Shown in pieces: positions 1 to 64,000 of a DNA stretch of 64,000 nucleotides. Source of the DNA: Agrobacterium vitis (lineage in GTDB: Bacteria > Pseudomonadota > Alphaproteobacteria > Rhizobiales > Rhizobiaceae); contig NZ_AP023274.1 in NCBI RefSeq assembly GCF_013426735.1, forward strand, positions 1-64,000, in the 5' to 3' direction. The notes under the pieces are model-generated. The model saw only the letters and a list, made by a program, of their open reading frames with translations, ran no database searches and had not been told where the DNA came from. A program made the position numbers and the translations under genes. Every line of letters starts with the position of its first letter. Positions within the stretch are counted from its first letter, which is position 1.

Positions 1-1
1 C

Positions 2-460
2 CCAATGCTCATATTCGCGGCTACGGTCGTTTATGCGTTCGCAGGTAAAATTCAAAAGTTCTTTTCAAAGAACACTTCGTCGCTTGATTTTTCTTTCCTC
101 CGGGTAAGCTCGAATTATCTTTTTCTGTTTGCCATTGCCATATATGGTGGATATTTCGGTGCTGGATTGGGCATTATTATTGTCGCATTCCTGGCTATCT
201 CCGAAAATCGTAGTCCAGCAGACATCAATTACGACAAAAATATTTTGGCCGCGCTAATTAGTTGCGCAGCTGTGGTTGTTGCGGCTTTTACGAGCCTCAT
301 CAAAGTTTCTTATGTTCTGCCGACGTTATCCGGAGCTATTCTAGGGGGCGCGCTTGGTGGGCAAGTCGCCACAAAACTTAGCTCCAAGACAATCCGAACA
401 GTGGTGGTCTGTCTTGGGGCGGTGTCATCGGCATATTATGCAGTGAAATATTGGATTTAA
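2..460 (+). CDS. TauE/SafE-family permease, C-terminal part (truncated by window edge)
   Basis: Integral membrane protein of the TauE/SafE type, a family linked to export or uptake of sulfite, sulfonates and other organic anions. Only about 152 codons are inside the window; the reading frame is open to the left edge and family members are usually near 250 residues, so the N-terminal half is missing. Visible are several hydrophobic segments and the glycine-rich GGYFGAGLGI stretch that typifies the second half-repeat of the family, followed by a last GGALGG-containing helix. Codon use is AT-richer than in genes after 3 kb. The substrate cannot be told. Confidence 0.75.
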   Translation, partial: PMLIFAATVVYAFAGKIQKFFSKNTSSLDFSFLRVSSNYLFLFAIAIYGGYFGAGLGIIIVAFLAISENRSPADINYDKNILAALISCAAVVVAAFTSLIKVSYVLPTLSGAILGGALGGQVATKLSSKTIRTVVVCLGAVSSAYYAVKYWI

Positions 461-506
461 TAGAAGCTTGTGCGTAATTCGGGCCATGAGCAGATTGAGT
501 GTTTAG

Positions 507-1241
507 ATGGCAGTACAGCATTTTGATTGGATAGACGCGATCAGGCCAATGGCGTCTGACCATGCCTATATCGCTATTGGCGATGTGCATGGGAGAGCAG
601 ACCTGCTCTTTAAACTGCATACAGCACTACAAGCCGAGTTGGCGTTGATTTCACCCAAAGACGTTACTTGCATCCATTTAGGTGATCTTATCGACAAGGG
701 GCCCGAAAGCCGGCGAGCGGTTGAAATCGCCAGACGAGGCCTTGCTGGCGCCACCTGCTACACCCTCCTCGGCAATCATGAGGACCGGCTGCTTCAGCTA
801 TTGAACAAGGATGATGAACCCACCTTCGTGCGCTGGTTGGAGAAAGGCGGCTATGAATTTTTCGAAGAACTCGGGATTTCACCAAAAGCTGGCTGGCAGA
901 CCAGTGTCATAGAGGCTTTTGGGGAAGACTCGTTGATGTGGCTCCGCTCTTGCCCGACGATGCTGCGATTTTCCCAAATAGTCTACGTTCACGCCGGGAT
1001 TGACACAGCAAAACCCCTATCAGAGCAAACCAGGAGAGATCTACTTTGGGTCCGCGAGCCATGGACAAGTTCAAAGGGTCCATATCAGGACAACCTCGCA
1101 TTTGTTCACGGCCATTCGCCCGTCGCAATGGTTGATCTTGAGAACAAGCATCGCATCAACCTTGATACCTACGCAGTCGAAACAGGCACCTTGTCTTCGC
1201 TGCTCATTTTTGGGGATCGGATGAAATTACTAAGCACATAG
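507..1241 (+). CDS. Serine/threonine-type metallophosphatase (PrpA/ApaH-like)
   Basis: Calcineurin-fold, two-metal phosphatase of the bacterial PPP group (protein phosphatase or diadenosine tetraphosphatase-like). The signature blocks are present in order: GDVHG at residues 25-29, GDLIDKG at 59-65 and GNHED at 89-93, then VHAG and HGH histidine blocks in the C-terminal half (YVHAGID, VHGHSP). The 244-residue length is typical. It starts at ATG 507, 46 bases after the permease, with only a weak purine stretch upstream, so the start is moderately sure. The real substrate (phosphoprotein or Ap4A) cannot be decided from motifs. It stands alone rather than in a clear operon. Confidence 0.85.
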   Translation: MAVQHFDWIDAIRPMASDHAYIAIGDVHGRADLLFKLHTALQAELALISPKDVTCIHLGDLIDKGPESRRAVEIARRGLAGATCYTLLGNHEDRLLQLLNKDDEPTFVRWLEKGGYEFFEELGISPKAGWQTSVIEAFGEDSLMWLRSCPTMLRFSQIVYVHAGIDTAKPLSEQTRRDLLWVREPWTSSKGPYQDNLAFVHGHSPVAMVDLENKHRINLDTYAVETGTLSSLLIFGDRMKLLST

Positions 1242-1283
1242 AGCGCCTAAGAGCGGACAGCGCCTTAATTGATGAGAGGAACA

Positions 1284-2297
1284 ATGACCGCACAGCCCAA
1301 TGTTGTAGAATTAGCAAGATGGCTCCAAAGCCAACCTGGAATTACCGCATCTTGCCGCGACGAAGAAGTGGCACAAATGTCACATCGCTTTAAACCGCAC
1401 GTGATAAATGGTCCGCCCACCGAACCAGGGAGCATGGATTTCCAACATTATGAGAAGTCGTTCCACGGGATAACGGTCAACTATTTGCAGTATGGCCCGG
1501 ACGTTCAAATCGACGCAGGCGACTTTGAAACCTTCTATATGCTGGAAATACCGCTCGTTGGCGGCGTAGAGATACCATATAGCGACGGCAATTTATCCTC
1601 AAGCTCGATAAAATCTATAATTCTTTCACCCGGACAATACATAAACTCAAAGTGGAAATACAACACTAAGCAAATCATGTTGAAAATTGACAAGCGCCTT
1701 GTGGTGAAATCCATAGAGAAGCGCTTTGGGAAAGCTGATTCAAACGATAATTTTATTTTTGAACCTTATATCGCAAGCGAAAGTTTGCCGCTGACGCGAA
1801 TAGTTAAATTGTTGAAAATATGGTCAGCTGAGGAAGCGATAAGCGGAGATGGCGGTAATTACGATCCTCGCCCCTTACTGGAAGCAATTGTTGACACGCT
1901 CGGAGGCAATGTCGCCTTTTATACGGCGCCGATCTCGTCGCAGTTACGATCTGGATGTCTGCCTGGGCATTTGGCCAGATTCCTGAGTTTGGTAGACGAC
2001 CCTAAAATGCTATCGCGACCGATTTCGGAACTCGCTTTGCAAGCTGGAACCACCGATCGCACATTGCGCAATAGTGCACAGCGATTTCTGAAAGTGTCGC
2101 CGCATGAGCTCATTGTACGCAAGCGGCTTGAGCGAGCTCGGCAGATACTGTCTCAAAGCGATTTACCGATAGGGCATGTCGCTGCTATGGCAGGTTATTC
2201 CAACGCAGGTCGCTTTTCGAAAGCTTACAAAAGCTTCTTTGGGTATTTACCTTCTCGGGACTATGAGACTACCGTGCAGAGTGGAAGCACCAATTAA
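1284..2297 (+). CDS. AraC-family transcriptional regulator
   Basis: DNA-binding regulator of 337 residues. The C-terminal 100 residues hold the two helix-turn-helix motifs of AraC/XylS proteins (ISELALQAGTTDRTLRNSAQ and later GHVAAMAGYSNAGRFSKAYK, ending in the FGYLPSRDY block). The N-terminal 200 residues resemble the AraC-binding-like domain of the ligand-sensing subgroup (OxyR/FeaR type), but the ligand is unknown. I prefer ATG 1284, preceded by GAGAGG, over TTG 1269 or ATG 1272. The gene is AT-rich compared with the rest of the window, and its 3' side abuts an insertion-sequence graveyard, both consistent with acquired DNA. Its target is not evident. Confidence 0.85.
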   Translation: MTAQPNVVELARWLQSQPGITASCRDEEVAQMSHRFKPHVINGPPTEPGSMDFQHYEKSFHGITVNYLQYGPDVQIDAGDFETFYMLEIPLVGGVEIPYSDGNLSSSSIKSIILSPGQYINSKWKYNTKQIMLKIDKRLVVKSIEKRFGKADSNDNFIFEPYIASESLPLTRIVKLLKIWSAEEAISGDGGNYDPRPLLEAIVDTLGGNVAFYTAPISSQLRSGCLPGHLARFLSLVDDPKMLSRPISELALQAGTTDRTLRNSAQRFLKVSPHELIVRKRLERARQILSQSDLPIGHVAAMAGYSNAGRFSKAYKSFFGYLPSRDYETTVQSGSTN

Positions 2298-2363
2298 AGC
2301 AATCAATCAATGGAGTTGAACTGCACCCCGTTTCTGGAGTTGCCCCCAAAAGACCGGACATGC

Positions 2364-2555
2364 TCAGGTTTGAGATTGCGAGCTGATGAACTCGCGCGGT
2401 GACTGATATCCTAAAGCACTGTGCGGGTGAAGATTGTTGTAATGCTCGAACCACAACGGCAGTTGCGCTGTGACGGTTTCTGCATCGAGGGTTGGATTGA
2501 CCGAGATGTAATCGCGCTTGAAGGTTTTGACGAAGGCCTCGGCCAGGCATCGTAA
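2364..2555 (-). pseudogene. IS3-family transposase OrfB, C-terminal fragment
   Basis: The minus strand encodes the last 60 or so residues of an IS3-type OrfB integrase-like transposase: [14 protein letters not shown] (with the catalytic glutamate), then [20 protein letters not shown] and a normal stop at 2364. Homology stops near 2555; upstream in the same frame the sequence becomes unrelated. The first two acidic residues of the DDE triad are absent, so it cannot be active. Confidence 0.85.
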
Positions 2556-2594
2556 CGTTAACCGGACATCGATCAAAATATGGGATCTGGCTGC

Positions 2595-2693
2595 ATGACC
2601 AGATCCAGCCGTGATCCCCTTTATCGTCGCCACCGATTTCCCGCCGAGGTGATTGCCCATGCAGTTTGGCTGTATTTCCGGTTTCCGCTTAGA
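2595..2693 (+). pseudogene. IS6-family transposase, N-terminal fragment
   Basis: On the plus strand ATG 2595 opens about 33 codons reading [16 protein letters not shown] then [16 protein letters not shown], the characteristic start of IS6/IS26-type transposases. The similarity ends abruptly at 2690-2693, exactly where the end of the IS630-like remnant begins. It is a truncated remnant with no catalytic domain and lies opposite to its two neighbours. Confidence 0.75.
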
Positions 2694-2970
2694 GTCTGTC
2701 AGGTTTAGTTTGAACCATAACCAGCATGCCTGAGATAGTTTGCGCACTCTTGCGGTGAGAATGCCGTGAGGAGCTGTCCAATGCGTCTCCATGTTTGTTC
2801 GACGGTTCGTTCTTCGGCTTTTCTGACAAGTGCCTTTAGCTTTGCAAACATCATTTCGATAGGATTGAGATCTGGACTGTAGGGCGGCAGGAAGAGGATG
2901 TGGGCACCGGCATCCCGGATGGCATCGCGCACAGACTTTCCTTTGTGACTTCCCAGATTGTCTGTCCGCC
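2691..2970 (-). pseudogene. IS630-family transposase, C-terminal fragment
   Basis: The minus strand encodes about 88 residues of an IS630/Tc1-type DDE transposase: [19 protein letters not shown], then [20 protein letters not shown] with the last catalytic glutamate, ending at stop 2705. The upstream two thirds are gone; homology ends near 2970. The bases 2691-2705 (AGAGTCTGTCAGGTT) probably represent the element's terminus, and the same 15 bases recur in a palindrome at 24476. Confidence 0.85.
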
Positions 2971-3068
2971 ATCAGCGCCTTTGAGACAAATGACTGGTAA
3001 TTGAGAAGGGAGGATTGCTGGAACCATCCCCCGTCCGTGGCGTTCTTTGGTTTTTAAAGGAGCGACAT

Positions 3069-4145
3069 ATGACAGCAGCCACGCCTGTCCGTTATTCCCC
3101 CGACCTCGAAACAGTCAAATCGGGAGAACAGGAGACTGTCTCCGCTCTCATCAAGCAGTTCGACATCATCCTCGAAAAGACCGCCGGAGACTACGGCCAT
3201 GCCGTGCGCTCCGTGCATGCCAAGGCACATGGAATTCTCGAAGCAACGATGATCGTCAGAGATGGTTTGCCAGCCGAACTCGCTCAGGGCCTGTTCGCCA
3301 AAGCCGGTGAATATCCGGTCTATATGCGTCTCTCCACAAACGCTGGCGACATCCTGCCCGATGCTATCGCTCTTCCGCGTGGTTTGGCCATCAAGGTCGT
3401 TGGTGTCGAGGGGCCGCGTTTGCCGGAGGCAAACAGCGATACGCAGGACTTCGTGATGGTGAATGGCCCGGTCTTCCAGGCACCCAATCCCGAGAAGTTT
3501 CTCTCCAGCCTCAAGCTTCTTGCGCGGACGACGGACAAGATGGAAGGTACCAAGACTGTGTTGTCGAGCGTGCTTCAAACCGTCAACAAAGGCCTCGAGG
3601 CCGTCGGCATTTCCAGCTCGACCATTCAGTCACTCGGCGGCGCACCGAATGTCGATCCGCTTGGCGAGACATATTTCAGCGTTACCCCGTTCCGCTACGG
3701 TGACTACATCGCCAAGTTCCGGCTGAAACCAGTCTCACCGGATTTAACGAAGCGGACCGGAACGGAAATCGATGTCAGCGTTCGTGAGGACGCAATCCGC
3801 GAGACCGTCCAGGCGGAGATGCAGGATACTCAAGGGGAATGGGAATTCCAGGTGCAACTCTGTCGTGACGTTGATGCGCAGCCTATCGAAGACCCGACCG
3901 TGGAGTGGAAGGAAGATGAAGCGCCGTTCGTGACCGTCGCCATTGTGACTTCTATGCCCCAAGATAGCTGGAGCGATACGAAGGTGCAGAAGGTCGATGA
4001 AGAGATGCGGTTTAGCGTCTGGACCGGCCTCGCGGACCATCAGCCCCTCGGCGGCATCAACCGCGTCCGCAAGGACACATATCAGCACTCGGCAGAGTTC
4101 AGGGCAAAGTTCAATGGGTGTCCGTTCCATGAGCCACGCCAGTAG
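3069..4145 (+). CDS. Catalase-family haem protein (small, SrpA-like)
   Basis: A 358-residue member of the catalase superfamily, shorter than the 480-750 residues of true monofunctional catalases. Such proteins keep the haem-binding barrel and act as peroxidases, low-activity catalases or related haem enzymes. Visible family features are a distal-histidine region (HAVRSVHAKAHGILEA), an RLSTNAGD block and a TQDFVMVNGP block. ATG 3069 is chosen over the upstream GTG/TTG-type starts because AAAGGAG lies just before it. The next gene, a molybdopterin oxidoreductase, starts 90 bases after its stop, so the two are probably cotranscribed. The promoter lies next to the insertion-sequence remnants. Confidence 0.85.
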   Translation: MTAATPVRYSPDLETVKSGEQETVSALIKQFDIILEKTAGDYGHAVRSVHAKAHGILEATMIVRDGLPAELAQGLFAKAGEYPVYMRLSTNAGDILPDAIALPRGLAIKVVGVEGPRLPEANSDTQDFVMVNGPVFQAPNPEKFLSSLKLLARTTDKMEGTKTVLSSVLQTVNKGLEAVGISSSTIQSLGGAPNVDPLGETYFSVTPFRYGDYIAKFRLKPVSPDLTKRTGTEIDVSVREDAIRETVQAEMQDTQGEWEFQVQLCRDVDAQPIEDPTVEWKEDEAPFVTVAIVTSMPQDSWSDTKVQKVDEEMRFSVWTGLADHQPLGGINRVRKDTYQHSAEFRAKFNGCPFHEPRQ

Positions 4146-4235
4146 CCAGCTATCGATGCCGAACCATTTGGAGGCATGGCTGTTTTAAAGCCGCCTTTTT
4201 TCCTCTTTAACCTCCCATCAAAAGAAAGGCCCGCC

Positions 4236-6512
4236 ATGGCCGACCCTATCGAGAACCCGGAAGCCGAAGGTCCCGCTGGTGGCTGGGGATCTGTGAAGTC
4301 GATCGCCCGTATGCTGGGCGACAACAAACCCTCACCGGCAATCCTTGAAACGCTTTACCGCCTGAATAAGCCTGCCGGGCTTATGTGCGTTTCCTGCGCG
4401 TGGCCAAAACCCGCAAACTACCATCCCTTCGAGTTCTGCGAAAACGGTGCCAAGGCAACGATCTCGGACCTGACCAGCGCGCGCTGTACGCCTGATTTCT
4501 GGAACCGTCACACCGTGGCCGAGCTCAGGAACTGGAAAGACTATGACCTCGAACAGACCGGGCGGCTGACGCATCCCCTTCGCTATGACGCTGCAACGGA
4601 CCGCTATATTGAGGTGACGTGGGACAAGGCCTTCTCTGACATCGGCACGACGTTGAAATCATTGCCGCGCGAGAGCGTTGTCTTCTACTCTTCCGGCCAT
4701 GCCGGTCTTGAAGCATCCTATCTCTACGCACTGCTCGCGCGGGTCTTCGGCAACAACAACCTGCCCCAGAGTTCCAACATGTGCCATGAGACGACTTCGG
4801 TCGGGCTTCAGAAGGTTATCGGCTCGCCGGTTGGCACTATTGTCTGGGAAGACCTGGAGAAGGCCGACGCATTTTTCTTTTTCGGCCAGAACCCGGGATC
4901 GAACAGTCCGCGCTTCCTTCACCCATTGCAGGAGGCCAAGCAGCGCGGTGCGCGCATCGTCACATTCAACCCGGTTGTCGAGCAGGGGCTGGTATCATTC
5001 GTCAATCCACAAAGCCCGGTTGACATGCTGACGGGACGCGAAACGCAGATTTCAGACGAGTATCTTCAAGTTCGGGCCGGCGGTGACATTTCCGCAATAC
5101 TGGGTCTCTGCAAGGTTGTCATCGAAGCTGATGACGTAGCGGTGGCCAATGGACAAAAGCGCGTGCTCGATGTGGCGTTCATCGATGAGCACACGACAGG
5201 ATTCGACAGTTTCATCGCCCTCGTCAGATCGACGAGCTGGGCCGACATCGAGCGTGAAAGCGGTCTGACTGAAGCGGCGATCCGGCGTGCCGGCGAAATC
5301 TATATCAGCGCGGAGAGGGTCATCGGTGTCTACGGCATGGGCCTGACACAGCATTCGCAAGGCGCGATTAACGTGGCCATGCTGGTCAATCTGCTGCTTC
5401 TGCGCGGCAATATCGGGCGCGAAGGAGCTGGCTGCTGTCCGGTTCGCGGCCATTCGAATGTACAGGGTCAACGAACCGTCGGAATCGCTGAAAAGACCAA
5501 GCTTATTCCCATGGACACCTTGAAGGAGCTCTTCGATTTCGATCCTCCGACCGAGGATGGCACAACGATCGTCGATGCGGTGAAAGGGCTGATGGCTGGC
5601 AAGATCAAAGCCTTTATTTCGTTGGGAGGCAATCTTGTCCGCGCCGTACCAGATCAAACGGAGATGGAACACGCCTGGGCTCGCCAGGAGCTGACCGTGA
5701 TCGTCTCCACCAAGCTAAACCGAAGCCATCTTTTTCCTGGCAAGCAGGCCTATATTCTTCCCTGCCTGTCGCGTGCAGAGATAGATGAGCAGACCACAGG
5801 AAATCAAGCCGTATCCATCGAGGATAGCTTCTCCCATATTTCTGGATCAATCGGCAAAAGACCTCCCGCCTCCAAACATTTGAAGAGCGAACTGGCGATC
5901 GTCGCCGGCATTGCAAAGGCGACACTTGCCGTAAGGCCGAAACTGAAATGGGATGAATGGCAAGGTGACTACAGCCTCGTGCGAGAGCTGATCGAAGCGA
6001 CCTATCCCGAGGACTTCAAAGATTATAATGCGCGCATGTTCCAGCCAGGCGGGTTTTATCGCGGCAATACAGCTCATGAGCGCGTCTGGAAAACCGAGGA
6101 AAAGAAGGCTGTCTTCACAACGCCCACGCAATTGAACGCGCTGTCCTTCGAGGATGCCGACGGCCGCTTCCGGCTCGTAACAATGCGATCAAACGATCAG
6201 TTCAATACGACAATCTATGGTTACTCCGACCGCTTCCGCGGCATAGAGGGCACCCGCGACGTCCTGTTGATGTGCGAAAGCGATATCGCGACATCGGGGC
6301 TTCAACCCGGGCAGGTTGTCACACTCGTCAGCGATTTCGGCGACGGCGTTCGCCGAGCGCTCGGTGGCTTGACTGTCACCGCTCATAATCTGCCAAAAGG
6401 GACGATCGGCACTTATTATCCAGAAGCAAACGTGCTGATCGCCATTGACCATCATGACGAGATGTCGAAGACGCCCGCATCGAAAGCAATTCCAGTCCGG
6501 ATCGAAACCTAG
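4236..6512 (+). CDS. FdhF/YdeP-family molybdopterin oxidoreductase
   Basis: Cytoplasmic molybdopterin-guanine-dinucleotide enzyme of 758 residues, from the FdhF/YdeP branch of formate-dehydrogenase-like proteins, whose physiological substrate is mostly unknown. The CVSCAW motif (Cys51, Cys54) near the N terminus is typical of this branch; the full four-cysteine iron-sulfur site of FdhF is not evident. Middle and C-terminal domains show cofactor-binding blocks (FFFGQNPGSNSPRF, YGMGLTQHSQG, GGNLVRAVPD, then the dinucleotide-binding FRLVTMRSNDQFNT region). ATG 4236 follows AAAGAAAGG. The stop codon TAG (6510-6512) lies in the first bases of a palindromic repeat. A catalase-like gene precedes it. 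Confidence 0.88.
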   Translation: MADPIENPEAEGPAGGWGSVKSIARMLGDNKPSPAILETLYRLNKPAGLMCVSCAWPKPANYHPFEFCENGAKATISDLTSARCTPDFWNRHTVAELRNWKDYDLEQTGRLTHPLRYDAATDRYIEVTWDKAFSDIGTTLKSLPRESVVFYSSGHAGLEASYLYALLARVFGNNNLPQSSNMCHETTSVGLQKVIGSPVGTIVWEDLEKADAFFFFGQNPGSNSPRFLHPLQEAKQRGARIVTFNPVVEQGLVSFVNPQSPVDMLTGRETQISDEYLQVRAGGDISAILGLCKVVIEADDVAVANGQKRVLDVAFIDEHTTGFDSFIALVRSTSWADIERESGLTEAAIRRAGEIYISAERVIGVYGMGLTQHSQGAINVAMLVNLLLLRGNIGREGAGCCPVRGHSNVQGQRTVGIAEKTKLIPMDTLKELFDFDPPTEDGTTIVDAVKGLMAGKIKAFISLGGNLVRAVPDQTEMEHAWARQELTVIVSTKLNRSHLFPGKQAYILPCLSRAEIDEQTTGNQAVSIEDSFSHISGSIGKRPPASKHLKSELAIVAGIAKATLAVRPKLKWDEWQGDYSLVRELIEATYPEDFKDYNARMFQPGGFYRGNTAHERVWKTEEKKAVFTTPTQLNALSFEDADGRFRLVTMRSNDQFNTTIYGYSDRFRGIEGTRDVLLMCESDIATSGLQPGQVVTLVSDFGDGVRRALGGLTVTAHNLPKGTIGTYYPEANVLIAIDHHDEMSKTPASKAIPVRIET

Positions 6513-6558
6513 AGTTTGCCAGGGAAAACCGGGATCCACTTTTCCCTGCTAAACTCTA
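6510..6558. repeat. Palindromic repeat, CTAGAGTTT family, copy 1
   Basis: Arms AGAGTTT..CAGGGAAAA and TTTTCCCTG..AAACTCT flank an 11-base centre. Related copies are at 44572 and 51652. It sits between two convergent genes and its outer bases provide the TAG stop codon of both of them. It could also act as a bidirectional terminator hairpin. Confidence 0.8.
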
Positions 6559-7068
6559 ACGAACCAGCATCGAAGCCCCTCCAAGCCAGTCGTCGCGCAG
6601 AAGCGCCATCAAAAGCAAATCGGCGCGACGGCCATCCGGGTAACGCAACGCGCTGCGCATCAGGCCCTCCTCGACAAAACCCAGCTTGGTATAGACGCGC
6701 CGGGCAATTGTGTTTGAGGGAAGGACATCGAGAATCAGGCGACCAATTGTCGGATCTGAAAAAACAGCGGCGCAGATACGCTGCATAAACGCGCTGCCCA
6801 TGCCGCTCCCGGACTGCTCCACGGCAAGACGGCGGATCACGACATTTCCCATGCCGTCGTCCGGCCTCAACACCGCAAAGCCAACGGGCTTTTCTCCACA
6901 CATGCTGATCAGGTATTCGTAGTTTTCGTCAGCCATTCGGCTTTCATGCTCCTGAACCGAATAGGTACCCACCCGCTCTGGATAGCCGGGGAGCCGTTCG
7001 ACACGCATGACGAAATCGATGTCATCCGGGGTTGCGGGCCGGATGGTAAGCGCATGAAGTGCTGGCAT
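6556..7068 (-). CDS. GNAT-family N-acetyltransferase
   Basis: Acetyl-CoA dependent acyltransferase of 170 residues. The GNAT fold is shown by IRPATPDDIDFVMRVE at the N terminus, the acetyl-CoA loop after the RRLAVEQSGSGMGSAFM strand-helix (the Q/R-x-x-G-x-G/A motif) and the closing NTIARRVYTKLGFVEEG segment. The substrate is not predictable. ATG 7068 is preceded by GAGGGCGG and lies 10 bases after the stop of the PHP phosphatase, so it is the last gene of the 13170-to-6556 operon. Its TAG stop is supplied by the palindromic repeat that also ends the opposite gene. Confidence 0.85.
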   Translation of the reverse strand: MPALHALTIRPATPDDIDFVMRVERLPGYPERVGTYSVQEHESRMADENYEYLISMCGEKPVGFAVLRPDDGMGNVVIRRLAVEQSGSGMGSAFMQRICAAVFSDPTIGRLILDVLPSNTIARRVYTKLGFVEEGLMRSALRYPDGRRADLLLMALLRDDWLGGASMLVR

Positions 7069-7078
7069 CGCGCCGCCC

Positions 7079-7954
7079 TCAGATTTTTCCGGGTGCGACA
7101 TCGTCTATGTCCGCCTGGAGCCATCCATTGGCACGCGTCAGATAGGCAATGCTCTCAAAGCCAGCGGCTCGGATCGCGGCGACTGACTGCTCAAGCCCAA
7201 CGCCGACGGTGTCCACGCCGTGGCTGTCATCAACCAGCGTTACCCGGATACCCATATGGCAAGCACGTTTGAGTATGTGCGGCAGCGGGTAAACCGGGCC
7301 GAAGCCATTGCGGAAGGCGGCACAATTGACATCCAATATGCCGCCATAGGCCTTGATCGCTTCGAGAAGGGTGTCCACCTCACGCAAAACCTTGTCGGAA
7401 AATTCAAAGCCTGCCTGTTCATACTTCCTGACGAGATCGAGATGCGCAACGACATCTGGACGAAGGCGTTCCACCATGTCGGTCGCCGACCGGAAATAGG
7501 CGATCTGTAGCGCGTCGGTGCCGCCCAGCTCGTTCTTGAGGGTCTCGGTCGCTTGCGCGGAATAGTCGAGCCAGCAACCTTCGATATCGTGGACGCTGCC
7601 AACAATGTAGTCGAACGGATGCGCGTTCCGTATGGCCTCCATCTTGGCAAGCCATGTATCCGGCGGCAATTTCTCAGTCTCAAAACCGATCAGCAACTCG
7701 ATCCGGTCCGCATAGGCGTCACGAAGCTTGAATGCGTGATCGACATAGTCGGCGAACTGGCGCGCAAGGCCTGCGACGCCCAACCTTTCTTCATCGGGAT
7801 AGAGATCTTCATCCTGATACCGCGGGCAGTGTTCGCTCAACCCGTAATGGGTAAAGCCGCGGTCGATTGCCGTCTCGATCACGTCAGCAAGAGTGGATTT
7901 CGCATGGTCGCAGAACTGCCCGCTATGGCCACCGTGAAAACTAAACCAGGTCAT
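7079..7954 (-). CDS. PHP-domain phosphatase (histidinol-phosphatase-like)
   Basis: Polymerase-and-histidinol-phosphatase (PHP) fold, 291 residues, similar in layout to HisK-type histidinol phosphatases. Metal-binding histidines are visible in FSFHGGHSG at the N terminus, HYGLSEHCP, the central GFETE glutamate, VGSVHDIEG, VVAHLDLV and the C-terminal VDDSHGVDTVG. A histidine-biosynthetic role is possible, but the gene lies in an ABC-importer operon with a second phosphoesterase, which points to dephosphorylation of an imported phosphorylated compound. Its start is 9 bases after the stop of the upstream phosphoesterase. Confidence 0.85.
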   Translation of the reverse strand: MTWFSFHGGHSGQFCDHAKSTLADVIETAIDRGFTHYGLSEHCPRYQDEDLYPDEERLGVAGLARQFADYVDHAFKLRDAYADRIELLIGFETEKLPPDTWLAKMEAIRNAHPFDYIVGSVHDIEGCWLDYSAQATETLKNELGGTDALQIAYFRSATDMVERLRPDVVAHLDLVRKYEQAGFEFSDKVLREVDTLLEAIKAYGGILDVNCAAFRNGFGPVYPLPHILKRACHMGIRVTLVDDSHGVDTVGVGLEQSVAAIRAAGFESIAYLTRANGWLQADIDDVAPGKI

Positions 7955-7963
7955 AGCTTGTCC

Positions 7964-8800
7964 TCAGGCCGTTTTCGCAGGCGAGCGATAAATCGAGCCG
8001 TTGTAATCTTCGATATAGCTCTTCATCAGCCCGTCGATATCAATGAATTCGACCGAGATATCATCCTTGCCGAAGTCCAGCAGTGTCACGCCCAGCAGTT
8101 CTTTTCCCGGCTGGTTTGGCATGGACTCGTCGCGGGCCAGAAAGCTGGAAGCAGGTGTCCAGATCAGTACTGGCTCATTCTTTTGCCGCAGATGCAGCGT
8201 GCGATGCATATGTCCTGAGACCACCGCAAACACCGCGTGTTCGGCGATCAGCCGTTGCAGCCGCAACCGACCTTCGGTCTTGAGCGCCCAGGCCGGTCTG
8301 TCACCTTCGTTCCAGTCTTCAAGGAACAGAGGCATGTGGAGGAACAACACCGGTTTGCGATCACCCCGCTCCTTCAGCATATTTTCCAGGGCAGACCATT
8401 GTTGCTCCTCGGCAGGCAGGCCTGAGCCGATAATCTGGCTGTTCAGGCCGATCAGCCTCCAGCCTTCGACGGCATCGCACTGCCAATACCAAGCGCCAAA
8501 ATGCGTCTCCCAGGCAGCCAGACGGGTGTCGTCAGCGGGCTGGGTGCTGTTGCGGGCGATATCGCCAATATCGTGATTGCCCGGCAGGACGAGAACCGGG
8601 GTATTAATCGCCTTAAGCTGTGCGGCACCGAATGCCAGATCTGCCTCAATATTTGCACCATCCAGCGTCAGATCGCCGAGAGCAATTGCCAGTTCCACAT
8701 CCTCATAGCCGTTAACGGTTTTAACAACCGCCTTCCAGTTTTCGACGAATACGTCGTTTTGAGAACCGATGTGAGGATCGGCCAATATCGCTATTTTCAT
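7964..8800 (-). CDS. Calcineurin-like metallophosphoesterase
   Basis: Two-metal phosphodiesterase or phosphatase of 278 residues. The canonical blocks are LADPHIG at the N terminus, ALGDLTLDG, LPGNHDIGD, a LHMP histidine and SGHMHR near residue 190. This set matches the CpdA/GpdQ class that hydrolyses cyclic nucleotides or glycerophosphodiesters. In the same operon are a Ugp-like importer upstream and a PHP phosphatase downstream, so a sequential diesterase-then-monoesterase role on an imported organophosphate is likely but is an inference. No signal peptide is seen, so it acts in the cytoplasm. Confidence 0.85.
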   Translation of the reverse strand: MKIAILADPHIGSQNDVFVENWKAVVKTVNGYEDVELAIALGDLTLDGANIEADLAFGAAQLKAINTPVLVLPGNHDIGDIARNSTQPADDTRLAAWETHFGAWYWQCDAVEGWRLIGLNSQIIGSGLPAEEQQWSALENMLKERGDRKPVLFLHMPLFLEDWNEGDRPAWALKTEGRLRLQRLIAEHAVFAVVSGHMHRTLHLRQKNEPVLIWTPASSFLARDESMPNQPGKELLGVTLLDFGKDDISVEFIDIDGLMKSYIEDYNGSIYRSPAKTA

Positions 8801-8863
8801 TATCTTTCCTTGGAAGCCTCCATCTGTACCTGCCGCTCAAGGCGCGGAGCACCGCAGGGCGGG

Positions 8864-8891
8864 GTCGGGCGCACCAAGGGGCGCGCCCGAC
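8864..8891 (-). terminator. Stem-loop after substrate-binding protein gene
   Basis: GTCGGGCGC and GCGCCCGAC form 9-bp arms just 3' of the binding-protein stop codon on the minus strand. There is no clear T-run, so it more likely stabilises the abundant binding-protein message or attenuates read-through into the phosphoesterase gene. Confidence 0.55.
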
Positions 8892-8896
8892 TTGCA

Positions 8897-10168
8897 TTAC
8901 TTTGCCGCCATCACACCCGCGACATGCTCGCGGATTTTTGGCATGGCAGCCTCAGGCGTGATTTTGCCGCGCTGCAATTGGTCCAGGATTGGTGCCACGC
9001 CCTTCCAGACGCCATCTGCCGTGTTGTTCGGATAGGCAAACCATGGCATGGTAGCATTCATCGACTTGAAGACCGTCTGGAAGTTCGGATGCTCTGCATA
9101 AAAGCTCTCGAGCGCCTTGGCGGCCTGGACGTTGACCGGCATGTAGCCGCTTGCCTTTGAGACGTCGGCCTGAACGGAGGCGCTGGTCATGTATTTGACG
9201 AACTCCCAGGCTGCTGCGCGCTTGGCCGCATCCTTGGAAAACACCATCAGGGCATTTCCACCAGCAGGCAGGCCGCCCTTCTTGGCATCGATCAGTGGGA
9301 AGCGGACGGTGCGCATGGTGAAGCGGTCGCCGATGGCGGTCTCGTAAGCCACGAGATCGGATGGTGATTCAACCACCATGCCGATCTTCCCGGCAAAGAA
9401 CTGCTGCTGTGCAGGCTTGGGGTCGGCATAAACCGACATGCCCGTCTTGACCGCCAGGTCCTGGGTGATGCGCAATGCTTCCAGCCCAGCCTTGTTGTCA
9501 TAACCGATACCCGTGGCTTTGGCGTCGAGCATCTGGTCACCAGCGCTCATCACCATCATCTGCCAGTACCAGTCATCGCTCAGCCCACCGACCGAGAAAC
9601 CGATGCCCGAGACGCCGTTGCCAAGCTTGCTGATCTTGGCTGCCAGATCAATGACGCCATCCCATGTGGTCGGGAACTGATCGACATTGCCACCGGCCTT
9701 TTCGACCAAATCCTTGTTGACGTAGAGAAGCGGCAGGGATGCCGTAAATGGCATCGCATACTGTTGACCATCGACTTTTGCGAGGTCAAGAATGGCGGGG
9801 GCATAATTGGCCGCCTGCCAGTCCTTCCCTTCCTTATCCAGCATCGGATCGAGCGAACTTGTCTCGCCCCGATCCTTCATTACGCCGACGAGGGTAGGAA
9901 TGGAGGAGTAAGAGGCGAGATAGACATCCGGCGTCGAGCCCGTCATCATGCCACGAATGACGCTTTGGTCACCGGCGCTGTAGTTTTCGGCTGGTGCCTG
10001 CTCGTTGATGGTGATCTCTGGATGTGCCTTCTTGAAACCCTCCAGAATAGGCTGCATAAAGGCAAGTCGTGTGTGATAAAAGGTCAGCGTGACTGGATCA
10101 GCGGCGAAAGCCGGTGCAGTCGCGAACACGGTCAGGGCTGCAACCGCGAAGATGGTTTTCATTTTCAT
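8897..10168 (-). CDS. ABC transporter periplasmic substrate-binding protein (family 1, UgpB-like)
   Basis: Periplasmic solute-binding protein of 423 residues. A Sec signal peptide of about 22 residues (MKMKTIFAVAAL... ending AFA) precedes the mature start ADPVTLTFYH. The body follows the family 1 extracellular solute-binding pattern for sugars and glycerol-3-phosphate (WDGVIDLAAKISKLG, an AAWEFVKYMTSA block near the end). ATG 10168, behind AGGAAA, replaces the longer unsupported frame that extends to 10450. It belongs to the ATPase-permease-permease-binding protein operon. The ligand is probably a sugar phosphate or glycerophosphodiester given the downstream phosphatases, but this is not proven by sequence. 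Confidence 0.88.
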   Translation of the reverse strand: MKMKTIFAVAALTVFATAPAFAADPVTLTFYHTRLAFMQPILEGFKKAHPEITINEQAPAENYSAGDQSVIRGMMTGSTPDVYLASYSSIPTLVGVMKDRGETSSLDPMLDKEGKDWQAANYAPAILDLAKVDGQQYAMPFTASLPLLYVNKDLVEKAGGNVDQFPTTWDGVIDLAAKISKLGNGVSGIGFSVGGLSDDWYWQMMVMSAGDQMLDAKATGIGYDNKAGLEALRITQDLAVKTGMSVYADPKPAQQQFFAGKIGMVVESPSDLVAYETAIGDRFTMRTVRFPLIDAKKGGLPAGGNALMVFSKDAAKRAAAWEFVKYMTSASVQADVSKASGYMPVNVQAAKALESFYAEHPNFQTVFKSMNATMPWFAYPNNTADGVWKGVAPILDQLQRGKITPEAAMPKIREHVAGVMAAK

Positions 10169-10202
10169 GGTGTTTCCTACAAGGTGGAGTGGTCTTGACT
10201 TT

Positions 10203-10234
10203 CGGACCTGCCCGGTGGCCGCCGGGCAGGTCCG
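10203..10234 (-). promoter_or_regulatory. Perfect 13-bp stem-loop upstream of the binding-protein gene
   Basis: CGGACCTGCCCGG and its exact complement CCGGGCAGGTCCG enclose a 6-base loop, between the permease stop (10237) and the binding-protein start (10168). No T-run follows. It may be a processing or partial termination site that sets the ratio of binding protein to membrane components. Confidence 0.6.
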
Positions 10235-10236
10235 TA

Positions 10237-11067
10237 TCATTTGACGCCGGTCATCGTAACGCCCTGTACGAACCCGCGCTGTGCAGCGAGAAACAACAGG
10301 ATCAGCGGTGCGGTGATCAGGGTCGCGCAGGCCATCAAAGGCCCGAAGCTGTCGCCGCCTTCCTGGCTCCGGAAGAACAGGAGGCCGAGTGTTGGCGGTG
10401 ACAGATCGATGGATCTGATCACGATCATTGGCCAATAGAGATCGTTCCAATGAAAGGTGATCGAGAAGATCGCGAAGGCGGCAATGGCTGGTTTCATCGC
10501 CGGGAGAATGATGCGCAGGACGATTTCTATCTCGCTCATGCCGTCCAACCGTGCGGCCAGAAGAATCTCGTCAGGAAACGAGCGAATGAACTGATAGAAC
10601 ATGAAGATTGCAAAACCCGAGGTCAGGTAGGGCAGCATCACGCCGGTATAGGTATCCAGAAGCCCGAACTTGGCGAGCACCATGAAGATCGGCAGAGCGG
10701 TTGCCTGGGCGGGAACCGAGAGGCTGATCAGTACAATCGCGAAAAGAAGGTGCTGGCCACGAAACCTGAATTTCGCAAGCGCATAGGCACAGGTCACGGT
10801 TGTCAGGATCTGGAACAGCAGGATGCCTCCCGTCATGATAACACCGTTCAGCATGAACCGTGGCAACGGAGACTCGAACAACGCCCGTGTGTAATTGTCC
10901 GTTATCGATGTCAGGATCGGCGGCGCGTCATTGAGGCTGCCGAATATCTCCCCCGGGGCCTGCGTTGACGCACGCCACATCCAAAAGAACGGATAGACCA
11001 TCAGAAAGGCACCGCCCAGCAGAACGGCATGCGACAGCATTGCGCGAAGCGGAGAGCGGACCATCAA
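10237..11067 (-). CDS. ABC transporter permease (UgpE/MalG-type)
   Basis: Inner-membrane permease of 276 residues with about six hydrophobic segments. The cytoplasmic EAA loop that docks on the ATPase is clear: LLAARLDGMSEIEIVLRIILP. This arrangement (GMSEIEI.. R..LP) is typical of the CUT1 sugar/glycerol-phosphate subfamily. Its start overlaps the stop of the preceding permease gene by four bases, indicating translational coupling. With the companion permease and the UgpC-like ATPase it completes one importer. Confidence 0.88.
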   Translation of the reverse strand: MMVRSPLRAMLSHAVLLGGAFLMVYPFFWMWRASTQAPGEIFGSLNDAPPILTSITDNYTRALFESPLPRFMLNGVIMTGGILLFQILTTVTCAYALAKFRFRGQHLLFAIVLISLSVPAQATALPIFMVLAKFGLLDTYTGVMLPYLTSGFAIFMFYQFIRSFPDEILLAARLDGMSEIEIVLRIILPAMKPAIAAFAIFSITFHWNDLYWPMIVIRSIDLSPPTLGLLFFRSQEGGDSFGPLMACATLITAPLILLFLAAQRGFVQGVTMTGVK

Positions 11068-11984
11068 AAATGCGCCTTTCTGTTGCTTAAGCCGACGTGG
11101 ACGATTGAAAATGTCCCGATCAACAGGAGATAGACGATAGTGAGTGCACTGCCATAACCGGCTTTCAGGCCTGTGAACGTATCCGTGTTGATCTTGTGCA
11201 GCAGCATTTCAGTTGCGCCATAGGGGCCACCATTGGTCAGAACCGCCACGGTGTCGAACACCTGGAACGACTGTATGCAGCTCAACACGACAACCACGAT
11301 GGTCGTGGGAGCCAGAAGCGGCCAGGTCAGGTAACGCAGCCGATCGCAAAAGCCGTCCATTCCATCGAGAGCAGACGCCTCCTTCAGCTCGGCCGATAGG
11401 ACCGTGAGCCCCGCCAGAAACAGGATCAGATTGAAGCCAAACAGATGCCAGATGCCGATGATGGCAAGGCCGATCAGCGCAAGCGTTCCATCGGCAAAAA
11501 AATCGAGAGCCGGTAAGCCCAATGCGTCCAACAGGCTTGCCAGCGGCCCGATATGGCCATTGAGCAGATAGCTCCAGACAATGGACATGGCCGTCAACGT
11601 GGAGGTCACTGGCAGAAAGTAGACAATCTCGTAGAAACGTCGCGAGCGGCGGCGGCCATCGAGCAGCACGGCAACGCAGAGCGCACCGAACACCGATACC
11701 GGCACGACAATTGCCGTATAGAGTGCGCTGTTGCGCAGGGCCGCCCAGAAGTACGGGTCATTGATTATTCTGGCATAGTTGCCGAGGCCGACAAAATTCA
11801 AGGTGAGCCGACCGAGGCGATAATCGGTCAAGCTGATCAGGACCACAACGAAGATCGGGGCAACGACCGTTGCGATTAGCAGCAGGAAGGCCGGGGCCGC
11901 GAAGAGATGCGCAATGGCGGCATAACTGAAGCGCTTCGACGCGACCGCAGATGATTGGGAGTGCAGATCAGACAGAGACGTCAT
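11064..11984 (-). CDS. ABC transporter permease (UgpA/MalF-type)
   Basis: Inner-membrane permease of 306 residues. After a hydrophilic N terminus there are about six membrane segments, and the EAA loop reads LKEASALDGMDGFCDRLRYLTWP. ATG 11984 is chosen since GAGGAGG sits at the right distance upstream; the longer frame to 12095 lies inside the ATPase gene. The start overlaps the end of the ATPase gene by 17 bases, and the downstream permease overlaps its stop, so the three membrane components are translationally coupled. Confidence 0.88.
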   Translation of the reverse strand: MTSLSDLHSQSSAVASKRFSYAAIAHLFAAPAFLLLIATVVAPIFVVVLISLTDYRLGRLTLNFVGLGNYARIINDPYFWAALRNSALYTAIVVPVSVFGALCVAVLLDGRRRSRRFYEIVYFLPVTSTLTAMSIVWSYLLNGHIGPLASLLDALGLPALDFFADGTLALIGLAIIGIWHLFGFNLILFLAGLTVLSAELKEASALDGMDGFCDRLRYLTWPLLAPTTIVVVVLSCIQSFQVFDTVAVLTNGGPYGATEMLLHKINTDTFTGLKAGYGSALTIVYLLLIGTFSIVHVGLSNRKAHF

Positions 11985-13170
11985 GCCATGCCTCCTCGAC
12001 CGGAGCTGCCAAAGGAAGCGACACTGGAACACGGCGACCGCCTTGATCAAAGATGAGTGCAGCATCGGAGGCGATCCGCAGCGCAATCCTTTCACCTATC
12101 TTGCGGCCCGTCGCCAATCGGGCAAATCTCTCTGGCCGCAGTTGCACGCGCACAGTACCCGCACCGATTTCCGAGCCGTTGCAGCGGATGCCCACATCGT
12201 TGCCCGCAAACTCCACCTGTTCCACCCGCAGCGAAAAATCGCCATTTCCATCTTCAGTCGGATGCAGTCGTTCCGGCCGGATCGCCAATTGGTAAGAACC
12301 ATCCGCGATGCCCGGCAATGTCAGCTGCAATGCCCGTCCATTGATCGAAACCGCCCCCTTGCTGACCGTCACCGGCATCTCGTTGATCGCCGTTGTGCCG
12401 ACAAACCGTGCGACGGAAAGATAGTTCGGCTGGTCATAGATCTCTGCCGGTGCACCACACTGCTTGATCTCTCCACCTTCCATAACCGCAATCCGATCTG
12501 ACATCGTCATCGCCTCGGTCTGGTCGTGGGTGACGTAAATGAAGGTGATGCTGGTCCGGCGGTGAAGATCGACGATCTCGTCGCGCAATTGCTGGCGCAA
12601 CTTCGCATCGAGGTTCGAGAGTGGCTCGTCCATCAGAAAGACACCGGGATGCCTGACCATCGCGCGACCAACCGCCACACGCTGTCTCTGTCCGCCGGAC
12701 AGCTGCGACGGCTTGCGCTCCATCAGCATGTCGAGGCCAAGCTGTCTTGCTATCTGGCTGATATCCGTCTCGATATCGTTGCGGATGCCGCGAACCTTTG
12801 ATGACAGAAGGGAAGCACCCGGCAGACGCTGGCTGAACGACAAACGCGCCATTTCGAGTGGCACAGTCAAATTCGCACGGACTGTCATATGCGGATAGAG
12901 TGCATAATTCTGGAAAACCATGGCAATGCCGCGTCGCTTCGGCGGCAGCGAGGACACGTCACGTCCTGCGATCATGATACGCCCGTCTGTGCAAGGTTCA
13001 AAACCGGCCAACAAGCGCAACAGCGTCGACTTTCCACACCCGGAAGGCCCAAGCAGCGTCAGGAATTCACCCTCACAGATTTGAAGGTTGATGCGCTTTA
13101 GAACCTGCACGCGCTCAAAGCACTTTTCCAGATTCACGATATCAATGGAATGACCGACCATATTTTTCAC
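11968..13170 (-). CDS. ABC transporter ATP-binding protein (UgpC/MalK-type)
   Basis: Cytoplasmic ATPase of 400 residues that drives the neighbouring permeases. Walker A is GPSGCGKST, the signature is LSGGQRQR and Walker B is VFLMDEP, with the switch histidine in YVTHDQ. The C-terminal 130 residues form the regulatory OB-fold (TOBE) domain found in MalK/UgpC proteins (LAIRPERLHPTEDG). The start is taken as GTG 13170 behind GGAAAAG; ATG 13161 is an alternative. It is the first gene of the seven-gene minus-strand operon. An insertion of about 20 residues between Walker A and the signature (SQRLPGASLLSSKVRGIRND) is longer than in typical MalK proteins. Confidence 0.9.
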   Translation of the reverse strand: MKNMVGHSIDIVNLEKCFERVQVLKRINLQICEGEFLTLLGPSGCGKSTLLRLLAGFEPCTDGRIMIAGRDVSSLPPKRRGIAMVFQNYALYPHMTVRANLTVPLEMARLSFSQRLPGASLLSSKVRGIRNDIETDISQIARQLGLDMLMERKPSQLSGGQRQRVAVGRAMVRHPGVFLMDEPLSNLDAKLRQQLRDEIVDLHRRTSITFIYVTHDQTEAMTMSDRIAVMEGGEIKQCGAPAEIYDQPNYLSVARFVGTTAINEMPVTVSKGAVSINGRALQLTLPGIADGSYQLAIRPERLHPTEDGNGDFSLRVEQVEFAGNDVGIRCNGSEIGAGTVRVQLRPERFARLATGRKIGERIALRIASDAALIFDQGGRRVPVSLPLAAPVEEAWHDVSV

Positions 13171-13489
13171 TGCTTTTCCAGGATCACACCGTCAAAATTA
13201 CGCGGGTCGAAACACAGCGGTGTTTCAGCCAACGCCCTCAGTCAATTCACCCCTTGCTGTAAGAGGGTTTTTTAACGTCCCGATGACACACTATTTCAAA
13301 TAAAGTATTTTTATCCATATTTTTTCGCGAGATAGGTTGTATAAATAACGAAGTGGTTACTTTGTAAGTCACTCTAAGCTGTTGACGCAGGCCGTAAAAA
13401 CGCCTTATCGAACATCGGCAATGGCCGAGCCGAAATCGCCGTTTGAATCTCGGCGAGGCAAGGACGCAGTTCTTCAAGTGAGGGTCATC
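13171..13489. promoter_or_regulatory. Divergent promoter region of the importer operon and its TetR regulator
   Basis: About 320 bases without a convincing gene. The central 13260-13380 part is strongly AT-rich, as expected for divergent promoters, and holds short near-palindromes (for instance around 13352-13376, GTGGTTAC..GTAAGTCAC) that could bind the TetR protein. No single operator can be assigned with confidence. Confidence 0.45.
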
Positions 13490-14161
13490 GTGACGGAAGA
13501 AAAGCAGGCACAGAAGCAGCCTCGGCGCCGCCATCCGCGCAGGCCAGATTTGTCTCAAAACCGAATTCTGGAGGCTGCCGTTGTCGAGTTTGCGGCAAAT
13601 GGTCTGACTGGCACCCGGGTTGAAGCCATTGCTGAACGGGCTGAGATCAACAAGCGAATGATCTATCAGTATTTCGGAAGCAAGGAATTGCTCTACCAGG
13701 CGGTAATCGAGAAGGTCTATCGCGATGTGTGGGATGCCGAAGCGGCGTTGAATCTCGAGCAGCTACCACCGCGCGACGCGCTGATCGCCTTGGTCACGTT
13801 CGTCTGGACATATTACCTTGAACACCCGGAATTCATTACCATCCTGAACTCCGAGAACCAGTTGAAAGCCATCCACTTCAAAAAGTCCCGCGCCATCCGG
13901 GAAGGTGCTGCCAGCTCCCGGCCACTCGTCGATGACATCCTGCGGCGTGGTGAAGCGGATGGCACCTTTCGTCTTGGAATTGATCCGATCCAGTTGAGCC
14001 TGACGATCACCTCGATCTGCTACTACTATTTCACCAACCAAGCCACCAGTTCAATCGTCTATGGGCAGCGAATGATGACGCGGGCGGCCTTGGAACGGCG
14101 TCTCGCTTTCAACATTCAGACGGTTCTGGCCATTGTAAGCCCTGATCGGAGCGCGCTGTGA
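13490..14161 (+). CDS. TetR/AcrR-family transcriptional regulator
   Basis: Repressor of 223 residues if started at GTG 13490, which has GAGGG before it; longer starts at 13421 or 13382 are possible but add unconserved sequence. The N-terminal helix-turn-helix is typical: NRILEAAVVEFAANGLTGTR, AIAERAEINKRMIYQYFGSK, ELLYQAVIEKVY. The C-terminal ligand domain is of the TetR_C type and binds an unknown effector. It is divergent from the Ugp-like importer operon, so regulation of that operon and of itself is the simplest reading. Confidence 0.85.
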   Translation: MTEEKQAQKQPRRRHPRRPDLSQNRILEAAVVEFAANGLTGTRVEAIAERAEINKRMIYQYFGSKELLYQAVIEKVYRDVWDAEAALNLEQLPPRDALIALVTFVWTYYLEHPEFITILNSENQLKAIHFKKSRAIREGAASSRPLVDDILRRGEADGTFRLGIDPIQLSLTITSICYYYFTNQATSSIVYGQRMMTRAALERRLAFNIQTVLAIVSPDRSAL

Positions 14162-14220
14162 TCAACGCGGTGCCGCAGTCGCGAACCGGTAATCCGGCGG
14201 ACTGCGAAGCAAAATTGAGC

Positions 14221-14332
14221 CTAGATCATTTCCGCGTTTTGTTGAATCGCTGAAATGATCTAGGTCTTTGTTTTACGCATTTGCGAACGCAAAACCGCTT
14301 CACAGTTTTCCTGGAAATGCTCTTGAGATGGA
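14221..14332. repeat. Dispersed Hyphomicrobiales palindrome
   Basis: CTAGATCATTTC (14221-14232) and GAAATGATCTAG (14252-14263) are perfect 12-bp arms. They are followed by TTTTACGCATTTGCGAACGC and an AAAACCGCTTC..GGAAATGCTCT tail, a composite I recognise as common in genomes of this order. It lies between TetR and the hydrolase gene and probably has no coding role. Confidence 0.75.
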
Positions 14333-14382
14333 ACAGGAACCTCCTCCTGGCGTTTGCCTGCCATCATCAAAGGAGATTCAGT

Positions 14383-15201
14383 ATGGCTTTTATCGAAGCG
14401 AAAGATGGTACGCAATTGCATGTAAAGGACATGGGAAAAGGTCGTCCCGTGGTGCTTATCCATGGATGGCCTTTGACCGGCGATATGTTTGAATATCAGA
14501 CACTTGCTCTGCTGGAAGCGGGTTTTCGCGTCATCACTTACGACCGTCGGGGCTTTGGTCAGTCGGGACATCCAGCCGACGGCTACAATTATGACACGTT
14601 TGCCGATGACCTCGCCAGCGTGATCGATAGCCTGGATGTTCAGAATGTGTCGCTCGTCGGCTTTTCCATGGGTGGGGGCGAGATCGCCCGCTACCTGTCG
14701 CGACACGGGGCTTCAAAGGTCTCCAAGGCGGTTCTGGTTGCCTCCGTGGCGCCGTATCTTCTCAAGGATGAAAGCAATCCTGAGGGTGTCAACGCCAGCG
14801 TATTTGAGGGTATGAAGAATGATATCCGCAAAGACCGGTTTGCGTTTCTTCAGAGCTTTGCCAAGACCTTTTACGGCGTCGGCCTGGTCAGCAGTCCGGT
14901 GAGCCAGGGTGTACTGGATTGGTCATTCATTCTCGGTGTTATGGCCAGCCCCAAAGCGACAATTGATTGCGTTGATGCATTTGGTAAGACCGATTTCAGG
15001 CCGGATCTTGCCGCGTTCACAATCCCCACTCTGGTCATCCATGGTACGGCAGACAAGACCGTGCCGATTGACCCCGCGGGTCGAGCAGCGGCCAATGGGA
15101 TCGCAGGTGCCAAACTGATCGAATACGAAGGCGAGCCCCACGGCCTGTTTGCCACAGCTCCAGACCGGCTCAATCGAGATCTGATCGAGTTCCTTGGATA
15201 A
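14383..15201 (+). CDS. Alpha/beta hydrolase (non-haem chloroperoxidase/arylesterase type)
   Basis: Cytoplasmic serine hydrolase of 272 residues. The nucleophile elbow is GFSMGGGE (Ser), the acid is in HGTADKTVP (Asp) and the base in EGEPHGLFAT (His), with the oxyanion HGWPLTGDMF block near residue 27. This is the layout of bacterial cofactor-free haloperoxidase/esterase proteins, which usually work as esterases or perhydrolases. ATG 14383 follows AAAGGAGA. The gene appears monocistronic and ends shortly before a hairpin at 15211. Confidence 0.88.
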   Translation: MAFIEAKDGTQLHVKDMGKGRPVVLIHGWPLTGDMFEYQTLALLEAGFRVITYDRRGFGQSGHPADGYNYDTFADDLASVIDSLDVQNVSLVGFSMGGGEIARYLSRHGASKVSKAVLVASVAPYLLKDESNPEGVNASVFEGMKNDIRKDRFAFLQSFAKTFYGVGLVSSPVSQGVLDWSFILGVMASPKATIDCVDAFGKTDFRPDLAAFTIPTLVIHGTADKTVPIDPAGRAAANGIAGAKLIEYEGEPHGLFATAPDRLNRDLIEFLG

Positions 15202-15210
15202 TTCGTTTTC

Positions 15211-15240
15211 GGTGCGCCTTGTGAAACCATGAGGCGCACC
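15211..15240. terminator. Hairpin between convergent genes
   Basis: GGTGCGCCT and AGGCGCACC form 9-bp arms around a 12-base loop, ten bases after the hydrolase stop and 37 bases before the end of the convergent flavin reductase. There is no strong T-run on either strand, so it may only be a weak bidirectional terminator. Confidence 0.5.
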
Positions 15241-15276
15241 AAACCCTCGCCCCCCACAGAGGGCCTTCTGTGCCGC

Positions 15277-15939
15277 TTATTCTGCCGTCAGCTTCTCACC
15301 AATCTTCCGGCTCTCCCATTCCTGAGGCGTCAGCATTTTGATATCGAACTGGTCACGGGTGCGGGCATAGGTATGTCCTCCCATGCGTCCGACGGCGTCC
15401 ATGATCTGCTGGTCGATATGCAGGTTCGACGCGTTGACCGCGTCGCTGCGCACGAACACGCCAACGACTTCACCGAGAATGATCTCACGGGCCGGGCCGA
15501 CCTGAAGCGTCGTATGGCGACGGCATTCCAGAGCCGCAGGAGCGGCCAGAATACGGGGGCTGCGCACCATCTGACCGGGCACGGTCGCAAGACCCGCCTC
15601 TTCCATTTCGTCCACCTCGGGACCGAACTTGATGGCGCAGATTTCCATCTGCTCGACCAGCGCATTATCGCAGATATGGACCGTGAACTCGCCAGTCTCA
15701 CGGATATTGCGGGCGGTATCCTTGAAGCGCATATCGGAATAGTTCTCGACACCGATCGCGACGATCGCCGGATCGTGGGTCAGGACGTTGAAGAAGCTGA
15801 AAGGGCCAGCGTTGGGTATCCCGTCCTTGCTCACCGTAGTTACCAGCGCAATCGGGCGCGGGATCACGGTTCCGATCAGGAGCTTGTAACGCTCCCGCTC
15901 ATTGAGCTTGGCGAAATCAAAATGGGTGTGGTCGGTCAT
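15277..15939 (-). CDS. Flavin reductase-like (FMN-binding split-barrel) protein
   Basis: FMN-binding protein of 220 residues of the flavin-reductase-like family, which supplies reduced flavin to partner monooxygenases or acts as an FMN protein. Characteristic stretches are RYKLLIGTVIPRPIALVTTV and DGIPNAGPFSFFNVLTHDPA, and the later GEVVGVFVRSDAV strand. ATG 15939 lies one base after the stop of the upstream M24 gene, so the pair is translationally coupled. No monooxygenase is adjacent; the flavin-dependent monooxygenase at 53177 is far away. Confidence 0.85.
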   Translation of the reverse strand: MTDHTHFDFAKLNERERYKLLIGTVIPRPIALVTTVSKDGIPNAGPFSFFNVLTHDPAIVAIGVENYSDMRFKDTARNIRETGEFTVHICDNALVEQMEICAIKFGPEVDEMEEAGLATVPGQMVRSPRILAAPAALECRRHTTLQVGPAREIILGEVVGVFVRSDAVNASNLHIDQQIMDAVGRMGGHTYARTRDQFDIKMLTPQEWESRKIGEKLTAE

Positions 15940-15940
15940 A

Positions 15941-16872
15941 TCAGGCCTCGGCAGCAATGCGGTGCGTTTCAAGCGGAGTGTGGCGGGAGAGGTTCTCAAA
16001 CCCATCCCTGGTGACAACATACATGTCACCGACGTTGCAGCCAGCAGACATTGGCTCAAGCCACTGGATGTGCAGCACGAATACCATGCCCTCTTCCATC
16101 CGGTCGTAATTGTGCGAGGAGATGTTGAAGCTGTTCTGCCCGCCGGCCATGCCAACGGAATGACCGAGATTAGGGTTATGCGGGCCATGGGTTGCCGGGT
16201 AGACATGCATCAGGGTGCGGCCCTGCGCCTCCCAATCGATGTTCTTGACATACTGGCGCGGGATCAGCCGCGCACTGCCATCCTCCATCGGCGCCCAGTT
16301 GTAAGGCATGGTGCGCGCTTCCGGAGAAGACAGCATGCCGCGCTCGATCATCGGCTCGAAGGCTGCATTGTTGACATCGCGCATCAGCACGCCCGGGCGG
16401 ATCAGCTTTTCCGCCCGCTTCACACCTTCGGTGCAGGCGGCGAGCACGTCTCCCTGCCGCTTGGTGATGTCACCAACGGCAATCATACGGGCGGCCTGGG
16501 CCGTGTAGCCGCGATAAGTGATGTTGGAAACATAGAGATTGATGAGATCACCCGGTCGAACGACATGGCCATAGGGCTTGCCGCAATGGGTGCCGAACTC
16601 GTTGATGCCGATCTGGTAGCCGTCACCGGTTTCACCGCCGAAGGAAAGCTGTGCCTGGGTGAAGGCAGCATAGATTTCGTGGTCGGTGACATCAGGCTTA
16701 GTGACATGATAGGCCGCCTGCGTGGCGATGCTGACAAGCTGGGCCGCGGCTCGGAACATCTCGATCTCCCGAGGCGAGCGCACTTTCTGCATTCGGTCGA
16801 GAATGGCATTGTCGGTAACGAACTTGGTCTTCGGCATCAGTTTGTTGGTTTTCACGCGGAACTGAGCCGGTG
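15941..16872 (-). pseudogene. Pita-bread (M24/creatinase) family protein, 5'-truncated by IS3
   Basis: About 310 residues remain, matching the C-terminal pita-bread domain of Xaa-Pro dipeptidase/creatinase proteins, starting in RVKTNKLMPKTKFVTDNAIL and ending in LSRHTPLETHRIAAEA. The upstream frame is cut by the IS3 element whose terminus lies at 16873, and the expected N-terminal domain is missing. Internal ATG 16837 (MPKTKF) might allow a short product. The two aspartate metal ligands of peptidases appear changed (INLYVSN, YTAQAAR), as does the first glutamate (VLHIQW), which resembles the metal-free creatinase branch rather than a peptidase. The gene is coupled to the flavin reductase. Confidence 0.75.
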
Positions 16873-18313
16873 GGGGTGCGGACGAAAACTTGAACCACCA
16901 AGGAGGTAGTTCATGTATTCCTACGCAGACAGACTTCGAGCTGTTGAGCTCTATATCCGGCTGGGCAAGCGACTTAACGCGACCATTCGCCAGCTGGGAT
17001 ATCCCACCAAGAATGCGTTGAGGGGCTGGTATCGCGAGTACGTACAGCATCTCGACCTGCGTACTCAGCCGGTAGCGCGAGCGCCCAAATTTTCCGAGGC
17101 CCAAAAGCATGCTGCCCTTGAGCATTACCGCACCCATGATCGTTGCATCTCTGCGACGATGAGGGCGCTCGGCTATCCCGGTCGAGGCACTCTAACCGCA
17201 TGGGTTCGTGAGGCGTTTCCGGAGGCGCGGACATCGATGGTTGGTCGATCTTTGCGCCCTTGTTATTGCGAGGAGGTCCGGCAAGTGGGGGTCATAGGTC
17301 TCTGTAGTGGAGATGAACGCGCTCAACAGGTGGCTGACCGGCTGGGCGTCTCAAGGCCGACTTGTACAGCTGGAAAGATCAGTTACTCGGTCACGAGGCT
17401 CCCTCATCCATGAAACGCCGCAAATCCAACCCCAAGGTGCCTGAACGTGAAGAGCTCGAGCGACAGCTTGAAGCCCTCCAGCGTGATGTCCACCAGTTAC
17501 AACTCGAGCATGATCTCCTGAAGAAGGCCAACGAACTCCTAAAAAAAGACCTGGGCGTCGATCTGCAGATCCTGAGTAATCGGGAAAAGACACAGCTGAT
17601 TGACGCCCTTAACGAAGTTTATCGCTTGCCAGAACTGCTTGCCCAGCTTCGGATTGCCCGCAGCTCCTACTTCTACCATCGCGCCCGCATGTGCCTGGCA
17701 GACAAGTATGCCGCCGTCCACCACAGCCTAGCAGAGATCTTTGAAGCGAACCGTCGTTGCTACGGTTATCGACGACTGCAGGCATCGCTGGCCAGACAAA
17801 ACGTGATAATCTCGGAAAAGGTTGTTCAGCGATTGATGAAGCAGGAGAAGTTGGTCGTTGCCAGGCCGCGTCGACGGCATGGTGATCAGCTGGTCCATCG
17901 GAACCCAACCAGATGCTGGTCTCGTCAATAGCATGCTGGATGCCGCCATCAGGACCGTGGGCGACGGCGAGGAACGGCCAATCATCCATTCTGATCGCGG
18001 AGCCCATTATCGCTGGCCAGGCTGGCTAACCCGTATCAGCGAAGCAAGACTGGTTCGCTCAATGTCCCGAAAGGGTTGCTCGCAAGACAACGCCGCGTGC
18101 GAAGGGTTCTTCGGTCGGTTGAAAACCGAGCTCTTCTATCCACGAGACTGGAAGGTCATCACGATTGAGCAGTTCGTGGCAGAGGTGGACGCCTACATCC
18201 GATGGTACAATGAAACGCGCATCAAAATATCACTGGGATCACTCAGTCCGGTCGAATATCGTAAGAGCCTCGGACTGAGCATTTAAAACAGTCCAACTTT
18301 TTATCCGCACCCC
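16873..18313 (+). mobile_element. Defective IS3-family insertion sequence
   Basis: Inverted termini GGGGTGCGGAcgaAAACTTG (left) and its related reverse complement at 18292-18313 (GGGGTGCGGAtaaAAAGTTG) bound the element. No target duplication is visible: GTG on the left and TAT on the right differ. It carries a frameshifted OrfA/OrfB and an internal deletion. The left side is a truncated M24 gene and the right side the end of an integrase gene, so the element marks a rearrangement joint rather than a simple insertion. Confidence 0.85.
16913..18286 (+). pseudogene. IS3-family transposase OrfA/OrfB with frameshift and deletion
   Basis: OrfA starts at ATG 16913 with a repeated helix-turn-helix segment (NATIRQLGYPTKNALRGWYR, then ISATMRALGYPGRGTLTAWV) and loses frame near 17367, where RPT should run on to LYSWKDQLLG in the next frame. 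OrfB follows with a leucine-zipper-like region (LERQLEALQRDVHQLQLEHD) and HTH_21-type YGYRRLQASL. At about 17870 a stretch is deleted and the frame shifts, joining RPRRR to DGMVISWSIG; the segment that should hold the first catalytic aspartate is missing. The second aspartate (IIHSDRGAHY) and glutamate (CEGFFGRLKTE) remain. The transposase is inactive. Confidence 0.88.
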
Positions 18314-18415
18314 TATGCCAGTCAGAACACATCGGATGTTGTTCAGCAGCATTACGCACGCTTCCTACCGCAGGATAAGGCCGCGCTTGCGGTGAAAATC
18401 CTCAATCAGGTTTAG
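18314..18415 (+). pseudogene. Tyrosine recombinase/integrase, C-terminal fragment
   Basis: Directly after the right IS terminus the plus strand reads YASQNTSDVVQQHYARFLPQ, then DKAALAVKILNQV and stop TAG at 18413-18415. The HYARFLP pattern matches the end of phage-type tyrosine recombinases, where the catalytic tyrosine lies in HY. Only about 33 residues remain; the rest was lost at the IS joint. No start codon belongs to it. Confidence 0.65.
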
Positions 18416-18547
18416 GAAGCTGCATAGCGGGTCGGATGAATAGCTGATCCGCATCTGCCTGGACGTCTGTCGTCTTCCCCTTGAACGGATAGGAGCCGTC
18501 ACCTGTGTTCGCCAGATTCCCTAAATTATAAGGCGACTATAAGATTA

Positions 18548-18582
18548 CCACATAATATCTTGTATTTTGTAATATTACGTGG
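18548..18582. promoter_or_regulatory. Candidate Lrp-type operator
   Basis: CCACATAATAT and ATATTACGTGG form 11-bp inverted arms with one mismatch around a 13-base AT-rich centre, ending 12 bases before the Lrp-like start codon. Position and AT-rich palindromic form fit autoregulation by the adjacent Lrp/AsnC protein. Confidence 0.55.
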
Positions 18583-18594
18583 CTTTATGCGGAT

Positions 18595-19050
18595 ATGGAT
18601 ACCATAGACCGCAAAATAATCAGTCTTCTTGCCGAAGACGCCCGCCGCTCGCTTGCCGATATCGGCAATATCGTTGAGCTTTCCGCGTCGGCCGTGAACG
18701 AGCGCATCAGACGCCTGACCGCGAGTGGGGCGATCCGCCGTGTCACAGTTGATGCCGATCCGTCCGCATTCGATTTGCCGGTGACCGCCTTCGTGTGGAT
18801 CGCCTTGGCGGCGGATGCGGACGAGGCCAGCTTTCGTACCTATGCAGCGTCTCAGTCCGCTATTGCGGAATGTCACCATGTGACCGGGCAATGGTCCTAT
18901 CTCATCAAGGTTCATGTCGCGTCGCTGGCGGAAATCGAAGCCTTTCTAGCGGCAATGAAACAGAACAGATTTCTTGCACGTAGCGAGACAATCATTGCTC
19001 TCTCATCCGTGGTGCCAGGACCATTCACGCCGAAGGGAAGTTTGGACTGA
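18595..19050 (+). CDS. Lrp/AsnC-family transcriptional regulator
   Basis: Small regulator of 151 residues. The N-terminal helix-turn-helix (MDTIDRKIISLLAEDARRSL, SASAVNERIRRLTASGAI) is followed by a RAM ligand-binding domain (AECHHVTGQWSYLIKVHVAS). Such proteins sense amino acids. It overlaps the next gene, a LysE-type exporter, by one base, so the two form an operon in which the regulator probably controls its own exporter in response to an amino acid. Confidence 0.9.
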   Translation: MDTIDRKIISLLAEDARRSLADIGNIVELSASAVNERIRRLTASGAIRRVTVDADPSAFDLPVTAFVWIALAADADEASFRTYAASQSAIAECHHVTGQWSYLIKVHVASLAEIEAFLAAMKQNRFLARSETIIALSSVVPGPFTPKGSLD

Positions 19051-19676
19051 TGGAGCTGACACTCATTTTGAAAAGCATTGTGCTTGGCCTTGCTGTCGCA
19101 GCCCCGCTCGGCCCCATCGGCGCCTTGTGCATCAACCGGACTCTTGAACGTGGGTTCTGGGGCGGGGTGGCGGGCGGCTTTGGGACTGCTCTGGCAGATG
19201 CCGTCTACGCCAGTCTCGCCGCGCTTGGCTTTTCCGCTTTCGCGGCGACCCTTGCGACAATCGATACGCCGCTCAAAATCATGGGTGGACTTTTCATGGT
19301 GTGGCTCGGCTGGAAAAGCCTGAAGCCCAAACCTCTCGCGGACGCGGCCAAGGTTGGAGCGCGCGATCTTTTCGGTACCATCGCTACAACCTTTTTCTTG
19401 ACGATCACCAACCCTGTAACCATTCTGTCCTTCGCTGCACTTTTTGCCGGTCTTGGCCTTGCTAACGCATCGGAGGCGACAAATGCGTTTTTCGTGGTCG
19501 CAGGCGTTTTCCTCGGCTCGTTACTGTGGTGGTTCCTATTGAGTGGCGGCATTGCATTGGCGCGACAGCGCCTTCCCTCAAGTTTTGCCCGCTGGGTGTC
19601 CCGTTTGTCCGGACTGATACTGATCTCGTTTGGGCTTTTTGCCCTCGGTTCAATCGCTTGGGGCATGATTGCTTGA
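19050..19676 (+). CDS. LysE/RhtB-family amino acid exporter
   Basis: Inner-membrane translocator of 208 residues with about six hydrophobic segments. The N-terminal signature is LGLAVAAPLGPIGALCINRTLERG and the second half has FFLTITNPVTILSFAALFAG. Proteins of this family export amino acids such as lysine, arginine, threonine or homoserine lactones; which one is exported here is unknown. ATG 19050 shares one base with the stop codon of the Lrp-like regulator. Confidence 0.9.
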   Translation: MELTLILKSIVLGLAVAAPLGPIGALCINRTLERGFWGGVAGGFGTALADAVYASLAALGFSAFAATLATIDTPLKIMGGLFMVWLGWKSLKPKPLADAAKVGARDLFGTIATTFFLTITNPVTILSFAALFAGLGLANASEATNAFFVVAGVFLGSLLWWFLLSGGIALARQRLPSSFARWVSRLSGLILISFGLFALGSIAWGMIA

Positions 19677-19824
19677 TGAAGATGCACGAGGTTAGCGATT
19701 GGTGTCCGTCAACACATTCACCGGAGCTCACGGTAAAGATAAGATGATCGAACTTTGATTGACCAGATGCGCGATCTGGCACCGTGCAGTCCCGTGATTG
19801 CCGCGACACCAGTGGTTGCAATCA

Positions 19825-20901
19825 TCAGTCCGTCTTGCGTGCCGCAGCGATAATAGCGGCAAACAGATCGAGATCAGCCATGGACTCTGATGGTGGCGTT
19901 CGGTTCTCGCCACCTTGCGTAACCGCCGCATGAAAGGCTCGCAACTCGACATCAAAGGGGTCTTGATGAAAGGGGCCGAGCCGGGTGAGGCTGTTATCGT
20001 CATCGGTGGAATTCTGAATATCCAGCACCATCGGCAGATTGCGGATGTAAGGGGTTGGATATTCGAAGGCCAGACGATTGTAGCGGGAGTTGATCTCGAA
20101 ACCGGCTTCAAAGCGCACGACATCGCCGATCATGCATTCATAAATTGCGGTGAAATGACCGTAGTCAAAGAGGGCCGTGATCTGGCTGCCGCCCTGTTTA
20201 ATCTCGGTGGCAATCACGCGCTTGGGACTTCCCAGCAGGTCCCGCATGGCCGAGAGGGAATGAGACGAAAGCCCTGTCAGCACAGAATAAGCGGTCTTAA
20301 GTTCAGCCGATGCATTCGGGCCAAGCACACTGTCCATCATCGCGCCGCGCAACTGACGGCTTTCCTCGATAAGGCTCGCCGGAATATCGTCCTTGGGCGT
20401 GACAACCGTATCTGTTTGGCGAAAATACCAGGGGCCTTCGCAGATGACATCCCGGACACGAACGTAGGTAATGTCGGCAAAGGTTGGCAACCGCTTTTTC
20501 GCCTCCCGAAAAACCGGTGCAAATCGGCGCATATAGCCAACCATGGCAACGCGATCTGTCTGCTCCGCCACACCACTGAGCGCGGCCAGATCGTCCATCG
20601 TTAAGCAGCAGGGCTTTTCAATCAAAACATGCTTATCAGCTTTCAGGGCCGCACGGGCATGACGGCCATGGTATTGATCTGGGCTCATGATCAGAATTGC
20701 ATCAATATCCGGTGACGCAATCATGGCATCGACACTGTCAAATACGCGCTCAACGCTCCACCGTGTCGAAATCGACTGGGCCACGCTGGGGGACGGATCA
20801 TAAGCGCCCGCAAGCGTGAACATTTCGGTCAATCTCTGCAAAATCGGCAGATGGATCAACTGCGCCACTTCTCCAAGCCCAACAAGACCAAGTCTCACCA
20901 T
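19825..20901 (-). CDS. Gfo/Idh/MocA-family NAD(P)-dependent oxidoreductase
   Basis: Cytoplasmic dehydrogenase of 358 residues. The Rossmann start is GLVGLGEVAQLIHLPIL, and the family EKP motif occurs in VLIEKPCCLTMDD. The C-terminal alpha/beta domain follows. Members oxidise or epimerise sugars and inositols. It is transcribed away from the TIM-barrel isomerase gene across a 266-base AT-rich divergent region, which suggests joint control, probably by the ROK protein. The substrate is likely a sugar related to the mannoside module. Confidence 0.87.
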   Translation of the reverse strand: MVRLGLVGLGEVAQLIHLPILQRLTEMFTLAGAYDPSPSVAQSISTRWSVERVFDSVDAMIASPDIDAILIMSPDQYHGRHARAALKADKHVLIEKPCCLTMDDLAALSGVAEQTDRVAMVGYMRRFAPVFREAKKRLPTFADITYVRVRDVICEGPWYFRQTDTVVTPKDDIPASLIEESRQLRGAMMDSVLGPNASAELKTAYSVLTGLSSHSLSAMRDLLGSPKRVIATEIKQGGSQITALFDYGHFTAIYECMIGDVVRFEAGFEINSRYNRLAFEYPTPYIRNLPMVLDIQNSTDDDNSLTRLGPFHQDPFDVELRAFHAAVTQGGENRTPPSESMADLDLFAAIIAAARKTD

Positions 20902-21167
20902 AGGATTTCCCGCCTTCGACCAGCTTTCAAGATGCGATAGATATTTCAGGCCGAATTAAATACACAATAATGATTATATCAAGAGATGTTTTGCACGAAA
21001 TGAGCAGCCTCGGCACAGAATTTTGAAAACGGAAATGGCTTAATGATTGAATTCGCTTTACTTTGTCCGATTTTCAAGAAAATAGCATTTTTAACGCAAT
21101 GCTCTTTTGCTTTCAAATCGCATCGATTAAGGTGTCATTGTAGATTTAATAATCAATGGAGTCGATT

Positions 21168-22034
21168 ATGAAGCTTGCGACAGCGCCCGACGCCTGGGGC
21201 GTCTGGTATGCAGACGATCCGCGACAGACCCCTTGGGAGCGCTATCTGGACGAGGTACGAGACTCCGGCTTCACAGCGACCGAGACTGGGCCTTGGGGCT
21301 ATCTGCCCACTGATCCATCTCATTTGACAGATGCCCTCGGTAGCCGTGGATTGAGCGTATGCGGATCAGCCCTTGTGCACCTGCTTGCCCCCGCAGACGC
21401 CATGGAAACCCTACGCCCAAGGCTTGAGCAGACCTGCGGTCTTTTGAAAGCCATGAAGGCTGAGTGGGTGGTGCTGATGGATGATTCAGACCTGCCCCTC
21501 CCCGGCAAAAGCCGCGCGCTTTCCCCGCAAGACTGGGCATCGATGATCCGCAACGTCAAGGATGCGGCCCATTATGTCACGGAAGAGCATGGACTTTCTT
21601 TTGTTTTTCATCCGCATGTCGGCTCCGGCGTGGAAACGGAAGCCGAAGTCATCCGCCTTCTGGAAGAAACGCCGGAAGATAGCGTCGGGCTTTGCTTCGA
21701 TTTTGGTCATCACGCCTATACCGGTGCCGATGCCGTGGCTTTTATGAAGCGCTATGCGGACCGTATTCCCTATTACCACTTCAAGAATGTAGATCCCGTT
21801 CTGCTGGCGCACATACGCCAAAACAACATCAACTTCATTGAGGGCTTCCAGTCAGGCGTTATGTGCGAGCTGGACAAGGGCATGGTGGATTTTGCAGAGG
21901 TTCGGGATTTTCTTGCAACCCGTGGGTTTGATGGCTATGCCGTTTATGAACAGGATATGTATCCCTGCCCTCCGGAGAAGCCTTTTCCGATTGCGTGCCA
22001 CAACCGGCAGGTCTTGCGTGAGCTTGGGATTTAA
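21168..22034 (+). CDS. Sugar phosphate isomerase/epimerase (AP endonuclease 2-like TIM barrel)
   Basis: TIM-barrel protein of 288 residues related to xylose isomerase-like epimerases and inosose dehydratase (IolE). Metal-site style blocks are FVFHPHVGSGVETEAE, GLCFDFGHHAYTG and YYHFKNVDP, with a final YEQDM acidic residue. It begins at ATG 21168 behind TGGAG and is followed after 46 bases by the ROK regulator gene in the same direction. It probably works with the adjacent Gfo/Idh/MocA dehydrogenase on a common sugar or sugar acid. Confidence 0.87.
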   Translation: MKLATAPDAWGVWYADDPRQTPWERYLDEVRDSGFTATETGPWGYLPTDPSHLTDALGSRGLSVCGSALVHLLAPADAMETLRPRLEQTCGLLKAMKAEWVVLMDDSDLPLPGKSRALSPQDWASMIRNVKDAAHYVTEEHGLSFVFHPHVGSGVETEAEVIRLLEETPEDSVGLCFDFGHHAYTGADAVAFMKRYADRIPYYHFKNVDPVLLAHIRQNNINFIEGFQSGVMCELDKGMVDFAEVRDFLATRGFDGYAVYEQDMYPCPPEKPFPIACHNRQVLRELGI

Positions 22035-22080
22035 CATCCATACCGAGAGTGGCGTGCGACAATAGGACGAAGGAACAGCC

Positions 22081-23343
22081 GTGACACTTCTGGATCGGTT
22101 TGATGGAGGCTTTGCCCGCGACGGTGAGGACATTATTGCGGGCAGCCGGATTGAAGATGCCCGCATTCACAATCGTCGTCTGGTGTTTGAAACCATTTTT
22201 CAACGCGGCCCCATCAGCCGGGTGGAGATTTCAGCCATTGTCGGGCTGAAACCGCAAACCATTTCGTCCATCACCCGCGAACTTCTCGAGCAGGAATTGA
22301 TCGTCGAGGCCGGGCGCTCCTCAGGTCTTCGCGGTCAGCCGCAAATCTATCTGGAGGCCAATGCCGAAGCTGGCTTTTCAATCGGGGTTCATCTGGATCA
22401 GAACCAGTGTCATATTCTGGTGTTTGACCTGAAACGGCAGGAGCGCGCCCGCAAGTCGATGCGGTGTGATACGGCAAACCCCGACGTGACCGTGCGGATG
22501 CTGGCGCAAACCATAACAACCTTGTTGCAAGACAATGCTCTACCTCAGGAGCGCATCTGGGGCCTTGGTCTGGTGCTGCCCACATTTGGCTCCGATGTCT
22601 ATGATTTCGATTTTTCCATGCAGCATTGGGAAGCCTGGCGCGATGCATCCTTTGCCGAAGAGCTGCAACGCCTGACCGGATTTGCCGTATTGGTCGAGAA
22701 TGACGGAACGGCGGCGGCCATTGGCGAGCGCCTTCACCGCCACGATGCGCAGGAAGCGTCGTTTGCCTATTTCTATATCGGCCATGGTGCCGGTGCGGGA
22801 CTGATTATTGATGGATATCCCTTCAAGGGTGTTGGCGGAAATGCCGGAGAAATCGGGCTATTGCCAATCCTTGGCCTTGGTGCAAACCCGGTCTGGCCCG
22901 ACAATCCCAGCAGTCCTGTTCAGGGCGGTGTTCTCTCGATTGGTGGGCTTGCTAGCGCCTGCGGCCTATCGGAACTCTCCATGGATGAGCAGAGCATTTT
23001 GCACCTGCTGGAGCGGCGGGATCATCGGTTGATGGATTGGCTGGCGTCTGCCGCCAGTGTGCTGCGTGATGTCTGCGCGGTTATAGAAGTGATGTTTGAT
23101 CCGGGCTTTATTGCCGTGGGTGGTGCTTTGCCACGTGCGCTGGTGGAGCGGTTGGTGGATCGCGCCTATCCGCTGCGCCCCACGCCATCGGCTCGGCGTG
23201 ACCGAGCCTTGCCACGGCTGTTGCCTGCAACGCTGATTGAGGATGCGGCGGTGACGGGAGCTGCGATGCTGCCGATTTTTGTCACCACCAGCCATAATTT
23301 CCGCCATCTCTATTTCCGGCAGATTCTCGCAGACGACAGGTAA
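22081..23343 (+). CDS. ROK-family transcriptional regulator (NagC/XylR-like)
   Basis: Regulator of 420 residues: an N-terminal winged helix (RVEISAIVGLKPQTISSITR ELLEQELI region) fused to a ROK sugar-kinase fold with VENDGTAAAIGE and FYIGHGAGAGLIIDG. The zinc motif CxCGxxGC common to ROK proteins is not evident, although NAGEIGLLPILGL occupies the expected place. GTG 22081 is preceded by AAGGA. Between sugar-handling genes and a convergent ABC importer, it is the likely local repressor, with a sugar as inducer. Confidence 0.88.
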   Translation: MTLLDRFDGGFARDGEDIIAGSRIEDARIHNRRLVFETIFQRGPISRVEISAIVGLKPQTISSITRELLEQELIVEAGRSSGLRGQPQIYLEANAEAGFSIGVHLDQNQCHILVFDLKRQERARKSMRCDTANPDVTVRMLAQTITTLLQDNALPQERIWGLGLVLPTFGSDVYDFDFSMQHWEAWRDASFAEELQRLTGFAVLVENDGTAAAIGERLHRHDAQEASFAYFYIGHGAGAGLIIDGYPFKGVGGNAGEIGLLPILGLGANPVWPDNPSSPVQGGVLSIGGLASACGLSELSMDEQSILHLLERRDHRLMDWLASAASVLRDVCAVIEVMFDPGFIAVGGALPRALVERLVDRAYPLRPTPSARRDRALPRLLPATLIEDAAVTGAAMLPIFVTTSHNFRHLYFRQILADDR

Positions 23344-23346
23344 TTG

Positions 23347-24390
23347 TTATGCAGGCCCTGCATGATGCACGGCCTTGTTATCGCGAAACAGCGTGTAGCG
23401 GGCGACAACCGGGGTATAGAACAGCCCTTCCTTGATGTCGGCATCTTTCGGTGTCTGGACTTTCCAGACCGTGCCATCCTGCGCTTGCGCCTCGATCTTG
23501 AGGAACGAGCCGTAATTGACAATGCGCCGCACACACGCCCCTTGGCCGTCATCTGATGGCAAAAGGACAATATCTTCAGGCCGCACAGTTAGCAGTGCCT
23601 CGCCCTTCTCAATCGGCGCATCAATAGCAACGCCACCCAGATGCGCGCGGGCTTGATTGATCTGAATACTATGGGAATTCATATCGCCAATGAAACTGGC
23701 AACAAAAGGCGAATTGGGTGTTGAGTAAATTTCGCGCGGCGTGCCCACCTGTTCAATCCGCCCCATGCTCATCACCACAATCCGGTCGGCAACAGAGAGA
23801 GCTTCATCCTGACCATGGGTGACAAACACTGTGGTAATGCCGAGTTTTTTCTGGATTTGCCGCACCTCTTCGCGCAAACGGTCGCGTAAGTGTTGATCAA
23901 GGCTGGCAAAAGGCTCATCCATCAGCAGAATTTTGGGCTCCAGCACGACGCAGCGAGCAATGGCAACACGCTGGCGCTGACCACCGGACAGATGTGCCGG
24001 GAGGCGTTTGCCATAATCCGCCAACCCCACCATGGCCAAGGCATCGGACACCTTGCGGGCGATCTCGGTTTTCGGCAGTCCGCGCAGCGTCAGGCCAAAG
24101 GCGATGTTTTCAAACACGGTCATGTGCTGCCACAGGGCATGACTTTGAAAGACCATGGCAGTTGGGCGTTTTTCCGGCGGTGTACGTGCAACATCCACAC
24201 CATCAATCAGCACCTTGCCGCCGGATGGCGTCTCGAACCCGCCAATAATGCGCAGCAATGTTGATTTTCCCGACCCGGATGGGCCGAGCAGGCAGACCAG
24301 TTCACCATCATCAATGGTGAGCGACAAAGGCTCAATCGCGGTGACGATGGAATAGTTTTTCGAGACGTTTTCGAGGGCGAGTGTGGACAT
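23347..24390 (-). CDS. ABC transporter ATP-binding protein (PotA/FbpC-type)
   Basis: ATPase of 347 residues with Walker A GPSGSGKST, signature LSGGQRQR, Walker B ILLMDEP and switch histidine FVTHGQ, then a TOBE domain (LLTVRPEDIVLL). It energises the two permeases upstream. The gap to the permease gene (24391-24526) is unusual for the operon since it holds two palindromic repeats. The stop lies only a few bases from the convergent ROK gene. Confidence 0.88.
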   Translation of the reverse strand: MSTLALENVSKNYSIVTAIEPLSLTIDDGELVCLLGPSGSGKSTLLRIIGGFETPSGGKVLIDGVDVARTPPEKRPTAMVFQSHALWQHMTVFENIAFGLTLRGLPKTEIARKVSDALAMVGLADYGKRLPAHLSGGQRQRVAIARCVVLEPKILLMDEPFASLDQHLRDRLREEVRQIQKKLGITTVFVTHGQDEALSVADRIVVMSMGRIEQVGTPREIYSTPNSPFVASFIGDMNSHSIQINQARAHLGGVAIDAPIEKGEALLTVRPEDIVLLPSDDGQGACVRRIVNYGSFLKIEAQAQDGTVWKVQTPKDADIKEGLFYTPVVARYTLFRDNKAVHHAGPA

Positions 24391-24415
24391 GCGTTCAGTG
24401 TCTTTCTCGAAAAGA

Positions 24416-24461
24416 GCATCGGACCGAAAAGTGGAACCCGGTTTTCGGACCTATCCGATGC
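24416..24461. repeat. Palindromic repeat within ABC operon (CCGAAAA...TTTTCGG)
   Basis: GCATCGGAcCGAAAA and TTTTCGgaccta TCCGATGC form an imperfect hairpin around GTGGAACCCGG. This type of element is widespread in Hyphomicrobiales. It lies between the second permease and the ATPase genes, where it could reduce ATPase expression. Confidence 0.65.
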
Positions 24462-24475
24462 ATAAACAAGGATTT

Positions 24476-24516
24476 CCAGAGTCTGTCAGGTTCAATCTGA
24501 ATCTGACAGACTCTGG
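24476..24516. repeat. Palindrome sharing the IS630-remnant terminus
   Basis: Arms CCAGAGTCTGTCAGGTTCA (24476-24494) and TGAATCTGACAGACTCTGG (24498-24516) differ at one position and enclose 3 bases. The first 15 bases AGAGTCTGTCAGGTT equal the end of the IS630-like remnant at 2691. A related copy is at 44634. It is a candidate miniature inverted-repeat element. Confidence 0.65.
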
Positions 24517-24526
24517 GTTTGAAACA

Positions 24527-25348
24527 TCATCCGCCCAGTCCTTTGGCAAAAGCCTCGCCGCCAATCACCCGCCGCGCCATCAGGATGGCGGCCAGAGACG
24601 GCACCCAGAGCATAACCGACAGCACAGCCCCATATTGCACCACCAACTGGTTGTTGATCATCGACATCATCAACAGCGGCATGGTGCGAATGCGTGGCGC
24701 ACCCACCAGCCACGCCCCTTCCGTCTCGTAGAAGGTCCAAACGAAGGTCATCAGCAGGGCGGCAGCAATGGTGGGAAAGGCCTGCGGCAAGGTGATGCGT
24801 CGAAACACCTGCCAGCGGTTTGCGCCGACATCGCGGGCGGCTTCTTCCATATCCCGGCTGACAGCTCTAAACGCGGCGGTTGGCAGCCAGATCATCAACA
24901 GCAAGGTATTCAACAGCTGGATAATCACCACACCGGTGAAGGTGCCCACCAGATTGAAGGATAAAAACAGCACCGCGATGGAAATGATCAGTGCAAAGCG
25001 CGGAAAGGCATTGGCCATCAGGAAAGACAGCATAAATACTGATTTTCCCGGAAAATCCATGCGGGCAAAGGCATAGGCCGCTGGCAGGCAAATGATGGCG
25101 GATAGCAATGTGACGGTCAGCGACAGCTCAACTGATGTCCAAAGGGCCGCCCAGACATCGGGCCGGGCCAAAACCGCAGACCAGAAGCGAAAGCCCCATT
25201 TGGTCGGCAGAACGGAGGGATAGAACCATTGCTCAGCAAAGGCCCAGAGAAAAACCGTGAGCACGGGCAAAACGATGAAAACAATCAGAAACAGCAGAAT
25301 GATCAGGCCAAAGACATCATTGCGGCGACTGGACAGGAACATCATCAC
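24527..25348 (-). CDS. ABC transporter permease (PotC/YnjC-type)
   Basis: Inner-membrane permease of 273 residues with about six hydrophobic segments and the EAA loop DMEEAARDVGANRWQVFRRITLP. It overlaps the first permease gene by four bases. The subfamily is the iron/polyamine/thiamine type rather than the CUT1 sugar type. Together with the Tat-exported binding protein and the ATPase it forms one importer. Confidence 0.87.
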   Translation of the reverse strand: MMMFLSSRRNDVFGLIILLFLIVFIVLPVLTVFLWAFAEQWFYPSVLPTKWGFRFWSAVLARPDVWAALWTSVELSLTVTLLSAIICLPAAYAFARMDFPGKSVFMLSFLMANAFPRFALIISIAVLFLSFNLVGTFTGVVIIQLLNTLLLMIWLPTAAFRAVSRDMEEAARDVGANRWQVFRRITLPQAFPTIAAALLMTFVWTFYETEGAWLVGAPRIRTMPLLMMSMINNQLVVQYGAVLSVMLWVPSLAAILMARRVIGGEAFAKGLGG

Positions 25349-26214
25349 TCTCCGCCTTGGGGCTTGCGGGCAATCGAGCGGACATAGGCAATCCCAGCAA
25401 GAGAGCAGATCAGAAAGGTGATGGTCGCCTGTGTTGAGGCTTGCAGCGGATCACGCACACTTGCAAATGTGCGCAGCATGAATGGCCCCATCATCTCCGG
25501 GCTTGTCGGTCCCAGCATGAACGGCATCAGCGCCTGGCCGAAAAAACCAAGAAAATTCAGCGCCGACACGATCAGCAGGGAATGCATGATTTGCGGAATG
25601 ATGATGCGGACCAAAATTCGCAGCCTCCCCGCCCCCACATCACGGGCGGCTTCAATCGAGGCATCCGATATGCCGGACAAGCCGGAAATCAAAATCAGTA
25701 GCGTCAGAGGCATGCCGTCCCAGAGCAGGCCGATCACTGGCCCCCAAGGCGTCAGATAGGGCGATGCATAATGGTGGAAGCCGATCAAGGATAGAAGGCT
25801 TTGCAACCAGCCGTTTGGCCCCAGATAGCGGATCAGCGCGTAGCAGATGATAATGCCGGGAACAAACATGGGAAACAACGCCAAGCCTTGAATCAGGCTT
25901 GCCAGCGGCCCACGGGTAAAGCGCATATAAAGCGCAATCGGCAGATTGATAGCAATCAGCAGCGCAAGGCTAACGAATGTGGTCCAGAGCGTTCTGCCAA
26001 GATTGGCAAGGCTATAGGCATCGGTGAAGAAGAAAACATAGCTGTCAAAATTCAGCGCATGGACGCCATCACGGCCTTCACGCCAGAAAGTGCTGACAAT
26101 GGTCAGCGCCGCCGGATAGAACAGAAAAATCACGATGGAAAGAACCGGAATGGCCACAAAGGCCAATCCGGTCCAGCGCGATCCTTCCGAGAGGCCGTGC
26201 GTTTGCATCACCAT
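25345..26214 (-). CDS. ABC transporter permease (PotB-type)
   Basis: Inner-membrane permease of 289 residues. Hydrophobic segments alternate with loops and the EAA motif reads ASIEAARDVGAGRLRILVRIIIP. It starts three bases after the binding-protein stop and overlaps the next permease by four bases, so the operon is tightly coupled. Substrate class follows the binding protein, which is unassigned. Confidence 0.87.
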   Translation of the reverse strand: MVMQTHGLSEGSRWTGLAFVAIPVLSIVIFLFYPAALTIVSTFWREGRDGVHALNFDSYVFFFTDAYSLANLGRTLWTTFVSLALLIAINLPIALYMRFTRGPLASLIQGLALFPMFVPGIIICYALIRYLGPNGWLQSLLSLIGFHHYASPYLTPWGPVIGLLWDGMPLTLLILISGLSGISDASIEAARDVGAGRLRILVRIIIPQIMHSLLIVSALNFLGFFGQALMPFMLGPTSPEMMGPFMLRTFASVRDPLQASTQATITFLICSLAGIAYVRSIARKPQGGE

Positions 26215-26217
26215 GCC

Positions 26218-27360
26218 TCAGCGTTTGATGTTGGAGGCGACGTTACGATACCAGCCCTCGAACAGTGCAGGCTCCCATGTGCCGGGAAAAAGCGGAATGG
26301 ATTTGGGTGCGACTTTTGCGAATTTATCCTGAAGTTCCTTGGACATGAACTCCCACTTGATACCGGGGAAGCCGCCAAGGTCGGTCACAACATGGTTCTG
26401 AATATCCGGTGTGATCAGGTAATCGGCAAGCTTGAGCACCATTTCCTTGTTGGCCGCCACCGTTGGCACGACAATGCCGGAAAAGCCGCCGGTGAAAGCC
26501 AGATCCTGCAACTGGGCAACAGCGGTAGTCGGCGGCACAACGCCTTGGCTCATCGCCTGCAAGGCCATGTCTGACCAGGCAACCGTCATGGAAACCGCGC
26601 CGCTGGCCAGCATCTGGATGGAGGCGGTGTTGCCGGAGGTGTACTCACCGCCATTGAACAGCGAGGTCTGGATATCTTTAAGCAAAGGCCAGAGCTTGGA
26701 AAACAGCGGCTCGGCATAGGCCGGGGTGTAATTTTCCGGCAGGAACAGGTCGGGGTTCAAGCCAGTGACTTCCTGAAGGGCACGCTCGATAAAGCAGGCA
26801 CCGGAATCACCGAGATCAGGACGGGCATAGGCAAACTGGCCGGGATTGGCCTTGATCCACACCACAAGTTCCTTGAATGTGGTGGGAACGGTTTTGACCT
26901 TGTCGGCATTATACATCATCACGACTTGCGAGCCGCGATAGGGCAAAAGTGCTGGGCTTTGCACCACCACCGGGTTGACCTTGTCGTAATTGGACAGACC
27001 AACCTTGGAAAAATCCACCCAGAGACCCGCCTCCAGCGACCCTGTGGGATAAAATGGCGTAACAGCCTCCAGCATATCAACCTGCGGGTCTTTCTTGGCC
27101 TTGAAAGCCGCCATGGCGCGATCGGCCAAGGCATCCATGGCAGAACCGCCACCGCCGGGCACAAGATTGAGCGTCACGCCGGAATGGGCCGCCTCAAAAC
27201 CCGGCTTGATCACCTGGGTCCAGAAATCAATGACATTGGTATCACTGTTGAAGAATATGTCGAGAACACCGGGGGCCGCAAAGGCGGGCCTTGCACCAGC
27301 CATGGCCAGACCAACACCTGTCGCAGAATATTTCAGGAATTCACGTCGTTGCATGCGCAT
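26218..27360 (-). CDS. ABC substrate-binding protein, Tat-exported (YnjB/family 1-like)
   Basis: Periplasmic binding protein of 380 residues. The N terminus MRMQRREFLKYSATGVGLAM is a twin-arginine signal, ending near AFA. The mature part has LDIFFNSDTNVIDFWTQVIK and later SGAVSMTVAWSDMALQA, as in family 1 binding proteins of the YnjB branch. ATG 27360 is behind GGAGGTGTC; an upstream start at 27387 adds residues before the Tat motif and is less likely. It heads the importer operon and is divergent from the alpha-mannosidase gene, so the ligand may be a mannose-containing glycan fragment, though the transporter subfamily is not a classical sugar one. Confidence 0.85.
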   Translation of the reverse strand: MRMQRREFLKYSATGVGLAMAGARPAFAAPGVLDIFFNSDTNVIDFWTQVIKPGFEAAHSGVTLNLVPGGGGSAMDALADRAMAAFKAKKDPQVDMLEAVTPFYPTGSLEAGLWVDFSKVGLSNYDKVNPVVVQSPALLPYRGSQVVMMYNADKVKTVPTTFKELVVWIKANPGQFAYARPDLGDSGACFIERALQEVTGLNPDLFLPENYTPAYAEPLFSKLWPLLKDIQTSLFNGGEYTSGNTASIQMLASGAVSMTVAWSDMALQAMSQGVVPPTTAVAQLQDLAFTGGFSGIVVPTVAANKEMVLKLADYLITPDIQNHVVTDLGGFPGIKWEFMSKELQDKFAKVAPKSIPLFPGTWEPALFEGWYRNVASNIKR

Positions 27361-27387
27361 TGACACCTCCATTGGCAGCACGGACAC

Positions 27388-27790
27388 GCGCCTGCCCTTT
27401 GTTTGGCCACGGATAAGGCCAGGTTCCCACTCCAGATTGGCGACTGCGCTTTAGATACGTCTCTATCTGCCAATATTTAAATTCCTAACACGAATTATAT
27501 CGCCTCTGTCAAGCAAACAATTGAACAAATATTCGTTTTCATAGCCCATCGGACTCGACGATATTCCGCCAAAATTCGCATCGAAATGGCAATTCGCGTG
27601 TTCATCAGCCGAGCACAACACACAAAGAAATCCGATATTTTTTAGAGATATCGGTCGATATTATGCGATAATTCGCTATGATCGCGCCAAATGCAGCAGA
27701 AAAATCGCGATCCTGTTTTCTCAAAAATATTATATCATCAGCAATGATTAAATGTTGCAGTGCCAAACAAAACCAATGCGGGAGACCATC
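27388..27790. promoter_or_regulatory. Divergent promoter region, importer operon and alpha-mannosidase
   Basis: About 400 bases with no believable gene. It is AT-rich between 27470 and 27760. A palindrome CCGATAT (27632-27638) / ATATCGG (27648-27654) and nearby CGATATTATGCGATAATTCG repeats lie about 140 bases before the mannosidase start and are candidate regulator sites, possibly for the ROK protein. Confidence 0.45.
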
Positions 27791-30700
27791 ATGCGTGCCT
27801 ATCGAGACCGCCAGCGTAGCCTTGAACAGCTCTCGCGTCACATCGAAGTTTGGGCCGATGAACTGGAAGCGTATGAGCTACGCGAGCGCATGCCACTTGG
27901 GGCTTTTCTTGGCGGCACGCCGGACGGGCTGACCACGCGCATGGGTGTTGGTGATGCCTGGCCGGATCGCCATGGCATTCACACGTTTCTGCTGGAAGAG
28001 GCAATTGTGGTGCCGGAAGGTCCCGATGTGGAGCTTCGGCTTGATTTTGGCGGTGAAAGTCTTGTGCGCCTGATTGGTCTGGATGGCGAGATTCTTGAGA
28101 GTTTTGCGGCCAATCCCTGCCATCGCAGGTTTGATGTCCCACGCGGCATTCCCTTCAAAATCAGAGCGGAATCCGCCGCGCGCAGTCTGTTTGGCGTGCC
28201 CAATCGCAACCCCGTGCTCTCGATGGCCGAGATTTATCGATATTATCCCGAAATTCGCGCCTTGCGCCGTCGCCTGCTGATTTTACGCAACACCGCCGAT
28301 ACGGTGAAGGACAAGGAACTTGCCCGCACGCTCTATGAAGCGGCGGAAATTGCCCTTTCAGGGTTGCGGCTGCCAACAGCAACACAGGATGTCGGCCCCC
28401 GTCTGGCCAGCCGTATATGGGCGCGCGATATATGGGAGCGCAGTTTCGAGCCCACCGACACGCCAAACGCCCTGACACAGGAAGCCCTTGCTTCTGTTGT
28501 GACGGCAACCGTCAGCCTTGACGCCATGCTGACGGAGCTTCGGGAAACCTACCCGAAGCAGGGGCGCGTGCTGGTGACTGGTCACGCCCATATTGACTAC
28601 GCTTGGCTTTGGCCGCAGCCGGAAACGGTGCGCAAGATCGTCAGAACTTTCAACAGCGTCAACGCATTGCTCAAGCGGCACGATGATTTTCGCTTTCTGC
28701 AATCATCGTCCCTCTACTATCAGCATGTTGAGCAAGAAGATCCGGCGCTGTTTGAAGAGATCAAGCAGCGCGTCTCGGAAGGCCGTTGGGAAGTCATCGG
28801 CGGCATGCTGGTGGAGTGCGATACCAACATGCCCTCGGCAGAGGCCTTTTTACGGCAGTTTCTGCATGGGCAGCGCTATTTTCAAAAGCACTTCGGCATC
28901 ACCAGCCCCACGGCGTGGCTGCCCGATACGTTTGGCTTTACCGCCGCCATGCCGCAGATCATGCGGCACGCTGGCATCGACACATTGGTGACAATCAAAG
29001 TGTCATGGAATGAAACCAACAGCCTTCCCGACAATCTTTTCCGCTGGCAGGGCAATGATGGCTCGCGGGTGCTGGTTCACACTTTCGACGCCTATGACAA
29101 TGACGGCTACAATATGCTGATGACGCCCGCCGCCCTGTGCGAGGTATGGGGCAAACATGCTGCCAAGGATATGACGGACACGGTCATTGCCTCCTATGGC
29201 TGGGGCGATGGTGGCGGCGGGCCGGACCCGGATCAGATCGAAACCCTGCCGCTTCTCAATCTGATGCCTGCCATTCCAACTGTTGAGCATGGTGCCATAG
29301 AGCTGCATATTCAGGCCTTGGCGAGTGATCTTGAAGCGGCAGCCCTGCCGGTCTGGCGTGGTGAGCTTTATCTGGAGTACCACCGGGCAACATTGACCAC
29401 ACAGGCGCGCACCAAACAACTCAACCGACAGGCGGAAGCCGCTTTGGTGGCGGCAGAAGCTATCTCCGTTCTTGATGCATTGGAGGGTGGACCGCCTGCC
29501 GCGAACACTCTGGAGCCACAGTGGGAATTGCTGCTTCGAAACCAGTTTCACGATATCCTGCCGGGTTCTTCCATCCGCGAGGTCTATCAGCAAACCGAGC
29601 CAGAGCTGGAGGGTGTTATCGATGATGCAACAACCCTGATCCAGACCCGCCTGCAAGCCATTGCCGCACGCCATAGCGGTGATCTCGAAGGATTGCTGGT
29701 GGCCAACCTGTCAGGCTCCAGAAAAACCGCGTTTCAGATTGAAAGCGCAAGCCCCCTGCCCGCTGCTTTGCAAGCGCAGGAACTGAACGGGCACTATGTT
29801 GCGTCCATTGAGCGTAACCTGAAGCCACTCAGTCTCGGCTTTGTCAGCAGTTCAAGCCAGCGCCGTGTAACAACGGACGGCAAAACCATGGAAAATGATT
29901 TTGTGCGGCTGACGCTGGATGAGGCAGGCCGGATCATCAGCCTGATCGACAAGAGATCAAATCGCGAGTTGATGGACGGCCCCGGCAATCAATTGCTGCT
30001 GTATCGCAATGATTTGCCCCGCAACTTCGACGCCTGGGACATTGAACCGGGTTTTGAGCTTGGTGAAGAGGAGTGGCTATCGATTGAAAAGCGGGAAGTA
30101 ACGGCCAATGGCCCGCATCTGGCAGAAATCACCATCACCAGACGCTTTTCAGCCAGTACGATCCGGCAAAAAATCCGGCTGTGGTCCAACAGTCCACGGG
30201 TGGAATTCGTCACTGATCTCGATTGGCACGACCGGCGCACCTATCTGCGTGCAGCCTTCCCCGTCACCGTACTGGCAGAGGATGCTGTGTTCGATCAGGC
30301 CATTGGCATTACCCGCAGGCCTACGCATGACAATACCAGCTGGCAGAAAGCCCAGTTTGAATCCTGCGGCCATCGCTTTGTTTCACTCTCGGAAACAGAC
30401 TGGGGTGCAGCCCTGCTCTCGGCGGACAAATATGGTTTTTCTGCCAAGGGCAACCGGCTGACTTTAAGCCTTGTTCGCGGCCCAATGTTTCCAGATATGC
30501 TGGCTGACGAGGGTCATCACCACTTCGTTTACGCCCTTTTGCCGCATGATGGTCGCTGGTGGAGCGAAGAAGTTCAGGCAGAGGCTGATCTCGTCAATGC
30601 GGGCCTGCATTTCACGCCAGCCACCACCGCTGAAAACTACGATATCGCGCCTATCGGTTTTTCTGGTCAAAGTGTTCGTGTGCATGCCCTCAAGCCCGCG

Positions 30701-30877
30701 GAAGATGGGGAAGGACATGTCCTGCGTCTCTCTGAGTCAGTTGGCCGTCGCGGGGCGTTTCATTTGGCACTGCCAGGCGGCTGCAAGCCAACCCTAATCA
30801 ATGCCATCGAGGTGCCGCTTGATGACCTGGATGATCCCTTAAGCCGTCCTTTCGGTCTCGCAAGCTTCCTCTTTTGA
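27791..30877 (+). CDS. Glycoside hydrolase family 38 alpha-mannosidase
   Basis: Zinc-dependent retaining alpha-mannosidase of 1028 residues, near the family length. The first zinc ligands are in VTGHAHIDYAWLWPQPETVR, the catalytic nucleophile aspartate in WLPDTFGFTAAMPQIM, and a further zinc histidine in NQFHDILPGSSIREV. The C-terminal beta domains (LDEAGRIISLIDKRSNRELM onward) are also family-like. No signal peptide is seen, so it acts in the cytoplasm on imported mannosides. ATG 27791 follows GGGAGACC. It is divergent from the importer operon, supporting a joint scavenging module. Confidence 0.93.
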   Translation: MRAYRDRQRSLEQLSRHIEVWADELEAYELRERMPLGAFLGGTPDGLTTRMGVGDAWPDRHGIHTFLLEEAIVVPEGPDVELRLDFGGESLVRLIGLDGEILESFAANPCHRRFDVPRGIPFKIRAESAARSLFGVPNRNPVLSMAEIYRYYPEIRALRRRLLILRNTADTVKDKELARTLYEAAEIALSGLRLPTATQDVGPRLASRIWARDIWERSFEPTDTPNALTQEALASVVTATVSLDAMLTELRETYPKQGRVLVTGHAHIDYAWLWPQPETVRKIVRTFNSVNALLKRHDDFRFLQSSSLYYQHVEQEDPALFEEIKQRVSEGRWEVIGGMLVECDTNMPSAEAFLRQFLHGQRYFQKHFGITSPTAWLPDTFGFTAAMPQIMRHAGIDTLVTIKVSWNETNSLPDNLFRWQGNDGSRVLVHTFDAYDNDGYNMLMTPAALCEVWGKHAAKDMTDTVIASYGWGDGGGGPDPDQIETLPLLNLMPAIPTVEHGAIELHIQALASDLEAAALPVWRGELYLEYHRATLTTQARTKQLNRQAEAALVAAEAISVLDALEGGPPAANTLEPQWELLLRNQFHDILPGSSIREVYQQTEPELEGVIDDATTLIQTRLQAIAARHSGDLEGLLVANLSGSRKTAFQIESASPLPAALQAQELNGHYVASIERNLKPLSLGFVSSSSQRRVTTDGKTMENDFVRLTLDEAGRIISLIDKRSNRELMDGPGNQLLLYRNDLPRNFDAWDIEPGFELGEEEWLSIEKREVTANGPHLAEITITRRFSASTIRQKIRLWSNSPRVEFVTDLDWHDRRTYLRAAFPVTVLAEDAVFDQAIGITRRPTHDNTSWQKAQFESCGHRFVSLSETDWGAALLSADKYGFSAKGNRLTLSLVRGPMFPDMLADEGHHHFVYALLPHDGRWWSEEVQAEADLVNAGLHFTPATTAENYDIAPIGFSGQSVRVHALKPAEDGEGHVLRLSESVGRRGAFHLALPGGCKPTLINAIEVPLDDLDDPLSRPFGLASFLF

Positions 30878-31059
30878 AGATGAGGGAACTGTAAGCTGGA
30901 CATGCGGCAAAGAATTGGTTGATCTTGCGTCATTCTCGCCAGAAATCCCGGATCGGCTTCAGGGAATTGGCTCTTTGGTCAGGCACCTGATACACCTGTG
31001 CTTATGGGCTACCCGCAAACCCGTCTTTGAGACAGCGGCCTGAAATAGGAGAGCTTGTA

Positions 31060-31236
31060 TTGGGGTGGAAAACGTCGAAGATCGAATATGTAAACGGTTA
31101 CAAGATTGTGGAGGTCGATGGGCCGTCGTTCAAAGTCTTTAAGGGCGACCAGCAACTCGGGGATGATTTCCCCTATTCCGGTGAAGCTGCTGCTCACGCG
31201 AGGTCCTTGCCAAAACTGAATAATTCACAGGGTTAA
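31060..31236 (+). CDS. Small hypothetical protein
   Basis: Possible protein of about 58 residues starting at TTG 31060 with GGAG 8 bases upstream (an alternative in-frame TTG is at 31027). The sequence is hydrophilic, LGWKTSKIEYVNGYKIVEVD with a PFSKVFKG-like middle, and has no cysteine or membrane segment. I do not recognise it. It lies between the mannosidase and an IS5 remnant and could be a spurious frame. Confidence 0.35.
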   Translation: MGWKTSKIEYVNGYKIVEVDGPSFKVFKGDQQLGDDFPYSGEAAAHARSLPKLNNSQG

Positions 31237-31324
31237 GCACATCATAGGCGAGAAAATTCGCATCAGTTGGCAATCATCCAATGTCTTATTTTGATTTCCC
31301 GAGATCTCTGTAATTCAGACCCGC

Positions 31325-31570
31325 AGAGATCTCGGTTCAGATTGCAGTTTATGGATTGTGGAGCGGAAGGCCTGAGTGGACTTGCCGTATCGTGTTGAGA
31401 TGCGCCTCCAGTCTTTGATGCTTGGCAACATTTTTTCGATGAAGTTGCTTGCTATAAAGAGCCTTGTCGTCTGCAGGGAGACATTCCTTTGTCTTGCAAT
31501 GCCTTACAAAAACAAACAAACGGCAGAAGCCAAAACACTTGGATCACTAGGTCCTGAGGCTGGCGAGACT
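31325..31570 (-). pseudogene. IS5-family transposase remnant
   Basis: The minus strand shows degenerate pieces of an IS5-type transposase in shifting frames: ALQDKGMSPC, DKALYSKQ, then NFIEKMLPSIKDWRRISTRY and GKSTQAFRSTI. In intact relatives these form one segment (..DKALYKQRNIIERMFGRLKDWRRIATRYD..). At least two frameshifts and the loss of both ends show it is a fossil. No termini were identified. Confidence 0.6.
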
Positions 31571-31800
31571 CCACCCCGATGGTAGAGCATTCGCTGCGCG
31601 AAACTGCGCAATCGGGGTCGCCTCTCCAAACTTTTTGCATGACCTAATGTTATATTATTTGCGCATGAAACAATCTTATGACCGGTGAAACGCGCATATC
31701 ATTGATACGCTGCATGGGTTTGGCTGTCTGGAGGAGGCCCCCGCGCGACCGTTGTCGAAAACATGGCACGGGAAGAGTTGGTTAGCAAAAGGAGATTGCC
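31571..31800. promoter_or_regulatory. Upstream region of hydroxyquinol dioxygenase
   Basis: AT-rich stretch TTATATTATTTGCGC at 31650-31664 closely matches TTATATTATATCGCC at 34080-34094, upstream of maleylacetate reductase and the LysR gene. The shared motif is a candidate binding site for the local LysR regulator. The rest of the stretch shows no gene. Confidence 0.45.
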
Positions 31801-32637
31801 GTGAACTACTTCGTGGAGGAGGATTCGGTCGCTATCGTCAACGCCCGCATGGGTAAAGATACGAACCCGAGATTGGCTGAAATCATGTCGGCGCTGGTCA
31901 AGCATCTGCATGCCTTCGTCAAGGAAACCCGGTTGACCTCTGAGGAGTGGGAGATTGCCATTGGCTTTCTAACCAAGACCGGCCAGATCTGTACCCAAGA
32001 GCGGCAGGAGTTTATTTTACTGTCCGATGTACTGGGCTGCTCCATGCTGGTGGATGCCATCACCAATCGCCGTCCCAAAGGTGCCACGGAAAGCACGGTG
32101 CTTGGCCCATTCCACGTTGAAAACGCCCCTATTCGCGACCATGGCACTGTGATCAGTCTGGATGGCAAGGGTGAGAGCTGCCTGTTCGAAGGTCGCATTC
32201 TCGACCTTGATCACCAACCGATCGAGGGTGCATGTGTTGATGTCTGGTCGGATAACGCCGATGGCTTCTATGACGTCCAGCAGCCCGATATCCAGCCGAA
32301 ATGGAACAATCGTGGCCGGTTCATCACAGGGGCCGATGGGAGCTATCGCTTTGTGGGCATCCGTCCGGTGAGTTACCCGATCCCTGATGACGGGCCGGTT
32401 GGCGCGCTGCTGGAACACCTTGGCCGTCATCCCTGGCGGCCAGCGCATATGCATTACATGATCAGCGCACCCGGCTTTCGCAAGCTGGTCACCCATACCT
32501 TTGTCGGCGGCGATGAATATCTTTCCTCCGATGCGGTGTTCGGGGTGAAGGAAACGCTCGTTGCCCCTTATGAGCGACTTCAGGATGCTGCAACCCTGTG
32601 GCGATCACCTTTTGACTTCGTGCTAACACCAGAATGA
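31801..32637 (+). CDS. Intradiol dioxygenase, probable hydroxyquinol 1,2-dioxygenase
   Basis: Non-haem Fe(III) ring-cleaving enzyme of 278 residues. The N-terminal dimerisation helices are followed by the catalytic domain, with tyrosine ligands in DGFYDVQQPD and RPVSYPIPDD and histidine ligands in RPAHMHYMIS. TESTVLGPFHVENAP is typical of catechol/hydroxyquinol dioxygenases. Assignment to hydroxyquinol (benzene-1,2,4-triol) rests on the nearby maleylacetate reductase, since cleavage gives maleylacetate. GTG 31801 is behind AAAGGAGA. A tautomerase-like gene follows after 13 bases. Confidence 0.88.
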   Translation: MNYFVEEDSVAIVNARMGKDTNPRLAEIMSALVKHLHAFVKETRLTSEEWEIAIGFLTKTGQICTQERQEFILLSDVLGCSMLVDAITNRRPKGATESTVLGPFHVENAPIRDHGTVISLDGKGESCLFEGRILDLDHQPIEGACVDVWSDNADGFYDVQQPDIQPKWNNRGRFITGADGSYRFVGIRPVSYPIPDDGPVGALLEHLGRHPWRPAHMHYMISAPGFRKLVTHTFVGGDEYLSSDAVFGVKETLVAPYERLQDAATLWRSPFDFVLTPE

Positions 32638-32650
32638 AAGTGAACCGGCG

Positions 32651-32983
32651 GTGCCAAACCTGAAGATATATGTCGACGAAACCATTTTCGAGGCATCCCG
32701 CGCCAGTCTTCACGAGGCGCTGCCGCGGATCCGGGATCTGCTGTGCGAGGCTTTTCAGGTCGCGCCATCGGCCTGCCAACTGGCCGTCATCCCGGTTGTT
32801 GGATTGCCAGACCAGCCTCAACTCAATATCGAACTGCTGATCCTGCCGCATGCCAAGCGCACCGAAACTGTCATTCGGGCAGCGGCAGAAAAGCTGCGTG
32901 ATCTACTGACTACGGCCACAGGCGCGCATGGTGCGGTGCGCATCGCTCACCTAGACCCTGTGACCTATGTCGCATTAAAATAG
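32651..32983 (+). CDS. Tautomerase-superfamily-like small protein
   Basis: A 110-residue protein that begins MPNLKIYVDE, with the proline after the initiator methionine that acts as catalytic base in the 4-oxalocrotonate tautomerase superfamily. The rest resembles 5-carboxymethyl-2-hydroxymuconate isomerase-like folds. It starts at GTG 32651, 13 bases after the dioxygenase, so the two are cotranscribed. It may tautomerise the ring-cleavage product (maleylacetate enol/keto forms) or bind an intermediate; neither is established. Confidence 0.65.
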   Translation: MPNLKIYVDETIFEASRASLHEALPRIRDLLCEAFQVAPSACQLAVIPVVGLPDQPQLNIELLILPHAKRTETVIRAAAEKLRDLLTTATGAHGAVRIAHLDPVTYVALK

Positions 32984-33039
32984 CAACAGTCGCTTATACC
33001 AAGTCTCGAAGATGCTCACGCATCCTCGACTTGAAGACA

Positions 33040-33120
33040 TTGAAAATATCTCAAATGCGTCAGAGGCTTGAGATATTTTCAAAAGGAATACGAAGAATCA
33101 TTTTCAATGAATCTTCGTAT
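33040..33120. terminator. Two adjacent inverted repeats between convergent genes
   Basis: TTGAAAATATCTCAA (33040-33054) and TTGAGATATTTTCAA (33068-33082) are perfect 15-bp arms. A second hairpin, ATACGAAGAATCATT (33088-33102) with AATGAATCTTCGTAT (33106-33120), has one mismatch. They separate the dioxygenase operon from the convergent LysR gene and could terminate both; they also resemble dispersed repeats. The second ends within the LysR stop codon. Confidence 0.6.
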
Positions 33121-34070
33121 TAGCCGCGACGGCGGGTTACTTGCTGCTCATGTTCCATGCGAGTGCTGAGATGTTTGAACTTTTCGGTCACAAACGCGAC
33201 AAACCGCTCCAGCGCTGGCGGCGGCATCCGCTCCGTGGCTGTCAGCAATCCCAGTTGGCGATCAGGATGCTCAATGCGCAACGGTAGTGCCTGGAGAGGG
33301 ATGACCCGCTGGTGGGTAAAGACAACAGAATAGGGCAGAACCGTCAGAGAATCCGACCCCAGCACAACGCTGAAAATAGACGCCAGCGTTCCGCCTGAAA
33401 AACTCACTTTGAAATCATCGAGCCCGATTGATTTCAAAGATCGTTGCAAATCGCGAAACAGCGGGCTGTCGGGCGGTGGCGCAATCCAGGAATAGGGTTC
33501 GATGTCCGCCAGGGTGATCGCGCCGCGCCGCGCCAATGGGTGTGTGGCACTGCCAACAATAACGTTGCGGCCAGCCAATAAGGGTGTGAACTGCATGTCA
33601 GCCGGGATCATATTGGCGTGCATCGGAAGGATAGCGAGATCAAGCGCACCGCTGCGCAGGCCGGCAGAAAGATCCTCGAAATAGCCATAGGTCTGGGTGA
33701 TTTGCACATCGGAATGGCGGTTTTGAAATTCCGCCACCATGCCAGCAACCACGCCATCGAAGAAAATTGGCGTTCCGCCCAAACGCAATCGGCCCGCCTG
33801 CCCCTGACGATAGCGCTGCACCAGACGGCTGGCCTCAAGGTTTTGAGTTCTGATTTTGGCCCCGAGCCGCGCCAGCTGATTGCCAAGCTCCGTCGGGCGC
33901 AGAGGCCGACGCCCGGCCTCAAACAGCGGCGTGCCAATCCGCTCCTCCAAAAGCGCCATGGTGCGCGACACTGATGGCTGCGATTTACCAAGCGCTTCAG
34001 CGCCCTCCGTCAGGCCGCCCTTTTCGACGATGACCGCTAGGATTTCGAGATGCTCACTGTCTATCTTCAT
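33120..34070 (-). CDS. LysR-family transcriptional regulator
   Basis: Regulator of 316 residues: N-terminal winged helix (LEILAVIVEKGGLTEGAEAL, SQPSVSRTMALLEERIGTPL) and a periplasmic-binding-protein-like effector domain (GRLRLGGTPIFFDGVVAGMV). It lies between the dioxygenase pair and the maleylacetate reductase gene and is divergent from the latter, so it is the likely activator of the hydroxyquinol genes. The ring substrate or intermediate may be the coinducer. Confidence 0.9.
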   Translation of the reverse strand: MKIDSEHLEILAVIVEKGGLTEGAEALGKSQPSVSRTMALLEERIGTPLFEAGRRPLRPTELGNQLARLGAKIRTQNLEASRLVQRYRQGQAGRLRLGGTPIFFDGVVAGMVAEFQNRHSDVQITQTYGYFEDLSAGLRSGALDLAILPMHANMIPADMQFTPLLAGRNVIVGSATHPLARRGAITLADIEPYSWIAPPPDSPLFRDLQRSLKSIGLDDFKVSFSGGTLASIFSVVLGSDSLTVLPYSVVFTHQRVIPLQALPLRIEHPDRQLGLLTATERMPPPALERFVAFVTEKFKHLSTRMEHEQQVTRRRG

Positions 34071-34171
34071 AACAAAAGATTATATTATATCGCCACCTTC
34101 CGATCAATATCCGCCTTTCACTGATCTATTGTCGCCTTCATAGGAGCCAGACGGTCGGCAGGAGGAGCCCC

Positions 34172-35245
34172 ATGTCATATTTCCGCGAAGAGTTTGCCTC
34201 GACCTGGCCGGCATTGCGTGTGCGTTTCGGCATTGGTGTGCGTCACGATCTGGTCGCAGAAATCACACGGTTGGAATGTCATCGTGCGCTGATCCTGACA
34301 ACGCCGGAACAGGCGCATGTCGCGGAAGAGTTCGCGGCTCTGTGTGGCGACCACGCCGCAGGCATTTTCACCCGTGCCCGGATGCACACACCCGTGGATA
34401 TATCAGAGGAAGCAACGGCTTATGCCCGCGACATTGGCGCCGATTGTCTGGTCGCCATTGGCGGCGGCTCCACAACCGGCCTTGGCAAGGCCATTGCTTT
34501 GCGCACTGATCTGCCACAAATCGTTGTTCCAACGACCTATGCGGGCAGTGAAGCAACCGCCATTCTCGGACAGACGGAAAATGGCGTTAAAACCACATTG
34601 ACCGGCGCCAAGGTTCAGCCCGAAGTTATTCTCTATGATGCAGAACTGGTGCGCAGCCTGCCTGTCGGCATGACCGTCACCAGCGCGTTGAATGCGATGG
34701 CCCATGCCGCCGAAGGCCTTTATGCGCAAAATCGCACCCCCTTGACCACGCTGATGGCGCTTGAAGGGCTGCGCGCCTTTCGCGATGCCCTGCCCCGCGT
34801 GCTGGAAGATCCGTCTGATCTCAAGGCGCGTGGTGAAACGCTCTATGGCGCATGGTTGTGCGGAACGGTGCTGGGTCAGGTCGGCATGGCGCTGCACCAC
34901 AAGCTATGCCACACGCTGGGTGGTAGTTTTGATTTGCCCCATGCTGAAACACATGCCGTGATCCTGCCGCATGCAATCGCCTACAACAGCGTTGCCGCGC
35001 GCGATGAATTGCGCCCATTGGCTGAGCTTTTCGGGGGGCACGAGCCAGGAGCAGCACTTTATGACTTTGCCCGCACATCGCACGCCCCGATGGCGCTGAA
35101 AGACCTGGGATTGAAGGAGCGCGACCTTGATCGGGCAGCCGATCTTGCGGCGCAAAATCCATACTGGAATCCACGTCCTGTGGAGCGGGACGCGATAAGG
35201 CGGCTTTTGCAAGCGGCATGGTCTGGAGAGCCGCCGGTCGCCTGA
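34172..35245 (+). CDS. Maleylacetate reductase (iron-type alcohol dehydrogenase fold)
   Basis: NAD(P)H-dependent enzyme of 357 residues that reduces maleylacetate to 3-oxoadipate. The nucleotide-binding GGGSTTGLGKAIAL and IVVPTTYAGSEAT blocks are typical of this family, and the metal-region histidines occur in ALHHKLCHTLGG and HAETHAVILPHAIAYN. It is the second step after hydroxyquinol cleavage. It starts 101 bases from the divergent LysR gene, and the hydroxylase gene follows after 28 bases. Confidence 0.9.
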   Translation: MSYFREEFASTWPALRVRFGIGVRHDLVAEITRLECHRALILTTPEQAHVAEEFAALCGDHAAGIFTRARMHTPVDISEEATAYARDIGADCLVAIGGGSTTGLGKAIALRTDLPQIVVPTTYAGSEATAILGQTENGVKTTLTGAKVQPEVILYDAELVRSLPVGMTVTSALNAMAHAAEGLYAQNRTPLTTLMALEGLRAFRDALPRVLEDPSDLKARGETLYGAWLCGTVLGQVGMALHHKLCHTLGGSFDLPHAETHAVILPHAIAYNSVAARDELRPLAELFGGHEPGAALYDFARTSHAPMALKDLGLKERDLDRAADLAAQNPYWNPRPVERDAIRRLLQAAWSGEPPVA

Positions 35246-35273
35246 CATAGTTGAAGAGGGAGGAAATTGACAA

Positions 35274-37031
35274 ATGGCAGACATTACAACGGATGTGCTG
35301 ATTATCGGCACTGGACCGGCAGGCTCGGCAGCGGCAGCCCTGCTATCGACCTACGGGATCAACAATATGGTCGTCAACCGCTATCGCTGGTTGGCCAATT
35401 CACCACGCGCTCACATTACCAACCAGCGTGCCATGGAAGTGCTGCGCGATCTTGGCCGTGATGTGGAGGACGAGGCCTATCTGTTTGCGACGCATCAGGA
35501 CCTGATGGGCGAAAACATTTTCTGCGAAAGTCTGGCGGGTGAGGAAATTGGCCGCCTGAAAGCATGGGGCAATCATCCCCTGAGCAAGGCTGAACATCTC
35601 ATGTCGTCTCCGACGAAGATGAATGACTTGCCGCAAACTTTCATGGAGCCTTTGCTGTTCAAGGCGGCTTGTTCGCGCGGAACTCAAGCCCGCATGTCCA
35701 CCGAATATCTGCGCCACGAACAAAATGCCGAAGGCGTGTTGACCACCTGCAAGGATCGGCTTTCAGGACATGAACTGACCATCCAGTCGAAATATCTCGT
35801 CGGTGCCGATGGCGCAAAGTCGCTGGTGGCCGAGCATGCTGGCCTGCCGTTTGAAGGCAAAATGGGTGTCGGTGGTTCGATGAACATCCTGTTCAAGGCC
35901 GACCTCACCAAATACGTCGCGCATCGTCCTTCGGTTCTCTACTGGGTCATGCAGCCGGGTGCGGATGTCGGCGGCATCGGCATGGGGCTGGTGCGCATGG
36001 TGCGCCCTTGGAATGAATGGCTGATCGTCTGGGGCTATGACATTAACGGGCCGGAACCGGAAGTAACAGAGGAGCTTGCCACCGGCGTGGCGCGGCAATT
36101 GATCGGCGACCCTGATTTGGAAATTGAACTGTTGGCGGCCAACACCTGGACCGTGAACAATTATTACGCCACCCGCACCTCCAATGGCCGCGTGTTCTGT
36201 GTTGGCGATGCCATCCACAGGCATCCGCCCTCCAATGGCCTCGGCTCAAACACCTCGATCCAAGACTCCTTCAACCTTGCCTGGAAGCTTGCCATGGTTC
36301 TGAAGGGTCAGGCTGGCGAGGGCCTGCTGGAAAGCTTCAACGTCGAACGCGCTCCAATCGCCAAGCAGATCGTCAGCCGTGCCAATCAGTCGATTGGCGA
36401 AACCGGGCCGATTTTCGCAGCGCTTGGCATGAGTGAAGGCGTCGATCCAGAGCAGATGCAGAAAAATCTTGAAGCCCGCACGGATGGAACCGAGGCGGCT
36501 GAACAGCAACGCGAGGCCATCCGCAAGGCAATCGCCTTCAAGAAATATGAGTTTGACGCGCATGGCATCGAAATGAACCAGCGTTATCGATCCGATGCCA
36601 TCGTCACTGACGGGCAGATCGAACCCGATTTCCTGCTGGATGCCGACCTGCATCACCAGCCAACCACCTGGCCGGGTGCACGCCTACCGCATGCGTGGCT
36701 CTACAAACATGTCGGGGGTGCCGAAGTATCAACTCTCGATCTCTGCGGCCATGGCAAATTCACGCTGCTGACGGGCCTGGGTGGAAAAGCCTGGGTGGAC
36801 GCCGCCGCAGCGGTGGGCAACGAACTGGGCATGGAGATCAACGCGCATATGATCGGCCCGCGCCAAACCTATGTCGATCCCACCGGCGACTGGGCGCGGT
36901 TGAGCGAGATCCGTGATACCGGCTGCGTTCTTGTTCGCCCCGACCACCATGTGTGCTGGCGCAGCACGGCAGCAAGCGCCGCACCGGCGGACGACTTGCG
37001 CCGTGTGCTGCGGCAGATTTTGGCGCTCTAA
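35274..37031 (+). CDS. FAD-dependent phenol hydroxylase (PheA/TfdB type, probable resorcinol hydroxylase)
   Basis: Class A flavoprotein monooxygenase of 585 residues. The FAD-binding GTGPAGSAAA start, the DGAKSLV motif and GDAIHRHPPSNGLG are in place, followed by a thioredoxin-like C-terminal domain (VLVRPDHHVCWR). The family hydroxylates phenols such as phenol, dichlorophenol or resorcinol. Because hydroxyquinol dioxygenase and maleylacetate reductase are adjacent, resorcinol or hydroquinone to hydroxyquinol is the likely reaction. It ends close to a terminator-like hairpin at 37038. Confidence 0.88.
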   Translation: MADITTDVLIIGTGPAGSAAAALLSTYGINNMVVNRYRWLANSPRAHITNQRAMEVLRDLGRDVEDEAYLFATHQDLMGENIFCESLAGEEIGRLKAWGNHPLSKAEHLMSSPTKMNDLPQTFMEPLLFKAACSRGTQARMSTEYLRHEQNAEGVLTTCKDRLSGHELTIQSKYLVGADGAKSLVAEHAGLPFEGKMGVGGSMNILFKADLTKYVAHRPSVLYWVMQPGADVGGIGMGLVRMVRPWNEWLIVWGYDINGPEPEVTEELATGVARQLIGDPDLEIELLAANTWTVNNYYATRTSNGRVFCVGDAIHRHPPSNGLGSNTSIQDSFNLAWKLAMVLKGQAGEGLLESFNVERAPIAKQIVSRANQSIGETGPIFAALGMSEGVDPEQMQKNLEARTDGTEAAEQQREAIRKAIAFKKYEFDAHGIEMNQRYRSDAIVTDGQIEPDFLLDADLHHQPTTWPGARLPHAWLYKHVGGAEVSTLDLCGHGKFTLLTGLGGKAWVDAAAAVGNELGMEINAHMIGPRQTYVDPTGDWARLSEIRDTGCVLVRPDHHVCWRSTAASAAPADDLRRVLRQILAL

Positions 37032-37037
37032 GCCAGC

Positions 37038-37064
37038 AATGGCACCGAGATGATCGGTGCCATT
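37038..37064 (+). terminator. Terminator-like hairpin after hydroxylase gene
   Basis: AATGGCACCGA and TCGGTGCCATT are perfect 11-bp arms around 5 bases, 7 bases after the stop. The T-run is absent, so efficiency is uncertain. Confidence 0.55.
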
Positions 37065-37207
37065 CCAATGCCAGTTCATAACCTGATGACATATTTACCA
37101 CGACGATTCAGATCAATTATGTGGTTTCTGGCTGTTAGCTTTTGACCTGGGAAGACGGGAATTGGGGGAGGAGACCCATTTCGAAAGGTGCGTGTGCGTG
37201 ATGCGCA

Positions 37208-37227
37208 GGATCGCTCAACAGCGATCC
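37208..37227 (+). promoter_or_regulatory. Leader hairpin before Liv-type importer
   Basis: GGATCGCT and AGCGATCC form perfect 8-bp arms with a CAAC loop, extended by TGC..GCA and followed by CTTTTG. It is in the 317-base region (37032-37348) before the binding-protein gene and may be an attenuator. No gene is seen in that region. Confidence 0.45.
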
Positions 37228-37354
37228 ATGCACTTTTGACCAGATTCCAGAGATGAAAGACGGGTGTGTGGCATTAACGGTCGGCGGATGCGGGCTTTGA
37301 TGCCGACGGCTACCGCATTCAGACAGAGCTCAACGCGCGGGGAGGCGCATGGCA

Positions 37355-38647
37355 ATGGGACGACCGATATTCACCAGACGTGATTTTATCAAGACAACCG
37401 CCGTCAGTGGCGCTGTGCTTGCAACCTCTGGCTTGGCAACGCCCGCGATTGCCAAGGAGGTGGCCATCAAACTTGGCTATGTCAGCCCCCAGACTGGCCC
37501 ACTTGCTGGCTTCGGCGAAGCCGATAAGTTTGTCATCGATGCATTTATGACAGCAACCAAAGCCATGGGCCTCAACTATCAGGTCATCGTCAAGGACAGC
37601 CAGTCAAACCCCAACCGGGCCGCTCAGGTGGCCAAGGAATTGATCGTTGACGACGAAATCAATTTGATGCTGGTTTCCTCGACGCCTGAAACGACAAATC
37701 CGGTCTCAACCACCTGCGAGGGGGAAGGTGTAGCGTGTATTTCCACTGTCGCACCGTGGCAATCCTGGTTCATCGGCCAGCAGGGAAATCCCTCCGATCC
37801 AGCAAGCTGGAAGCCGTTTAATTATGCCTACCACTTCTTCTGGGGGCTGGAGGATATCATCGCGGTCTACACCGGCATGTGGAGCCAGCTTGCGACCGAT
37901 AAGAAGGTCGGCGGCCTGTTTCCCAATGATGGCGATGGTAATGCCTGGGGCGACAAGGTTGTCGGCTTCCCGCCGGTTCTGGAAAAGCTTGGCTATTCAC
38001 TAACGGACACCGGGCGCTACCAGAACCTGACAGATGATTTTTCCGCCCAGATCAACGCCTTCAAGCAGAAGAACACCGACATTCTGACCGGAGTGATGAT
38101 CCCGCCGGATCTCACCACATTCTGGAACCAGGCCAAACAGCAGGGGTTGAAGCCGAAGATCGCCTCCATCGGCAAAGCGCTGTTGTTTCCGCAGGCCGTG
38201 GAAGCGCTTGGCAATGCCGGTCACAATCTCTCCACGGAAGTCTGGTGGACACCGTCGCATCCGTTTAAATCCTCGCTCACCGGCCAAACGTCGGCCCAGG
38301 TTGCGGCGGCCTTCACCAAGGCAACAGGACGTCCCTGGACGCAGCCGATCGGCTTTGCCCATGCTCTTTTCGAACTCGCCGTAGACGTGATGAAGCGCGC
38401 AGAAGATGTGAGCGACGCCGAGACTGTTGCCAAAGCGATTGGTGAAACCAAACTGGATACACTGGTCGGCCCCATTGCCTGGGGAAGCGACAAGCTGCCG
38501 CCGTTTGCCAGCAAGAATGTGGCCAAGACACCGCTGGTCGGGGGACAATGGCGGCTCAGGACCGGTGGCGGCTATGACCTTGTGGTGGTCGAAAACGGCC
38601 TCATTCCGTCTGTGCCGCTCGGCGGCAAGCTCGAACCTCTCGCGTGA
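37355..38647 (+). CDS. Branched-chain-type ABC substrate-binding protein, Tat-exported
   Basis: Periplasmic Leu/Ile/Val-type binding protein of about 430 residues. The N terminus FTRRDFIKTTAVSGAVLATS is a twin-arginine signal with cleavage near AIA. The mature part begins KEVAIKLGYVSPQTGPLAGFG, typical of HAAT family proteins. The start could be ATG 37349 or 37355; the latter has better spacing to GGAGG. In such aromatic islands the ligand is often an aromatic acid rather than an amino acid. It is the first gene of a five-gene importer operon. Confidence 0.9.
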   Translation: MGRPIFTRRDFIKTTAVSGAVLATSGLATPAIAKEVAIKLGYVSPQTGPLAGFGEADKFVIDAFMTATKAMGLNYQVIVKDSQSNPNRAAQVAKELIVDDEINLMLVSSTPETTNPVSTTCEGEGVACISTVAPWQSWFIGQQGNPSDPASWKPFNYAYHFFWGLEDIIAVYTGMWSQLATDKKVGGLFPNDGDGNAWGDKVVGFPPVLEKLGYSLTDTGRYQNLTDDFSAQINAFKQKNTDILTGVMIPPDLTTFWNQAKQQGLKPKIASIGKALLFPQAVEALGNAGHNLSTEVWWTPSHPFKSSLTGQTSAQVAAAFTKATGRPWTQPIGFAHALFELAVDVMKRAEDVSDAETVAKAIGETKLDTLVGPIAWGSDKLPPFASKNVAKTPLVGGQWRLRTGGGYDLVVVENGLIPSVPLGGKLEPLA

Positions 38648-38653
38648 GCGCAA

Positions 38654-38689
38654 ACGACCCGCTCCCACACTGCGGAGCGGGTTCGTTTT
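38654..38689 (+). terminator. Stem-loop between binding-protein and ATPase genes
   Basis: CCCGCTCC and GGAGCGGG form the core of a hairpin followed by TTCGTTTTC. It lies between the binding-protein stop and the LivG start and probably causes partial termination or message stabilisation, so that the binding protein is made in excess. Confidence 0.65.
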
Positions 38690-38705
38690 CAACAGGAGCC
38701 TTTGA

Positions 38706-39425
38706 ATGCCAATCCTTGAAATGAGTGGCGTGTCGAAATCGTTTGGTGCCATTGTGGTTGCTGACAACATTGATTTTGCCGTGCAGGAGGGCGAGGCGCT
38801 GGGCGTGATTGGACCGAATGGCGCGGGCAAATCCACGTTGTTCAATCTGATCAGTGGCAATCTTTCGGTCGCGTCTGGAACAATCAGGTTTGATGGCCGT
38901 GACGTGACGACTATGCCGCCCATGCAGCGTTGTTTTGCCGGAATGGGACGAACTTTCCAGATTCCCCAGCCCTTTGAGCGGCTCACCGTCTTTGAAAACC
39001 TCTTGGTTGCCGGGGCCTTTGGCGCGCAGTCCAGTGAGGCAGAGATGACCGATTTCTGTGCCGACATTCTTGTTGAAACCGGTTTGATTGCCAAAGCCAA
39101 TGCACTTGCAGGCTCGCTGGGCCTTCTGGAACGCAAACGGCTGGAACTGGCCCGCGCACTGGCCACGAAGCCAAAACTGCTGCTTCTGGATGAGATCGCC
39201 GGTGGATTGACGGAAGGCGAATGTCGTCAACTCGTCGCCACCATCAGGAACGTTCACCAGCGTGGCGTCGCAGTGATCTGGATAGAACACGTTCTGCATG
39301 CGCTAACGGCGGTGGTGGAGCGCATCCTTGTGCTGAACTTTGGCCGGGTGCTGGGCATTGGCGAACCACAGGCGATCATGGCCTCGCGCGAGGTTCGTGA
39401 AATCTATCTGGGTCTGGAGGTATGA
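38706..39425 (+). CDS. ABC transporter ATP-binding protein (LivG-type)
   Basis: ATPase of 239 residues with Walker A GPNGAGKST and the signature-region ERKRLELARALATKPKLLLLDE, in which the LSGG signature is replaced by LGLLERKR, as in some LivG relatives. The IEHVLHAL switch-histidine region is present. It partners the LivF-type ATPase whose start overlaps its stop. Confidence 0.88.
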   Translation: MPILEMSGVSKSFGAIVVADNIDFAVQEGEALGVIGPNGAGKSTLFNLISGNLSVASGTIRFDGRDVTTMPPMQRCFAGMGRTFQIPQPFERLTVFENLLVAGAFGAQSSEAEMTDFCADILVETGLIAKANALAGSLGLLERKRLELARALATKPKLLLLDEIAGGLTEGECRQLVATIRNVHQRGVAVIWIEHVLHALTAVVERILVLNFGRVLGIGEPQAIMASREVREIYLGLEV

Positions 39426-40147
39426 TGACCAGTCTGCTCGAAACACGCGGCCTTACGGCATTCTACGGCGACTTTCAGGCTCTGTTCGGCGTCGATCTCA
39501 GGCTGGACGCCGGAGAAATGATTGCGGTGATTGGGGCCAATGGCGCTGGAAAGTCCACCTTGATGCGTGCCATTGTCGGGGTTCTTGCGTCTGAGCCAGA
39601 CGCCATTCTGCACCAAGGCGTGTCCATCGGTGCGTTGGCGGCACCCGATGTGATGGCGCGTGGCATTGCGCTGGTGCCGGAAGGACGCAAGCTTTTCCCC
39701 TCGCTCACCGTCGAGGAAAATTTGCTGATCGGCCAATATGGCCGCACGGTCAATGGGCCATGGTCGCTTGCCAGCATTTATGAGCTTTTTCCCGTTTTGC
39801 AGGAACGCCGCCACCAACCTGCGACAGCGCTTTCCGGTGGCCAGCAGCAAATGGTTGCGATTGGCAGGGCGCTGATGTCCAATCCAGAGGTCCTGTTGTG
39901 CGATGAGCTGAGCCTCGGCCTTGCCCCGGTGGTGATCAAGGATATCTATGCCGCATTCCCACGCATCCGCTCCGCAGGTGCTGCAATCATCATTGTCGAG
40001 CAAGATATTGGTCAGGCACTGAAACAGGCAGATCGCGTCTATTGCATGATGGAGGGGCGCATCACGCTGACGGGCCATCCTTCCGATCTCGACCGCAACG
40101 ACATTCATGCCGCGTATTTCGGAGCTGAATCCCATGAACTGGCTTGA
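39425..40147 (+). CDS. ABC transporter ATP-binding protein (LivF-type)
   Basis: ATPase of 240 residues with Walker A GANGAGKST, signature LSGGQQQM and a Walker B-like VLLCDELSLGLAP. The start ATG 39425 is favoured by the GGAGG spacing; ATG 39422 is possible. Its end overlaps the start of the LivH-type permease by 14 bases, showing translational coupling. Confidence 0.88.
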   Translation: MTSLLETRGLTAFYGDFQALFGVDLRLDAGEMIAVIGANGAGKSTLMRAIVGVLASEPDAILHQGVSIGALAAPDVMARGIALVPEGRKLFPSLTVEENLLIGQYGRTVNGPWSLASIYELFPVLQERRHQPATALSGGQQQMVAIGRALMSNPEVLLCDELSLGLAPVVIKDIYAAFPRIRSAGAAIIIVEQDIGQALKQADRVYCMMEGRITLTGHPSDLDRNDIHAAYFGAESHELA

Positions 40148-40997
40148 TACCATTGTGCAAGGCGCGCTGCTGGGCGGCCTCTACGCGCTGTTTGCCGCAG
40201 GTCTCAGTCTGGTCTTCGGCATTATGCGACTGGTCAATCTTGCGCATGGCGACCTAATTGTCCTCGCCTCTTTCCTAATCCTGGTGCTGGCCAACTCCCT
40301 CGGGATCAACCCGTTTTTGGCAGCTCTGATTGCCGCCCCGCTGATGTTTGGGCTTGGCTGGCTATTGCAGACCTATCTTTTGAACCGCACACTCGGCAAG
40401 GATATCCTGCCGCCGCTGCTGGTCACGTTCGGTCTGTCAATCGTTGTCCAAAACGGCCTACTGGAGGGCTTCACCGCCGATAGCCGTCGTCTTTCGACAG
40501 GCATTTTGGAGACCGCATCGCTGCCTTTGGCGGGACTGAGCATTGGTATCATGCCGCTTTTGACGTTCGGATCGGCGATCATCGTGATTATCGCCCTCAA
40601 CCAGTTGATCTATAGCACCTCGCTTGGTCGGGCATTTCGGGCCACATCCGATGATCCGGTGACGGCTGGCATGATGGGGGTGCGCCCGCATCGTATCTTT
40701 GCCATGGCAACAGGGCTTGCCATGGTTGTGGTCACAATCGCGGCTCTCTATCTCAGCACCCGCGCAAATTTCGACCCCACCGCTGGGCCATCGCGGCTGA
40801 TCTATGCCTTCGAGGCCGTCATCATTGGTGGGCTCGGATCACTGTGGGGCACGCTGGCGGGCGGTGTTATTTTGGGTATCGCCCAAACGCTAGGTGCCGC
40901 CATAAATCCCGAATGGCAGATTTTGGCAGGCCATATCGCCTTCTTGATCGTGCTTCTGGTCAGGCCACGCGGCTTGTTTCCACGCGCAATTGATTGA
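40134..40997 (+). CDS. ABC transporter permease (LivH-type)
   Basis: Inner-membrane permease of 287 residues with eight or so hydrophobic segments. Family stretches are LVFGIMRLVNLAHGDLIVLA and IIGGLGSLWGTLAGGVILGI. ATG 40134 is used because GGAG precedes it; earlier in-frame starts lie inside LivF. The next permease starts ten bases after its stop. Confidence 0.9.
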   Translation: MNWLDTIVQGALLGGLYALFAAGLSLVFGIMRLVNLAHGDLIVLASFLILVLANSLGINPFLAALIAAPLMFGLGWLLQTYLLNRTLGKDILPPLLVTFGLSIVVQNGLLEGFTADSRRLSTGILETASLPLAGLSIGIMPLLTFGSAIIVIIALNQLIYSTSLGRAFRATSDDPVTAGMMGVRPHRIFAMATGLAMVVVTIAALYLSTRANFDPTAGPSRLIYAFEAVIIGGLGSLWGTLAGGVILGIAQTLGAAINPEWQILAGHIAFLIVLLVRPRGLFPRAID

Positions 40998-41007
40998 GGA
41001 ACAGCAG

Positions 41008-42099
41008 ATGACATCCACCAACATCGCGTCAACCCAAGACAATCCATCAACCGGCTGGCGCATTCAAACCCGAACACGGCTGTCTTCGGCCTTTACGATA
41101 GGACTCGTGCTGGTCTTTGCAATGCTGGCCTTAGCTCCGTTTTTTGTGTCGCGTGGCACAATGCAAAATCTGTTTTACATCCTGACGATGCTGACATTGG
41201 CGCAGAGCTGGAACCTGCTTGCCGGATATGCGGGGCTGATTTCGGTTGGCCAGCAATTGTTTGTTGGCTGTGGGGCCTATGCGCTGTTTGCAATGGTCAT
41301 TCTACTTGGCGTCAATCCTCTGATTGCCATTCCCCTAGCGGGCGTTTTCGCCACGATCGTCACATTGCCCACCGCCCTCTTCACCTTCCGTCTCCACGGC
41401 TCCTATTTCGCCATCGGCACCTGGGTGATTGCTGAAGTGGGGCGGCTGGTGTTTGCCCAATGGAAAACGCTGGGCGGCGGCACGGGGGCGTCGCTGCCAC
41501 GCGAGGCCACCCGCGATATGTTTGGCGTCTCCACCATCAGTACAGTGTTCGGCATGAAACCGGCTGTTGCACTGGATTCACTGGCCTATTGGCTCGCATT
41601 GTTGTTGACGGGTTTCACCATCGTTTTCGTCTATCGGCTGTTGCGCAGCAAGCAAGGACTGGGCCTTGCTGCTGTGCGCGACAATGAAACAGCGGCAACG
41701 GCACTCGGCGTGGATGCCCTTCGTCTGAAATTGACGATTTATCTTCTCACAGCAGCCCTGACCGGCATGACTGGCGCACTGATCTATCTTCAGAAAGCCC
41801 GAATTTCACCCGATGCCGCCTTTTCACTCACAGATTGGACAGCCTATGTACTGTTCATCGTAATTGTGGGTGGAATCGGCACCATCGAAGGGCCCATCGT
41901 TGGTGTGATCATTTTGTTTTTCCTGCAAAATCTCCTGTCAGATTTTGGCTCATGGTATCTGTTGTTGCTGGGGGCGCTTGCAATCATAACAATGCTGTTT
42001 GCACCCAGGGGCATATGGGGGCTATTCTCAGAGCGCACCGGCATTGAGTTTTTCCCGGTTCGCCGGTTGTTGCGCGGTAGAACGAAAAACAAAAACTGA
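41008..42099 (+). CDS. ABC transporter permease (LivM-type)
   Basis: Inner-membrane permease of 363 residues. LAQSWNLLAGYAGLISVGQQ and RDNETAATALGVDALRLKLT are typical LivM motifs, and VGGIGTIEGPIVGVIILFFL marks the last helices. ATG 41008 follows GAGGAA. It completes the importer; the next gene is convergent at 42124, only 24 bases away. Confidence 0.9.
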   Translation: MTSTNIASTQDNPSTGWRIQTRTRLSSAFTIGLVLVFAMLALAPFFVSRGTMQNLFYILTMLTLAQSWNLLAGYAGLISVGQQLFVGCGAYALFAMVILLGVNPLIAIPLAGVFATIVTLPTALFTFRLHGSYFAIGTWVIAEVGRLVFAQWKTLGGGTGASLPREATRDMFGVSTISTVFGMKPAVALDSLAYWLALLLTGFTIVFVYRLLRSKQGLGLAAVRDNETAATALGVDALRLKLTIYLLTAALTGMTGALIYLQKARISPDAAFSLTDWTAYVLFIVIVGGIGTIEGPIVGVIILFFLQNLLSDFGSWYLLLLGALAIITMLFAPRGIWGLFSERTGIEFFPVRRLLRGRTKNKN

Positions 42100-42123
42100 C
42101 CTCACCGACAAGCAGTGCAAGGA

Positions 42124-42672
42124 TCAGTTCACCCCCAAATCCCCAGAGCCCTCTTCTACCCCGATCTCAAAGGCATTGAGGGTCATAGCAACAAACGTGT
42201 AGTAACCAACCACACCCACGAGTTCTGCTAGGCCCGCTTGCCCCAGAACAGTCACAGCCTCGTCATGGAGCGGGCTTGGGATGAAGCGGGTCTCCAATAA
42301 TGTCTTGGTATAACAATAGACGATGCGGGCTTTATCGCTTGGAAAGGCGGGAATGGCGCGTGTTCGGATTGCCTCGATGACGTGCGGCTCAATGCCAGCT
42401 TTCAATGCCTCCCGCTTATGCGCATCCCACTCGAAAATAGCGCCCCAGTCGCGCGCAACCACAAGAATCGCAAGTTCGGACAGATCAGCACCAAGCTCTG
42501 TGTTATAGCGAACGAATTCGCCGAGACGTTGTGCCCTTGCGCCCAATTCAGGGCTGTGGATCCACGCCCTGAGCGGTGCTGGAATGTGACCGCGTTGGCC
42601 AGATTTTGCTTCCTCGGCCACATTTTTCTGTGCCGGTGACATGTCTTCCAATTGTAGATCGGTCAAACGCAT
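42124..42672 (-). CDS. Carboxymuconolactone decarboxylase-family protein (copy 1)
   Basis: AhpD/CMD-fold protein of 182 residues. The core LAILVVARDWGAIFEWDAHK carries the conserved E-W-x-x-H, but no CxxC pair is present, so it is not a disulfide peroxidase of the AhpD kind. True decarboxylases act on carboxymuconolactone; other relatives dehydrate or decarboxylate ring-cleavage products. It is 18 bases downstream of the IclR regulator gene. Three proteins of this fold occur within 11 kb. Confidence 0.82.
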   Translation of the reverse strand: MRLTDLQLEDMSPAQKNVAEEAKSGQRGHIPAPLRAWIHSPELGARAQRLGEFVRYNTELGADLSELAILVVARDWGAIFEWDAHKREALKAGIEPHVIEAIRTRAIPAFPSDKARIVYCYTKTLLETRFIPSPLHDEAVTVLGQAGLAELVGVVGYYTFVAMTLNAFEIGVEEGSGDLGVN

Positions 42673-42690
42673 GCGCGTATTTCCTGAGTG

Positions 42691-43509
42691 TCACGAGAGC
42701 AGGAGGGCTTTCGCCTGAACTTCACGGTGTCCGCGCATCGATGTTTCGATTTGCCGGGCCGCATTCATCGCCATATCGACCAGCAGTGCTTTTTCCATGA
42801 GATCAAAGCGCGAGCGCGTTGTTAAAATCACCAGGGCCGCCGGGTCGAGTGCGTCACCGACAGGGATCGGAACCGCGACGCCAGCAGCATTCGGGTCAAG
42901 CTCCCCGATTGAGACAACATGGCCGTCATTTCGATATTTTAGCATCTGCTTACGAAATTCTGGCCATGTGGTTCCAAGCCCCGCCTCCGCTATTTCCGCC
43001 CCATAACGATCATAGAGCTTCTTGAGCTGCGAAGCTGTCATCGACGCCAGCAGGACTTTCGATCCGCCGCCGCGAAACAGCGGCATCGGCCGTCCTCGAC
43101 CGAAAGCGATTTGACCTGTTTCGTGCGCCAACTCCTGGTGAACCGCCATTATCTTCGTGCCATACATGCTGGCCAGCAGCACATCGCAGCCCGATTCCTG
43201 CGCCACCCGCACCATAACTGGCCGGCATGCAATCAGCAGGGGGTCGCACTGGCGGATATAGTAATCGAGTTCAATCACGCGCGGACCAAGAGAATAGCCA
43301 CCCTCTGCGCGGCGCAACAAACCAGCGTCGCAAAGTTCCTTGACATAGCGATAGCCGGTGGGACGAGAATGCCCACAATATTGGATGATCTCGTCAGCTG
43401 ACCAAATCGGCTTATCAACCGAAAACAGATCAAGGATCAGGAGCATTTTCGTTAGGCTTGACATGCAGGCTCGCGTGTAGAGTTGTTTGCGCCGATCCGT
43501 GAGGGTCAT
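42691..43509 (-). CDS. IclR-family transcriptional regulator (1)
   Basis: Regulator of about 272 residues. A winged helix (SSLTKMLLILDLFSVDKPIW, HSRPTGYRYVKELCDAGLLR) is followed by the IclR effector domain. The start is uncertain: ATG 43509 (MTLTDRR) is taken, ATG 43464 (MSSLTKM) is an alternative. It lies between a CMD-fold gene and the aromatic degradation genes and may govern the 43.6-49 kb block, including the paired 21-bp sites at 45346 and 45868. Confidence 0.85.
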   Translation of the reverse strand: MTLTDRRKQLYTRACMSSLTKMLLILDLFSVDKPIWSADEIIQYCGHSRPTGYRYVKELCDAGLLRRAEGGYSLGPRVIELDYYIRQCDPLLIACRPVMVRVAQESGCDVLLASMYGTKIMAVHQELAHETGQIAFGRGRPMPLFRGGGSKVLLASMTASQLKKLYDRYGAEIAEAGLGTTWPEFRKQMLKYRNDGHVVSIGELDPNAAGVAVPIPVGDALDPAALVILTTRSRFDLMEKALLVDMAMNAARQIETSMRGHREVQAKALLLS

Positions 43510-43619
43510 CGCACCGTTGCGACGCACCTATCCCACGCAAAGAGACTCGACCAAAAAAATGCACGCTAATCACCGAAGAGAAGGTGTGCAAGGTGCCCCA
43601 CCTCCCTCCCCCGATCAAA

Positions 43620-44555
43620 TCATGGGCTGACGGGCGCGTGTTTGCCTGTCAGTTGAACGGCTGGGCCCTTCACGCCTTTGGCCATAAGCTCAACACGTGT
43701 TTCGCGTGGCCAGGTTCTCTTCAGGTCATCGCGCACATTGATTGCCAGCCGACCAAGGCCTTCGACTTCCAACTCTACGCTATCTCCATCCTGAAATGCA
43801 TTGAGACCCCGGTGATTGGTGCCCGTGGCCACGACATCGCCCGGCTCCAAAGCCTGGATATGGCTTAGCCACTCAATGCAACGCGGGATCTTGTGCGCCA
43901 TGTCATCGGTGTTGAAATCCTGCTTGAGTTCGCCATTGACCCAAAGGCGAACCTGCAAGGATTGCGGATCCGGGATTTCGTCGGCAGTGACGATCCAGGG
44001 ACCAATCGGGGCAAACGTGTCGCGAGATTTCATCTGAAAATAATTGTTCTTTTCAGGGAGGGTGCCACGCGCTGAACCATCGATGAAGTTCACATAACCG
44101 AAAACATAGTCACGCCAGTTCTCAGCAGGAACCTGATGCGCACGCTTGCCAATCACCAAGGCCATCTCAGCTTCCCCTTCAAAGGTCCTTGCGGGAATGT
44201 CAGGCAGGACCATGGTGCCGCCCGGTCCGATAACAGCCGTCGATGCCTTGTGGAACGCATTGATGGCGGGCGGTTCCGCAAGCGTTCCGTCCTCCATATA
44301 GTTGACGGCCATGCAGACGATATTGCCGGGCTTTGGCAGCGGCGCTCGCAGCGCAACCGATGCCAGGCTGATCGGCGCACCAGCGTCTGCTGCGGCTTCC
44401 AGCGCACCGCGAAACTCATCAAACCGTGCGATCAGTCCTTGCATGAGGTCGTGTGGCCCCACATGCGGAATTGCCTCGACTGCGGAGGAAACGTCTATGA
44501 TGACGTCATCGCGGACGACGCCAAGTTTGTAGGAGTCGAAAAATGCAAGCTTCAT
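43620..44555 (-). CDS. Fumarylacetoacetate hydrolase-family enzyme (1)
   Basis: Mg-dependent hydrolase or isomerase of 311 residues. The FAH core is clear: VCMAVNYMED, the acidic metal ligands in RTFEGEAEMALVIGKRAHQV, YVFGYVNFIDGSAR and VATGTNHRGLNAFQDGD. Relatives cleave 2,4-dioxo acids or isomerise ring-cleavage products. ATG 44555 (MKLAFFDSYK) is chosen; a repeat lies just upstream. The neighbouring extradiol dioxygenase gene suggests it acts on that enzyme's product. Confidence 0.87.
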   Translation of the reverse strand: MKLAFFDSYKLGVVRDDVIIDVSSAVEAIPHVGPHDLMQGLIARFDEFRGALEAAADAGAPISLASVALRAPLPKPGNIVCMAVNYMEDGTLAEPPAINAFHKASTAVIGPGGTMVLPDIPARTFEGEAEMALVIGKRAHQVPAENWRDYVFGYVNFIDGSARGTLPEKNNYFQMKSRDTFAPIGPWIVTADEIPDPQSLQVRLWVNGELKQDFNTDDMAHKIPRCIEWLSHIQALEPGDVVATGTNHRGLNAFQDGDSVELEVEGLGRLAINVRDDLKRTWPRETRVELMAKGVKGPAVQLTGKHAPVSP

Positions 44556-44571
44556 GAAGATGATCTCTAAG

Positions 44572-44619
44572 CTAGAGTTTATCGAGGAAAATGGCACCCA
44601 GTTTTCTGAAAAGACAAAC
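44572..44619. repeat. CTAGAGTTT-family repeat, copy 2
   Basis: CTAGAGTTTATCGAGGAAAA continuing to CTGAAAAGACAAAC matches the copies at 6510 and 51652. It lies 17 bases before the FAH start and may sit in that gene's leader. Confidence 0.65.
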
Positions 44620-44633
44620 GAAAACAAGACAAC

Positions 44634-44670
44634 CTAAACTCTGTCCGGCTCAATCTGAGCCTGACAGAAT
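44634..44670. repeat. IS630-terminus-like palindrome, copy 2
   Basis: CTGTCCGGCTCA (44641-44652) and TGAGCCTGACAG (44656-44667) are 12-bp arms with one mismatch. In reverse orientation it reads GATTCTGTCAGGCTCA, related to the palindrome at 24476 and the IS630 remnant end at 2691. Confidence 0.6.
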
Positions 44671-44748
44671 CCAGCCCCTCGTTGATGCGCGTCTGATACG
44701 AGAAATCAGGAGCGCACGATTGCCGATCCGGCACTTTGCGCCGAAGCG

Positions 44749-45282
44749 TTACTGGGTTTCCAAGATCTTCTGCTTCAGCTTTTCGTTGAAACGATCGCGC
44801 CACTCGTGCAACGGCTGGAAATCTTCGTGCGCACGATTGGTTGCCTCGGATATGCGATAAATCTCATCGGCCGGAAGAGTGAAATCGACCGGGTCGGCGC
44901 AAGGCTGCTTTACATACCATTCCGTGTCGGTGAAATATTCCAGCCGGTTGCCCTCAGGATCAGGGAAATAGATCGACCAGGCAATGCCGTGGCTCACGCA
45001 GCGCATCTCCTTAGTGCCAGCATCAACAAGACGACGATGGACTTCACGCACTTCTTCAAGCGTGTCCAACTTGAACGAAAGCTGCTGCACCTGCGGGGTG
45101 TCAGCTGTCCGGCCAGCAAATAGCGCAACCTGGTGATGTTCCTCGATGTTGCGGCTCAAGAAGCACATTCTGCCCGGCACTTCATCTGTAACGATAAACC
45201 CGAGCACATTGATGTAATATTCACGCATGAGCGCGAGATCGTGAACGAAAAGCCCGACATGGCTGATGGAAACCTGTTGCAT
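44749..45282 (-). CDS. Small extradiol dioxygenase-like (VOC/glyoxalase-fold) protein
   Basis: Vicinal-oxygen-chelate protein of 177 residues. Metal ligands of type I extradiol enzymes are placed at ISHVGLFVHD (His), EEHHQVALFA (His) and NRLEYFTDTE (Glu). The sequence resembles catechol 2,3-dioxygenase-like proteins with one domain pair, so ring cleavage of a catechol or hydroquinone is plausible. ATG 45282 follows GGGAGGTAGG. It is in a minus-strand operon with GlcG-like and FAH proteins. Confidence 0.85.
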   Translation of the reverse strand: MQQVSISHVGLFVHDLALMREYYINVLGFIVTDEVPGRMCFLSRNIEEHHQVALFAGRTADTPQVQQLSFKLDTLEEVREVHRRLVDAGTKEMRCVSHGIAWSIYFPDPEGNRLEYFTDTEWYVKQPCADPVDFTLPADEIYRISEATNRAHEDFQPLHEWRDRFNEKLKQKILETQ

Positions 45283-45317
45283 TCCTACCTCCCTGAAACT
45301 CACTTTTGATAACAGAA

Positions 45318-45334
45318 CGATATTCCCAATATCG
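45318..45334. promoter_or_regulatory. Perfect palindrome before the extradiol gene
   Basis: CGATATT (45318-45324) and AATATCG (45328-45334) enclose CCC. A further AATATCG half site is near 45372. It is 36 bases before the extradiol start, in a good position for an operator. Confidence 0.5.
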
Positions 45335-45345
45335 AATACCATATC

Positions 45346-45366
45346 AATCTCACAAATTGAGATTAA
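45346..45366. promoter_or_regulatory. 21-bp operator candidate, site A
   Basis: Palindrome AATCTCA-CAAAT-TGAGATT plus AA. It matches site B at 45868 in 18 of 21 positions (AATCTCACAA, then AGATTAA). Site A is upstream of the extradiol gene. Confidence 0.6.
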
Positions 45367-45377
45367 CGTCAATATCG

Positions 45378-45821
45378 TTATGGCGCCTTCGCCGGCAAAA
45401 TCGCAGAGATGATCTCGGCATTCGATAAAAGCGCGTCCAAGGCAGCCTGGGCAATGCGTTCATCCTGATGGGACTGAACCCCAGACACACCGATTCCGCC
45501 CAAGCACCATTTTTCAACCATGATCGGCAGCCCGCCCTGAATCGGCAATCCGTATGAAAGTTTGAGAAAAACGGGTCTTTCTGCGATTCTTTCCTCCATA
45601 TCCTTTGATTTTCGCCGGGAAATTGCCGCCATTTTTGCTTTTCCGATGGCGATTTCGCTTGTGGCAGAGCCGGTGCCATCCATTCGTTCAAGACGAAGAA
45701 GAGCGCCGCCTTCGTCAACAATGGCAATCGTGACACTCCAACTGTTTGCTTCGGCACATCTGCGGGCTGCCTCGCACATCAGAATTATGTCGATCTCATT
45801 CAGGTGTGGCCTCATATGCAT
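45378..45821 (-). CDS. GlcG/HbpS-family protein
   Basis: A 147-residue protein of the GlcG/HbpS (DUF336) family, which includes haem-binding and cofactor-associated proteins found in many degradation operons. Visible are WSVTIAIVDEGGALLRLERM, the GKAKMAAISRRKSKD helix and the GGLPI..GGIGVSGVQSHQDE C-terminal core. ATG 45821 follows AAGGAGAAAA. It is cotranscribed with or just upstream of the extradiol and FAH genes. Its role is uncertain. Confidence 0.8.
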   Translation of the reverse strand: MHMRPHLNEIDIILMCEAARRCAEANSWSVTIAIVDEGGALLRLERMDGTGSATSEIAIGKAKMAAISRRKSKDMEERIAERPVFLKLSYGLPIQGGLPIMVEKWCLGGIGVSGVQSHQDERIAQAALDALLSNAEIISAILPAKAP

Positions 45822-45867
45822 GTGTCGTTTTCTCCTTAGGGATGAAAGTCTCTCAAAAAATTGGATA

Positions 45868-45888
45868 AATCTCACAATATTAGATTAA
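45868..45888. promoter_or_regulatory. 21-bp operator candidate, site B
   Basis: Copy of site A, with AATCTCACAA and AGATTAA conserved, in the divergent region between GlcG-like and MmgE/PrpD genes. The repeat at both promoters suggests one regulator controls both directions. Confidence 0.6.
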
Positions 45889-46075
45889 TTGACATTTTCA
45901 AAGGGGCATGCCAAACCTTTTAGCGTCGCTGACGCGTCGCGATCTCACTCTGGGGGGAGTTCATGTTTTTCCGCGGTCATAAAATCAATCTGGCTTCAAT
46001 GCTGGACGCAGCAGCATCCGTCAGCAGATGGCAGCCAAGCCAAGCTTTTCAAGAACACGCAAAGGGAACCCATCA

Positions 46076-47557
46076 ATGACCACGTTGATTGACGACGTTT
46101 CCAAACGGATCGCTTCAGGAGCACCCTTTCGGCAAGATCCCCTTGTTTCGCAGGGCCTGTCTATCCACGTCCTCGACACTATCGGTGCATGGATTGCGGG
46201 GCGTGCGACACGAGAAGGCCATCGTCTTTCACGGCTCAGAGATGAGAAATCCCAGTCATTGGCACCACTGACGCGCTCAACACTGGACACGATTGCACTG
46301 AGGGTCGCCACCGCACGGCTGAGCGAGGTGGACGATGTGCATATGCCCTCATGCACAACGCCGGGCGCGATTGTGGTTATGACGGCTTTGTCTTTGATGG
46401 CCGATCTGGCGGATCGTGCTGACACCATTCTGTTTATCGATGCACTCCACGCGGGATATGAGATCATGACCCGCCTTGGCGAAGCGGTGTCCGGTCCTGA
46501 TATCTTGCACACGGGGATCTGGCCCACCTACCTGCTCGCACCGGTCACAACGGCCGCAGTCACCGCAAAGCTTTTGGGCTTGGATTGGGAACGGACAGCG
46601 CATGCCTTGGCCATTGCGCTTTCCACGTCGAGTGGAAGGCCGGGAGGCAGCGTCAGTGGCGGGGTGGTTGGTGGCGCGGGAACCTCTGCGCGTTGGCTGC
46701 TCGCGGGCCTTGCCGCAAAAACGGGCTGCATCGCCGCCCTCAGTGCCTCGAAAGGCTTCAATGGCGATAGAAACTTCATGGATGGAGAGTGGCCCGCCCG
46801 AAGCCACGGCGTAACATTGGAGAAGGATATTCTCCTGAATGTCTTTGAAGGTCAGGCGGCAGTCCTTGGCACCAGTATCAAGCCTTATTGCGCAGCCAAG
46901 CACGCCATAGCCGCCATCGACGGCTTTCAAATGCTTCTGAAACAGGGTGTTCCGCTTGACACTGTGACCAAGGTTGTTGTGAAAGCCCCGCCCGTGCATG
47001 CTGGCATGATTGGCCATCATGATGTCAGTTTGAGCCGCCTTTCTCGCATTACCAGTTGCAGCTATAATCTAGCACTGGCGGCATTTTGGCCGGATAAATT
47101 GCTCGATATCGAGCGAACCGATGCCGTGGCTGACCCAGCGGTGGTGGAGTTTGCAAAAAAGGTGGAGGTTGTTGCCGATCCTGAACTGGCGCACCAATGC
47201 CCTCAGAATTACCCCGCGAGCATCGATCTTTTCATCAATGAGAGGATTATTGCTTCAATTGCCATATCGGACGCCCTCGGCGACCCCGCCAAACCCTTCG
47301 ATCTTGATTTGGCACGAGGAAAATTTCGCCGTCTCGCGCGCGGCATCATCCGTGAAAGCCTGGCGCTGCACATCGAGCAATGCTGTCTGGACTTGAACAA
47401 TCCAACGGCTGGGCCGGAACTGGCGGCGATCATGACGGAGATAGACAATTCACTGACACCCAAAACGGTGGCAGACCATGACAGGGAAGACATGCAAAAC
47501 GCCGGAATGATATCGGCCGCAGAACTGGAGAGGAGAGATTATGGTAAGGTCAGTTGA
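46076..47557 (+). CDS. MmgE/PrpD-family protein
   Basis: Protein of 493 residues from the MmgE/PrpD fold, whose members include 2-methylcitrate dehydratase, cis-aconitate decarboxylase and related lyases. Family marks are SIHVLDTIGAWIAG, EVDDVHMPSCTTPGAIVVMT, GYEIMTRLGEAV and the later SIKPYCAAKHAIAAIDGFQ. ATG 46076 follows AAAGGGAA. Its 3' end overlaps the next gene, a flavin monooxygenase, by 17 bases, so both act in one pathway; a hydratase or decarboxylase step on a ring-derived acid is likely. Confidence 0.86.
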   Translation: MTTLIDDVSKRIASGAPFRQDPLVSQGLSIHVLDTIGAWIAGRATREGHRLSRLRDEKSQSLAPLTRSTLDTIALRVATARLSEVDDVHMPSCTTPGAIVVMTALSLMADLADRADTILFIDALHAGYEIMTRLGEAVSGPDILHTGIWPTYLLAPVTTAAVTAKLLGLDWERTAHALAIALSTSSGRPGGSVSGGVVGGAGTSARWLLAGLAAKTGCIAALSASKGFNGDRNFMDGEWPARSHGVTLEKDILLNVFEGQAAVLGTSIKPYCAAKHAIAAIDGFQMLLKQGVPLDTVTKVVVKAPPVHAGMIGHHDVSLSRLSRITSCSYNLALAAFWPDKLLDIERTDAVADPAVVEFAKKVEVVADPELAHQCPQNYPASIDLFINERIIASIAISDALGDPAKPFDLDLARGKFRRLARGIIRESLALHIEQCCLDLNNPTAGPELAAIMTEIDNSLTPKTVADHDREDMQNAGMISAAELERRDYGKVS

Positions 47558-49052
47558 TGTCGTCATTGTAGGGTTGGGTCCAACAGGTGCCACCTTGGCA
47601 AACCTGCTGTGCAGCATGGACCTGACGGTATGCATCGTTGAGGCCGATGAAACGATGTTTACGCTGCCGCGTGCGACCCATTTTGATGGGGAGGTGATGC
47701 GGGTGTTTCAAACAATCGGGCTTGCAGACAAGATCAAGCCCGACACACACGTCAATCCCGGCATGACCTTTATCAACGCACAGCACGACGTCATCCTGCA
47801 CTGGCCGCGTCCCGCCGAAGTGGGGCCGCAGAACTGGCATGGAAGTTATCGCTTTCACCAACCGGCGCTGGAAACCGTGTTGCGGGAGGGCCTCAATCGC
47901 TTCCCGCACGCAAAGGTGTTGTCGGGCTGTGAAATCGTTTCACTCAAACAGGGCGAAGACGGCGTTGTAGCACAATACCGAATGCGCAAGACTGGCGAGA
48001 CCGCATCCGTCAAGGGGCGGTACCTTGTTGGATGTGACGGCGGACGATCACCTGTTCGTGGCATGATCTCGAGCCAGCTTGAAGACCTCGGAAGCCATGA
48101 ACGTTGGATCGTGGTCGATCTGCTGATGAACCGGGATGTTGACGGCCTGACGGACGGTACGGTTCAATTTTGCAACCCGGTGCGCCCCACGACCTTCATG
48201 CGCTGCGTCAAAAATCGACGCCGGTGGGAATTTATGGTGATGCCCGGGGATGATCTTGAACAGCTTCTGACACCTGAGGGTATTTGGGGTCTTCTGTCAC
48301 CTTGGCTCACACCCGATGATGGCGAGATCGAGCGTGCGGTGACCTATTTCTTCCACGCTGTCATGGCCAAGCCATGGCGGGTGGATCGCGTGCTTCTTGC
48401 CGGAGATGCCGCGCACCAGACACCACCTTTTCTTGGTCAGGGGCTTTGTGCTGGCATCAGGGACAGTTCCAATCTCGCCTGGAAGCTCGCCCATGTGATC
48501 AAAGGCATGGCATCGGAGGCGCTCCTCGATACGTATGAACTGGAACGAGCACCACATGTTCGTAAATATATCGAGAATGCCATACAGATCGGCAGTATCA
48601 TTCAGACAGTTGACCCTGAACTGGCACGCGAAAGAGATGAGAATCTGGCCAAGGGTGGGCGGTTTATCACCTCAATCAATGCGCAACTCGGCGCGGGACT
48701 TCATGGATCGGAACCACTCCCGGCAGGCATGATTTCTCGGCAACCGATCCTGACGTCCGGTCGCCCGCTAGACGACGTGGTCGGCAATGCTTTCGTGGTT
48801 CTTGGTGCGAAGGATGTGCTGGACAAGGTATCGAAAGACACACGCAGGCGATGGGATGATGTCGGTTTGATCTGCCTTGCTGATGAGGGCAGCGACTATT
48901 TGGCTGAGATTGGTGCGATGGCCATTATCATTCGGCCCGACCGTTACATTTTGGGGATCGCCAATAGCCCGCAAGACCTTGATCGTATCTCAGAATTGCT
49001 TCCCACTCAGGCCCGGCAGACAGAAATGACGGGGATAGCCGCTCAAGGGTAA
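47541..49052 (+). CDS. FAD-dependent aromatic monooxygenase (MhpA-like)
   Basis: Class A flavoprotein hydroxylase of 503 residues. It has GLGPTGATLANLL at the N terminus, VGCDGGRSPVRGM in the middle and RVLLAGDAAHQTPPFLGQG near residue 285, all typical of 3-(3-hydroxyphenyl)propionate hydroxylase relatives. It lacks an obvious long thioredoxin-like tail and so is shorter than PheA-type enzymes. It overlaps MmgE/PrpD and ends 10 bases before a strong terminator. It could start the route whose ring product feeds the adjacent extradiol enzyme. Confidence 0.88.
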   Translation: MVRSVDVVIVGLGPTGATLANLLCSMDLTVCIVEADETMFTLPRATHFDGEVMRVFQTIGLADKIKPDTHVNPGMTFINAQHDVILHWPRPAEVGPQNWHGSYRFHQPALETVLREGLNRFPHAKVLSGCEIVSLKQGEDGVVAQYRMRKTGETASVKGRYLVGCDGGRSPVRGMISSQLEDLGSHERWIVVDLLMNRDVDGLTDGTVQFCNPVRPTTFMRCVKNRRRWEFMVMPGDDLEQLLTPEGIWGLLSPWLTPDDGEIERAVTYFFHAVMAKPWRVDRVLLAGDAAHQTPPFLGQGLCAGIRDSSNLAWKLAHVIKGMASEALLDTYELERAPHVRKYIENAIQIGSIIQTVDPELARERDENLAKGGRFITSINAQLGAGLHGSEPLPAGMISRQPILTSGRPLDDVVGNAFVVLGAKDVLDKVSKDTRRRWDDVGLICLADEGSDYLAEIGAMAIIIRPDRYILGIANSPQDLDRISELLPTQARQTEMTGIAAQG

Positions 49053-49062
49053 TAGCATTCTT

Positions 49063-49109
49063 GAGGCCGTTCAGCGTCACCGATCTGGATGCTGAACGGC
49101 CTCGTTTTC
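49063..49109 (+). terminator. Rho-independent-type terminator
   Basis: GAGGCCGTTCAGC (49063-49075) and GCTGAACGGCCTC (49091-49103) are perfect 13-bp arms followed by GTTTTC. It closes the MmgE-monooxygenase operon. Confidence 0.8.
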
Positions 49110-49287
49110 ATTGGATCAGGCTTTAAATCTGGATCGGATAAAAAGGAAATTATCAAACGACTATAAAGCATGATAGCGTTGGCACGCTCGATGGCGCGCA
49201 ACGCTATCATAGAAAATAGATAAGCCTTGCTCTGGCGGTATCGAATATGGCGATAAGGCCGTATTCGATCATTGTCCTCATAGGATT

Positions 49288-50142
49288 TTATAGCTGTTCT
49301 GCCTTGATCGAATTGCGCAAGATGCCAATTTCGGAGATCTCAACTTCAACAATGTCTCCATCCTTGAGGAACAGTTGCGGGTTGCGGCGAACGCCGACGC
49401 CACCGGGCGTTCCCGTAACAATCACATCGCCCGCTTCCAAGGGGGTAAAGATCGAGCAATACTCGATAATTTCCGGAATAGAGAAAATCATCTGGCTGGC
49501 GTCTGCGCTCTGGACTTCTTGTCCGTTGACGCGTGTCTTGAGATGCAGCGGTGCATTGTCAGGAATTTCACCACGCGTTGACATCCAGGGGCCAAAACCA
49601 CCCGTTTGATACCAGTTTTTACCCGGCGTCCATTGCCCTGTGTGTCCCTGCCATTCACGAATGCTGCCGTCATTGTAAGGCGCATAGCCGGCAATATGGC
49701 TCCAGGAATCGGCTTGCGATATCCGGCGACCAGGCTTGCCGATGATGATTGCAATCTCCCCTTCATAATCGAATGTGTGGGATTCGGGCGGAGCCACCAA
49801 AGGCTGCATGTGGCCAATCTGGCTGGCTGGGAAACGCGCAAAAACCATCGGCTTCTTGCTGGGGTCTCTGCCAATTTCAGAGCGGTGCGCCTCATAATTC
49901 ACGCCAATACAGATGATTTTCGGCGGGTTGGGGATGACCGGAAGAAACGTAATATCCGTTAACGCATAATCCGGCTTTACCCCGACACATGCCGCTTCAA
50001 GTTCGCGGAGGGCATCTGCTTCAAGGACCGCCAGAAGATCTGCATAGCGCCCTTCAAACTTGCGACCAAGATCGATAACGCCGTCATCAATGACAGCACC
50101 GAAGCTTTTACGGTTCTGGATTTCAAAACTCAGTAGTTTCAT
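49288..50142 (-). CDS. Fumarylacetoacetate hydrolase-family enzyme (2)
   Basis: FAH-fold enzyme of 284 residues. KIICIGVNYEAHRSEIG, the acidic FDYEGEIAIIIGKPGRRIS site, and VIVTGTPGGVGVRR are conserved. It is the last gene of the 54400-to-49288 minus-strand operon and is clearly different from the FAH protein at 43620. It likely hydrolyses or isomerises the product of the flavin monooxygenase route of this operon. The exact substrate is unknown. Confidence 0.88.
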   Translation of the reverse strand: MKLLSFEIQNRKSFGAVIDDGVIDLGRKFEGRYADLLAVLEADALRELEAACVGVKPDYALTDITFLPVIPNPPKIICIGVNYEAHRSEIGRDPSKKPMVFARFPASQIGHMQPLVAPPESHTFDYEGEIAIIIGKPGRRISQADSWSHIAGYAPYNDGSIREWQGHTGQWTPGKNWYQTGGFGPWMSTRGEIPDNAPLHLKTRVNGQEVQSADASQMIFSIPEIIEYCSIFTPLEAGDVIVTGTPGGVGVRRNPQLFLKDGDIVEVEISEIGILRNSIKAEQL

Positions 50143-50201
50143 GTCTTACGCACTCCTGTTTGTACCGGTTCTGGGATTGAGCACTCACCGTTGACCGGCA
50201 A

Positions 50202-50762
50202 TCAAAGTCTTCCGGTCGCGGGGAGTGGAAACTCCTCCAGGAACGGCGCATATTCTGGCTCCAGATCAATCTCGATGGCCGCCATGACGCGAACGAGACC
50301 GATATATTCGCCGATGGTGACCAGCAGATCCACAAGGTGCTCGCTGCTGAGGGCTTGCGCGAGTTGATCGAAACGCTCCCCGGAGAGCGTGATGTGATCG
50401 GTGAGTTCTCTTGTTGCCGCCAACACGACCCGCGCCAGCGGCTCCAAGTGGGTCTCGCCACCTTCACTTTCCACGCCGATCGCCCGGATATCGTCCCGGC
50501 TCACCCCAAAGGAAAGCGCCACATCAACATGATGCGCCCATTCATAGGCAGAGCGGGTGCTGTAGCCGACTTGCAAGATCGCCAGTTCGCGAAGACGTGG
50601 GTTCAATCCACTTTGATGGCGGAAATACATTCCTCTTGCTGCAACAAGGTTCGCCAACACAGGACTATGCGCAACGGCCCGCGTAATATTCGACGTCATG
50701 CGCGGGATGTTGCGATGCTCGGGCTGAAGATCCTCCAATTTCAAATATTTTATGCGTCCCAT
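50202..50762 (-). CDS. Carboxymuconolactone decarboxylase-family protein (copy 2)
   Basis: CMD-fold protein of 186 residues with the core RLRELAILQVGYSTRSAYEW followed by AHHVDVALSFG. The conserved E-W-x-H-H is present but no CxxC. The ATG 50762 is 4 bases after the SDR stop and has TAAGGCG before it. In context it may decarboxylate, dehydrate or otherwise process a ring-derived acid. Confidence 0.85.
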   Translation of the reverse strand: MGRIKYLKLEDLQPEHRNIPRMTSNITRAVAHSPVLANLVAARGMYFRHQSGLNPRLRELAILQVGYSTRSAYEWAHHVDVALSFGVSRDDIRAIGVESEGGETHLEPLARVVLAATRELTDHITLSGERFDQLAQALSSEHLVDLLVTIGEYIGLVRVMAAIEIDLEPEYAPFLEEFPLPATGRL

Positions 50763-50766
50763 CGCC

Positions 50767-51621
50767 TTACGCCCCCAAGCTTCGTTTTGTCTCGCCAACA
50801 GCCTCGGCCACGATCGAAGCGGGATCATAACCGGACGATGCGAATGCGATGAGGTCTGGCTGATAATTGGACTGCGAGCAGATCAGGAAGGCATCCCGCT
50901 CAAGGCCTTCAATCAAGACCTTTGCGGCATGTTCTGCCGGCACACGCACAGTGCGTCGCGTCGGAACACCGATGGAAAACTCTTCTGGTGCAGGCATTCC
51001 CGGCGGCGGGGTTGGCGAGACGCCGCCTGGCATCTCGGCGGTTGCCGTAATACCGGGGCAGAAAACCGAGATGCCGACACCGGTCCCGCTTAGGGCATGC
51101 GCATAGGCATAGCTCATTGAAAGCTGGGCACCTTTGGAGGTGATATAGGGGCCCATGAAGCGGATCGGTGGATCAGGAAGCAGCGCCAATGCAGACGAGG
51201 TGTTGACGATGTGGCCCGCGTTGCGCTCCAGCATTCCCGGCAAAAAAGCCTTGATGGTGCGAAGATAGCCCAGCACATTGACATCGAATGCGGCTTGAAA
51301 CTGATCGAGACCAACGTTCAAAATTGAGCCGGTCACCGGAGGCTTGGCGGCGTTGTTGATGAGGATATCGACCACACCGCAGCGGCTTTCGACCTGTCGC
51401 TGCAAGTCAGCGACTTCCTGATCGTTGGCGAGATTGCAGCGGAAGGCTACCGCCTTGCCGCCGGGCACCGACTTGGCCGCTTCTTTCGCGCCGTCCTCGT
51501 TGATATCCACGATAACAACCCGGGCACCCAACTGGCCAAGGCTTCGTGCAGTTGCGCGACCGATACCGGTCGCGGCACCCGTTATGAGTACCAATTTGCC
51601 ATCGAATTTCATCAGTTGCAT
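50767..51621 (-). CDS. Short-chain dehydrogenase/reductase (SDR)
   Basis: NAD(P)-dependent oxidoreductase of 284 residues (or 281 from ATG 51612). The cofactor motif TGAATGIGRA, the NNAA stretch, catalytic serine in NTSSALALL and YITSK (YxxxK) are all present. It is between the dienelactone-hydrolase gene and CMD copy 2. It may oxidise a hydroxylated ring intermediate or reduce a keto group. Confidence 0.9.
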   Translation of the reverse strand: MQLMKFDGKLVLITGAATGIGRATARSLGQLGARVVIVDINEDGAKEAAKSVPGGKAVAFRCNLANDQEVADLQRQVESRCGVVDILINNAAKPPVTGSILNVGLDQFQAAFDVNVLGYLRTIKAFLPGMLERNAGHIVNTSSALALLPDPPIRFMGPYITSKGAQLSMSYAYAHALSGTGVGISVFCPGITATAEMPGGVSPTPPPGMPAPEEFSIGVPTRRTVRVPAEHAAKVLIEGLERDAFLICSQSNYQPDLIAFASSGYDPASIVAEAVGETKRSLGA

Positions 51622-51651
51622 CCTATGTTACAGCTATAGCCTATTGTTTTT

Positions 51652-51700
51652 GTTTGTCTTTTCAGGGAGATCGGAGTCCACTTTTCCTTGACAAACTTTA
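51652..51700. repeat. CTAGAGTTT-family repeat, copy 3 (inverted)
   Basis: Read on the minus strand it runs AAAGTTTGTCAAGGAAAAGT to GAAAAGACAAAC, as in copies 1 and 2. It lies between the SDR and dienelactone-hydrolase genes, and its first three bases on the minus strand form the TAA stop of the hydrolase. Confidence 0.7.
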
Positions 51701-52402
51701 GGCAGCCGGTGTTTCACCCAGAAGGGAAATGAAAGCGCCCCATGAGCAGGCATCAGCCTTGGCGTCATAACCAAAGCCGGGGCCAGCCTCATGAATATCT
51801 GGATCGGTGAACCCGTGACCAACACCCCCGAAGAGGCACAGTTGGTAGTCGACACCTGCGGTGCTCATGTCCTGCTGGAAGCCGTGTATTTGGCTCATCG
51901 GCGAAAAAGGGTCGGCATCACCGACACAAACCATCAGGGAGGTCTTGATGCCTGCCGCACCCCGCTCGCTCGTCAATGCACCATGAAAGACGGTTGCGCT
52001 TTTGACCGGAACACCCCACCGGGCCAGTTCAAGCCCGCACCAGCCACCGAAACAATAGCCAGCGACAGCGATAGCTCCGACATCCAATCGGGCGGCGTCA
52101 GAGAGGGCTTTCAACCCGGCTTCGACACGCGCCAGCAACAGATCGGGCTGCGCTTTCAGTGCGCCCACCAAGGCCCGCGCCTGCGCATGCTCTTTCACCA
52201 GCTGCCCTGCCCCGTATAAATCTGCTGCGAAGGCGTGATAGCCAAGGCTCGCCAGCATGTCGGCGCGTCTGCGCATATGAGGTCCGAGCCCAGGGGCTTC
52301 ATGCAGCAACAGAACGCCGGTTTTGGCGGCGCTGTCTCCCGCCGCATAATATCCGATACATTTTGTATCTCCGGCGTCATAACGCCGCTCAACACCCCGC
52401 AT
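51698..52402 (-). CDS. Dienelactone hydrolase-family protein
   Basis: Alpha/beta hydrolase of 234 residues. The nucleophile is a cysteine in VAGYCFGGWCG, as in classical dienelactone hydrolases, with the acid in VGDADPFSP and the histidine in GVGHGFTDPD. The start ATG 52402 overlaps the CMD copy-3 stop region by one base spacing (TGAG then ATG) and follows GGGGAGG. It probably opens a lactone or cleaves an ester formed in the same operon. Its stop codon is part of a repeat. Confidence 0.88.
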   Translation of the reverse strand: MRGVERRYDAGDTKCIGYYAAGDSAAKTGVLLLHEAPGLGPHMRRRADMLASLGYHAFAADLYGAGQLVKEHAQARALVGALKAQPDLLLARVEAGLKALSDAARLDVGAIAVAGYCFGGWCGLELARWGVPVKSATVFHGALTSERGAAGIKTSLMVCVGDADPFSPMSQIHGFQQDMSTAGVDYQLCLFGGVGHGFTDPDIHEAGPGFGYDAKADACSWGAFISLLGETPAA

Positions 52403-52403
52403 C

Positions 52404-53171
52404 TCACACACCTCCCCGTGTTAAGCTGTTGATGATCGGCAGGCCAAAAACCATGGCGTGAATGCCCATGCTCGATATCTGTTTGCACACATCGAGCACT
52501 TCCCGTGCGCTTGCTCCATGCTCCAATGCTGCCCGCACATGTTGACGCACGCCAACCGGATTGAGTTGGGTGACCTGCGCATGAACCGCAAGCGCAATCA
52601 GATGCGCCTCTTTCATCGACAGTGTTGCATCTGGACCCCGTATCGGGGCGGCCGCGAAATTGAGCCAGCATTGATAGAATTTCGGATCAAGCTTTATTCC
52701 TGCCTGAACCTCGTCCAATATTGCCCCGAAAACGGCGAGATGCTCCTTGCGCACCATCGTCGCAGACGGCTCATCGACAACAATCTCACCGGGCGCGAAC
52801 TCGGCAATTGCTTCAGCGGCGAGCAGATAAGAATGAATGCCCATCGCACTGACCGTCGCGACCACGGAAAGAAGCTCCGAAGGGCTAGCCCCCAAATCCA
52901 GTGCCTGCCGGGCGTGGTTTTTAAACCCCTTTTCGAACATATGCGTGGGCGAACAATTCGTTGCCACATAGATCAATTCGCGCAGTTTTGGCGATATCGA
53001 TCCTTGCTCGTCGGAATAGACGGAGAAATCGAGATAGGCCGCAACATAGGCTGGGGAATAGGACAGCATAGCTTCCCAGTCATCATGCCAGTGACCACGC
53101 CGACGTTTAAACTCCGCACGGATCCAGTCTGGATCGAGCGACGACCCTGCTGATGTCAAGATGGTCTCCAT
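52404..53171 (-). CDS. Two-domain carboxymuconolactone decarboxylase-family protein (copy 3)
   Basis: A 255-residue protein with two CMD-fold units: the first around LRELIYVATNCSPTHMFEKG, the second around MKEAHLIALAVHAQVTQLNP, with a HVRAALEHGASAREVLDVCK segment. No CxxC is present in either. ATG 53171 is taken in place of a long unsupported extension; it starts 5 bases after the monooxygenase stop. Its role is unknown; the duplication distinguishes it from copies 1 and 2. Confidence 0.84.
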   Translation of the reverse strand: METILTSAGSSLDPDWIRAEFKRRRGHWHDDWEAMLSYSPAYVAAYLDFSVYSDEQGSISPKLRELIYVATNCSPTHMFEKGFKNHARQALDLGASPSELLSVVATVSAMGIHSYLLAAEAIAEFAPGEIVVDEPSATMVRKEHLAVFGAILDEVQAGIKLDPKFYQCWLNFAAAPIRGPDATLSMKEAHLIALAVHAQVTQLNPVGVRQHVRAALEHGASAREVLDVCKQISSMGIHAMVFGLPIINSLTRGGV

Positions 53172-53176
53172 AGCAG

Positions 53177-54400
53177 TCAGAACGGGCTGAGCGGGGCAAG
53201 CCCGAAGTGAAGGCGTGCAGCGTTGACGGCCGTGCGCGACCGTTGCTGAACAAAATGGGTTTTCTGCACCGCCGCATCTCGATAAATACGGGCGAGCATG
53301 GATTGCTTGGCCCCGGTGCTCGTGCCCGCCGTGGTGAAGATGATTTCCAACCCGTCCCAAGCAAGGCGGCAGGCCTCCTGGGCGGCAGCAAAGAGCCGTC
53401 TGTCGGTCTCTTCAGTAAAACCTTCGCCAGTCTCCTGATGCAGGCTGCACGCTTCCAGATAGCGTTCCGTCACCTTCAAGAGAAGCGCTTCGGCGGAATC
53501 GATCTTGGTTTGGGCATCGCCATAATATTGCTGGAACTCATGGCTCTCGTACAAACGCTGCTTTGATGAGAAGCGCATCGGCTTGTTGCGCAAGATGTCT
53601 TCGAAAATATCGAGCGCACCCTTTACAGCGCCGACCACGACCGCACCCAGCTCAATCACAAAATACGATGCTTTGCGGCCGTTATACATTGGGTTTGCAT
53701 GCACCGCCGCGCCACGCTCGCCGCGCCACATGACGATGGGAGCGGTACGATATTCCGGCACAAAAACATCCTTGACGACCAGCCGACGAGAGCCGGTGCC
53801 CTGCATCCCAATCATGTCCCAGTTATTGACGATTTCATAATCAGAACGGTCAACCAGCATCAATCGGGGCGTCATGCTGCCGTCGGCTTCCGGTGTCAGA
53901 CCACTGACCATTGCATGGGTCGAGACATCGCAACCTGATGCATAATCCCAACCGCCGCTGACACGAAATCCGCCCTTTTCAAGCGTCACCGGAACTGGCG
54001 ACCCAACCGAGGGACACCGATAATCACCGTCATCGCCATAGGCTTCGATCTGTGCCCGTTCGCTGAAATCAGCCAGCATGATAGGATGGCCTGACACAAG
54101 CGCCAGAACCCAGCCGCTTGAAGGGCAGCCGCGGGCGATTTCCATCATCACCTTCACGTAAGTGGTCAGGTCAAATTCGTAGCCACCGAAACGGCGCGGC
54201 TGGACAACACGATAAAAACCAGCCCGCATGAACTCCTGATGGGTAACCTCCAGCAGGCGCCCACCGGCCTCGGCATCCGCCTGGCGCGCTCTGAGTGTGC
54301 CGATCATGGCCGTCGCTCGCGCGATCATCTCATCTGGCTGCAAGTTCGGCTCCGGCGGCTCCAATCCAACAGTTTCGAACTTTCGCTCAACATTTACCAT
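53177..54400 (-). CDS. Acyl-CoA dehydrogenase-fold flavin monooxygenase (HsaA/DszC-like)
   Basis: A 407-residue protein of the group D flavin monooxygenases, which have an acyl-CoA dehydrogenase fold and use reduced flavin from a separate reductase. FYRVVQPRRFGGYEFDLTTY, EIARGCPSSGWVLALVSGHP and QGTGSRRLVVKDVFVPEYRT are typical of HsaA-like phenol hydroxylases. It is the first gene of a six-gene operon. No reductase gene is next to it, so the partner must come from elsewhere (the flavin-reductase-like gene at 15277 is one option). Confidence 0.87.
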   Translation of the reverse strand: MVNVERKFETVGLEPPEPNLQPDEMIARATAMIGTLRARQADAEAGGRLLEVTHQEFMRAGFYRVVQPRRFGGYEFDLTTYVKVMMEIARGCPSSGWVLALVSGHPIMLADFSERAQIEAYGDDGDYRCPSVGSPVPVTLEKGGFRVSGGWDYASGCDVSTHAMVSGLTPEADGSMTPRLMLVDRSDYEIVNNWDMIGMQGTGSRRLVVKDVFVPEYRTAPIVMWRGERGAAVHANPMYNGRKASYFVIELGAVVVGAVKGALDIFEDILRNKPMRFSSKQRLYESHEFQQYYGDAQTKIDSAEALLLKVTERYLEACSLHQETGEGFTEETDRRLFAAAQEACRLAWDGLEIIFTTAGTSTGAKQSMLARIYRDAAVQKTHFVQQRSRTAVNAARLHFGLAPLSPF

Positions 54401-54660
54401 TAACGCACCTCACCCTCCGCATGAGCCCTCGCAATTTTAGCGAGCACTCTCCTGAGGATGATTTGAAACCCGCCATTGGCAATCGACAACAAGGGTCAAG
54501 GCCATGTCCGGTATGTGTACACGGATACATCTGCCGGACGCCTGCGTCAGCCAAGATGTAGGGTGCTGCTGAAGGCTTTAGTGTTCAAGTCACGCAGTTA
54601 AATGGTTAATTGCGCCCGTCTCCGATATTCGGAACGTTCTCGATATCAAGAGGTCGCCCA
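54401..54660. promoter_or_regulatory. Divergent region, monooxygenase operon and MFS transporter
   Basis: No gene is seen. A near palindrome GATATTCGGAAC / GTTCTCGATATC centred near 54638 lies about 20 bases before the transporter start and could be an operator. Confidence 0.4.
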
Positions 54661-55908
54661 ATGAGGCTGTTTCCATTTCATTCCACACATCCTCGGTATG
54701 GCCGAGCCATCCTGGCCGCATGCTCGCTTATCCTATGCATGAACGCGGCGTTTCCCATCTACGGTGCAAGCGTGATCAACACGTCCATGGTCACATCGCT
54801 GGGCTGGGATCGCAGTCTCCTCGGGCTGCTCGTGTCCGTCAACATGGCCGTTACCGGCATTACAGCGCCGCTCGTCGGTTCCGCAGTCAATCGCTTTGGT
54901 GCGCGCCTCGTGCTGATCGCAGGCAGCCTGTTGCTGCTGCTTGGAGCGAGCGCAATGGCTTTCTGGGTTGAAAAGCCGTGGCAGGTCGTCGTTGCATTTG
55001 GCATCCTCATGGGATTGGCCATGAGTGCTGGTGGTTTCGTTGCCAATCAGGCTTGTGTCGCAGCCTGGTTTGATAAAAAGCGGGCTCGGGCCTTTGCGGT
55101 GCTTTATGCCACAATGGGCGTTGGCGGTTTTGTTGCGGCACCGCTGATCAGTCGGTCCATTGCCCTTAGCGATTGGCGCGCCGGATGGCTGGTCTTCATC
55201 GGTGCCGGAGCCCTGGCTTTGTTTCTGGCAATCTTCGTTGTGCGCGATACGCCACCGGGCGCAAGCGGTGCCGATGTTGCGAAATTCGCACAATTCGACG
55301 CTTCAGGAGACCAGAAGGGATCGGTCTATAAATCGCCGGCACTGTGGCTGGTGATCACATGCATTGTCACGGCTGGTGCCGGATGTTCATTCTACATCGC
55401 CCATGGCTTGGCGCTTCTGCATGATTCCAGCTTTGCCCCGACGGATGCAGCAGCATCACTATCCTTGATGGCCGCCTCGACCTTGCTGGGCAACTTCGCC
55501 GTTGGAGCTTTCAGTGAGCGTTTGGGAACCCGCAATATTCTCGCGGCTGGCCTCCTTGTCTTTGCTTTGGGTATATTGACACTCGGTTACGCTCATAACT
55601 CAATCATGCTCTATGCCTATGCCGTCTTGTTGGGCGCGGGCTATGGTGCGGTGCAGGTAAGCTCAATGGCCCTGCTGAGCGAAACCTTTGATTCACGGCA
55701 TTTTGCTGCGGTCTCCGGCTTTGCGATTTCAATGATGACGATCGCAAGCGCTGTCGCGCCAATCGTTGTCGGACAGTTGTTCGATCACACCCATACCTAT
55801 ATGCCAAGCGTCCTGACCATTGCAGCGCTGAATGGTATTGCCGCAGTGCTGATGGCAACCAATCGTCGGGCTTTTTTGTCCGGCACCCCCCAGGTACACG
55901 CCACCTAA
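54661..55908 (+). CDS. Major facilitator superfamily transporter
   Basis: Inner-membrane carrier of 415 residues with about twelve hydrophobic segments, of the MFS monocarboxylate-type branch. The loop motif GSAVNRFGARLVLIAG and the TM5 region MGVGGFVAAPLI are family-like. ATG 54661 follows AGAGG; the longer frame from 54610 is less likely. Its divergence from the degradation operon suggests uptake or export of the aromatic or acid substrate. Substrate unknown. Confidence 0.87.
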   Translation: MRLFPFHSTHPRYGRAILAACSLILCMNAAFPIYGASVINTSMVTSLGWDRSLLGLLVSVNMAVTGITAPLVGSAVNRFGARLVLIAGSLLLLLGASAMAFWVEKPWQVVVAFGILMGLAMSAGGFVANQACVAAWFDKKRARAFAVLYATMGVGGFVAAPLISRSIALSDWRAGWLVFIGAGALALFLAIFVVRDTPPGASGADVAKFAQFDASGDQKGSVYKSPALWLVITCIVTAGAGCSFYIAHGLALLHDSSFAPTDAAASLSLMAASTLLGNFAVGAFSERLGTRNILAAGLLVFALGILTLGYAHNSIMLYAYAVLLGAGYGAVQVSSMALLSETFDSRHFAAVSGFAISMMTIASAVAPIVVGQLFDHTHTYMPSVLTIAALNGIAAVLMATNRRAFLSGTPQVHAT

Positions 55909-56262
55909 ATGGTTGAGGGGCGGCGCACGCGCCCGCCCGGCCTCACAGGCGTGGTGACGCACTCGTAACGGGATCAGGTTGCGATGAAAGAACAGGAGAA
56001 GGTCGACGGTGGCGAAAGCCAGGTCGGCCTTCTCCTGTTTGGGCAGGCCACTTCCACGGAACCCTATTCTGCTGAGTGCCGACACAACCCATGCCAAGCA
56101 AACTGCTTGAAGCCTCGGCACCGCAACCGTGCTTGATACCCCATCCGACCTTCATTGGTTTGCCGCTTGCTCCGAGCATTTCGAGGTGCTGAATGAACAT
56201 CTGCGTCACTCTTTGACGTTTGTCATGGACCATCCAAACCCTATCGCCGCATGTCATCCACA
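55909..56262. other. Intergenic region with no assignable gene
   Basis: The 350-base region between the transporter and the SRPBCC terminator carries no recognisable protein. Open frames on the minus strand look like non-coding chance frames. It contains the hairpin at 55993-56037. Confidence 0.4.
55993..56037 (+). ncRNA. Long hairpin with GAAA tetraloop (candidate RNA element)
   Basis: Fifteen bases CAGGAGAAGGTCGAC pair with the 3' arm GTCGGCCTTCTCCTG (one G-T pair), then a 2x1 internal loop, then TGGC-GAAA-GCCA with a GNRA-type loop. It lies 85 bases after the transporter stop. It may be a terminator of that gene, or a structured RNA; it lacks a long T-run, with only TTT after the stem. 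Confidence 0.5.
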
Positions 56263-56294
56263 AAGAAAAACCGCCGCTCTTGCGAGCGGCGGTT
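56263..56294 (-). terminator. Rho-independent terminator of the SRPBCC operon
   Basis: On the minus strand AACCGCCGCTC, loop, GAGCGGCGGTT followed by TTTCTTT. It is 34 bases after the stop of the SRPBCC gene and closes the racemase-thiolase-CoA transferase operon. Confidence 0.85.
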
Positions 56295-56327
56295 CAAATG
56301 ACCCGGTATTGAAATTCTGCTCAGATC

Positions 56328-56756
56328 TCAGGCTTCTTCAAACTTGTCCTTCAGCCCCTGCAAGGCACCGGAGATGTCACTGCCAATTCCCTTTTCTGCC
56401 ATTTCCTGGATCGCACTCGGCACCTCAACGGCAATACTATACTCAACTTTAGAGCCCGCACCTGACTCACCCACAACGAATGTCGCCAGAAAACCTTCGA
56501 GCTTCGGCGCACCGGGTGGCAGATCCTGGTTCGGAACCATTTCGTAAGCAAGTGTGCGCTTTTCATTGTCAAGCACAGCAATGCGGTCAAGAACAGTGTT
56601 GCCGCGCTTCATCTTGACAATGCGCTCACCCTTGGCTGGCCCCGGAGCCGTGGATTCAATGTGGGGTTGCCAAGCATGAAAATTGTAAAAATCGCTGATG
56701 AATGTCCAGACTTCCGCAGCGGGTGCCTTCAACTCGACTGACTGAGATAGTTTCAT
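56328..56756 (-). CDS. SRPBCC-family protein (polyketide cyclase-like)
   Basis: START/Bet v 1-fold protein of 142 residues, with MKLSQSVELKAPAAEVWTFI and the typical closing helix IGSDISGALQGLKDKFEEA. Members bind hydrophobic ligands or act as cyclases and dehydratases on aromatic or polyketide-like substrates. ATG 56756 follows GGGAGAAG. It is the last gene of the minus-strand operon. Function in the pathway is unknown; ligand binding is a guess. Confidence 0.85.
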   Translation of the reverse strand: MKLSQSVELKAPAAEVWTFISDFYNFHAWQPHIESTAPGPAKGERIVKMKRGNTVLDRIAVLDNEKRTLAYEMVPNQDLPPGAPKLEGFLATFVVGESGAGSKVEYSIAVEVPSAIQEMAEKGIGSDISGALQGLKDKFEEA

Positions 56757-56868
56757 TGTCTTCTCCCTTGTTATTTCCGTTCCGGAACGAAACGGAAGAT
56801 TAAAAAAATCGTCCCCACCTTTGTTCACACCACCGCCTGATGCCGACCCAATGGCGGCATCAGGCCGC

Positions 56869-58254
56869 TCACATCACCTCGAGTGATTGTGCAAATGTGA
56901 TGTCGATCGGTGTCAGCGCACGAATTTCATCTGGCGTGAATCCTTCTGCAATCGCAGTCACTTCAAAGCCATTTCCCTGACGCACCAGCAGCGCAAGGTC
57001 AGTCACCACCGTATCGACACACGCAAGCGCGCTGAGCGGATAGGAACATTCGCGCACAAATTTTGGCTTACCCTTGCCATCGCAATGTTCCATGAGAACG
57101 ATAACCTTGCTCCCGGAAGATGCGAGATCCATAGCGCCGCCAATGCCCCCACCGGATTGGCCCGGTACGGCCCAATTGGCGAGATCACCCTTTTCACTGA
57201 CCTGATAGGCCCCCAGAAGGATCGCCGACAGCTTTCCTGATCGCGCAATTTCAAAGGAGGCTACGCTGTCGAACAACGCACCACCGGGTCGCATTTTGAT
57301 GAAGTTTCCTGCCGCATCGAAAAAATCGACATCAAATTGCGTAGGATCCTGCAGCAGATCGTAACCGAGAGCCCCATTCTCCGCGTGAAGAAAGATGGAT
57401 TTGTCCTGCGTGTGCCCAGCAACCAGCGTGGGCAGGCCTGAGCCAAGATTGACATAGGCACCTTCGGGCAAGAGTGCAGCAGCACGCTTTGCCATATTCG
57501 TGCGGGTTAAGGCTGGTTTGCCGAAATATTCCCGCCCGCTCTCAGGCGCACGGCGGCCCATACGGCCCGCAGGGGCCGGATATTTGGCAACCGTCTGCAC
57601 GACGCGCGAAACAAAAATACCCGGCAAGCCGACGCGTTCGGGCGAGATTTCGCCAGCTTCAACAATGTGCTCCACCTCAACGATGGTCAATTTCGCCGCC
57701 CTGGCAAAGCTGGCATGAAAATGCGCACTGCTGCCGCGAAATTCGACATTGCCGAAACGGTCAGCGCGGTATCCACGGATCAGCGCAACATCAACGGGCA
57801 GAGCATGTTCGAGAACATAATCCCGCTCGCCAAAGCGCCGTACTTCCTTGCCCTCCTGGAGAGGAGTTCCGACAGTGACGGGGCTATAGAAAGCAGGCAA
57901 ACCGGCACCCGCCGCCCGCAGTCTCTCCACGAGAATGCCCTGTGGCACCATTTCAAGTGCAATCTCGCCTGCCGCAATCTTTTCCTCTTCCGGCGAAGGC
58001 ATGCCCGGGCGGACGGAGAAAGACAGAACAAGCCTGCTTACCTGACCGTTCTGCACCAGGATCTGCGGGCGAAAATCGCCTCCCGCCCCCAGAGAATTCG
58101 CGATGATGGCGAGATTCTTGGCCCCTTGTGCCTGCAACGCCAACACCAGGCTGTTGGGATAGGAATGGCCAACGCCAAAGCCAGCAATTGCAATCGATGC
58201 GCCGTCCTTGATATCCGCAACAGCGTCACTGGTACTTTCGAAGACCTTGTTCAA
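56869..58254 (-). CDS. Fused CoA transferase (alpha and beta subunits)
   Basis: Family I CoA transferase of 461 residues with both subunits in one chain: an alpha part (SIAIAGFGVGHSYPNSLVLA) and, after residue 240, a beta part (AKRAAALLPEGAYVNLGSGL) with the catalytic glutamate in FLHAENGALGYD. It moves CoA between a short acyl-CoA and an acid such as 3-oxoadipate or another dicarboxylate. It may activate the acid made by the upstream genes. It follows the DUF35 gene after 41 bases. Confidence 0.88.
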   Translation of the reverse strand: MNKVFESTSDAVADIKDGASIAIAGFGVGHSYPNSLVLALQAQGAKNLAIIANSLGAGGDFRPQILVQNGQVSRLVLSFSVRPGMPSPEEEKIAAGEIALEMVPQGILVERLRAAGAGLPAFYSPVTVGTPLQEGKEVRRFGERDYVLEHALPVDVALIRGYRADRFGNVEFRGSSAHFHASFARAAKLTIVEVEHIVEAGEISPERVGLPGIFVSRVVQTVAKYPAPAGRMGRRAPESGREYFGKPALTRTNMAKRAAALLPEGAYVNLGSGLPTLVAGHTQDKSIFLHAENGALGYDLLQDPTQFDVDFFDAAGNFIKMRPGGALFDSVASFEIARSGKLSAILLGAYQVSEKGDLANWAVPGQSGGGIGGAMDLASSGSKVIVLMEHCDGKGKPKFVRECSYPLSALACVDTVVTDLALLVRQGNGFEVTAIAEGFTPDEIRALTPIDITFAQSLEVM

Positions 58255-58295
58255 TGCCTCCTCCTTCCACTACATCTAAAATTGAATTCGGCAAA

Positions 58296-58718
58296 TCAGG
58301 CCGGTGTGAATCGTGGGAGAGCGGTGGCGTCGCTGCTATTGTGAAACACGACCTTTACGCGCTGACCTATGCGCAGCGTTTCCCGGCTATAGTCGACGAG
58401 GTTACTGAGCATGCGCACGCCCTCATCAAGGTCGATCAGCGCAAGAATGTAGCCCGGCGTCTCACGATAGGCACCCTCACCTTTCATGACTTCCGTGAAG
58501 CTATAGATTTCGCCCAAGCCGGACGCTTCACGCCAGTCAAGCTCAAAGCTACCGCACGCGGTGCAGAATGCTTTTGGATACCAAACCGGCTTCGCACAAT
58601 GCGTACAGAACGGCAGCAGCAACTTGCCTTTTCGGGCATTCGTCCAGAACGGTTCTGTTTCCGGGAAAACCACCGGCACAGGAATGGGAAGCGCTTGCAC
58701 TTCTTGACGGTCTTCCAT
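58296..58718 (-). CDS. DUF35 Zn-ribbon/OB-fold protein
   Basis: A 140-residue protein with a zinc ribbon CTHC...CTAC around residues 38-55 and a C-terminal OB fold (GYILALIDLDEGVRMLSNL). DUF35 proteins form complexes with thiolase-like or MaoC partners, for example in steroid side-chain degradation. Its ATG shares bases with the stop of the thiolase gene (TAATG), so the two are translationally coupled, and it is the likely partner of the thiolase-like protein. Confidence 0.88.
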   Translation of the reverse strand: MEDRQEVQALPIPVPVVFPETEPFWTNARKGKLLLPFCTHCAKPVWYPKAFCTACGSFELDWREASGLGEIYSFTEVMKGEGAYRETPGYILALIDLDEGVRMLSNLVDYSRETLRIGQRVKVVFHNSSDATALPRFTPA

Positions 58719-59869
58719 TATGCGTCCTCCTGACCCAATACCAGCGTAACGCTGGCGTGCCGCGACATGCCGCCGCCGGTTCCGTGCGCCAGTGCTATGG
58801 TGCAGTTTTTGACCTGTGTATTTGGATTGGCTTCGCCCCGCAGCTGGCGCACCGCTTCGATGGTTCGCACCATACCGCCTTGGTAGCCCGGATGGTTGTT
58901 GCAGAGGCCACCGCCATCGGTGTTGATCGGGAGCAGGCCATCAAGCCCCAGCGCGCCGCTGGCAACGAATGCGCCACCCTCACCTTTCCCGCAAAAGCCG
59001 AGATCCTCCAAAGTCATGATGACGGTGATGGTGAAGGAGTCGTAAATCGAGGCATACCGAACGTCTCGAGGGCTGACGCCCGCCTCAGTGAATGCACGGG
59101 GTCCTGAAAGCGCCGCTGCCGTGCTGGCAAAATCGCTTGGGCCATCTCCACCATGCCGGATCGCTTCGGCATGACCCAAAAGCTTGACACTCTGGCGCTT
59201 CAAGCTTCGCGCGATTTCAGGAGCAACAAGAACAAGAGCGCCGCCACCGTCAGTCACGACGCAGCAATCGAGCCGATGAAGGGGGTCCGCAATGATTGGT
59301 GAATTCACAACATCGTCGATTGAAACGAGCTTGCGCAACAGCGCATTTGGATTGTGTTGCGCATAGGCCGCCGCCGCAACTTTAACGGCGGCGAGCTGTT
59401 CTGCTGTTGTACCGTATTCATGCATATGCCGACGCGCAGCCAGCGCATAAATGGCCGCATTGGTTTCGCCATAGACCGTCTCGAAGGGAAATTCCGGTGT
59501 ATCCGCCGTATGTTTGGCACCGCGAAGGACACCCCGCACCTTGGCCCCTTGCGTGATGAGGGCAACCTTGCACTTTCCTGCGGCAATGGCAGCAGCGGCA
59601 TGGCCGACATGCGCCATATAGGAGGAGCCCCCGGTAAAGGTGGAATCGATGTAATTCAATCTCAGGCCGAGATATTCGGCCATGGAAATGCCGCCGAACC
59701 CCAATTGGCCATTGCTGAAATAACCATCCACGTCTTTGATGGACAGGCCCGCGTCGCTAAGTGCGCCCATCGCACATTCTGCATGGATTTGCTGCACGGA
59801 ATGGTCAGGCAGATTGCGGCCCGGATGCTCGTAGGCCCCAACAATGAAGGCCTTGCCACGGATACTCAT
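58718..59869 (-). CDS. Thiolase-like (SCP2/Ltp2-type) protein lacking the active-site cysteine
   Basis: A 383-residue thiolase-fold protein. Where thiolases carry the nucleophilic Cys (CxSG) this protein has NYIDSTFTGGSSYMAHVGHA, without a cysteine; the C-terminal CTIALAHGTGGGMSR segment is kept. Such Cys-less proteins, paired with DUF35, act as retro-aldolases in steroid side-chain degradation (Ltp2 with ChsH2). ATG 59869 is preceded by GGGGAAA. It follows the racemase-fold gene by 16 bases. A retro-aldol or retro-Claisen step is therefore proposed, not thiolysis. Confidence 0.85.
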   Translation of the reverse strand: MSIRGKAFIVGAYEHPGRNLPDHSVQQIHAECAMGALSDAGLSIKDVDGYFSNGQLGFGGISMAEYLGLRLNYIDSTFTGGSSYMAHVGHAAAAIAAGKCKVALITQGAKVRGVLRGAKHTADTPEFPFETVYGETNAAIYALAARRHMHEYGTTAEQLAAVKVAAAAYAQHNPNALLRKLVSIDDVVNSPIIADPLHRLDCCVVTDGGGALVLVAPEIARSLKRQSVKLLGHAEAIRHGGDGPSDFASTAAALSGPRAFTEAGVSPRDVRYASIYDSFTITVIMTLEDLGFCGKGEGGAFVASGALGLDGLLPINTDGGGLCNNHPGYQGGMVRTIEAVRQLRGEANPNTQVKNCTIALAHGTGGGMSRHASVTLVLGQEDA

Positions 59870-59885
59870 GTCATTTCCCCAATGT

Positions 59886-60641
59886 TTACGCGGGCAAGTG
59901 TTTGGTGAACAAACGACCAAAGGCCTCGGGGCTATCGTTCAGCCCAGCATTGCGCAGGCACCACCAGAGCATTGCCTGATTGCTGGTCAGCACCGGCACA
60001 CCAAGATCACACTCAAGCGTCGCGACGATATCGATGACGCGGATGGCCGTGCAGCTGAGGAAGTAAACGTCGGCACCGCAACCTGCATTGTCCAACGCCC
60101 AGCGATACCATTGACCCGGCTCCACCGATGACATCGCCTTGCCTTCGTCAAGGTCGCGCCCCACAGCGCGGACCACTTCAAAGCCGTGATGCTCAAGGAA
60201 TGCCGTCTCGCGCTCGACGACGGAGGAAATGTAGGGGGTAATCAGCGCGATGCGCTTCGCACCGAGCGCCTTAAGGCCCGCAACCACGCCGTCTGCGGTG
60301 CTGGTCGCAGGCCGCGCCGCAATCTTTTCGATCCGCTGGCGCAGCATATTTCCCATTTCCACGTCGAACGTCGAAACGGCCGTGCAGTTGAAGACAATGC
60401 GATCGACCCCAGCGTCGCACAGCAAGGGAACAGCACCTTCGATTTGCCCCGTCATTCCCAAGAGTTCTTCACGGCTACTGCCTGCGAGCTTGAGCCGGGT
60501 CGTGAGGAGTGAAACCCCCTCCGGAAGCATCCGCGTCAATTCCGGCTCAGCCACCGGGTTGCTCGATGGCAACAGCATGCCCAAACTCAGACGCCAGCCA
60601 TACCCTTTGCCCCGCCCCGAATTGGTTTCTGCATTTGCCAT
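59886..60641 (-). CDS. Asp/Glu racemase-fold enzyme (maleate isomerase/arylmalonate decarboxylase-like)
   Basis: A 251-residue enzyme of the Asp/Glu racemase superfamily. The two catalytic cysteines are visible in VFNCTAVSTFD and FLSCTAIRVID. The LSLGMLLPSSNPVAEPELTR start resembles maleate cis-trans isomerase and arylmalonate decarboxylase. ATG 60641 follows GGGAGCG. It is first in the operon and diverges from an IclR gene. A maleate-type isomerisation or malonate decarboxylation would fit the pathway. Confidence 0.86.
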   Translation of the reverse strand: MANAETNSGRGKGYGWRLSLGMLLPSSNPVAEPELTRMLPEGVSLLTTRLKLAGSSREELLGMTGQIEGAVPLLCDAGVDRIVFNCTAVSTFDVEMGNMLRQRIEKIAARPATSTADGVVAGLKALGAKRIALITPYISSVVERETAFLEHHGFEVVRAVGRDLDEGKAMSSVEPGQWYRWALDNAGCGADVYFLSCTAIRVIDIVATLECDLGVPVLTSNQAMLWWCLRNAGLNDSPEAFGRLFTKHLPA

Positions 60642-60862
60642 GTTCGCTCCCTTGATTAGGCATGCGCTTGATGGCGCACCAATGGGCGTATTTCTGACCG
60701 TGGCACGGCCCAGAGCCAACTCCCATGTCGCGCTCGTCCGCCTGGTGTCTGACCCATCCAATCCACAAAAGTTACCGTTATCGGCACCGTGCGCTCTTGG
60801 GCGCAAAGCATATTGACAGACGTTAAAATGAGTGACCAATTTGACGCGGGAGGAATAACAAC

Positions 60863-61720
60863 ATGTCAGAAAACATCAGAGCTTTGTCCCGTGGACTCAA
60901 TGTGCTTGAGTTTCTCAGCGAGACCGGTGGCGCGACCAGACAGGCCACCGTTGCCCATTTCGGGCTCTCGCGACCCACGATCTATCGTTTACTCGGTACC
61001 CTTGAAAAAAGTGGCCTTATCTCGCTTGGTGACGATGGTGTTTATCGACCGACCATTGCCACACGCGCCCTCAAGGAAGGGCTGACGGATGACGTATGGG
61101 CGCTCTGGGCGGCTGAGCCCATTCTGCTCGAGTTACAAAAGGAAGTGGTGTGGACCAGTGAGATAACCACCTTCGATGCGTACAGCTGTACAATGCTCAA
61201 GCGCGATACAACCCACTCACTAAACCCCTATCATATCAACCTGCTGGATTTTGATGACAACCACCGATCAATGCTGACAAGTGCATGCGGTCTTGCCTAT
61301 TTGGCCTTCTGCCCCCAACAACAGCGGGCGCAGATTCTCGAGCATCTCGGACATTTTGGCGATCGGACCCATTCCGATAGTCAGCGGCCTGATAGCCAGC
61401 GGGGTGCCGGTGCCCACACTCGAAATTTGATCAACAAAGTTATTAGCGACGGGTACGCTGTCGAGCAACGAAACTCGTATCCACTGATCGCGGCCATCGC
61501 CGTTCCCATTCGTTATGACAATCGTGTGCTTGCATGTCTGAGCATTGTTTGGCTTCCGCGAGCTGTAAAGCTGCAGGATGGCATCACTCAGTTTTTACCG
61601 GCTCTCAAGCGAGCACAATCTTTCATTGAACAAAAGCTCCTGGACGATGCCTCAATTGAGTATGATACGAATTTTACCGCCAAATATGTCCATCATGGGC
61701 AACAGCACGAGCTGATTTAA
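60863..61720 (+). CDS. IclR-family transcriptional regulator (2)
   Basis: A 285-residue regulator: winged helix (SRGLNVLEFLSETGGATRQA, LSRPTIYRLLGTLEKSGLIS) and IclR effector domain (GYAVEQRNSYPLIAAIAVPI). ATG 60863 is behind GGGAGG. It diverges from the racemase-thiolase-CoA transferase operon, so it is the likely regulator of that block. A TTGACA box at 60814 may be part of a promoter. Confidence 0.88.
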   Translation: MSENIRALSRGLNVLEFLSETGGATRQATVAHFGLSRPTIYRLLGTLEKSGLISLGDDGVYRPTIATRALKEGLTDDVWALWAAEPILLELQKEVVWTSEITTFDAYSCTMLKRDTTHSLNPYHINLLDFDDNHRSMLTSACGLAYLAFCPQQQRAQILEHLGHFGDRTHSDSQRPDSQRGAGAHTRNLINKVISDGYAVEQRNSYPLIAAIAVPIRYDNRVLACLSIVWLPRAVKLQDGITQFLPALKRAQSFIEQKLLDDASIEYDTNFTAKYVHHGQQHELI

Positions 61721-61785
61721 TCGAAATCCTATCCGTTTATTTTTTAAGTTTCAGGCAATAATCGAGGCAAGACACAAAACCAAAA

Positions 61786-61814
61786 TCGTCGTCCGACGGT
61801 AACCCGGACGACGA
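61786..61814 (-). terminator. Terminator-like hairpin downstream of TonB receptor and IclR
   Basis: TCGTCGTCCG and CGGACGACGA are 10-bp arms around 9 bases. On the minus strand a run ATTTTGGTTTTG follows, which suits termination of the receptor gene; the position also suits the convergent IclR gene. A second, longer imperfect hairpin (GGAAGTGC..GCACTTTCC) lies near 61938-61973. Confidence 0.55.
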
Positions 61815-62002
61815 AAAATAGTCTCTCGGAATGCGAACATTCAGCAATCAGAAGCTTATATGAGGAGGCTTTGGGCCGCATTCGTTATCGAAGCGTGCAT
61901 GTCCTCCCATGCAGGAAAATTGGTGTAACGTCCCGCGGAAGTGCACTCAGCTCACGTTGAGAATGCACTTTCCGGCGTGTCAAATTGCGCTCTTTACAAC
62001 CG

Positions 62003-64000
62003 TCAGAATGTCACCCGAAGCCCGGCATAGAAGGCGCGACCGTCGCCGGGAATGTAACCCATCGAATTTGTCAGGCCCAAACTGGGGATGGAGTTGACTT
62101 TTATAAGCGCTGCCATTGCATTATATTTCGTATCGAAAACATTGGTTATGAGCCCGAAAATTTCAGCATTGTCACTGAGCTTGTAGCTCGCATTCAGTGA
62201 AAGGAGCGCATAAGGGTCTGACTTTTTGAGCGTATTGTTTTCGTCAAATTGAGCATAGCTTCCAGCAACTCCCGTACCCAAAGCGCCAATTTTCAAACGA
62301 TCATTGACGGCATAATCGACACTCAAGTTCAATATCTGGTTTGGGATGTTGGGCATTTCCGAGCCCTTAGGGACAGTGATATTGCCCATTGCATCTGCAG
62401 AGGGATTATCCGAACTGAATTCCGTAAACTCCTTTTCGAAGGTTGATTTTTGCAGGATGTAGTCAAGGCCGATCGTCCAGGGACCGGTTTCCAGGGCCGC
62501 ATTGAAACGAACGCCCCGGCGCCAGCTGTCTCCTACATTGCTGAACATCGGGCGTGTTTCACGCAATACCAGCCAATAGGTATCCGAGGTCATCTGCGAA
62601 AACAGCCGCACATTCCATGAGAGGGTTGCGTCGCCGAGTACGGTGTTTTGTCCGCGAAGGCCAGCTTCGAAATTGTTCGAGTGCGTCTGCAAAAGCGGTT
62701 CGTCGGCTATCGGGAAGTTGGGAAACGCACAGGTTGATGCGAGATTGCTGCACATCGTCCCAAAAGAAGTAGGAGCCCGGCTTTCGCGGTTGTAGCCGGC
62801 ATATCCCACCAAATCACTGTTGAACTTGTAGGTGAGGCCGATTGACGGATCGACGCTGTAGTAGGTTTTGTGCATGTTCAGATCATAGTCGTAAGTGACG
62901 TTCGTTGCCGAACCGTTGTAGCGATTGAGGTCTGAAACGTTAAACCGCAGCGCACTGCCTACCGTCAGCCGATCCGTCACCGCGAGCTGATCTGCAGCAT
63001 AAACCGAGAAGTAAAGCGCTCGCAAATCTGCCGAGGTTGTCTGATAAACTCCCTGGTCATTGGTGTAGACATAGTCGCTGGTATATTCACCCAGGCTTCT
63101 AGAAACCGTACCCGAGGTCGTCGATCCATCAAGTGCGGCCCCAATGACGAAATCGTTCGCTCGCCCCAACAGGGTATCGCTGACTCGTCCCTCGAGTGAT
63201 GCACCGTAGGTGTAAGCGTCTTCACTGTAATTGGTAAGCGATGCGTAACGGTATGAACTGGAATATAATGGAAAACGATTACCATTCAGGGTGAGATAGG
63301 GCGAGCCCATCATGTTGCAAAGTGTCGCTGCGTTGTCGGCGCAGGATTGCGGGGTTTCACCATCGGCCCATTGCTTGGTCCGTGACACGTGACCAATGTA
63401 GGCTTTGCCATTCACGTTCCAACCTGAGTCCGTCTCATGTTCGCCAGAAAGCTGTATCTTCCATCGTCTGTCCGTGTCGCCGCTTGGCGCTATGAAGGAA
63501 CTTGAACGGTCCTTCGCAAGCATTTCGGCCGGTGTCAGGCCGTTGCCGGAGGACTTAAGGTCCTGGCCACTCAAGGAAAGGTGCAGGGCTGACGTCTCAT
63601 TTCGCCAACCAAGGTCACCATAGAATTCGTACTGTTTACTGTCGGTATTATCACGCCAGCTCGGATCCTGGACTCTGCTACCGGCGAAATAGGTAGAGAA
63701 ATTGTCTTTGGAATTACCGGTCTGGACGGTCTCGCGATTGCGCCCGAAGGACCCTCCCATGGTATAGATTTCTGTGCCGATATGATTGAAGCCGTCCGGA
63801 GCCGGGCGCGGTTTGGCCAAGTCCCCAAGGCCAATCAGAATTTGATCCGGCTTCAGCGCTCCAACCATGCCCGGTGGCATCACAAAGATCGGATTGATGT
63901 TGCCCACCGCCGGAGGTCCACCAAGCGGAGGGCCGAGATTGAACGATTTACGTGGCACGATCATTCCGAAGGGCGGCGGCGGCAATCCATCTGGCCCAGG
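62003..64000 (-). CDS. TonB-dependent outer-membrane receptor, C-terminal part (truncated by window edge)
   Basis: Beta-barrel receptor; about 665 residues are inside the window and the N terminus lies beyond the right edge. The C terminus ends in the membrane-insertion signature GRAFYAGLRVTF. Many strands with aromatic girdles follow, for instance NPSIGLTYKFNSDLVGYAGY-like and ISSSFIAP stretches, and ALFGLITNVFDTKYN near the end. The first visible 60 residues are unusually proline-rich (GPDGLPPPPFGMIVPRKSFN) and replace the usual plug sequence. Two cysteine-bearing loops are seen (SCADNAATLCNMMG; SNLASTCAFPN). It may import aromatic compounds, but the ligand is unknown. Confidence 0.82.
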   Translation of the reverse strand, partial: PGPDGLPPPPFGMIVPRKSFNLGPPLGGPPAVGNINPIFVMPPGMVGALKPDQILIGLGDLAKPRPAPDGFNHIGTEIYTMGGSFGRNRETVQTGNSKDNFSTYFAGSRVQDPSWRDNTDSKQYEFYGDLGWRNETSALHLSLSGQDLKSSGNGLTPAEMLAKDRSSSFIAPSGDTDRRWKIQLSGEHETDSGWNVNGKAYIGHVSRTKQWADGETPQSCADNAATLCNMMGSPYLTLNGNRFPLYSSSYRYASLTNYSEDAYTYGASLEGRVSDTLLGRANDFVIGAALDGSTTSGTVSRSLGEYTSDYVYTNDQGVYQTTSADLRALYFSVYAADQLAVTDRLTVGSALRFNVSDLNRYNGSATNVTYDYDLNMHKTYYSVDPSIGLTYKFNSDLVGYAGYNRESRAPTSFGTMCSNLASTCAFPNFPIADEPLLQTHSNNFEAGLRGQNTVLGDATLSWNVRLFSQMTSDTYWLVLRETRPMFSNVGDSWRRGVRFNAALETGPWTIGLDYILQKSTFEKEFTEFSSDNPSADAMGNITVPKGSEMPNIPNQILNLSVDYAVNDRLKIGALGTGVAGSYAQFDENNTLKKSDPYALLSLNASYKLSDNAEIFGLITNVFDTKYNAMAALIKVNSIPSLGLTNSMGYIPGDGRAFYAGLRVTF

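Follow-up and report, generated by a model that had tools for sequence, protein, structure and literature searches.

Extent and gene content of the locus

Between positions 42124 and 54400, a contig of Agrobacterium vitis (NZ_AP023274.1) combines genes for two types of oxygenase with those for a small extradiol-dioxygenase-like protein, two fumarylacetoacetate-hydrolase (FAH)-fold enzymes and several CMD-fold proteins, which raises the question of whether these genes form one catabolic pathway and, if so, for what kind of substrate. The window analysed here is the 64,000-nucleotide stretch at positions 1 to 64,000 of this contig. Profile searches of the window recovered, in place, all of the genes named in a preliminary description of the region, and the adjacent operons that it reported correspond to three neighbouring transcription units with intra-unit gaps of -62 to 121 bases. 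Its limits (42124..54400) were correct for gene content and too narrow in extent: in this Agrobacterium (Allorhizobium) vitis-type genome, a unit of ~30 genes covers roughly 31.8-66.5 kb (~35 kb) and runs well past both limits. The features are listed below; S4 is Allorhizobium ampelinum S4.

31801..32637 (+), intradiol dioxygenase, hydroxyquinol/catechol type (PF00775 and PF04444; chlorocatechol model 189 bits, below the cut-off of 359)
33120..34070 (-), LysR regulator (Pfam)
34172..35245 (+), Fe-ADH fold, probable maleylacetate reductase (PF00465/PF25137; S4 orthologue annotated as maleylacetate reductase)
35274..37031 (+), FAD monooxygenase with Rng_hyd_C, probable resorcinol/hydroquinone-type hydroxylase (PF01494 and PF21274)
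37349..42099 (+), Liv-type ABC transporter: binding protein, two ATPases, two permeases (Pfam/NCBIfam; S4 annotation)
42124..42672 (-), CMD1, single CMD domain
42691..43527 (-), IclR regulator, PcaR-like (PF01614/PF09339; TIGR02431 69 bits, below the cut-off of 285)
43620..44627 (-), FAH1, FAH fold (PF01557, 182 bits)
44749..45372 (-), VOC-Q, single-domain type I extradiol-dioxygenase-like protein with Gln at the second His-ligand position (PF00903)
45378..45875 (-), HbpS/GlcG-like protein (PF03928, 103 bits)
46028..47557 (+), MmgE/PrpD family protein (PF03972 and PF19305)
47541..49052 (+), group A flavin monooxygenase, MhpA-like subfamily
49288..50142 (-), FAH2, FAH fold (PF01557, 216 bits)
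50202..50828 (-), CMD2, single CMD domain, no Cys
50767..51621 (-), SDR oxidoreductase (PF00106, 143 bits)
51698..52411 (-), dienelactone hydrolase (DLH) family (PF01738, 127 bits)
52404..53171 (-), double-CMD protein, two fused CMD domains (two PF02627 matches)
53177..54400 (-), oxygenase 1, HsaA-like group D flavin monooxygenase, acyl-CoA-dehydrogenase fold (2rfq HsaA, 143 bits)
54610..55908 (+), MFS transporter (PF07690)
56328..56828 (-), SRPBCC/polyketide-cyclase-like protein, kept in relatives (PF10604, 66 bits)
56869..58254 (-), fused two-subunit 3-oxoacid CoA-transferase (PF01144, two stretches)
58299..58718 (-), OB-fold/zinc-ribbon partner of the thiolase (tblastn, 99% to an S4 protein with PF01796 and PF12172, ChsH2 type)
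58718..59920 (-), thiolase, SCP2/BbsB/PhlC type
59886..60839 (-), Asp/Glu-racemase-superfamily enzyme, maleate-isomerase-like (PF17645)
60863..61720 (+), IclR-type regulator 2 (PF09339/PF01614)
62003..63985 (-), TonB-dependent receptor (PF00593)
C3:64531-65172, flavin reductase, just beyond the window
C3:65227-66447, second HsaA-like oxygenase, just beyond the window

The FAD monooxygenase at 35274..37031 is 73% identical to the product of a gene that, in A. vitis T60/94, adjoins a related module for hydroxyquinol. No NCBIfam model scored above its cut-off against the Fe-ADH-fold protein. Fold matches from Foldseek are those among the top 1000 chains, where the lack of a family is uninformative.

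Conservation and linkage in other genomes

The preliminary description had proposed a search for the same gene order elsewhere. In this search, the genes for oxygenase 1, the double-CMD protein, DLH, SDR and CMD2 (the HsaA/CMD block) were contiguous at 13 of 13 loci in alpha-, beta- and gammaproteobacteria, found by a scan that used two short peptide patterns as its query and that misses relatives without them. These loci are not independent: several are close kin, and four Rhizobiaceae and seven other alphaproteobacteria share largely the same gene order. The proteins of the block show 47-64% identity in Variovorax and Pseudomonas. We took this conserved contiguity as a sign that the grouping does not arise by chance. 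Around the block, an extended set occurs in varied gene orders in all three classes, namely the second HsaA-like oxygenase, SRPBCC, CoA-transferase, OB-fold, thiolase, maleate-isomerase-like, IclR, VOC-Q, MhpA-like and FAH2 genes; in Variovorax, nine core genes, from the second HsaA-like gene through the maleate-isomerase-like gene, share one strand. Of nine non-Rhizobiaceae genomes that were mapped, eight have the second HsaA-like gene (in the ninth, the contig is short), and the MhpA-like gene is present in Agrobacterium sp. a22-2, while CMD1, FAH1, MmgE and HbpS are missing from some relatives. The maps of relatives were compared by aligning coordinates side by side, with the sequences left unjoined. 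The transporter is of the Liv ABC type here and of the TRAP type in Rhizobium sp. CG5 and a22-2; both types fit small acids as well as polyphenols, which we counted against a two-ring substrate. A literature search, with most subscription papers outside its reach, found no published description of the cluster.

Of 12 genomes, 10 have a gene for hydroquinone or hydroxyquinol ring cleavage on the contig that carries the cluster, at a distance of 3-27 kb from the HsaA-like gene and in at least three arrangements. CG78 was left out of this count, as was a thirteenth genome, A. vitis CG118, which has no PnpD and in which the position of the intradiol gene relative to the cluster is uncertain. The hydroxyquinol module is separable, because the hydroxyquinol and Liv ABC module of a22-2 is on another contig, the cluster contig of Variovorax ginsengisoli has neither dioxygenase, and a related hydroxyquinol/ABC module in T60/94 (enzymes 45-73% identical) adjoins a different upper pathway. 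This separability was counted against a single dedicated pathway, as were the patchy presence of CMD1, FAH1, MmgE and HbpS and the relatedness of the loci.

CMD-fold proteins

The count of three CMD-fold proteins was upheld, all of them matching the CMD superfamily (PF02627; 24.3, 39.2 and 57.1 bits for CMD1, CMD2 and the double-CMD protein; gathering cut-off, 23), but the domains number four, because two are fused in the 52404 protein. This region accounts for four of the genome's five Pfam CMD matches, and the CMD genes are placed within or next to operons of the cluster. The double-CMD protein probably starts at 53171 (255 aa), near the annotated start in S4, and the true start of CMD2 (208 aa here versus 186 aa annotated in S4) is probably nearer 50762. 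In Martelella, a CMD gene adjoins a small MhpA/dioxygenase/FAH cluster; three distant double-CMD or CMD matches on other plasmids have unrelated surroundings. By sequence, no PDB relatives of CMD2 were found, and the double-CMD protein is 26% identical to PDB 2q0t, a double-CMD protein of Burkholderia xenovorans whose entry title is a putative name only.

The CxxC redox motif defines the AhpD alkylhydroperoxidase. It is absent from all three CMD proteins of the window, as had been reported, and an AhpD-type peroxidase is therefore unlikely. The idea that these proteins stand outside the pathway as antioxidant or AhpD-like peroxidases guarding the flavoenzymes also conflicts with the position of the double-CMD and CMD2 genes, which are contiguous with lactone hydrolase and SDR genes at every one of the 13 loci, and we regard it as very improbable.

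The ring-cleavage protein and its triad

The designation of VOC-Q as a small extradiol dioxygenase was appropriate in terms of its VOC fold and its relation to catechol 2,3-dioxygenase profiles, but the second His ligand is missing. The position of XylE H214, the second His iron ligand, is occupied by Gln in 73 of 75 homologues, and the site reads His, Gln, Glu instead of a 2-His-1-carboxylate triad. The equivalents of XylE H153, H199, H246, Y255 and E265 are invariant in all 75, including the positions of H199, H246 and Y255, which we take to be acid-base residues. The type I extradiol dioxygenases (XylE, HpaD, BphC) have the VOC fold and the equivalents of these five active-site residues in common with VOC-Q. 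A single change between Gln and His was moderately supported (93/67) in a tree whose bootstrap is unsettled, which includes long branches and the trait column, and in which 5 of the 112 rows, having other residues, are uncounted.

The VOC-Q family was found in 26 of 385 alphaproteobacterial genomes (38 matches, one being the window's own), some matches carrying His, and in 2 of 369 sampled genomes of the class of the Variovorax genome, one being that genome. The loci fetched for the other 37 matches number 33; one of these has an MhpA-like gene and four have an FAH2-like gene within the fetched stretch (a few stretches are <7 kb). Among ten neighbour proteins from five of the loci are CoA-transferase III, amidohydrolase, GST, PhyH and Rieske proteins. 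On these counts, VOC-Q was rejected as a pathway marker.

The MhpA-like, ring-cleavage and FAH2 genes form a triad that occurs alone on Variovorax and Paraburkholderia plasmids. FAH2 is on the cluster contig in all 11 relatives searched. Eleven of the 13 FAH2 paralogue sites (at least 47% identity) were fetched, and eight of these have the MhpA-like and ring-cleavage genes as well (L093, L096 and L097 are without the full triad). At seven of the eight, the ring-cleavage enzyme has the normal His, in contrast to the Gln of VOC-Q; two of the sites, L090 and L091, belong to related strains and have dioxygenases that look alike in the aligned stretch. The triad is probably a lower pathway, because it also occurs on its own; VOC-Q, MhpA-like and FAH2 genes join the HsaA/CMD block on the same contig at 13 of 13 loci, and the triad therefore probably acts at a later step.

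Proposed pathway and alternatives

In our view, the region quite possibly encodes the greater part of a single dedicated pathway for the aerobic catabolism of a plant aromatic, which would most likely be a two-ring polyphenol or phenolic conjugate; the pathway would have an upper part and two lower branches. From a two-ring plant polyphenol, the split would perhaps yield a p-diol and a resorcinol-type acid. In its favour we count the contiguity of the HsaA/CMD block, the extended set around it in three classes, the linked p-diol ring-cleavage genes and the triad as a unit that can stand alone. In the upper part, the two HsaA-like two-component flavin monooxygenases, the double-CMD protein, CMD2, the DLH-like enzyme and the SDR would oxidise the substrate and dismantle its linker, with the CMD proteins perhaps decarboxylating or isomerising intermediates that are lactones or keto acids. 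One ring would exit as hydroquinone or hydroxyquinol and proceed via maleylacetate to beta-ketoadipate, using PnpCD, aldehyde dehydrogenase and maleylacetate reductase in most relatives and the intradiol dioxygenase and maleylacetate reductase in A. vitis. In the other branch, the resorcinol-type ring would be hydroxylated by the MhpA-like enzyme and opened by VOC-Q, and the product would be cut by FAH2. The maleate-isomerase-like enzyme would complete one fragment, and the remaining beta-keto acid would be cleaved by the CoA-transferase and the thiolase/OB-fold protein. Enzymes of the maleate isomerase-type racemase superfamily have two active-site Cys; both are aligned with those of 2xec in the cluster enzyme, and all aligned relatives keep them apart from L013, which has a mistranslated row. 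The more specific proposal, that a new upper pathway splits a two-ring polyphenol with CMD-fold enzymes and that the ring is opened by a widespread extradiol clade with a His-Gln-Glu metal site, is possible, though doubtful.

Alternatively, the region may be a catabolic island in which independent small-aromatic pathways (hydroxyquinol/resorcinol, the MhpA/VOC/FAH triad and an HsaA/CMD route) travel together and serve different substrates. The separate hydroxyquinol/Liv ABC module of a22-2, the related module beside a different upper pathway in T60/94, the triads found alone and the presence of several regulators of different families all fit such an island; however, the constant association of the HsaA/CMD block with the triad genes, the recurrent linkage of a p-diol ring-cleavage gene in different arrangements and the single-strand run of core genes in Variovorax argue against it, and we consider it rather unlikely. 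A single substituted phenolic acid could also pass through the HsaA/CMD block, with the two ring-cleavage branches serving as alternative exits for differently hydroxylated products. Although the transporters fit small acids and the minimal triads handle something simple enough for three enzymes, such a one-ring substrate leaves unexplained the retention of the thiolase/OB-fold pair, the CoA-transferase, two oxygenases and two or three CMD proteins, and is distinctly unlikely.

If the dedicated two-ring pathway is correct, it would be an undescribed catabolic route common to grapevine-associated Allorhizobium, sphingomonads, Xanthobacter, Variovorax and Pseudomonas, and would provide roles for CMD-fold proteins that have so far been named decarboxylases by family alone. 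Whether the clade-wide His-to-Gln change reflects extradiol chemistry by a His-Gln-Glu site or a shift to another reaction is testable, and the triads with the same neighbours but a His or Gln enzyme offer a ready natural experiment.

Comparison with known systems

As far as tested, the gene set fits none of the protocatechuate, gentisate, homogentisate and phenylacetate routes, in agreement with the preliminary description. CMD, lactone hydrolase, CoA-transferase and thiolase families likewise occur together in the PcaC/PcaD/PcaIJ/PcaF beta-ketoadipate branch, but this route was ruled out as the whole story, as protocatechuate/beta-ketoadipate-type genes are located separately on contig C2, with another CMD protein at C2:872982, a CoA-transferase pair at C2:878313-879568 and PcaF at C2:879705 (693 bits; cut-off, 597). 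The double-CMD protein is far below the cut-off of the PcaC equivalog TIGR02425 (21.4 versus 155.7 bits), and CMD1 and CMD2 did not match this model at E 0.001, nor did the cluster thiolase match the PcaF model TIGR02430 at that value. The cluster CoA-transferase scored 211 bits with both TIGR02429 (above the cut-off of 128.5) and TIGR02428 (below 243.6). We counted the genome's own separate CoA-transferase and PcaF genes in favour of a dedicated pathway.

A thiolase with a small OB-fold/zinc-ribbon partner is also found in BbsAB benzoylsuccinyl-CoA thiolase, PhlC and ChsH2-type pairs, which the cluster proteins match at moderate scores (thiolase, 127 bits for BbsB-type and 95 bits for PhlC; OB-fold protein, 32 bits for BbsA, with a cut-off of 250). 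This likeness to C-C cleaving pairs was likewise counted in favour of a dedicated pathway.

Both HsaA-like oxygenases belong to the same family as HsaA and the 4-hydroxyphenylacetate C2 monooxygenases, and a flavin reductase gene adjoins the second, but both are under the cut-offs of the HsaA equivalog NF045629 (205.3 and 131.4 for oxygenases 1 and 2; cut-off, 450) and the C2 monooxygenase model (124 and 114; cut-off, 650). Steroid ring degradation was therefore ruled out. The 47541..49052 protein exceeds the cut-off of the MhpA-like subfamily NF004829 (603 versus 390) and is below those of the MhpA-proper equivalogs NF004831 (364/546), NF004828 (259/853), NF004827 (249/966) and NF004830 (248/1135). 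The homoprotocatechuate route was rejected, as the VOC and FAH proteins are far under the HpaD/HpaG cut-offs; no aldehyde dehydrogenase or HpaH/HpaI-type gene was found among the scanned window genes. The homogentisate route was rejected as well: the VOC-fold homogentisate dioxygenase 9u42 is a weak match and has His where the VOC-Q clade has Gln.

The described steps of the ifc (isoflavone) system of Variovorax differ in their use of cupins, and the Results text does not mention a CMD/HsaA block (PMC11069340); in the fde (naringenin) system of Herbaspirillum, FdeD is a Rieske protein according to its description (PMC8552027). The resemblance of the cluster to both is one of description, with the sequences of FdeE, FdeC, IfcA and IfcB outside the comparison: as described, a group A flavin monooxygenase hydroxylates the phenolic ring in ifc before a glyoxalase-type protein acts (PMC11069340), and ring hydroxylation is followed by a glyoxalase-type step in fde (PMC11069340, PMC8552027).

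Gene content and extent of the locus

All of the genes listed in the preliminary description were found in the window, whose contig (C3) belongs to a genome of 5.88 Mb. The second HsaA-like oxygenase gene and a flavin reductase gene lie directly beyond the window end, and the whole set comprises approximately 30 genes. The following features are referred to below:

44749-45372, minus strand: small extradiol-dioxygenase-like VOC protein with Gln at the second His-ligand position (VOC-Q)
50202-54400, minus strand: HsaA-like, double-CMD, DLH, SDR and CMD2 genes (CMD/HsaA block)
58299-58718: OB-fold gene

Judged from the double-CMD protein, the closest named relatives of the window's genome are Agrobacterium vitis strains (98% identity) and Allorhizobium ampelinum S4, whose homologue is 98.8% identical to the A. 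vitis query. On the annotated plasmid pAtS4e of strain S4, the same genes form one unbroken stretch of about 34 kb in the following order:

first end: second HsaA-like oxygenase with flavin reductase and TonB receptor
next: racemase-fold enzyme, thiolase, OB-fold protein, CoA-transferase, SRPBCC protein and MFS transporter
then: the operons of the preliminary description, followed by a Liv-type ABC transporter
far end: FAD monooxygenase, maleylacetate reductase, LysR and intradiol dioxygenase

In S4, a gene for an NAD(P)-binding (F420-oxidoreductase-like) protein adjoins the second HsaA-like oxygenase gene, and such proteins of 211-213 aa recur in the cluster region of relatives (L048:3612-4247, L045:4076-4711 and L035:5434-6075). 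Another flavin reductase domain protein is encoded in the window at 15277-16206, about 37 kb away from the HsaA-like oxygenase, and L030 on the same contig contains a copy of it (6307-7233) with 98% identity.

Conservation across genomes

Scanning 84,980 species genomes with an alignment built on the double-CMD protein yielded 13 loci, which comprise four from Rhizobiaceae, three from Novosphingobium and those of Xanthobacter, Variovorax, Pseudomonas and Acetobacteraceae, Azospirillaceae and Sphingomonadales MAGs. The five genes of the CMD/HsaA block are contiguous in all 13. The gene for FAH2, an FAH-fold enzyme, adjoins CMD2 in 11 loci and lies on the contig of the double-CMD gene, roughly 10 and 15 kb away, in the other two. 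Wider maps revealed SRPBCC, CoA-transferase, OB-fold, thiolase, maleate-isomerase-like, IclR, VOC and MhpA-like genes around the block in varied order, contigs permitting, and a second HsaA-like gene in eight of the nine non-Rhizobiaceae genomes. Within the regions mapped, HbpS is confined to Rhizobiaceae, and MmgE and FAH1 to Rhizobiaceae, Pseudomonas and Variovorax; the remaining seven alphaproteobacterial genomes contain an SMP-30-type lactonase gene instead.

The MhpA-like/ring-cleavage/FAH2 triad

On Variovorax and Paraburkholderia plasmids, the MhpA-like monooxygenase, ring-cleavage enzyme and FAH2 genes (the triad) form a small unit that lacks the CMD/HsaA block and, in both cases, includes a Gln-type VOC. 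Of the 11 FAH2 paralogue sites retrieved, 8 also have MhpA-like and ring-cleavage genes; at seven of these eight the ring-cleavage gene encodes a two-domain extradiol dioxygenase that retains the normal His, and at one an enzyme of the Gln type. On a Martelella plasmid, genes for a two-domain dioxygenase, an MhpA-like enzyme and FAH2 occur together with those for a TRAP transporter and a CMD protein. Because VOC-Q, MhpA-like and FAH2 genes share a contig with the CMD/HsaA block in 13 of 13 loci and the triad also occurs alone, the triad would most simply represent the later part of the pathway.

The putative ring-opening enzyme

As a family, VOC-Q proteins match catechol 2,3-dioxygenase best (profile E 7e-21). 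In an alignment on XylE with checked residue numbering, VOC-Q has His, Gln and Glu at the positions of the XylE iron ligands H153, H214 and E265. Gln occupies the H214 position in 73 of 75 homologues, with His in one and Pro in one, and no variation is seen at the equivalents of H153, H199, H246, Y255 and E265. In a tree of 112 sequences, of which 96 carry Gln, 11 His, 4 Glu and 1 Pro, there is a single change of the His/Gln state, with moderate support, and the family extends beyond this pathway. Some VOC isomerases use Gln as a ligand (glyoxalase I and methylmalonyl-CoA epimerase), so VOC-Q may have a non-oxygenase role; its position in the triad speaks for ring cleavage.

Elsewhere, Gln-type VOC genes adjoin CoA-transferase family III genes (L058:8566-10322 and L064:8433-10194), in L058 with an amidohydrolase gene also close by, so members of this clade occur in another gene context as well. 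In the tandem VOC proteins encoded at four further loci (L079, L081, L084 and L085), the Gln signature is present in one domain; the other carries Glu there, with Ser or Ala in place of the final Glu ligand.

Linkage to p-diol degradation

Eight of 12 genomes carry a gene for PnpD, the hydroquinone 1,2-dioxygenase large subunit, at a distance of 3.5-23 kb from the HsaA-like gene. Two others, that of the window and that of Rhizobium sp. CG5, have an intradiol dioxygenase gene 21-27 kb away from it. Therefore, 10 of the 12 are linked to hydroquinone/hydroxyquinol (p-diol) degradation genes, the dioxygenase being accompanied by aldehyde dehydrogenase or maleylacetate reductase genes. The link is missing in two genomes: Variovorax ginsengisoli encodes both PnpD and intradiol dioxygenase on contigs other than that of the cluster, and Agrobacterium sp. 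a22-2 has its hydroxyquinol module (enzyme genes 87-92% identical) on a separate contig. Because the window's genome encodes the beta-ketoadipate branch separately, on contig C2, and some relatives have separate CoA-transferase genes within the p-diol module, a different keto acid is the probable substrate of the cluster's fused CoA-transferase and thiolase.

On plasmid pAt of A. vitis T60/94 (L041), a related Liv ABC transporter and hydroxyquinol module adjoin a different upper pathway (amidohydrolase, acetolactate-synthase-like enzyme, two two-domain VOC proteins and an FAH1-like gene). Plasmids of A. vitis therefore combine modules of this kind with alternative aromatic pathways.

The genes are best read as encoding a large aerobic pathway with two terminal ring-cleavage branches; its substrate, the roles played by the CMD proteins and any VOC-Q activity are inferred. 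Within the collections and literature covered, our comparison supports the initial suspicion that this gene set represents an undescribed system.
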